DNA of 25,864 bases from a virus. Below are positions 1-25,864 of this stretch, one piece after another (positions within the stretch are counted from its first letter, which is position 1; each line of letters starts with the position of its first letter). The stretch lies in IMG/VR virus record IMGVR_UViG_3300027985_001934, positions 1-25,864 of that record, one strand, 5' to 3'. A model generated the notes under the pieces. The model had not been told where the DNA came from, ran no database searches, and saw only the letters and a list, made by a program, of their open reading frames with translations. A program made the translations under genes and the position numbers.

Positions 1-288
1 AACGAAATTGAGTTTGAAGATTATCGAGAAATGAAACGACTTCTGGCGGCTGATAGGCTAATAATAAATGCTGAAATGGAACGGCTCCAGGTAATAGAAA
101 AACCCACGGCAGTAAACCATCGGGAGATTGCTTTGAATTTTAAAAAGAACTGGGATGGGCTGTCCAATATCGAACGCCGTGCTTTCCTGAAACAATTTGT
201 GGAAAAAATTATTATTCGAAGCACAAAAGAAAATGGTAGTTTCTTCAGCACAGTTAAAGTGGCGGAAATAATCTGGAGAGTAGATTAA
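1..288 (+). CDS. Serine recombinase, C-terminal end (partial)
   Basis: The reading frame is open from the first base of the window and ends at TAA 286-288, giving the last 95 residues of a longer protein. The sequence is charged and helical, then ends in a short strand-rich tail with FVEKIIIRS (about residues 66-74) and a final hydrophobic segment (VAEIIWRVD). This pattern is typical of the C-terminal end of large serine recombinases, behind the zinc-ribbon and coiled-coil regions. The catalytic N-terminal domain lies outside the window, so the call rests on the tail alone. Such enzymes integrate and excise prophages or conjugative elements. A strong terminator follows within 20 bases. It may be the integrase of this prophage or belong to a neighbouring element inserted next to the polymerase gene. 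Confidence 0.7.
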   Translation, partial: NEIEFEDYREMKRLLAADRLIINAEMERLQVIEKPTAVNHREIALNFKKNWDGLSNIERRAFLKQFVEKIIIRSTKENGSFFSTVKVAEIIWRVD

Positions 289-303
289 AGAGATAAATTT
301 TAA

Positions 304-348
304 TACGTCCCTGAAATGCGTTATACGCACTTCAGGGACGTATTTTTT
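304..348 (+). terminator. Rho-independent terminator after the recombinase
   Basis: Arms at 304-320 and 326-342 can form a 17-bp stem with one A/C mismatch around the loop TTATA (321-325), followed by six T at 343-348. It insulates the recombinase from the polymerase operon. Because the stem is nearly symmetrical and A-rich just upstream, it may also work weakly in the other direction. Confidence 0.9.
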
Positions 349-524
349 GTGTTAAATTCTGAGTTGATATAAAAACACAATTTAATTGTATAGCGAGAAA
401 TAGTGATATTTTTAAGCAAAACTACGGACAACATTTTTTCCAGCCTCATATTCCATATAAATATATTTAGAATATTTTAAGGAGGCGAAATATAATCTAC
501 AAATCCATATATAAACTTAAGGAC

Positions 525-2420
525 TTGCAAAATTATCTCTCTGGCGCTTCCGTTGTAGCTTTTGACTTTGAAACCGCACCAGATGAAAAATACAGGAAAG
601 AAGAAAAAGCCGCGCTGGATTCACATAAATCTCACATTGTCGGAATCAGCTTTTCTATTGCAGAAGGCAGTGGTGTGTATCTGCCCCTAACCCACCGTGT
701 AGGGCAAAACGCCGAAGAACTAACGGAAATATGGGTATGGCTTATAGATTTTTTTACCAGTGCGTCTGTAACAAAAATTGCCCACAACCTTTCTTTTGAG
801 AGCCAGTTTCTTTATGCACTGGGCATTGTAGTGCAGGAGCCTTGCTATGACACAATAGCGGCAGCACAACTGGTTTATAAAAATGAAAAGGAATTTCGCT
901 GTCTTGGTGACTGCGGGCTGAAAACTCTTGTGCCGGAATATTTTCAGGAGCAACTACCTACTTATTCGGACACCGTCGGCGGATTGCATTTTGATGAGCT
1001 TGACCCTCAGGCAGAAAAAACTGTTCATTATGCTTGTGCAGATTCGGATTATGCTCTGCGATTATATTATCTTTTGAACAATTGGTTTGACCGCTTTCTA
1101 CCGAAACACCGCTTTATCGTCGAAAAGATTGAATCTCCAACCGCTGTTTATGTCGGTATTATGAAGTATAATGGGCTTTTAGTTGACCGCGCATTAATGG
1201 AATCTAAAGGCAAGGATGCAGATGAAAAAATATCTCAGCTCCGGAAGGACATTGCATTTATCATTGGTGATATTTCTATCGGAGCGAATGCCAGCACCGC
1301 CGCTTTTAAGAAATATCTGTTTGACCGCCTGAAGCTCCCAAAGGTAAAACAGACTCAAAAAGAACAGGATGCATTGGACGATGAGGCTCTTATTTTGTTA
1401 AAGGAGCATTGCCAGAAAGAGCGTCCGGAGCTGGTTCGGCTGTTTGAATTAGTACAGGAATATCGCCATTGGGGCAAAATTAAATCTACATATATTGATG
1501 GATATTTGCGTTATGTTAACAGTGCCACTGGGCGTATCCACCCCGATTTGATGCCCTTTGCGACAGAAACTGGGCGCTTTGCTTCCAAAAATCCCAACTG
1601 CCAGAATATGCCCAGAGCTGGTGCTGACGATATTGGTGTGCGCAATTTTATTGTCGCTCCTGAGGGTAAAATTCTGCTGTCGCTGGACTTTTCACAGATA
1701 GAACTGCGTGTCGGCGCTTTTTATTGCAAGGACGAAAAAATGCTTGAAACCTACCGCTCCGGTGGGGATATTCATGCCCTGACAACTTCGGTTATTTACC
1801 ATATTCCTTTGTCGGAGGCAATGGATAAAAATGCACCGCAATATAAAGAACGGCGTACTATTGCCAAAAACTGTAACTTTGGCACATTTTTCGGTCTGTT
1901 CCCTAAAGGCTTGCAGAAAACACTTAAATTCAAAGCTGGGCTTGATGTTTCTCTTTTAGATTGTGAAACCATAATCCGCAACTTAAAAATCGGTTATCCA
2001 AGGCTTTCCCGCTGGCAGGAAGAAACGAAAAAACGTGCAGGCTTTCGCAAATACACGGAAACATGGCTTGGCAGAAGGAGAAATATTCCCGATATTGCAT
2101 CTTCTAACTGGAATAAAAAATCTTTTGCAGAGCGTGTTGCCATGAACACACCTATTCAAGGAACGGCGGCGGACATTCTTAAACTTTCCATGGGACGAAT
2201 TGTTGCAGGGTTAAGAGAACGTCCTTGGCTTTGCCCTATACTGCAAATTCACGATGAATTAGTCTTTGAATTGCCCGAAAAAGAGCTTAAAAATGCTGTA
2301 ATTTTCATTAAAAACTGCATGGAAATTCCCCCATTTGAGGTATTTTCTGTGCCAATTATAGCTGAAGCTGCCACCGGGTATCGCTTCGGTGAATTAAAGG
2401 AGTTTGACGATTATGAATAA
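525..2420 (+). CDS. Phage family A DNA polymerase with 3'-5' exonuclease
   Basis: Replicative polymerase of the Pol I family without a 5'-nuclease domain, as is usual in phages. The proofreading exonuclease shows DFET (residues 14-17, Exo I), KIAHNLSFES (Exo II) and YACADSDY (Exo III). The polymerase domain shows motif A LSLDFSQIELR (about 385-395), motif B RRTIAKNCNFGTFFG (about 442-456) and motif C HDE (576-578), all with the catalytic acidic residues. The first ATG/GTG/TTG-type start is TTG 525, but it has no well-spaced ribosome binding site. A strong AAGGAGG (479-485) lies upstream, and the frame is open from 471, so the natural N-terminus is probably the ATA at 492 or ATC at 495. That adds 10-11 residues (IIYKSIYKLKD), which fit the usual beginning of this family. 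The stop overlaps the next gene, so the two form an operon. Confidence 0.93.
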   Translation: MQNYLSGASVVAFDFETAPDEKYRKEEKAALDSHKSHIVGISFSIAEGSGVYLPLTHRVGQNAEELTEIWVWLIDFFTSASVTKIAHNLSFESQFLYALGIVVQEPCYDTIAAAQLVYKNEKEFRCLGDCGLKTLVPEYFQEQLPTYSDTVGGLHFDELDPQAEKTVHYACADSDYALRLYYLLNNWFDRFLPKHRFIVEKIESPTAVYVGIMKYNGLLVDRALMESKGKDADEKISQLRKDIAFIIGDISIGANASTAAFKKYLFDRLKLPKVKQTQKEQDALDDEALILLKEHCQKERPELVRLFELVQEYRHWGKIKSTYIDGYLRYVNSATGRIHPDLMPFATETGRFASKNPNCQNMPRAGADDIGVRNFIVAPEGKILLSLDFSQIELRVGAFYCKDEKMLETYRSGGDIHALTTSVIYHIPLSEAMDKNAPQYKERRTIAKNCNFGTFFGLFPKGLQKTLKFKAGLDVSLLDCETIIRNLKIGYPRLSRWQEETKKRAGFRKYTETWLGRRRNIPDIASSNWNKKSFAERVAMNTPIQGTAADILKLSMGRIVAGLRERPWLCPILQIHDELVFELPEKELKNAVIFIKNCMEIPPFEVFSVPIIAEAATGYRFGELKEFDDYE

Positions 2421-4914
2421 TAATTATTCCCTTATGCCAATTAAAATATCGCCGGAAGAATTTCTCAGCGCATTTTTTGAACCAGCTGAAACCATTTGTT
2501 TGAGAATATTTTCAGATAGACCGGGTAGCGCCTTTTCAGGACAAAAGCTGGAGGTAACACAAGGACGTTTTAACTCTGTTATTAATCAACTGAATGAGCA
2601 CAACGCCCAGAATCGTGGGATTTATTTTGTTATAAACCATGGCGGTCATGAAGATGCGGATATCAAGCGTATTAACGCACAATTTATGGAATGTGACAAT
2701 CTTTCTCTTGAGGAACAGCTGGAGCAAATTCAAGCATTCCCATTAGAGCCGTCTTTGATAGTGAAAACCCGCAAGTCCCTGCATTGTTATTGGCTGATGA
2801 AAAAAGCAACTGTGGAGCGCTTCCGTTATGTTCAACGGCAGTTGATTACTCACTTTAACGCCGATCCAGCTTGTGTGAACGAAAGCCGTGTGTTCCGTAT
2901 TCCAGGATTTAATCATTGCAAGGAAGAACCTGTTCCTGTTGAATGTATTAAATATAATCCGGAAATCAGATATACCCAGAAAGAGCTGTCGGACGCATTG
3001 CCGGAAGTATTGGAAGAAGTTAATACAGCAACAAAATCTGATGCTAAAATCGGCAAAGGCACACAAAAAGGACTGGTAGCAGTCGGCAAACGATGCCAGT
3101 TCCTCCAGCATTGTAAACGCAACGCAAAAACTCTGTCAGAACCCGACTGGTATGCTATGATTACCAATCTCGCTGTATTTGAGGGCGGAGAAGATGCAAT
3201 TCATAAGTTATCAAAATCATATCCAAAATATAACGCACAACAAACGCAATCGAAAATTGACCATTTTTTCAAGTCAGGAACAAAACCTATTACTTGCGCC
3301 AAAATTGCTGAACGTGGCTTTGTTTGCCCGAAATTGAAGGACGGTTCCTGTCATTGCAAAGCGCCGGCAGGTCTCGCATTTTTCCCTTTGGATGTAGCTG
3401 ACCTGACCAAAGCGCTGGCTTCTCTTAAACCTAAACACAACCCCGCCGTTGATATTGAAACTGCTCATTGGTTTATCAGCACGTATATGTATAACATTCC
3501 ACCTGGAAAAGCAGAAGTTTTTATTAATAATAATATTAAAGAGCTTTTCGGCTTTAAAGCTTCGGATATTAAGGCATTACCTAGCTTTCAAAAAGAACTG
3601 TACAATGCTTTTTCTGCAACCAAAGAGGCAAAGAAAGTCAAACAGGGAGATGATGTGCCGGACTGGTATGAAATAACCAATCGTGGTTCCTGGCGATTTC
3701 TGCCCGGAGTGCTTGCTGATCATCTTGCCGAAAACGAGAATGTCATTTATTGCGGTGACAGCTATTATTTTTATGAAAATGGCGTGTATACTGCTAAAAA
3801 TGATAAAACTGCACAGCGCCGGGTGCGTTCCTATATGAATACCCGTTATGCTACCGCCATGGATATTCGTGACACGGAATGGCAATGGCAGATTCTTGTA
3901 GATAAAACCGTCAGAGAAATCAATGTTAATCCCTACCTGATTAACCTGAAAAATGGGCTTTATAACGTTTTGACTAATGAGCTGATGCCTCATGATCCAA
4001 AAATTCTGTCCACCATACGTCTTGGAGGAAGTTACAAACCGGGAGCAAAGTGCCCTGCGTTTTTAAGATATTTAAAGGATGTTTTTCCAGAAACTGAAAT
4101 TCCTTTGATACAGGAGATGATGGGATATTTTCTTGTTCCAATCAATAAGGCTCAAAAATCTTTTGTAATGGTTGGAAAGCCGGACAGTGGGAAATCAACA
4201 TTCTTGAATATTGTTCAGGATATCCTTCTGGGGCATGAGAATGTATCCAACCTGACATGGAAAGCGCTGGATGAGAAATTTGCAACAGTTCAATTGTTTG
4301 GAAAATTGGCAAATATTTTTGCAGACTTACCAAGCGGAAACATTCAAGATACGGGAATATTTAAATCAATTACCGGTGAAGACTATATTACTGCACAGCA
4401 TAAATTCAAGGAGTATTTTTCATTCAAGCCGTTCTGCCGCTTGCTGTTTTCCTGCAATAACATGCCAAAAAATTACACTGACCGTTCTGATGGTTTCTAC
4501 CGTCGATTAATCCTTATCCGTTTTGACCATGCAATACCTGATGATAAAAAGGACAGTAGTCTTAAAGAAAAGCTTATGCTTGAAGCTGACGGAATATTAA
4601 TGTGGGCGCTTGAAGGCTTAAAACGGCTTATGGAAAATAACTTCCGTTTTTCAGAAACAGCTTCTACCCGCGCTGAGCTGGAGCTCTATAAAGCTGAGAA
4701 CAGCAGCGTATTGGCATTTATAAGTGAAAGTAATTATTCAGAAATATTACGCGAAGACCTCTATGCCGCTTATCAGGAATATTGCAATAAAAATGGACAT
4801 AAGGTGGTTTCACAAATTCGCTTTAACAAGGACGTTGATGGTATTCGGGGGCTAGAACGCGGACAGGACACACTCACCCATCGAAAGACCTGGAAAGGAA
4901 TCCGCTTAATATAA
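2413..4914 (+). CDS. Phage primase-helicase (RepB-like primase plus D5/P4-type helicase)
   Basis: An 833-residue replication protein. The N-terminal third resembles the archaeo-eukaryotic/RepB-type primase fold used by phages and plasmids (CRIFSD early, then YWLMKK and SRVFRIPGFNH near 125-170). A cysteine-rich segment follows near residues 300-320. The C-terminal part is a superfamily 3 helicase of the D5/P4 type: NLKNGLYN ahead of the ATPase core, Walker A GKPDSGKST at about 588-596, the Walker B region NIFADLPSG, and motif C LLFSCNNMP. A TTG at 2404 is in frame, but ATG 2413 has AAAGGAG (2396-2402) at the right distance and overlaps the polymerase stop (ATGAATAA), so I prefer ATG. The role is primer synthesis and unwinding in phage DNA replication. 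The coupling to the polymerase and the repeat cluster just downstream fit that role. Confidence 0.9.
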   Translation: MNNNYSLMPIKISPEEFLSAFFEPAETICLRIFSDRPGSAFSGQKLEVTQGRFNSVINQLNEHNAQNRGIYFVINHGGHEDADIKRINAQFMECDNLSLEEQLEQIQAFPLEPSLIVKTRKSLHCYWLMKKATVERFRYVQRQLITHFNADPACVNESRVFRIPGFNHCKEEPVPVECIKYNPEIRYTQKELSDALPEVLEEVNTATKSDAKIGKGTQKGLVAVGKRCQFLQHCKRNAKTLSEPDWYAMITNLAVFEGGEDAIHKLSKSYPKYNAQQTQSKIDHFFKSGTKPITCAKIAERGFVCPKLKDGSCHCKAPAGLAFFPLDVADLTKALASLKPKHNPAVDIETAHWFISTYMYNIPPGKAEVFINNNIKELFGFKASDIKALPSFQKELYNAFSATKEAKKVKQGDDVPDWYEITNRGSWRFLPGVLADHLAENENVIYCGDSYYFYENGVYTAKNDKTAQRRVRSYMNTRYATAMDIRDTEWQWQILVDKTVREINVNPYLINLKNGLYNVLTNELMPHDPKILSTIRLGGSYKPGAKCPAFLRYLKDVFPETEIPLIQEMMGYFLVPINKAQKSFVMVGKPDSGKSTFLNIVQDILLGHENVSNLTWKALDEKFATVQLFGKLANIFADLPSGNIQDTGIFKSITGEDYITAQHKFKEYFSFKPFCRLLFSCNNMPKNYTDRSDGFYRRLILIRFDHAIPDDKKDSSLKEKLMLEADGILMWALEGLKRLMENNFRFSETASTRAELELYKAENSSVLAFISESNYSEILREDLYAAYQEYCNKNGHKVVSQIRFNKDVDGIRGLERGQDTLTHRKTWKGIRLI

Positions 4915-4915
4915 T

Positions 4916-4945
4916 CCGTTCCGACATATTTCGAACGGTTTTTTT
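4916..4945 (+). terminator. Probable terminator after primase-helicase
   Basis: CCGTTC (4916-4921) and GAACGG (4933-4938) form a 6-bp stem with an 11-base loop, followed by seven T (4939-4945). It begins two bases after the primase stop codon. The stem is short, so termination may be partial. Confidence 0.6.
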
Positions 4946-4957
4946 CAGCTCTCATCG

Positions 4958-5133
4958 GCGCGGACTCCGAGCGGCTTTGCGCTGACTTTTGAGCGGACTT
5001 TTTCCCATCGTTATAAGCTTTGAGCGGAGTAAACGAGTTTTTACAACCCTTATATATAAAATACCATATAACAACTGATCTAGAAAAAAATAAATATAAT
5101 AATATAGTTACAAAAAAGCCGCTTACTCCGCTC
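4958..5133. repeat. Iteron-like GAGCGG repeat cluster flanking an AT-rich core
   Basis: Copies related to GAGCGGACTT start at 4958 (GCGCGGACTC), 4969 (GAGCGGCTTT), 4991 (GAGCGGACTT) and 5022 (GAGCGGAGTA). The spacings of 11, 22 and 31 bases are close to whole helical turns. On the other strand, GAGCGGAGTAA is repeated exactly at 5133-5123 and AAGCGGCTTT at 5124-5115. Between the direct and inverted groups lies roughly 80 bp of very AT-rich DNA. A cluster of phased repeats beside an AT-rich block, right after the primase-helicase gene, looks like a replication origin or a regulator-binding region. This is inference from layout. Confidence 0.5.
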
Positions 5134-5153
5134 TTAAATTGAGGAGGTTTTCT

Positions 5154-5504
5154 ATGCCATACAAACCAAAAAAGCCCTGTGCCTATCCTGGCTGTCCCAA
5201 TCTGACTCACAACCGCTACTGCGAAATCCATTCTGCAAAAGCCAATCGTGAGTATAATAAATACCGTCGTCCAACCGATCGTAAACTTTATGGACGCCAG
5301 TGGTTAGCAATAAGAAACTTATACATACAAAAGCATCCTCTCTGTGAGCGATGCCTTGAAGCTGGTCGTTATGTTCCAGCAGCTGAAGTTCATCATAAGC
5401 TTGCCCTAGACAAAGGCGGCACGAATGATGAATCCAATCTTCAGGCTCTCTGTAAGTCCTGTCACTCTGCAATTACTATTGCTGAAACCAATTCTGATCG
5501 CTAA
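5154..5504 (+). CDS. HNH endonuclease (phage packaging-associated)
   Basis: A 116-residue protein. An N-terminal cysteine cluster (CAYPGC at 9-14, CEIH at 23-26) is followed by the HNH fold: CERC (64-67), HH (80-81), N95 in ESNLQALC, and CKSCH (100-104). The two CxxC pairs are the structural zinc ligands and H80/H81, N95 and H104 form the active-site signature. Start ATG 5154 has GAGGAGG (5141-5147) six bases upstream; the longer in-frame TTG at 5139 lies before that site and is not used. In HK97-type phages an HNH gene directly ahead of the small terminase encodes a nuclease needed for cohesive-end cutting with the terminase, and this gene sits in that position. Confidence 0.92.
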   Translation: MPYKPKKPCAYPGCPNLTHNRYCEIHSAKANREYNKYRRPTDRKLYGRQWLAIRNLYIQKHPLCERCLEAGRYVPAAEVHHKLALDKGGTNDESNLQALCKSCHSAITIAETNSDR

Positions 5505-5590
5505 ACCAATGGGGGATTTCAACCCCTACACCATTTGTCCTGTGTAACGCGCCAGGGTTTCGTACATTACTCTCGCGATTTCAAAGTTTT
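5505..5590 (+). other. Possible cos/packaging region (no gene seen)
   Basis: This stretch between the HNH nuclease and the small terminase has no ORF with a ribosome binding site. It holds GC-richer runs than its surroundings (GGGGATTTCAACCCC near 5512-5526 is a short inverted repeat, GGGG/CCCC). Cohesive-end sites of HNH-carrying HK97-type phages lie in this interval, so it is the natural candidate, but no nicking site can be identified by eye. Confidence 0.25.
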
Positions 5591-5593
5591 CAA

Positions 5594-5627
5594 AAAACCC
5601 CCTGAACCTCGATGTTCAGGGGGTTTT
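5594..5627 (+). terminator. Strong rho-independent terminator before the small terminase
   Basis: AAAACCCCCTGAAC (5594-5607) and GTTCAGGGGGTTTT (5614-5627) form a perfect 14-bp stem with a 6-base loop (CTCGAT). The T-rich arm serves as the tail. The A-rich left arm means it could also stop transcription from the other direction. It separates the replication/HNH transcript from the packaging genes. Confidence 0.9.
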
Positions 5628-5826
5628 CTCTGTTTGAAAAACAAGCCTGACAATCTTTTTTTCAAACAACTCAGCTTTTTTCAAAGAATGTACAGACTGT
5701 TTGCACGGAAAATCTATAAATTCAAGCTGATTTTTGGGGTGAAAAAGCAGGAAAATGGGCAAAAAATGTGCGGACAAGAACAGGCAAAAGCGGACGGGCA
5801 TCGACAAAATGTTGTAAAATGCGTAT

Positions 5827-5876
5827 CTTTTTGAAATCTACTGCATATGATTTGAATAAAAGATTTTTTCAAAAAG
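5827..5876 (+). promoter_or_regulatory. Inverted repeat overlapping the small-terminase ribosome binding site
   Basis: CTTTTTGAAA (5827-5836) and TTTCAAAAAG (5867-5876) are perfect 10-bp inverted arms 30 bases apart. The right arm runs into the AAGGGG ribosome binding site of the small terminase (about 5874-5879). If the RNA folds, initiation could be dampened. The stem is AT-rich, so the effect may be weak. Confidence 0.35.
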
Positions 5877-5887
5877 GGGTGATATCT

Positions 5888-6486
5888 ATGCCAAGAGGCG
5901 GAGCGCGCAAAGGTTGTGGACGAAAACCTAAATCTCTGGCACAGAAGCTTGCAACCGGTAATCCGGGACACCGCCCGCTGAAAAAAGTGGAGTTTGGTGA
6001 TGGTGAAAATGCCAGACCAAAGATGCCGGAATATCTGCTGTATATGGAAAAATGCTGTATATGGAAAAACCGGCTTTGAAGCATATAATCACGTTGGAGG
6101 AAATCTTTGAAAAAACCCTTGACCATCTTGAACCGTCCGGGTGTTTGAATTTAATCCCGGTTGAAAATATATGTGAGTACGTTCTGGCGAAATATTATCT
6201 TATCGACGCACAGTATGCGCTGTCAAAAACAGCAACAGTTGCCCTTAACGATAAAAAAGAAGCGGTGATTACGGGCTTTACAGAGGCAATGCTTAAATTG
6301 CAAAAAAATGTGGCGATGACATGGGGCAGCATCTGGGATGTGGTTTCCAGAAACAGCGAAAAGCTGCTCACCAATCCGGAAGAAGACTTGATGGCAGCAA
6401 TTATGGGCGGACGCATCCGCAAGAAAACCGTAAAAGGAGATTCCGTACATGGAGCAAATGAACATACAGAAAATACCGGTGGATAA
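5888..6486 (+). pseudogene. terS: Terminase small subunit (P27-like), frameshifted by a 17-bp duplication
   Basis: The protein starts MPRGGARKGCGRKPKS at ATG 5888, behind AAGGGGTG. This basic N-terminus, followed by GNPGHRPLKK, is typical of P27-family small terminases, which bind phage DNA and recruit the large subunit. The frame breaks at a perfect 17-bp tandem duplication (6036-6052 and 6053-6069) and stops at TGA 6077-6079 after 63 residues. The rest of the protein continues in another frame (TLDHLEPSG, VPVE-like LIPVENICEY, AMLKLQKN, WDVVSRNSEK) to the stop at 6486. Removing one repeat copy restores a single frame of about 193 residues. The C-terminal part has an ATG at 6052 but no good ribosome binding site. 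Either the gene is dead, or the repeat allows reversible slippage. Confidence 0.88.
6036..6069 (+). repeat. Perfect 17-bp tandem duplication inside the small terminase gene
   Basis: TGCTGTATATGGAAAAA occurs twice without a gap (6036-6052, 6053-6069). Seventeen is not a multiple of three, so the second copy shifts the frame. Deleting either copy gives one continuous small-terminase frame. Confidence 0.97.
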
Positions 6487-7717
6487 ATTAAATCCGGCTA
6501 AATATAACCCAAGAAAAGATTTGCAACCAGGGGATCCTGAGTATGAAAAGTTACTTCGTTCGGTTGAGGAATTTGGTTATGTGGAGCCGATTATCTGGAA
6601 CGAACGAACAGGCAATATTGTTGGTGGGCATCAGCGGTTCAAGATTCTGGTTCAACTGGGCTACTCGGAAATTGACTGCGTTGTTGTAAATCTTGATGAA
6701 CAGAGAGAAAAAGCGCTGAACATAGCACTCAATAAAATCAGCGGTGAGTTTGATTTGCCAAAGCTATCAGAACTGCTTAAGGAGCTTGAAAAAGGCGGAT
6801 TTCCTGTAGCTCTCACTGGTTTTGAAGTGCCGGAGCTTTACAAACTCTATCAGAAATACAATCGGGAACTCGGTGTGATTACCGAGGATGAATTTGACAG
6901 CGAGGCGGAAGCCGCAAAAATAACCCAGCCAATTACGCAGCCTGATGATATTTGGTTGTTGGGAAAGCACAGGCTGATGTGCGGAGATTCAACTGATATC
7001 GGTACTGTTGCAAAGCTACTTGATGGCGTAAAAGCTAAAATGGTCTTTACCGACCCGCCCTGGAACGTGGACTACGGCGGTGATTCCAAGCATCCAAGCT
7101 GGAAATCTAGAAAAATTCTGAATGACAAAATGTCTACTGAGGACTTCCACGCATTTATGGTTTCGACTTTTAAGGCAATGGCAAGTGTGTGCGAACCTGG
7201 CGCTATGACCTATGTGGTTATGTCGGCGCAGGAATGGGGTTCGGTGATGACAGCCCTGAAAGAAGTCGGTTATCACTGGTCGTCAACAATTATCTGGGCA
7301 AAGGATTCCCTTGTGCTCTCACGAAAAGATTATCACACGCAGTATGAGCCGATCTGGTATGGTTGGCTGAACGGAGAAAAGAGGCTTTGTCCACTGCAAG
7401 ACCGTCAGCAAAGCGACCTGTGGCAGATTCCTCGCCCTAAAAAATCGGAGGAACATCCCACTATGAAGCCTGTTGTTTTGGCGGGAAAAGCAGTCAGCAA
7501 TTCCTCACGGTTGGGAGATACAGTACTGGATTTATTCGGTGGCTCCGGCACGACACTAATTGCCTGTGAGCAATCCGACAGGATAAATTGTTCAATGGAG
7601 CTCGACCCAAAATACTGTGATGTTATTGCTAAGCGATTTATAGAATTTCAAAATAGCGATGAAGGGGTATTTCTGCTCCGTGAAGGAGACATAACAGCAT
7701 ATCATGAATTGATGTAA
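6449..7717 (+). CDS. ParB-domain DNA methyltransferase (beta-class, N4-C or N6-A)
   Basis: A 422-residue phage methylase. Residues 5-100 form a ParB/Srx-like domain with the GGHQR motif (59-63). A linker (about 100-165) follows, then a methyltransferase of the beta class: DPPW (202-205, motif IV) comes before FGGSG (363-367, motif I, AdoMet binding), and HPTMKP lies between them. The DPPW form is found in both N6-adenine and N4-cytosine enzymes, so the target base is not settled. ATG 6449 has GGAG nine bases upstream (6436-6439) and overlaps the end of the small-terminase frame by 38 bases, which suggests translational coupling. Methylases of this design are common between terminase genes in clostridial phages and probably protect phage DNA from host restriction. 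The neighbouring type I operon is unrelated to it by sequence type. Confidence 0.93.
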   Translation: MEQMNIQKIPVDKLNPAKYNPRKDLQPGDPEYEKLLRSVEEFGYVEPIIWNERTGNIVGGHQRFKILVQLGYSEIDCVVVNLDEQREKALNIALNKISGEFDLPKLSELLKELEKGGFPVALTGFEVPELYKLYQKYNRELGVITEDEFDSEAEAAKITQPITQPDDIWLLGKHRLMCGDSTDIGTVAKLLDGVKAKMVFTDPPWNVDYGGDSKHPSWKSRKILNDKMSTEDFHAFMVSTFKAMASVCEPGAMTYVVMSAQEWGSVMTALKEVGYHWSSTIIWAKDSLVLSRKDYHTQYEPIWYGWLNGEKRLCPLQDRQQSDLWQIPRPKKSEEHPTMKPVVLAGKAVSNSSRLGDTVLDLFGGSGTTLIACEQSDRINCSMELDPKYCDVIAKRFIEFQNSDEGVFLLREGDITAYHELM

Positions 7718-7724
7718 ATTATGT

Positions 7725-7762
7725 ATAAAAGGGCAACCAAACTGTTTTTGCTTGGTTGCCCT
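7725..7762 (-). terminator. Terminator of the antisense isomerase-like gene
   Basis: AGGGCAACCAA (7730-7740) and TTGGTTGCCCT (7752-7762) form a perfect 11-bp stem with an 11-base loop. On the - strand the stem is followed by TTTTATA; on the + strand no T run follows. It therefore ends the leftward gene at 7827-8609, and it may also slow the rightward methylase transcript. Confidence 0.85.
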
Positions 7763-7826
7763 ACACTGATAAATTTGAATTTGTCAGCTTTGTGTTATGC
7801 TCATAATCTCTACAATAAATCCAAGT

Positions 7827-8609
7827 TTATATTCTTCTCATTTCATCTATTTTTTTTGCTTTTTGATATGCCAAATTCAAAAACTGCTGAATATTTAGAT
7901 GTTCATAATCCCAATTCATGGGTTCTAAGGATGTAGCGCCTTGATATCCAGTAATTTTTATTTTTTTCATGACACTAATCCAATCTATACTTCCATCAAA
8001 TGGTAGCTGATGTTGATTATGCTTTCCCCCGTTATCTTGTAAATGTAGAGCTATTAATCGATTCCCGTATAGTTTCAACAAATCATCATTAGGGGCGTAA
8101 TTTTGGTGATGACAACTATCATAACAATATCCTACATTTTTTGATTGGAATGTACCTAATATCAACGCCAAATTATTAATATTACTTAGATTTTCAAAAG
8201 CAACTTGAACATCCTTTTTTGCTGCCTCACTAATAATATTTTCTAATCTTTTAATACCTAAATTATTTATTGGATGCTCATCATTAGGTAAATGAATAAC
8301 CATTGTTGGAATATTATTTTGAAAGCAATCTTTTACGCATTGCAAATAACTTTGAAATACGCTTTTTCCATCCAAATTGTCTAATGACAGGCAATTTTGC
8401 TCATGAACTGGCGCGTGAATGTTTTCTATATGCAATCCTGCATTTCTTGCAAATTGAACATCTTTCTGATAACGAATGCCTCTACCGAACTTGTCACTCC
8501 ACCACAGCATTACGCAATCAAAGCCAGCTTTTTTTATCAATTTATATCTTTTTTCAAAAGGCACATCATAACTCGCACCATAACCAAAGCAATCATATAT
8601 TCCTATCAT
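7827..8609 (-). CDS. Sugar phosphate isomerase/epimerase-like TIM-barrel protein (cargo gene)
   Basis: A 260-residue protein of the xylose isomerase-like / AP endonuclease family 2 TIM-barrel group. Candidate metal ligands lie at the usual ends of the strands: E139 (VAFENLS), D164 and H167 (CYDSCHH), H189 and D192 (ALHLQDN) and E229 (SLEP). Together with GFDCVMLW near 29-36 and NIHAPVH near 63-69 they suggest a working divalent-metal site. The substrate cannot be read from sequence; families of this type isomerise or epimerise small sugars. ATG 8609 has AGGGGA a few bases upstream. The gene points against all phage genes around it and has its own promoter and terminator, which is the layout of a lysogenic-conversion (moron) gene. 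An endonuclease IV role is less likely because the full three-zinc ligand set is not seen. Confidence 0.85.
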   Translation of the reverse strand: MIGIYDCFGYGASYDVPFEKRYKLIKKAGFDCVMLWWSDKFGRGIRYQKDVQFARNAGLHIENIHAPVHEQNCLSLDNLDGKSVFQSYLQCVKDCFQNNIPTMVIHLPNDEHPINNLGIKRLENIISEAAKKDVQVAFENLSNINNLALILGTFQSKNVGYCYDSCHHQNYAPNDDLLKLYGNRLIALHLQDNGGKHNQHQLPFDGSIDWISVMKKIKITGYQGATSLEPMNWDYEHLNIQQFLNLAYQKAKKIDEMRRI

Positions 8610-8688
8610 TTAAGTCCCCTACAAATTCCGGTTTGTCAATCCCACGGGGTATTACAACCCGCTTCCATATTGAATGTATTTACTTTAC

Positions 8689-8717
8689 ATTTTATCACGA
8701 AAATATAAAAAATTCAA
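8689..8717 (-). promoter_or_regulatory. Sigma-A-type promoter for the isomerase-like gene
   Basis: On the - strand TTGAAT (8717-8712) and TAAAAT (8694-8689) are separated by 17 bases, about 80 bases ahead of the start codon at 8609. No other gene lies between, so it fits an independent transcript for the cargo gene. Confidence 0.65.
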
Positions 8718-8721
8718 CGTC

Positions 8722-8749
8722 TTGATTTTTAACTTTATACAAGTAAAAT
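8722..8749 (+). promoter_or_regulatory. Possible promoter for the 8840 gene
   Basis: TTGATT (8722-8727) and TAAAAT (8744-8749) are 16 bases apart, about 90 bases ahead of ATG 8840. It lies back to back with the leftward promoter. It would re-supply transcription to the phage genes after the antisense cargo gene. The match is moderate. Confidence 0.35.
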
Positions 8750-8839
8750 GTCCATATTTTGTGACTTGATTTTACAGCCGAAAAGAGTGATTAATGTAAG
8801 TATCGAAAGGCATAAATCATTTTATAGGAGATTTTGAAA

Positions 8840-9553
8840 ATGCAAGAATTTAACTTTAACGTAACAGGTGCAGAACGAAAAAGACTGGTGAGTGCAATCA
8901 GCGAAGTTTTAAATGCGCCGGCAAAATATCTCGGAGCACCATCCTTCGCATATGAAGTGGGTGGATATAATATCAGCATTGATGGGGTTGTCACTGGTGA
9001 AGAAAACCAGAACCTTTTTGCAGGTCTTGCAGAGTATGGATTTACACCAGAGCAGAAACTTCAAGAGGAAACTTCCGCCCAAACAGAGCCGGAAACAAAC
9101 AGACTGGTTATTGAATATCCACTCGACGGTTTTACACTTAAGGCAATCGACAACCTGACCAAGATGGTTTTCGCAAAAGAGGAGCTTATAAAAAAAGCAC
9201 TGGGAGCAGAGGAGTTGCCAATTCAAATCCCCGACGAACAGCACATTGCATTTCCTTGGTTTTCAATAGATTCAGACGGTGATACCGTCAACGCATATGC
9301 ACAATTTATCACCGCCTTGTGTAAAACAGCAAAAGATAAAAAGCGTGTCACATCCACAGCTCCTGAAGTCTTTGAAAATGAAAAATTCGCCATGCGGGTT
9401 TGGCTGATAAGTCTGGGTATGGTCGGCACGGAATTTAGTACAGCACGAAAGCTAATGATGAAAAATCTCAATGGGAATTCCGGCTGGCGTTATGGAAAAC
9501 CAGAAAAAATTATCCCTGCCACCGAGGGAAGTGAGGTGCAATGTGATGAATAA
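8840..9553 (+). CDS. Conserved phage-associated protein of unknown function
   Basis: A 237-residue soluble protein with no signal peptide or membrane segment. It opens MQEFNFNVTGAERKRLVSAI and has a predicted alpha/beta N-terminal half (about 1-75) with GGYNISIDGVVTG, an acidic, Gln/Glu/Thr-rich linker (about 75-92), and a C-terminal half rich in Lys and Glu that ends with LNGNSGWRYGKPE. From memory, similar clostridial phage proteins are deposited as 'virulence-related protein', a label that does not establish a function. ATG 8840 has AGGAG at 8826-8830, nine bases upstream; the TTG at 8834 is too close to that site. It overlaps the following DUF4314 gene by eight bases, so the two are co-translated. 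It belongs to the usual block between the methylase and the large terminase. Confidence 0.75.
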   Translation: MQEFNFNVTGAERKRLVSAISEVLNAPAKYLGAPSFAYEVGGYNISIDGVVTGEENQNLFAGLAEYGFTPEQKLQEETSAQTEPETNRLVIEYPLDGFTLKAIDNLTKMVFAKEELIKKALGAEELPIQIPDEQHIAFPWFSIDSDGDTVNAYAQFITALCKTAKDKKRVTSTAPEVFENEKFAMRVWLISLGMVGTEFSTARKLMMKNLNGNSGWRYGKPEKIIPATEGSEVQCDE

Positions 9554-9779
9554 TTTCCCTTCACAAGCTGAAATATTGCGCTTACGGACGAAATATCCGC
9601 CCGGCACACGGGTTGAACTGACCGCACCAATGAATGATCCATACATCAAGCTTAATGCAGGAGAACGCGCAACGGTATTGGGCGTGGACGATGCAGGGAA
9701 TATACTTTGTCGGTGGGATTGCGGATCGGGGCTGAATTTGATTACAGCTGTGGATGAGTTTAGGATTGTGGGTGAATAG
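9546..9779 (+). CDS. DUF4314 family protein
   Basis: A 77-residue protein with the pattern of DUF4314: RTKYPPGTRVEL (about 14-25), then MNDPY and LNAGERATVLGVDDAGNI (about 37-54), CRWDCGSGL (about 55-63) and a final DEFRI. The fold is probably a small SH3-like barrel judging by the alternating strand pattern; the function is unknown. ATG 9546 follows GAGGTG (9533-9538) and sits inside the last codons of the preceding gene, so translation is coupled. It is the last + strand phage gene before the antisense defence cassette. In related phages the large terminase usually follows closely, which places the left edge of the insertion just after this stop. Confidence 0.85.
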   Translation: MNNFPSQAEILRLRTKYPPGTRVELTAPMNDPYIKLNAGERATVLGVDDAGNILCRWDCGSGLNLITAVDEFRIVGE

Positions 9780-9935
9780 TATACAAAAAGGGTAGGAATA
9801 CAACTTATATAGGGAGTGTTGATACAAAAATACAATTCGGCTAGTCAGGGATGAACTTCTGCATCCATGCTCTCTATTTGTATGTTTCAATGCATTTTGT
9901 TAAGAAAAGTTTTTTGAATTTGCAAGGAATCAAAA

Positions 9936-12900
9936 TTACACAATTTCTTCCTCACACATTTTTTCCGCTTGCTCAATGATTAATTCAACTGCAGTAGGTT
10001 GTTTATCAGGCGGGTATTTATATTTTCTAAGAAGTCTCTTAATGGTAATTCTCATTTGTGCTCTAACACTTTCCCGAATATCCCAATCCACCTTGATATT
10101 GCTCTTTATACTGATGGTAAGCTCCTTAGCTATTTGCTTTAAAATGTCATTCTCATAGAATTCCTTAGCGGATTCATTCGAAGATATTGCATCATAAAAA
10201 GCTAACTCATAATCTGACAGCCCAAGTTCCGCTCCTCTCTTATGAATGTTGTTCATATCCTTCGCCATATCAACCAAAGCCTTAATGACCTCAGCAGTTT
10301 CCAAGGAGCGTTTTTCGTATTGGTTGACCGATGCTTCAAGCATCTCAGAGAATTTTTTGGCTTGTACTACGTTATTTTTCGCGATAGACTTGATTTTTCC
10401 ATCTAACAGTCTACGCAATAGTTCCAGTGCTAAGTTCTTTTGCGGTAGCCCTTTTACTTCCTCTAAAAACTCGTCTGATAGAATAGAAATGTCAGGTTTG
10501 TTTAACCCAACAGAAGCCAAAATATCTACAACCTCTTCCGAAATTACCGACTTAGAGACTAACTGGCTGATTTCATATTCAATCTGATCCCTTGTCTTTC
10601 TTGGCTTATCTTTCGGTAAAATCTTTATAATTCCAGACTTAACGGCTTTGAAATAGCTAATCTCAATATTGATCTGCAACGCCGCATCTGAAGTCGAACA
10701 CAAAGCGTACGCTTTACCAATCTCTGCGACCAAGTTTAAAAACTCTTTTTTATCGCCCTCATCCCTGCCAAGGACGAAATCGACACCTTTAATGATACAC
10801 TGTATGCGTTCTGATGATGTGCCTGTAAGGTATGATGAGTAATCTAAACCATGCAGAACCCTCTGTATTTGCTCGTATTTTTCTAACATCAAGTCGATAG
10901 CAATTTGTGGATCAATACCTGTTGTTTTCTTGTCCGATGGGGTATATTGAGCCAGTGCACTTCTGAGATTATCAGCAATTCCAATATAATCGACAACTAA
11001 CCCACCGGGCTTGTCCTTAAACACCCGATTAACTCTTGCAATTGCTTGCATTAAGTTGTGACCACTCATAGGTTTATCAATATACATCGTGTGTAAACAA
11101 GGCACATCAAAGCCGGTGAGCCACATATCACATACAATTACAATTTTCAATTCATCATTAACATCTTTCATCCTCTTTGCCAGCATCTTTTTCTGCAAAG
11201 CCGTAGTAGAATGTAGTTGAAAATCAGCGGGATCTGATGCAGCAGATGTCATTATAACTTTAATAACACCTTTATCGACCTCATCACTGTGCCATTCAGG
11301 GCGATGCTCAACAATCATTGAGTATAGTTTGACAGCTATCTTTCTTGACATAGCAACGAACATAACCTTGCCGTCGATTGCTTTTTGCCGCAGATCATAG
11401 TGTGTAAGGAAATCCTTAACAACAACATCAATTCTACCATCAGTTCCGACAATGGCTTCTAATCGAGCCCACTTGCGTTTTTGCGTTTCAGCGTAGGTTT
11501 CTTCTTGACCCTCAAGGATGTTTTCATACTCTTCATCAATACGAGGTTTTAAGTCTTGTGAAATATCCAATTTGGCAATACGGCTCTCATAATAAATGGG
11601 AACTGTAGTTTTGTCCTTGACCGCTTGTGTCAAGTCGTAAATGTCGATGTATTCACCAAAAAGTGCAGGGGTGTTTTTGTCGCTCAATTCGACGGGTGTG
11701 CCAGTAAATCCGATGAAGGATGCGTTTGGCAAAGCATCTCGCATATGTTTTGCAAAGCCAAAGGACACCTTGCCATCCTTTTCTTTTGCCTCTAAACCAT
11801 ACTGACTCCTATGGGCTTCATCTGCAATTACTACAACATTGAGCCTTGTGGTGAGTGTTGCAATGGACTGATCGCTTTCATCCGGTGAAAACTTTTGAAT
11901 TGTTGTGAAAATAATGCCACCCGCTTTAACGCTTAGCAGTTCACGCAGTTGACTTCGGGTTTCGGCTTGTTGAGGTGTTTGACGAAGATAGTCGGCACTC
12001 TTAGAAAACGTGGTAAAAAGTTGGTCATCAAGATCGTTTCTATCTGTTATGACAACAATCGTAGGGTTATTCAACTCCATAACCAACTGCCGTGTGTACA
12101 TTAGCATAGAAAAGCTTTTGCCACTTCCCTGAGTATGCCAAATAACACCCGCTTTTCTGCTACCATTTTCAGCAGTAGCAAGGTGCGTTTCGTAAAGAGC
12201 TTTATTGACCGCGAAATATTGATGATAGCCAGCCAAAATCTTGAAAGACTTTTCATCCTCATGGACGTAAAAGCTATACTCTGAGATAATGCTTAAAAAT
12301 CTTTTTTTATCCATCATTCCATACAACATTACTTGCAATTGTGAAAGAGACAAATGATTGTCGTTTTTTCCATCAATTGTTCTCCAAAACATAAAGCGAT
12401 CAAGGTCAGAAGTTATCGTTCCAACTTTTGCATTTATTCCGTCACTGGTTATCAAAAATGCGTTGTAGTTGAATAATGTAGGAATATCTCTTTTGTAAGT
12501 CTGTAATTGATTGAATCCATCTACAATGTCGGTATCTTCATTTGTGGCATTTTTTAATTCAATTACCACAAGGGGAATCCCATTCATAAATACAACAACA
12601 TCCGGTCTGCGTTCCTTACCATTTTCGATAATGGTGTATTGATTAACCGCTAAAAATTCATTATTTTCAATGTCATTGCCATCAAAAATATAAGCTTTTT
12701 CCGTTTTAATGCTACCATCTTCTTGACGAACTTCAACATCGATCCCGTCGGTAATAAACTTTTGAAAAGCAATGTTGTTTTGCACAATTGATAGACTTTG
12801 CTGACGAGTAATCTTTTTTACCAACTCAGCTAGGACAGAGTGAGAGTATTGTCTGTTAATGCGTTTGAGTGCGCTATGAAGACGTTCATAAAGAACCACA

Positions 12901-13031
12901 TCTCCAAAACCCTCTCGTTCGGCAAAACTCCCTCCCTTGGATATATCTGGTCCGTAGAGTGTTTGATAGCCTAAGTCCTGAAACCATTCTAAAGTTGCTT
13001 GTTCGAGATCGCTTTCTACAAACTGAGACAT
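9936..13031 (-). CDS. hsdR: Type I restriction enzyme, R (translocase/nuclease) subunit
   Basis: A 1031-residue motor and cutting subunit. The N-terminal HsdR nuclease domain shows RRPDVVVF (PD at about 143-144) followed by LVVIELK (about 154-160), the PD...ExK core. The superfamily 2 helicase follows: TQGSGKS (Walker A, about 300-306), VIADEAHRSQYG (DEAH box), GFTGTP (motif III) and QAIARVNR (motif VI). The C-terminal region is helical and probably contacts HsdM. A GTG at 13040 is in frame, but ATG 13031 has AGGTG at the proper distance. The start lies within the final codons of the FRG-domain gene (stop 13033), a tight coupling. With HsdM and HsdS it cleaves unmodified DNA at a distance from the recognition site after ATP-driven translocation. 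All key motifs are present. No clear terminator is seen after its stop. Confidence 0.95.
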   Translation of the reverse strand: MSQFVESDLEQATLEWFQDLGYQTLYGPDISKGGSFAEREGFGDVVLYERLHSALKRINRQYSHSVLAELVKKITRQQSLSIVQNNIAFQKFITDGIDVEVRQEDGSIKTEKAYIFDGNDIENNEFLAVNQYTIIENGKERRPDVVVFMNGIPLVVIELKNATNEDTDIVDGFNQLQTYKRDIPTLFNYNAFLITSDGINAKVGTITSDLDRFMFWRTIDGKNDNHLSLSQLQVMLYGMMDKKRFLSIISEYSFYVHEDEKSFKILAGYHQYFAVNKALYETHLATAENGSRKAGVIWHTQGSGKSFSMLMYTRQLVMELNNPTIVVITDRNDLDDQLFTTFSKSADYLRQTPQQAETRSQLRELLSVKAGGIIFTTIQKFSPDESDQSIATLTTRLNVVVIADEAHRSQYGLEAKEKDGKVSFGFAKHMRDALPNASFIGFTGTPVELSDKNTPALFGEYIDIYDLTQAVKDKTTVPIYYESRIAKLDISQDLKPRIDEEYENILEGQEETYAETQKRKWARLEAIVGTDGRIDVVVKDFLTHYDLRQKAIDGKVMFVAMSRKIAVKLYSMIVEHRPEWHSDEVDKGVIKVIMTSAASDPADFQLHSTTALQKKMLAKRMKDVNDELKIVIVCDMWLTGFDVPCLHTMYIDKPMSGHNLMQAIARVNRVFKDKPGGLVVDYIGIADNLRSALAQYTPSDKKTTGIDPQIAIDLMLEKYEQIQRVLHGLDYSSYLTGTSSERIQCIIKGVDFVLGRDEGDKKEFLNLVAEIGKAYALCSTSDAALQINIEISYFKAVKSGIIKILPKDKPRKTRDQIEYEISQLVSKSVISEEVVDILASVGLNKPDISILSDEFLEEVKGLPQKNLALELLRRLLDGKIKSIAKNNVVQAKKFSEMLEASVNQYEKRSLETAEVIKALVDMAKDMNNIHKRGAELGLSDYELAFYDAISSNESAKEFYENDILKQIAKELTISIKSNIKVDWDIRESVRAQMRITIKRLLRKYKYPPDKQPTAVELIIEQAEKMCEEEIV

Positions 13032-13032
13032 A

Positions 13033-14550
13033 TCAATCACCTACTCTTTCTGTTTCAACTTGGATCATTTTATTCACAATTAGCTCTGCCACTTGTTCGC
13101 ATAACTTGTTTTCTATCTTGAGCATTCTAAGAGCCTTCTTGATAATTAATTTGTTATAAGAGACCTTATCTGGAAAGTTAAACCAATCGGGTTGAGTAAA
13201 TAGATTCTTGCTGCGTTTGACTTCTCGTATTGCTCGTTCATTTAATTTCTTATCACCGATATGCGAAATTATGGCTTTTTCAATAATTGTGTTTTTATTT
13301 GTAACTCTACGATCAAAGGCTTCTTTAGCTTCCTCAATCTCCTGTGAAGCGTGCAAAACTTCGCTATTTTTGTTGGAAATCCGCTCTAATATTATATCGA
13401 TATCTTCTGCACTTTCTTTTGATAGCTGTTTTGTCGTTTGTTTTATGTATTGCGCCTGATGTTCAAGTTCTGGAAAAAGTGTTGCGTGACTAATCCCCAA
13501 CTGCTCAAGTTCTTTTAAAATATGTTCTTTGCATTCCGGTGGAATTACATAAGAGTGTAATTTTTCAACACGCTTTTCCGGCAAATCAAAGAGTTTGCGG
13601 TGATCATTTGGCAACTTAGTATATTCAGACTTAATATAGCTGATTGTTGCATTTTCGCCTTCACCAACCACATCTTCATCTAAAGTGATTTTCCCATCAC
13701 GAAGATCGCGAAGATAATCATTTCTCATGTTTTTTATATTCGAAACACATTTGTTTTTAATATCAAAAGGTATCTTTTTAAGTGCAAATAAGTCTGATTC
13801 TTGCTTATTATATATCAATCCAAATATGATGAAAGCTCCGGACTGGGCTTTAATTCTTGCGTTATTCATGCTTGAAACAACGCTTCTGTAGGGCTTCTCA
13901 ATCAAATATTGCACGAGTCGATCGTCATCAAAGTCTCCTTCCATATAAGGACGCAATTTCATTATAAATTTCGAGAGAGTAAAGCTATCTTCTTTGCAAA
14001 AATGCGCCAGTTCTGCCAATACGGTTATTCGATCATCGTCAGGTTCTAGTGGATCATCTGCAATAACAAATACCTCGCCGTAGGTTTTCTTTTCCAGTAC
14101 AGCATCGTTGATTATCGTCTGTGCGTTCTCAGAAAGAATTGCTTTTTCATTCTCAGAAATCAGAGTAGCTATTTTTTTATATTCTTTTACTTCATCGCTT
14201 TGCTCACAGGCAAAATACAATGCTACCAACGGATTGTTGGTTACATCAAGCAATCTACTCGGAAGACCATAGTGTTGCATTTTTGTAAGCTTTTCGTAAG
14301 CTGAATTTTGATTAGAAAAATCAGAGGGGCTGGAAAGCAACAATCGACTATACATATTGCTTTCCTCAGCAAGCCAGCCATTGCGAAAAATACTTGGGTG
14401 AACACTCCATTCCGCATTTCTTTGACCTCTAAAAAACAGACGACCGGGATTCTGTGAATTATCCAAAGCCTTGTCCAACAACTTTATCTCATTAACAAAT
14501 TCATGGACAGAGTGTATGAATTTAATTGCATTAATATTTTTCTCTTCCAA
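13033..14550 (-). CDS. FRG-domain protein embedded in the type I R-M operon
   Basis: A 505-residue protein. The N-terminal FRG domain is clear: FRGQ (40-43), then MQHYGLPSRLLD (91-102) and NPLVALYFA (105-113). FRG is named after its conserved Phe-Arg-Gly; its biochemical activity is not settled as far as I know. Residues about 330-505 are charged and helical with likely coiled-coil stretches (for example QEIEEAKEAFDRR near 415). The gene starts three bases after the hsdS stop and its last codons meet the hsdR start, so it is made together with the R-M subunits. No membrane segment is seen. It could be an abortive-infection effector guarded by the R-M system, a regulator of restriction, or a separate defence protein. 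R-M-linked ORFs are a known class, but I do not recognise this one as characterised. Confidence 0.85.
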   Translation of the reverse strand: MEEKNINAIKFIHSVHEFVNEIKLLDKALDNSQNPGRLFFRGQRNAEWSVHPSIFRNGWLAEESNMYSRLLLSSPSDFSNQNSAYEKLTKMQHYGLPSRLLDVTNNPLVALYFACEQSDEVKEYKKIATLISENEKAILSENAQTIINDAVLEKKTYGEVFVIADDPLEPDDDRITVLAELAHFCKEDSFTLSKFIMKLRPYMEGDFDDDRLVQYLIEKPYRSVVSSMNNARIKAQSGAFIIFGLIYNKQESDLFALKKIPFDIKNKCVSNIKNMRNDYLRDLRDGKITLDEDVVGEGENATISYIKSEYTKLPNDHRKLFDLPEKRVEKLHSYVIPPECKEHILKELEQLGISHATLFPELEHQAQYIKQTTKQLSKESAEDIDIILERISNKNSEVLHASQEIEEAKEAFDRRVTNKNTIIEKAIISHIGDKKLNERAIREVKRSKNLFTQPDWFNFPDKVSYNKLIIKKALRMLKIENKLCEQVAELIVNKMIQVETERVGD

Positions 14551-14553
14551 AAG

Positions 14554-15774
14554 CTATTCCTCCCGTACTGGTAGTTCACCACTCATCAGCTTTGGCAGAA
14601 GTGTATCCCTTATTTCAGCTAGTATAGCATTTTCTTCTTTTAGTAATGCTATTTTTTGCTCAATAAGCTTTGCTATTTCCTCAAATCGTAATTGTAATTC
14701 TATTGGTGGCACTACCATATCAAACATTTTAAACGCTTCAAATGGAAAGTTTTGACGAGTTGTCCCAATAGCATGATGCTTGATGTTTTCTAAAAACATT
14801 GGCTGCTTCATGTAATAGTAAAAAAAAGTAGGGGTAATGGATTCTTTCATCTCAAATACAATATAAATAGGGCTAACCAAACCGACCTCAAAATCGGTTA
14901 ACATTGCAATTGAGCCAATGTTTGCTCTGGCAGGATTGTACGCAACCTGATTTCGCCGTACTACTTTGTAATTTGTGGTGCTTTGACTATAAACCTGTTT
15001 TGTAAAGACATCATCAGATAGTTTGAATTCTCCTTCTTTAACGACTGAAAGTACAGGATAATCACTATTCTCGTTGTTTTTATTTTTAACTTCTGCTATA
15101 TTATCAAAAACAGTTGAACGTTGCCAACCTTTTGGAATGTCGTTTTCAGATTTCCCGGCTGTATTTGTATAATTGAAATTTCCGAACCAATTTTTATAAA
15201 TTAATTGAACTGTTTTCTTCAGCAAAGTGACTTGTTCATCATTATTGATAATTTTTGAAACTAAAGAGCGTATTTTTTTCGCAATACTTTTTTGAATTTC
15301 AACGTGAGGCAGTATTAATTCTATCTCATTTAACAATTTAATAGGTAACTGAGGTTGCGCGCTACCTGTCTTGATTTGTTCAATTTGATTTTTAACAAAG
15401 CTGGATTGGATTTGATAATATAAATATTCTGAGCAGTATTCATTTGGGTTTACACGTAAAATGACCATGCCAGAATTAATTCGAATATTATTAAATGGTA
15501 TTAACGCATTATAAAGAGCTGTGTTGCCTACAGTACCTCGAGTTGTTAAAATGATATCGTTCCTTAACAATTTTCCGTTTTTTAGCATTGAATCTTTTTC
15601 TTCGGTTATAAACATAGTGTTTTCAAAATTGAACCCACTAATTGTCACATTTTTGGCATTTAAAAATAAGCAAAATTCCTGATCATAAAAATCACTTTGC
15701 TGAGGATAGTTTTTCCCGCGATCTCCATCTATGATCAAAATGTTTGTATTTTTTATAGGTTTAGCATTATACAC
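14554..15774 (-). CDS. hsdS: Type I restriction enzyme, S (specificity) subunit
   Basis: A 406-residue protein with two target-recognition domains, each followed by a helical conserved region. The first half runs from IIDGDRGKNYP (about 14-24) to TGSAQPQLPIKLLNEIELILP and the first long helix ending in LIYKNWF (about 190-197). The second half begins DIPKGWQ and ends GTTRQNFPFEAFKMFDMVVPP, with a final coiled coil closed by IRDTLLPKLMSGEL. The two halves show the same order of elements, as expected for a pseudo-dimeric subunit reading a split DNA site. The start is GTG 15774 with GGAGG (15786-15782) seven bases upstream. It lies 15 bases after hsdM. HsdS sets the sequence that HsdM methylates and HsdR attacks; the recognition site cannot be read from the protein. 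Confidence 0.93.
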   Translation of the reverse strand: MYNAKPIKNTNILIIDGDRGKNYPQQSDFYDQEFCLFLNAKNVTISGFNFENTMFITEEKDSMLKNGKLLRNDIILTTRGTVGNTALYNALIPFNNIRINSGMVILRVNPNEYCSEYLYYQIQSSFVKNQIEQIKTGSAQPQLPIKLLNEIELILPHVEIQKSIAKKIRSLVSKIINNDEQVTLLKKTVQLIYKNWFGNFNYTNTAGKSENDIPKGWQRSTVFDNIAEVKNKNNENSDYPVLSVVKEGEFKLSDDVFTKQVYSQSTTNYKVVRRNQVAYNPARANIGSIAMLTDFEVGLVSPIYIVFEMKESITPTFFYYYMKQPMFLENIKHHAIGTTRQNFPFEAFKMFDMVVPPIELQLRFEEIAKLIEQKIALLKEENAILAEIRDTLLPKLMSGELPVREE

Positions 15775-15789
15775 GTTCTCACCTCCGAA

Positions 15790-17340
15790 TTATAGGGTAA
15801 ATCCAATGGTTTTAAGCTGTTTTTTCAATTCTGCGTCTAAGTTTTTCGATTCGCTCATAATATCAGAAAGTTTTTTTATCAACCTATTCATTTTTTCTTC
15901 AAATGGCTCGTTATCATCTTCAACCAGATTAATCCCTACATAACTTGCAGGGGTAAGGTTATAATCCTTCGCCTTGATTTCCTCTAATGTTGCAACTTTC
16001 CAAAAGCCTTGTTTATCTTCATAGCTAAAGACTGTACCATCTTTCTTTATCGCTTTATTTTCGTGGTTACGAAAAGAATGATAGGCAGCAGTTATGTCAT
16101 CAATTGCTTTCTGTGTAAGTTGTCGCTGTGTACGACTATCTTCATATTGTTCTGTTTCCATATTGCGTGCATCAATAAACAAAATTTCACCATGTCTGTC
16201 ACGATGTCCATTTTTCAATTTATTTCGCGCAACAAACCAAAGGCACACAGGAATAGAAGTCGTTGAGAACAATCCTCCCGGTAAGGTTACAATACAGTCG
16301 ATTTTATCATCCTCAATCAAATTCTTGCGAATAGTGTATTCGCTGATAGTAGAAGATGAAAGAGAGCCATTAGCCAGAACAAACCCAGCCGTTCCACTCG
16401 GTGCTAAGTGATAAAGCATATGCAAAATCCAAGCATAGTTGGCATTTCCTGTTGGTGGGATTCCATACTTGCCCCAACGAGCGTCATCAATTAGGCGTTC
16501 GCCACCCCAGTCGCTGATGTTAAATGGAGGATTAGCCATGATGTAGTCCGCCTTTAAGCTCTTGTGCTGGTCATTGTGGAACGAGTCTGCATTCTGTTGC
16601 CCCAAATTTGCTTCAATGCCACGGATAGCTAAGTTCATTCTGCAAAGCTTCCAAGTATTGTAGTTTGACTCTTGTCCGTAAATAGCAAGTTGACCATCAA
16701 GTCTACCTTGTCTATCCTCAACAAATTTTTCGCTTTGTACAAACATACCTCCCGAACCGCAGCAGGGGTCGTACACACGCCCATCGTGGGGTTCAATCAT
16801 AGCAACAATAAGTTCAACAACACTTCTTGGAGTGTAGAATTCTCCACCGAGCTTACCTTCGGCACGAGCAAATTTGCCCAAGAAGTATTCATATACAGTG
16901 CCTAATGTATCTTTGCTGGCATCACTACCAATTTCAAGTTCAGAAAGCAAATCGACAAGCCTTCCTAACGATGTTTTATCCAAGGATGCTCTTCCAAAAT
17001 CTTTAGGAAGCACACCACGCAGAGGAGAGTTTTCTTTTTCAATCTCATACATAGCATTGTCAATCACTTGACCAATAGTAGGGTCTTTAGCTTTGTTTTT
17101 GATATTATCCCAGCGCGCATTTTGAGGAACCCAAAATACATTTTTTGCAACATATTCATCTCTATCTTCAGGATCGGCATATTCGTCCTGCGAAACTTCT
17201 TCATATGCTCTTTCAAAGCTGTCAGAAATATACTTAAGAAAAATCAACCCTAAGCAAACGTGTTTATACTCGGCAGAATCCATATTGTTGCGTAACGAAT
17301 CCGCCATTTTCCATAAATCTTCTTTTCTCAACTCAGCCAT
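15790..17340 (-). CDS. hsdM: Type I restriction enzyme, M (N6-adenine methylase) subunit
   Basis: A 516-residue methylase. The N-terminal HsdM helical domain (MAELRKEDLWKMADSLR... through about 130) is followed by the catalytic domain with GGEFYTPR (165-172), DPCCGSGG (191-198, AdoMet binding motif I) and NPPFN (270-274, catalytic motif IV), the gamma-class order for N6-adenine. The C-terminus (about 440-516) contains a helical segment that would contact HsdS. ATG 17340 has GGAGG seven to eight bases upstream. It starts 24 bases after the xre stop and 15 bases before hsdS. With HsdS it makes the modification enzyme; with HsdR added, the restriction complex. The length and motif set are normal, with no sign of decay. 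Confidence 0.96.
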   Translation of the reverse strand: MAELRKEDLWKMADSLRNNMDSAEYKHVCLGLIFLKYISDSFERAYEEVSQDEYADPEDRDEYVAKNVFWVPQNARWDNIKNKAKDPTIGQVIDNAMYEIEKENSPLRGVLPKDFGRASLDKTSLGRLVDLLSELEIGSDASKDTLGTVYEYFLGKFARAEGKLGGEFYTPRSVVELIVAMIEPHDGRVYDPCCGSGGMFVQSEKFVEDRQGRLDGQLAIYGQESNYNTWKLCRMNLAIRGIEANLGQQNADSFHNDQHKSLKADYIMANPPFNISDWGGERLIDDARWGKYGIPPTGNANYAWILHMLYHLAPSGTAGFVLANGSLSSSTISEYTIRKNLIEDDKIDCIVTLPGGLFSTTSIPVCLWFVARNKLKNGHRDRHGEILFIDARNMETEQYEDSRTQRQLTQKAIDDITAAYHSFRNHENKAIKKDGTVFSYEDKQGFWKVATLEEIKAKDYNLTPASYVGINLVEDDNEPFEEKMNRLIKKLSDIMSESKNLDAELKKQLKTIGFTL

Positions 17341-17364
17341 TTCACTTACCTCCGTTATATAATT

Positions 17365-17685
17365 TCACATCTGCGCCCAAATCTGTTTATCATTAGATTT
17401 TTCTTTTGTGGTGCGTATTATTTGCAACACTGCTGTGTTTCCCATAAGATACTCTTTAATATCAACGGGGAGGTCGTTACGCTCCTTTGCTGCTAAATCA
17501 AAAAGTATATTTCTAATGTCGGGATTATCGTCAAGTTTTAGTTCTTGAATTATTTTTTCAAGCAACTCCTTCTCGGGTGGTTTATTATTACCTTTTTCAA
17601 TATCGCTAATGTAGGTCGGTGTTTTGCCTAATGTTTTTGCAAGTTCTCGAATGGAAATACCGTTTGCTTTTCTTACTGCCCTCAT
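17365..17685 (-). CDS. XRE-family HTH regulator of the R-M operon
   Basis: A 106-residue protein with an N-terminal Cro/C1-type helix-turn-helix at about residues 10-35 (ISIRELAKTLGKTPTYISDIEKG). The C-terminal half is helical and may dimerise. It is the first full gene of the R-M operon, 24 bases before hsdM, so it probably controls timing of restriction after entry into a new host. ATG 17685 is the only standard start in frame before the stop upstream, but no good ribosome binding site is near. Its ATG overlaps the TGA of a short upstream frame (ATGA), so it may be translated by coupling. Compared with relatives the N-terminus is a few residues short. A perfect palindrome upstream of the promoter is a candidate binding site. 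Confidence 0.88.
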   Translation of the reverse strand: MRAVRKANGISIRELAKTLGKTPTYISDIEKGNNKPPEKELLEKIIQELKLDDNPDIRNILFDLAAKERNDLPVDIKEYLMGNTAVLQIIRTTKEKSNDKQIWAQM

Positions 17686-17771
17686 AAACTTGCAAATATA
17701 AACTCATCGCTCTCAGGATAAATTAAAATCTCATCTTTAATTAAGCCTCTATCCACTTTCTCTTTCGGCAA
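17682..17771 (-). CDS. Possible 29-codon leader peptide coupled to the xre gene
   Basis: On the - strand a TTG at 17771, with AGGTAG a few bases upstream, opens a 29-residue frame (a GTG at 17756 is an alternative start). Its TGA overlaps the ATG of the xre gene as ATGA. The sequence is acidic and aromatic near the end (PESDEFIFASL). It lies between the near-consensus promoter and xre. Function is unknown; it may exist only to deliver ribosomes to the next gene, which lacks its own good binding site. Confidence 0.35.
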   Translation of the reverse strand: MPKEKVDRGLIKDEILIYPESDEFIFASL

Positions 17772-17811
17772 GAAAACTACCTACATAAATAAGTTAGTCA
17801 GCAAATATAAT

Positions 17812-17841
17812 ATTATAACATATTTAAAAGCTTAGTGTCAA
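17812..17841 (-). promoter_or_regulatory. Near-consensus promoter of the R-M operon
   Basis: On the - strand TTGACA (17841-17836) and TATAAT (17817-17812) are separated by 18 bases, and TG sits one base ahead of the -10 element (extended -10). Both hexamers match consensus exactly. It drives leader, xre, hsdM, hsdS, FRG gene and hsdR. Such strength without control would be costly, which supports repression by the XRE protein. Confidence 0.88.
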
Positions 17842-17862
17842 AAAACAATTTATGACGTTTTG

Positions 17863-17880
17863 TAAGTAATTAATTACTTA
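17863..17880. promoter_or_regulatory. 18-bp perfect palindrome upstream of the R-M promoter
   Basis: TAAGTAATTAATTACTTA is a perfect inverted repeat centred between 17871 and 17872, about 22 bases upstream of the -35 element. It is a candidate operator for the XRE regulator, or an upstream activating site given its position. AT-rich palindromes can arise by chance, so this is only a candidate. Confidence 0.45.
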
Positions 17881-17968
17881 ATTTCAGCTTTGCATATAAA
17901 ACAAATAATCTGCATTCTCATCATGTGTTTCTATTAAAAAGCTGGCTGGGCGAAATCTGTAAGTTACA

Positions 17969-18220
17969 TTAAATCATTACTGATTTTTTGTTTTTCATAC
18001 AGACAATATAAATATTTCCCACGCAGTGAGCGAGAATCATTACAAAATCAGATATACTTTCACACGCACTGCTACACATATTTTTAGGCTTTTGACACTC
18101 ATTAGCGATAAACGTCAGCTCGACCCTCATCTTCCAAGGATGATTTATAGGATTTTCATACCTAACAATTAAGTCATCATACCGAGCTATTTTAATTAAG
18201 GTTGTTATAACATTTTTCAT
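17969..18220 (-). CDS. Small hypothetical protein downstream of the SIR2-Argonaute gene
   Basis: An 83-residue frame starting at ATG 18220 with AGGAAA about ten bases upstream. It lies 87 bases after the SIR2-Argonaute stop, in the same direction. It contains six cysteines (for example NECQKPKNMCSSACES, about 39-54) and a hydrophobic segment near 58-73 (FVMILAHCVGNIYIVC). I do not recognise it. Just past its stop another frame reads as protein-like for 29 residues (17884-17973), so it may be a shortened remnant of a longer gene. It could be a real small partner of the defence cassette or a decayed gene. Confidence 0.4.
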   Translation of the reverse strand: MKNVITTLIKIARYDDLIVRYENPINHPWKMRVELTFIANECQKPKNMCSSACESISDFVMILAHCVGNIYIVCMKNKKSVMI

Positions 18221-18307
18221 GTTTTATTTCCTAATATATTATTGCTATGATATGCCTTTATTTATTTAAACATAATTGGAAGCTTTTAAAAAATCTCGTA
18301 AATGCTT

Positions 18308-21300
18308 TTACATAAAAAAACGATAATCATAAATAGATCCTTCATATTGCGATAGTAGGCATCCAATACGAGCTATTTCATTGGAGGATTCTATTGTACA
18401 AGGCAACTTAGAGTAAAGACCGAAGCTGTTCCAATTCATTTTGGATAGTCCTAAAATTTCAGTTGCAATTTGTGCCATATTTCCCAAACCGTAATGTTTG
18501 ACGATCTTTAGCGGAAGCGGAATGGTCTTTCCGCCTTGAATGTACTTAAATTTAGGATTTTTTATTGACGGTGCGATACCATGAGTATACAAAAGCATAG
18601 TATTTTCATTCAATGGAAAACATAATCCCCGTCGAACTGGATATCCATCTATACTAAATTCCTTAGAAAATTCAAAACATCGAATATCGTCCTCATAATT
18701 GATTTCTAATAGTTCAATATCAATAATCCCTGCGGATGAAAGGCACTTCACAAGCCCGTCAACTTCCTCTTTTCTAAATGGAGTTCGTTTATGAATTACC
18801 ACTCTCTTTGGGAGTTCAGTAAAAGACTTATAAAACAATTCCTTTATATTAAGACCAAGCTTATACGCTTCATTTTCTGTCAAAAAAGGGTTCTTCCTGT
18901 GGTCTAAAACAACATCATTGAGCTTCGAAAGCTTATACTTTAATCCTTGCCCGTCTGCGGAATATATGTGACTACATCCCACGACTACATCAGTTCCCAT
19001 ATCAGATTTATTTATGCTGTAGCCAATTCCAGCAAAAGCAGTGTCTTGACGCAAACCAGAAATCACCCATGGTATGCGACAAGATTTCACATATATCGCA
19101 AGGGATAGTGCCCACATTATTTGGCAACGCATATTACTTTCAAGTGTTTTCTCTCTGATAAATTGCGTTGCAATATTCTTTTGAACAGCGTATGCTTTAA
19201 TAAAGTTGTGTAAATCATAGTTTTCAAATTTATCTGAAAATGATGTTAACCATTCAAAATCTTTGGGTATGTAGATAAGAATAACATCGGTTTGAAGTAA
19301 ACTTAATTTATCTATCTGGTGTATGATGGTTTCTCCAAATTCTCTTGCCGCTGCTTTTATGTCAGATTCACTTGGATCATTCATATTCACCCACTGCGGT
19401 GAAGTAGCAAGAGGGATATTTAATCCTACGTTAAAGGCATCGTAAAAGCCCGGAAATGGTAAGACGTACTCTATGTTATACTTCACTTCGGAATGCTGAT
19501 TATTAAGTTCGCTCAAGAAAGCATAAAACTTAGTTGAATCGTTCTGAGGACAAATGACACCTATGTTAATAGATGATCGCAACACCTTACTATTTAAATT
19601 GAAGTCGTAGGGGCTGTTTTGCAATAGTCCTCTCATAGGGTGAAAATCATTAACCCTTTTATTTTGGTGTGGATTAAAGAAAGTTAGTTCTGGATCACGA
19701 CATTCAATTCCGTTCATGATTACTCGCCTGGAATCAATTGAGTCAGGTAAATTTAATTGATAACCACTTAAATTATTTCTTATTCCAATTAAAGCACTAT
19801 TCGAACCAATAGTAAAAGGGAAATTGTCTTTGCTTGTAGCCGGGAAATATGCTTTCACTGTGTTGCTACCTATAATAGTATTTTTCCATTTATCTATATA
19901 ATTGTTAATACATAAATTTGGCTTGCTACCATTAATCCTTACTGAAAAAGCGTCTGCAAATAATTTTATAACCGATTTTGTATATCTATCCGAATCTCTA
20001 AAATGGTATGCAGGAACAAAAGATAAGTATGTATATTTGCAGTCAAATTTCAAAGAAAGTCGAACACCAAAATAAGCATGAATTGGAGAGTTTTCTATTT
20101 GATAAAAGAATTCATTCTTTGAGTCTTTTGTATCCCAGATTTTATCCTTAGAAAACGATAATCCGCTTTTGTCAGCTAATATTCTTGTTACCGCTCTGAG
20201 TAATAATTCTCTAAAAGTCCCATTGCTTAATACAAGCTCTCTGGAAAATGGTGCGACATCGATGCTGCCCATCAGTCGCTTGGAACACACTTCAGCTATT
20301 TTTTCTTTTTCACCCCAAGCATATACTAAATCCTTAAAAGGTACCGCAATTATATTATGTTCAGATAGTGACTTGCACACGTTCCATGACTTTTCATCAG
20401 AAGTGTAGCTCAATTTGAATTGGTAGCAGGTAGAAGGAAAGTTGATTGGGTATAAATTAGATTTAACAATCTTTTTCAATATACCGTCTGATTGTTGAAA
20501 TGGTGTTGAAGTAAAATCTGTGTGATTTCCCAATGTATTCAAAAGGGAATCTATTCTATTGAGAAAAGGAGCATTGTCACTCATGCAGTGGCGTGATAAC
20601 AACAGCATAGTTTTGTCAAATCCATCCGTGGGAATATAAAATCCTTGCCTTCCGTTGGCGACCATAGAATTTAACAAATCCTGAACAGAAGAAGAACAGT
20701 CTGCTCCATATCCACACCAATATAGTCTGCCTGCTCCAGGCTGAGAATAAGCATCTTTTAGTGCTTTCATTAGAGATTTGTCACGCCCACTATATCCGAT
20801 AACGATTAGATTTCTCTTTGCAAGCTCATGTTGCAATGCTTTTATCAGAACATCGCTTTGTGAATCAAGTTCAGCGGTAGTGTTTTTTAATGGTCCATAT
20901 TTGTAATCGCCATGAAGGGATACGCAAAGTAACTCCTTGTCTACATCGGATCTGTAAATACGTTCCTGTGATTCCAATGTAACTTCCACAGGTGTCAAGC
21001 TGTATTGATGTGCCGCCTTTAGAGATAAACCATCGAAATTAGTTGTCCAGATGCTTTTTATCCAACCAATCTCAGCAAGCATGGCCGCCAAGTGGTACCC
21101 TAAACTTGGGCTCTTGTTTTCAGTTAAATGTTGAAAATATTTTCTTCTGTCATCATTAATAGGGAACGCTTTTTCAGCGAAAAAAGAATACTCTTCATCG
21201 GAATTTTCCAGGGGGTAAACCCTTTGTGAATTTAACCAGTTTTGAATCGCAATGCGGACGTTGTCAATCTTTATGTTCTTAAATGAATCTGCTGATATAG

Positions 21301-21463
21301 GATTTTGAGAAGTAAATATTTCATGCTTCCAATCCCAGATACAATCAGAAGCAGAAGGTACTCCCGACTCCACAGAAGCTCCTGCACCTAAAAGCAGCGA
21401 GTGCGTCGTATCCTTATTTTGTTTAAGTGAACGAATAAACTCGTCAAATTTTAGTGTTTGCAT
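18308..21463 (-). CDS. Single-chain SIR2-APAZ-MID-PIWI short prokaryotic Argonaute
   Basis: A 1051-residue fusion. The N-terminal SIR2 domain shows LLLGAGASVESGVP (23-36), TTNFDGL (140-146), VSLHGDY (181-187, probable catalytic H184 with N142) and VIGYSGRD (221-228), so NAD hydrolysis is likely. The APAZ-like middle spans about 330-590. The MID-PIWI part begins near PELTFFNP (591-598) and HPMRGLL (608-614). MID carries Y758, K762, Q767 and K793, which match the 5'-end pocket pattern. PIWI runs from about 800 to the end. The first PIWI catalytic Asp position reads AGIGYS (811-816) and the usual HRDG reads HKRT (891-894), so slicing is unlikely. Known SIR2-APAZ/short Argonaute systems use a guide to sense invading DNA and then deplete NAD+. 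Here both parts are one chain. ATG 21463 has AAAGGAG at the usual distance. Confidence 0.9.
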   Translation of the reverse strand: MQTLKFDEFIRSLKQNKDTTHSLLLGAGASVESGVPSASDCIWDWKHEIFTSQNPISADSFKNIKIDNVRIAIQNWLNSQRVYPLENSDEEYSFFAEKAFPINDDRRKYFQHLTENKSPSLGYHLAAMLAEIGWIKSIWTTNFDGLSLKAAHQYSLTPVEVTLESQERIYRSDVDKELLCVSLHGDYKYGPLKNTTAELDSQSDVLIKALQHELAKRNLIVIGYSGRDKSLMKALKDAYSQPGAGRLYWCGYGADCSSSVQDLLNSMVANGRQGFYIPTDGFDKTMLLLSRHCMSDNAPFLNRIDSLLNTLGNHTDFTSTPFQQSDGILKKIVKSNLYPINFPSTCYQFKLSYTSDEKSWNVCKSLSEHNIIAVPFKDLVYAWGEKEKIAEVCSKRLMGSIDVAPFSRELVLSNGTFRELLLRAVTRILADKSGLSFSKDKIWDTKDSKNEFFYQIENSPIHAYFGVRLSLKFDCKYTYLSFVPAYHFRDSDRYTKSVIKLFADAFSVRINGSKPNLCINNYIDKWKNTIIGSNTVKAYFPATSKDNFPFTIGSNSALIGIRNNLSGYQLNLPDSIDSRRVIMNGIECRDPELTFFNPHQNKRVNDFHPMRGLLQNSPYDFNLNSKVLRSSINIGVICPQNDSTKFYAFLSELNNQHSEVKYNIEYVLPFPGFYDAFNVGLNIPLATSPQWVNMNDPSESDIKAAAREFGETIIHQIDKLSLLQTDVILIYIPKDFEWLTSFSDKFENYDLHNFIKAYAVQKNIATQFIREKTLESNMRCQIMWALSLAIYVKSCRIPWVISGLRQDTAFAGIGYSINKSDMGTDVVVGCSHIYSADGQGLKYKLSKLNDVVLDHRKNPFLTENEAYKLGLNIKELFYKSFTELPKRVVIHKRTPFRKEEVDGLVKCLSSAGIIDIELLEINYEDDIRCFEFSKEFSIDGYPVRRGLCFPLNENTMLLYTHGIAPSIKNPKFKYIQGGKTIPLPLKIVKHYGLGNMAQIATEILGLSKMNWNSFGLYSKLPCTIESSNEIARIGCLLSQYEGSIYDYRFFM

Positions 21464-21814
21464 AATGAACTCCTTTTCAAATTAATTTTTGTTCCTTTTG
21501 TTTATTAAAATTCAGACATCTTCTAAATATATTGCAATGTGCTATTAATAACATATATCCAACTTTCCATTATGGTATTAATATAAGTACTACTGAACTG
21601 CGCATTGGTACAATAAAAGTACAAGGATCTAACCATATGCATAGGTTGAAAACTTGTGCTCATTTTATTACAATAAGTGGAGCAATAGTCTAGCATAACT
21701 TCGCATAGATTTCGCATCCGATTTTTGTAAGGATCTCACAATTTGCAATTAAAACTTCGTGATTTAACACATTCAAAATTATGCTAAGAAGCTCACTAGA
21801 TACAGGAACTTTAT
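21464..21814 (-). other. Gap of about 350 bases between the 129-residue gene and SIR2-Argonaute
   Basis: No convincing gene, terminator or consensus promoter is seen. On the - strand two frames read as weakly protein-like: 44 codons directly after the 129-residue gene in a shifted frame (21824-21690), and a 64-codon frame (21717-21523) with no ribosome binding site. The ribosome binding site of SIR2-Argonaute lies at the right-hand start of the gene. The stretch may be a long leader, a non-coding RNA, or remains of a gene. Confidence 0.4.
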
Positions 21815-22204
21815 CTATTGAGAACTATCAATTTTTAGCTTTATTTTTTGCCAGCATAGTTCTTTAATTTCGCTGTTCCTAATTCTCCTATTCTTTTTAG
21901 GCTCGTTTTCTACTATCTTTTCAGCCAATTTCTTTAAATCTTGCGGAGAAACCGCATTTGAAATCTCTGCCATCCAAAAAAGTAGCTCTCCGCATGGCGT
22001 AAAAGGATATGCTTTGTTTTCTTCTTTTTCTAAACAGTAACTCATAATATGCTGCCATTGGCTTGGGATATCACCAGATTTTACATTTGATAAATAACCT
22101 GTTCCATAACGCTGATGAAATCCCCCTTTTATTAAATATGTCGTAATCTCACAGGGGCTGTTTTCTTTGCTTTCATAAAAACTCTTTACTTGTCCAAACG
22201 TCAT
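21815..22204 (-). CDS. Hypothetical 129-residue protein leading the SIR2-Argonaute unit
   Basis: A soluble 129-residue protein with no signal peptide or membrane segment. It has an aromatic and Gly-rich centre (KGGFHQRYGTGYLSNV, about 26-41, then WQHIMSYCLEKEENK), a PCGELLFWMAEIS segment near 70-82, and a basic C-terminus (KNRRIRNSEIKELCWQKIKLK). I do not recognise the family and see no helix-turn-helix. ATG 22204 is preceded by AGGAGG at good spacing, and a good promoter lies about 125 bases upstream. It is the first gene of the right-hand defence unit, 351 bases ahead of SIR2-Argonaute in the same direction. It could be a regulator, an inhibitor of the NADase, or an unrelated defence gene. 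Its stop may be premature, since a coding-like frame continues past it. Confidence 0.75.
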   Translation of the reverse strand: MTFGQVKSFYESKENSPCEITTYLIKGGFHQRYGTGYLSNVKSGDIPSQWQHIMSYCLEKEENKAYPFTPCGELLFWMAEISNAVSPQDLKKLAEKIVENEPKKNRRIRNSEIKELCWQKIKLKIDSSQ

Positions 22205-22228
22205 TTTTACCTCCTAATTTCTGATTTG

Positions 22229-22286
22229 TGATCTGCAAATTAAAAAGCAGATCATCTGTTAATAAAACAATTATTTATAGCAGATC
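22229..22286 (-). promoter_or_regulatory. Hairpin and repeated GCAGATC motif in the 129-residue gene leader
   Basis: TGATCTGC (22229-22236) and GCAGATCA (22247-22254) are perfect 8-bp inverted arms with a 10-base loop, and GCAGATC recurs at 22280-22286. All lie between the promoter and the ribosome binding site of the 129-residue gene. They may form a leader hairpin close to the ribosome binding site or be operator sites for a regulator. Confidence 0.45.
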
Positions 22287-22329
22287 TAAATGCTTATTAT
22301 CTTCAAATTCCGACATTTTCTACTATTTC

Positions 22330-22358
22330 ATTTTACTACTTATTACACAAATAGTCAA
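22330..22358 (-). promoter_or_regulatory. Promoter of the SIR2-Argonaute unit
   Basis: On the - strand TTGACT (22358-22353) and TAAAAT (22335-22330) are 17 bases apart, about 125 bases upstream of ATG 22204. It marks the right end of the leftward defence cassette; rightward phage DNA resumes with the large terminase at 22472. Confidence 0.75.
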
Positions 22359-22471
22359 ATATTTCCCGCAAAAAAATTGGACAATTTCTATTACATTTTT
22401 ATTGCACATATAATTTAATAGCCTACCGGGGCTCTGTAAGAACTTCGGTTTTATTCGTCGGAGGTGGCTAT

Positions 22472-24107
22472 GTGGAAGAAATTCGGAGCATAAAAAATTA
22501 CAAACCCTCTCATTTTAAAGCGGAGGGTTCAATATATAAGTCACGCTTTGCGGACTCAGCGGTGTTTTTTGTCAACAATCTGCGTCATACCAAGGGCCGC
22601 TGGTACGGCGAGCCGTTTGAGCTTATTGACTGGCAGGAGCAGATTATTCGCGACCTGTTTGGTATCGTGCGTCGATATGACGAGTGCCGTCAATTCCGTA
22701 CCGCATATGTTGAAATCCCCAAAAAGCAGGGTAAATCAGAGCTTGCGGCGGCGGTAGCACTTCTACTTACTTGTACGGATGCGGAGCGTGGTGGGGAAAT
22801 TTATGGTTGTGCGTCAGACCGCAGTCAGGCAAGTATTGTTTTTGATGTGGCTGTACATATGATTGATCAGTTTCCGGCATTTAAAAAGTTTATAAACCTG
22901 AATATTGCGCAAAAGCGTATGACCTTCACGCCCCTTGACAGCTTTTATCAGGTGCTTTCTGCGGATGCTTACACAAAGCATGGTTTAAATGCTCATGGCG
23001 TAATTTTTGATGAACTGCACGCTTTGCCGGACAGACGGCTTTTCGACGTTATGACCAAGGGGTCAGGTGATGCCAGAGAACAGCCACTTCATTTTATTAT
23101 AACAACAGCCGGTGTGGACAGAAATTCTATCTGTTGGGAAATGCATCAAAAAGCCGAGGATGTTCTTCTGGGTAGAAAAATTGATCCAACCTTTTACCCT
23201 GTTATATACTCTGCCGCTGATGATGACGACTGGACTTCTGAGGAAGTCTGGCGCAAAGTCAACCCATCTCTTGGAATAACCGTTACTATGGAAACTATGC
23301 GAAATTCTTATGAAGATGCTAAACTGAACCCTATAAATGAGAATATCTTTCGCCAGTTGCGCCTTAAAACAATCGGTGCGTTGGATGAATATGGAGAAAT
23401 GGGACAGCTGTGCCTTTAGATTTGACACAAAACTTCTTGAAAGCAGAGCGTGCTACGGTGGCTTGGATTTATCCAGCACTACGGATATTACAGCATTTGT
23501 ACTAGTATTTCCGCCGGAGGACGAGGAAGATAAATATATCGTTTTGCCATTTTTCTGGATACCCGACGAATGCCTTGAAACAAGAGTGCGTCGCGACCAT
23601 GTTCCTTATGATATGTGGAAAGCGCAAGGCTTTCTTAACACTACAGAGGGCGACGTAATTCATTATTCATTTGTGGAAAAACATATCGAGGAGCTTGGCA
23701 AAAAATATAACATCAAAGAAATAGCTTTTGACCGATGGGGCGCTTGGGAAATGACTCAGAACCTTGAAAATGCTGGGTTTACTGTCGTTCCATTTGGTCA
23801 GGGGTATAAGGATATGAGCCCGGCGACAAAAGAACTAATGCGTCTGATACTGGAGAAAAAAATCGCACATGCTGGCAATCCTCCTCTGCGCTGGATGGTG
23901 GACAATTTATATGTAAGCGCCGATGCGGCTGGGAATATCAAGCCAAATAAGCAAAAGGCAACGGAGCGTATCGACGGTGCTGTGGCGACAATTATGGCGC
24001 TTGACCGTGCAATTGTTCATGAAGATCACGAGAGCATATATGATAAGCGCGGAATGATGGTTCTCGATCCAAATCACCCGGATGGCTATTATTACGGTAA
24101 CAAGTGA
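22472..24107 (+). pseudogene. terL: Terminase large subunit, frameshifted
   Basis: The first part (22472-23419, 315 residues) starts at GTG with GGAGG (22460-22464) seven bases upstream. It carries the ATPase: PKKQGKS (83-89, Walker A type) and GVIFDE (176-181, Walker B). The frame then breaks at about 23364-23372. The intact sequence should run from RQLRL into KQSVRWMNMEKW; here the original frame drifts into unrelated residues and stops at 23419. The second part continues in another frame to 24107 with the nuclease domain: GGLDLSSTTD, AFDRWGA and IDGAVATIMALDRA, holding the acidic residues that cut DNA. The gap fits loss of about four residues plus a frame change, roughly 11 bases. Family members keep both domains in one chain to pump and cut DNA into the prohead. 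As written, ATPase and nuclease are separated. Confidence 0.9.
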
Positions 24108-24117
24108 GGTGGCTGAA

Positions 24118-25356
24118 ATGGGACTATTTTTTAATAAAAAGCCAAAAACTACAGACAGCCTATCCACCAGCCGAAGTATTTTCTGGGGTGGCTCAACCTC
24201 CGGTACATATGTAAATGAAACTACCGCTTTGCAAACAGCGGCGGTTTCTTCCTGTGTAAGGGTAATTTCGGAGGCGATTGCCTGTCTGCCTCTTCAAGTT
24301 TACCGATATGACCAAAACGGCTCCAGAATCATTCCGGAGCATTACCTATATAATCTTTTACATAATGCCCCGAACGCTGAAATGACCAGCTTTGTGTTTC
24401 GTGAAACCCTCATGAGTCATCTACTTTTATGGGGCAATGCCTACGCGCAGATTATCCGTGACGGTGGAGGTCGGGTGCGGGCGCTGTATCCTTTACTTCC
24501 AAGTAAAATGGATGTTTGTCGAAATGAAAATGGACAGATTTATTACACCTATTGGCGTGACAGAGACGAAAGTCGTCCTAATGAAAAAAGTGGCGGAGTG
24601 GTTCTTGCAAAAGAAGATGTTTTGCACATTCCGGGACTGAGCTATGACGGGCTGGTGGGATATTCCCCGATTGCTCTTGCCAAAAATGCAGTAGGAATGG
24701 CTATTGCCACTGAAGAATATGGCGCAAGCTTTTTTGCAAATGGTGCAAATCCCGGCGGTATTTTAGAACACCCCGGAACAATTAATAATCCAGGGAATAT
24801 CAGAGATTCATGGGAAGCGATTTACAAGGGTGCTAAAAATTCCGGCAAGGTCGCTGTTTTGGAGGACGGACTAAAATTTCATCAGATAAGTATTCCGCCA
24901 GAACAGGCGCAATTTTTAGAAACACGCAAATTTCAGCTGAACGAAATCGCCCGAATTTTCCGTATTCCGCCACACATGATTGGTGATTTAGAAAAGAGTA
25001 GCTTTTCCAACATAGAACAGCAATCCCTGGAATTTGTGAAATACACACTTGACCCTTGGGTGGTGCGCTGGGAGCAGTCTATGCAACAAGCTCTTATACT
25101 GCCTTCTGAAAAAGAAGCTGTATTTATTAAATTTAATCTTGACGGTCTGCTTCGGGGCGACTATGAAACCCGCATGAAAGGCTATGCAATCGGCATACAA
25201 AATGGATTTTTGAGCCCTAACGATATCCGCAGGCTTGAAAATCTCAACGAAATTCCTGATGAACAGGGCGGCAACAATTATATGGTCAACGGAAATATGG
25301 TAAAGCTTGCTGATGTCGGTGCGGCATACGGTAAAAACGGAGGCGATAAGGTATGA
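24118..25356 (+). CDS. Phage portal protein, HK97 family
   Basis: A 412-residue portal. It opens MGLFFNKKPK, followed by TALQTAAVSSCVRVISEAIACLPLQVYR (about 36-63), NAYAQIIRDGGGRVRALYPL, HIPGLSYDGLVGYSPI and FRIPPHMIGDLEKSSFSNIEQQ (about 280-305), all hallmarks of the HK97-type portal family. Twelve copies form the ring through which DNA enters the capsid and to which the terminase docks. ATG 24118 has GAGGTGG overlapping the terminase stop; a longer in-frame start at 24082 lies inside the terminase gene and is unlikely. The stop overlaps the protease start as ATGA. The gene is intact, in contrast to both terminase genes. Confidence 0.95.
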   Translation: MGLFFNKKPKTTDSLSTSRSIFWGGSTSGTYVNETTALQTAAVSSCVRVISEAIACLPLQVYRYDQNGSRIIPEHYLYNLLHNAPNAEMTSFVFRETLMSHLLLWGNAYAQIIRDGGGRVRALYPLLPSKMDVCRNENGQIYYTYWRDRDESRPNEKSGGVVLAKEDVLHIPGLSYDGLVGYSPIALAKNAVGMAIATEEYGASFFANGANPGGILEHPGTINNPGNIRDSWEAIYKGAKNSGKVAVLEDGLKFHQISIPPEQAQFLETRKFQLNEIARIFRIPPHMIGDLEKSSFSNIEQQSLEFVKYTLDPWVVRWEQSMQQALILPSEKEAVFIKFNLDGLLRGDYETRMKGYAIGIQNGFLSPNDIRRLENLNEIPDEQGGNNYMVNGNMVKLADVGAAYGKNGGDKV

Positions 25357-25864
25357 ATAAATTCTGGAATTTTATAAAAACAGAGGGTGAAGAACGCACT
25401 TTATTTCTTGACGGTGCAATTTCAGACGAAACGTGGTGGGGCGACGAAATCACACCGAAATTATTTCGTAACGAATTGGAATCAGACAGTGGAAATATAA
25501 CGGTCTGGATAAATTCACCCGGTGGAGATGTTTTTGCCGCCGCGCAGATTTATAATATGCTGAAAGAATACTCAGGAAAAGTCACTGTAAAAATTGACGG
25601 TATTGCAGCCTCTGCTGCTTCTGTTGTTGCTATGTCAGGTAATGAAGTGCTTATGTCCCCTGTTGCAAATATGATGATTCACAATCCAGCGACTATTGCA
25701 ATTGGTGACAGCGAGGAAATGCTCCGTGCTAAGCGTATGCTTGATGATGTTAAAGAGTCGATAATCAACGCTTATCAGATAAAAACAAAACAGTCCCGTG
25801 ATGCCCTTTCCGAAATGATGAATACAGAATTCTGGATGGATGCACATAAAGCGGTGGAGCTGGG
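25353..25864 (+). CDS. ClpP-like prohead protease (partial, runs off the window)
   Basis: The ATG at 25353 overlaps the portal stop (ATGA), and the frame stays open to the last base, giving 170 residues. The ClpP fold is clear: INSPGGDVFAA (53-63, oxyanion loop), GIAASAASVVAM (83-94, nucleophile S87) and MMIHNP (107-112, catalytic H110). The protein also shows ETWWGDEITP near 26-35, common in phage head-maturation members. In HK97-type phages such proteases trim the major capsid protein, which would be the next gene beyond the window. Translational coupling with the portal keeps their amounts linked. No sign of damage is seen in the visible part. Confidence 0.93.
   Translation, partial: MNKFWNFIKTEGEERTLFLDGAISDETWWGDEITPKLFRNELESDSGNITVWINSPGGDVFAAAQIYNMLKEYSGKVTVKIDGIAASAASVVAMSGNEVLMSPVANMMIHNPATIAIGDSEEMLRAKRMLDDVKESIINAYQIKTKQSRDALSEMMNTEFWMDAHKAVEL

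What the first reader, a model, noticed from the sequence alone, without database searches (positions are those of the whole stretch)
18308..21463. Single-chain SIR2-APAZ-Argonaute with a dead PIWI but intact NADase motifs
Most studied SIR2 short Argonautes are two-gene systems. This one fuses sensor and effector. SIR2 keeps N142 and H184 while the PIWI has lost at least two catalytic Asp positions. From memory this matches the fused short-Argonaute branch, which is less characterised. A prophage host adds the question of how the system spares its own carrier.
Basis: partly seen in the sequence, partly recalled or inferred. Interest (0 to 1): 0.75.

Follow-up and report, generated by a model that had tools for sequence, protein, structure and literature searches.

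The report
Phage-borne single-chain SIR2 short Argonaute
This gene makes a known type of bacterial suicide-defence protein, an RNA-guided sensor fused to an enzyme that should destroy NAD+, and here it sits in a 12.6-kb block of antiviral genes carried by a virus of gut-type Clostridia.

Summary
ORF 18308-21463 (minus strand, 1051 aa) is one chain of SIR2, APAZ, MID and PIWI. SIR2 residues N142 and H184 are present in all 28 aligned sequences that cover them. None of the four PIWI catalytic positions is kept: TtAgo D478/E512/D546/D660 align to S816/gap/R893/N1028. Structure models place 579-1051 on GsAgo (Z 37) and about 332-562 on the GsSPARSA APAZ domain (Z 18). The fused layout is an established clade (S1A), so this is a new member of a known kind.

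The surroundings are more interesting. A 12.6-kb minus-strand block (type I restriction-modification, FRG-domain protein, HTH, SPARSA) lies between two core genes of a Clostridia temperate-phage lineage. One relative is nearly empty there and another carries Kiwa-like genes, so the site is a defence-cargo hotspot. Two other prophages of the same type have fused SPARSA linked to them, next to restriction-modification genes. The phage's terminase is split by an 11-base deletion, so this copy may be defective. The bin looks like Bacteroidales but the contig looks clostridial, so the host label is probably wrong.

Most likely mechanism, not tested here: RNA-guided DNA sensing switches on the SIR2 NADase and causes abortive infection.

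The parts
18308..21463 (-). Fused SIR2-APAZ-MID-PIWI short Argonaute (SPARSA), 1051 aa
20567..21463 (-). SIR2 part, about residues 1-299; N142 and H184
   Evidence: PF13289 at 137-255; GsSir2 match 3-292; residues kept in 28 of 28
19730..20566 (-). APAZ part as modelled alone, residues 300-578
   Evidence: GsSPARSA APAZ is the top structural match, Z 18.3
18311..19729 (-). MID-PIWI part, residues 579-1051; H752, K756, Q767, K793 kept, catalytic tetrad lost
   Evidence: GsAgo Z 37.1; TtAgo alignment; conservation
9936..13040 (-). HsdR, type I restriction subunit
   Evidence: PF04313, PF11867; PADLOC REase_I 1109 bits
13033..14550 (-). FRG-domain protein (PADLOC candidate PDC-S15)
   Evidence: PF08867 E 8e-21; PDC-S15 E 2e-87
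14554..15774 (-). HsdS, specificity subunit
   Evidence: PF01420
15790..17340 (-). HsdM, modification subunit
   Evidence: PF02384, PF12161
17365..17685 (-). HTH_3 regulator in front of hsdM; consensus promoter match (12 of 12) at 17841-17812
   Evidence: PF01381; promoter scan
21815..22204 (-). 129-aa ORF of unknown function upstream of SPARSA
   Evidence: no relatives found
9755..22377 (.). Whole cargo block, 12.6 kb, against about 0.22 kb at the same site in phage contig L115
   Evidence: flank alignments
525..7717 (+). Phage replication side: DNA polymerase A, D5-type primase, HNH, ParB-methylase
8834..9553 (+). Amidoligase-like phage core gene bordering the hotspot
   Evidence: phrog_2443 E 1.6e-48; conserved order
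22472..24107 (+). Terminase large subunit, broken into two frames by an 11-base deletion near 23355
24082..25356 (+). Portal protein
   Evidence: PF04860 E 3.6e-124

Best explanation
A fused (clade S1A-type) SPARSA defence protein, carried with a type I restriction-modification operon as cargo in a defence hotspot of a Clostridia temperate phage. By analogy with GsSPARSA, a short RNA guide is held by the MID pocket and pairs with invader DNA. The inactive PIWI does not cut but signals within the same chain, and the N-terminal SIR2 is released to hydrolyse NAD+, so the infected cell dies or stops growing before the invader multiplies. Carried by a phage, it would protect the lysogen against competing phages and plasmids. 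Shown here: domains, conserved residues, insertion site, recurrence in related prophages. Inferred: guide loading, NADase activation, protection.
For: Full-length profile and PDB sequence matches. Structure model matches GsAgo at 579-1051 (Z 37.1, rmsd 2.4 A, 444 residues); APAZ modelled alone matches GsSPARSA APAZ (Z 18.3). N142 and H184 kept in 28 of 28; the GsSir2 pair N142 and H186 is needed for NADase activity (PMC10781750). MID residues H752, K756, Q767, K793 invariant. Catalytic tetrad lost. Phage site nearly empty in L115, without a large insert in L114, with Kiwa-like genes in L034. Fused SPARSA linked to two more prophages of this type.
Against: No activity was measured. No tree with S1A, S1B and S2 references was built. 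The SIR2-APAZ half superposes on GsSPARSA as one unit only with 16 A rmsd, so the domain arrangement differs or is poorly modelled. The contig comes from a probably mis-sorted metagenome bin and its phage terminase is broken, so the carrier may be decaying.
Confidence: 0.85

Rival explanations
1. A decaying passenger: the block was once defence cargo, but the phage is defective and SPARSA is no longer selected or expressed here.
For: terL is split by an 11-base deletion; truncated SPARSA copies exist in relatives such as L023 and L027.
Against: The SPARSA frame is intact over 1051 codons, keeps every family-invariant active-site residue checked and has a ribosome site. The terL lesion could be an assembly error.
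Confidence: 0.25
2. A host-chromosome defence island into which phage genes recombined, rather than cargo of the phage.
For: Most relatives of SPARSA lie in chromosomes without this phage's genes nearby; no integrase or att site is in the contig.
Against: The block interrupts a conserved phage gene order exactly, with phage genes on both sides and a nearly empty site in L115.
Confidence: 0.1
3. A DNA-guided or otherwise different system: the SIR2-Ago chain works by blocking or sequestering target DNA, with NAD+ loss secondary.
For: Guide type and activity cannot be read from sequence; fused members are little studied in the papers held.
Against: Closest solved relatives bind guide RNA and target ssDNA and act through NAD+ loss (PMC10474274, PMC10781750).
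Confidence: 0.07

Closest known systems
GsSPARSA (Geobacter sulfurreducens GsSir2-APAZ / GsAgo; PDB 8in8, 8jkz, 8y7z)
   Same: Same domains in the same order, catalytic Asn and His in SIR2, inactive PIWI, MID H, K, Q and K aligned
   Different: GsSPARSA is two chains from two genes; this is one chain, 27-28% identical over MID-PIWI
Clade S1A fused SIR2-APAZ-pAgo (Ryazansky 2018, PMC6299218; PMC11156904)
   Same: Identical architecture, about 1050 aa; 29 sequences aligned here
   Different: Nothing in architecture; carriage in a phage hotspot was not found in the papers searched
Prophage defence hotspots of P2/P4-like elements (Rousset 2022, PMC9122126)
   Same: Variable defence cargo between two conserved phage genes
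   Different: Different phage lineage (Clostridia, next to terL); 12.6 kb of cargo here against about 1-5 kb there

Membership tests
SPARSA (SIR2-APAZ short Argonaute) | N-terminal SIR2 with catalytic Asn and His | tested here: met
   PF13289 E 3.7e-9; N142 and H184 in 28 of 28
SPARSA (SIR2-APAZ short Argonaute) | APAZ domain | tested here: met
   APAZ-only model: GsSPARSA APAZ is the top match, Z 18.3, 216 residues, rmsd 3.3 A
SPARSA (SIR2-APAZ short Argonaute) | MID-PIWI without PAZ | tested here: met
   579-1051 matches GsAgo, Z 37.1
SPARSA (SIR2-APAZ short Argonaute) | PIWI catalytic tetrad lost | tested here: met
   S816, gap, R893, N1028 against TtAgo D478, E512, D546, D660
SPARSA (SIR2-APAZ short Argonaute) | Guide RNA and target DNA trigger NAD+ hydrolysis | not testable with these tools
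   Needs an enzyme assay
Clade S1A | SIR2-APAZ and MID-PIWI in one polypeptide | tested here: met
   One 1051-aa ORF; full-length PADLOC models
Clade S1A | Falls in the S1A branch of a pAgo tree | not tested
   The tree holds only fused homologs, no S1B, S2A or S2B references
Phage defence hotspot | Different defence cargo, or none, between the same two core genes in related phages | tested here: met
   Insert here, about 0.22 kb in L115, no large insert in L114, KwaA and KwaB-like genes in L034
Integrated, functional prophage | Integrase, attachment sites, intact packaging genes | tested here: inconclusive
   No integrase or host flank in the contig; terL broken by an 11-nt deletion

The most novel reading that the evidence does not exclude
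Fused SPARSA joined to restriction-modification genes is a recurrent cargo module of one lineage of Clostridia temperate phages (the group whose deposited relatives are called Ca. Heliusvirales), acquired more than once and at more than one site, so that these phages use an RNA-guided NADase to keep rivals out of their lysogens while sparing themselves.
Probability: 0.4. Interest if true: 0.55.

Novelty: new member of a known kind. Interest (0 to 1): 0.38.

Why it matters
The protein itself adds little to a known clade. The useful part is the setting. An RNA-guided abortive-infection enzyme carried by a phage lineage poses a testable self/non-self problem: why does replication of the induced carrier not trigger its own NADase? 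The conserved site between the amidoligase-like gene and terL also gives an anchor for mining defence systems in gut phages.

Tried and rejected
Active long-type PIWI: rejected by the TtAgo alignment. Two-gene system: rejected, one frame. Bin taxonomy as host: doubted. Other contigs of the bin show a 5-base ribosome site in 0 of 38 genes against 8 of 16 in the window (Fisher p 1.2e-5), and SPARSA hits in the bin's family and order group with a Bacteroidales sequence while the window nests in Clostridia. Operon partner for SPARSA: the 129-aa ORF 21815-22204 has no relatives in viral contigs, phages or seven related genomes. Match among predicted viral protein structures (BFVD): nothing under E 0.001. 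att repeat of the tmRNA in L028: only a 14-base match, not convincing. Plasmid carriage: no near DNA match. Zaremba 2022 could not be read.

Full report
Observation. ORF 18308-21463 on the minus strand encodes 1051 aa in one open frame and occurs once in the own assembly with no internal stop. Pfam finds SIR2_2 at 137-255. PADLOC's full-length pAgo model covers residues 2-1051 and its SIR2-PNTD1-PNTD2 model covers 1-1051. The best sequence matches in the PDB are the two chains of GsSPARSA: GsAgo for 605-1051 and GsSir2-APAZ for 3-292.

Active sites. N142 and H184 lie at the stated positions and are present in all 28 aligned sequences that cover them. In GsSir2 the equivalent pair N142/H186 is required for NADase activity (PMC10781750). 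Profile alignment of the family's PIWI to TtAgo, taken from plasmid pTT27, gives D478 to S816, E512 in a gap, D546 to R893 and D660 to N1028. The TtAgo catalytic numbering is from general knowledge; the residues at those numbers were checked to be D, E, D, D. MID residues H752, K756, Q767 and K793 are invariant and line up with H, K, Q and K of GsAgo in the alignment. That these four are the guide 5'-phosphate pocket is from general knowledge of pAgos, not tested here.

Structure. The full model (mean pLDDT 81, pTM 0.66) matches GsAgo over 579-1051 with Z 37.1 and rmsd 2.4 A. Residues from about 322 to 1051 also follow long Agos such as TtAgo (Z 25.5). The SIR2-APAZ half aligns to GsSPARSA as one piece only with 16 A rmsd, so the APAZ region was modelled alone (mean pLDDT 84). 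Its best match is the GsSPARSA APAZ domain, Z 18.3, rmsd 3.3 A over 216 residues.

Relatives. 26 loci in bacterial genomes, one viral contig and weaker hits in phages and plasmids were found. The full-length ones are single chains of about 1033-1054 aa. The window protein groups with Papillibacter (79% identity) and a Clostridia bin (81%). SIR2-pAgo fusions were noted in 2009 and counted in 2018 (PMC2743648, PMC6299218) and are named clade S1A (PMC11156904). From memory, one fused member has been tested in cells (Zaremba 2022, Paraburkholderia graminis); that paper is not held, so this was not checked.

Setting. Left of the block are phage DNA polymerase, D5-type primase, HNH, a ParB-methylase and an amidoligase-like gene; right of it are terminase large subunit and portal. 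Close phage relatives share this order. In contig L115, window positions 9754 and 22378 correspond to 4337 and 4559, so 12.6 kb here stands in place of about 0.22 kb. L034, with 51-87% protein identity across the shared genes, has KwaA and a KwaB-like gene at that site. Across related phage contigs the distance from the last upstream marker to terL is at most 8.6 kb elsewhere; the window's 12.9 kb is the longest. Other cargo there includes an rRNA adenine dimethylase family gene and transposases. A second insert, around the gene at 7827-8609, sits between the methylase and the amidoligase-like gene.

Recurrence. L028 is part of a 54.9-kb contig of the same phage type. Its fused SPARSA lies between a phage-type repressor and tmRNA/smpB, behind HamA-like, LmuB-like and type III restriction-modification genes. 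Clostridia bin INTA.CYC.007 (RZZU01000002.1) has the same phage type, with SPARSA 25 bp after hsdR, a phage-type repressor beyond hsdM, and serine integrases at the far end followed by what read as host nusG and ribosomal protein genes. The prophage boundary on the SPARSA side was not mapped in either, so these show linkage, not proven cargo; the two SPARSA proteins are 78% identical and may share one acquisition. A restriction subunit gene sits within 160 bp upstream of SPARSA in L005, L007, L009, L012, L020 and L028; L009 and L020 are near-identical. HsdS and type III endonucleases near pAgos were reported before (PMC6299218), and complete type I systems in a Clostridium's prophages too (PMC11318856).

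Mechanism. The most likely working is that of GsSPARSA: guide RNA in MID, target DNA pairing, activation of SIR2 by the non-cutting PIWI, NAD+ loss and abortive infection (PMC10474274, PMC10781750). In the fused chain the sensor and effector cannot separate. How the carrier phage is spared is unknown; low copy number of a resident prophage is a guess.

Cautions. terL lacks 11 bases relative to L034, L115 and L114, which splits it into two frames: a defective phage or an assembly error. The bin looks like Bacteroidales by ribosome-site use and by the placement of its relatives' SPARSA, while the contig looks clostridial; mis-binning is the simplest reading. No integrase is in the contig. The homolog sample was drawn with the window's own peptides, so it leans to close relatives.

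Verdict. An ordinary member of a known clade in an unusual and testable place.

Noticed in passing
window 22472-24107: Terminase large subunit split by an 11-base deletion relative to three related phage contigs.
   Followed up: yes
window 7827-8609: AP_endonuc_2 / sugar-isomerase-like gene on the minus strand, inserted between the methylase and the amidoligase-like gene; absent from L115.
   Followed up: partly
L034 12442-14012: Kiwa-like pair (KwaA and KwaB-like) at the same phage site as the window's defence block.
   Followed up: yes
L172 8841-9590: rRNA adenine dimethylase family gene (possibly erm-type resistance) upstream of terL in a related phage contig.
   Followed up: no
window 13033-14550: FRG-domain protein encoded inside the type I restriction-modification operon, between hsdS and hsdR.
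   Followed up: no
window 1-25864 (G000 contig C467): Contig probably mis-binned: ribosome-site use unlike the rest of the bin, and its SPARSA nests in Clostridia.
   Followed up: yes
L009, L012, L020, L241: Fused SPARSA as the gene right after hsdR in what looks like a restriction-modification operon, 25-90 bp away.
   Followed up: partly
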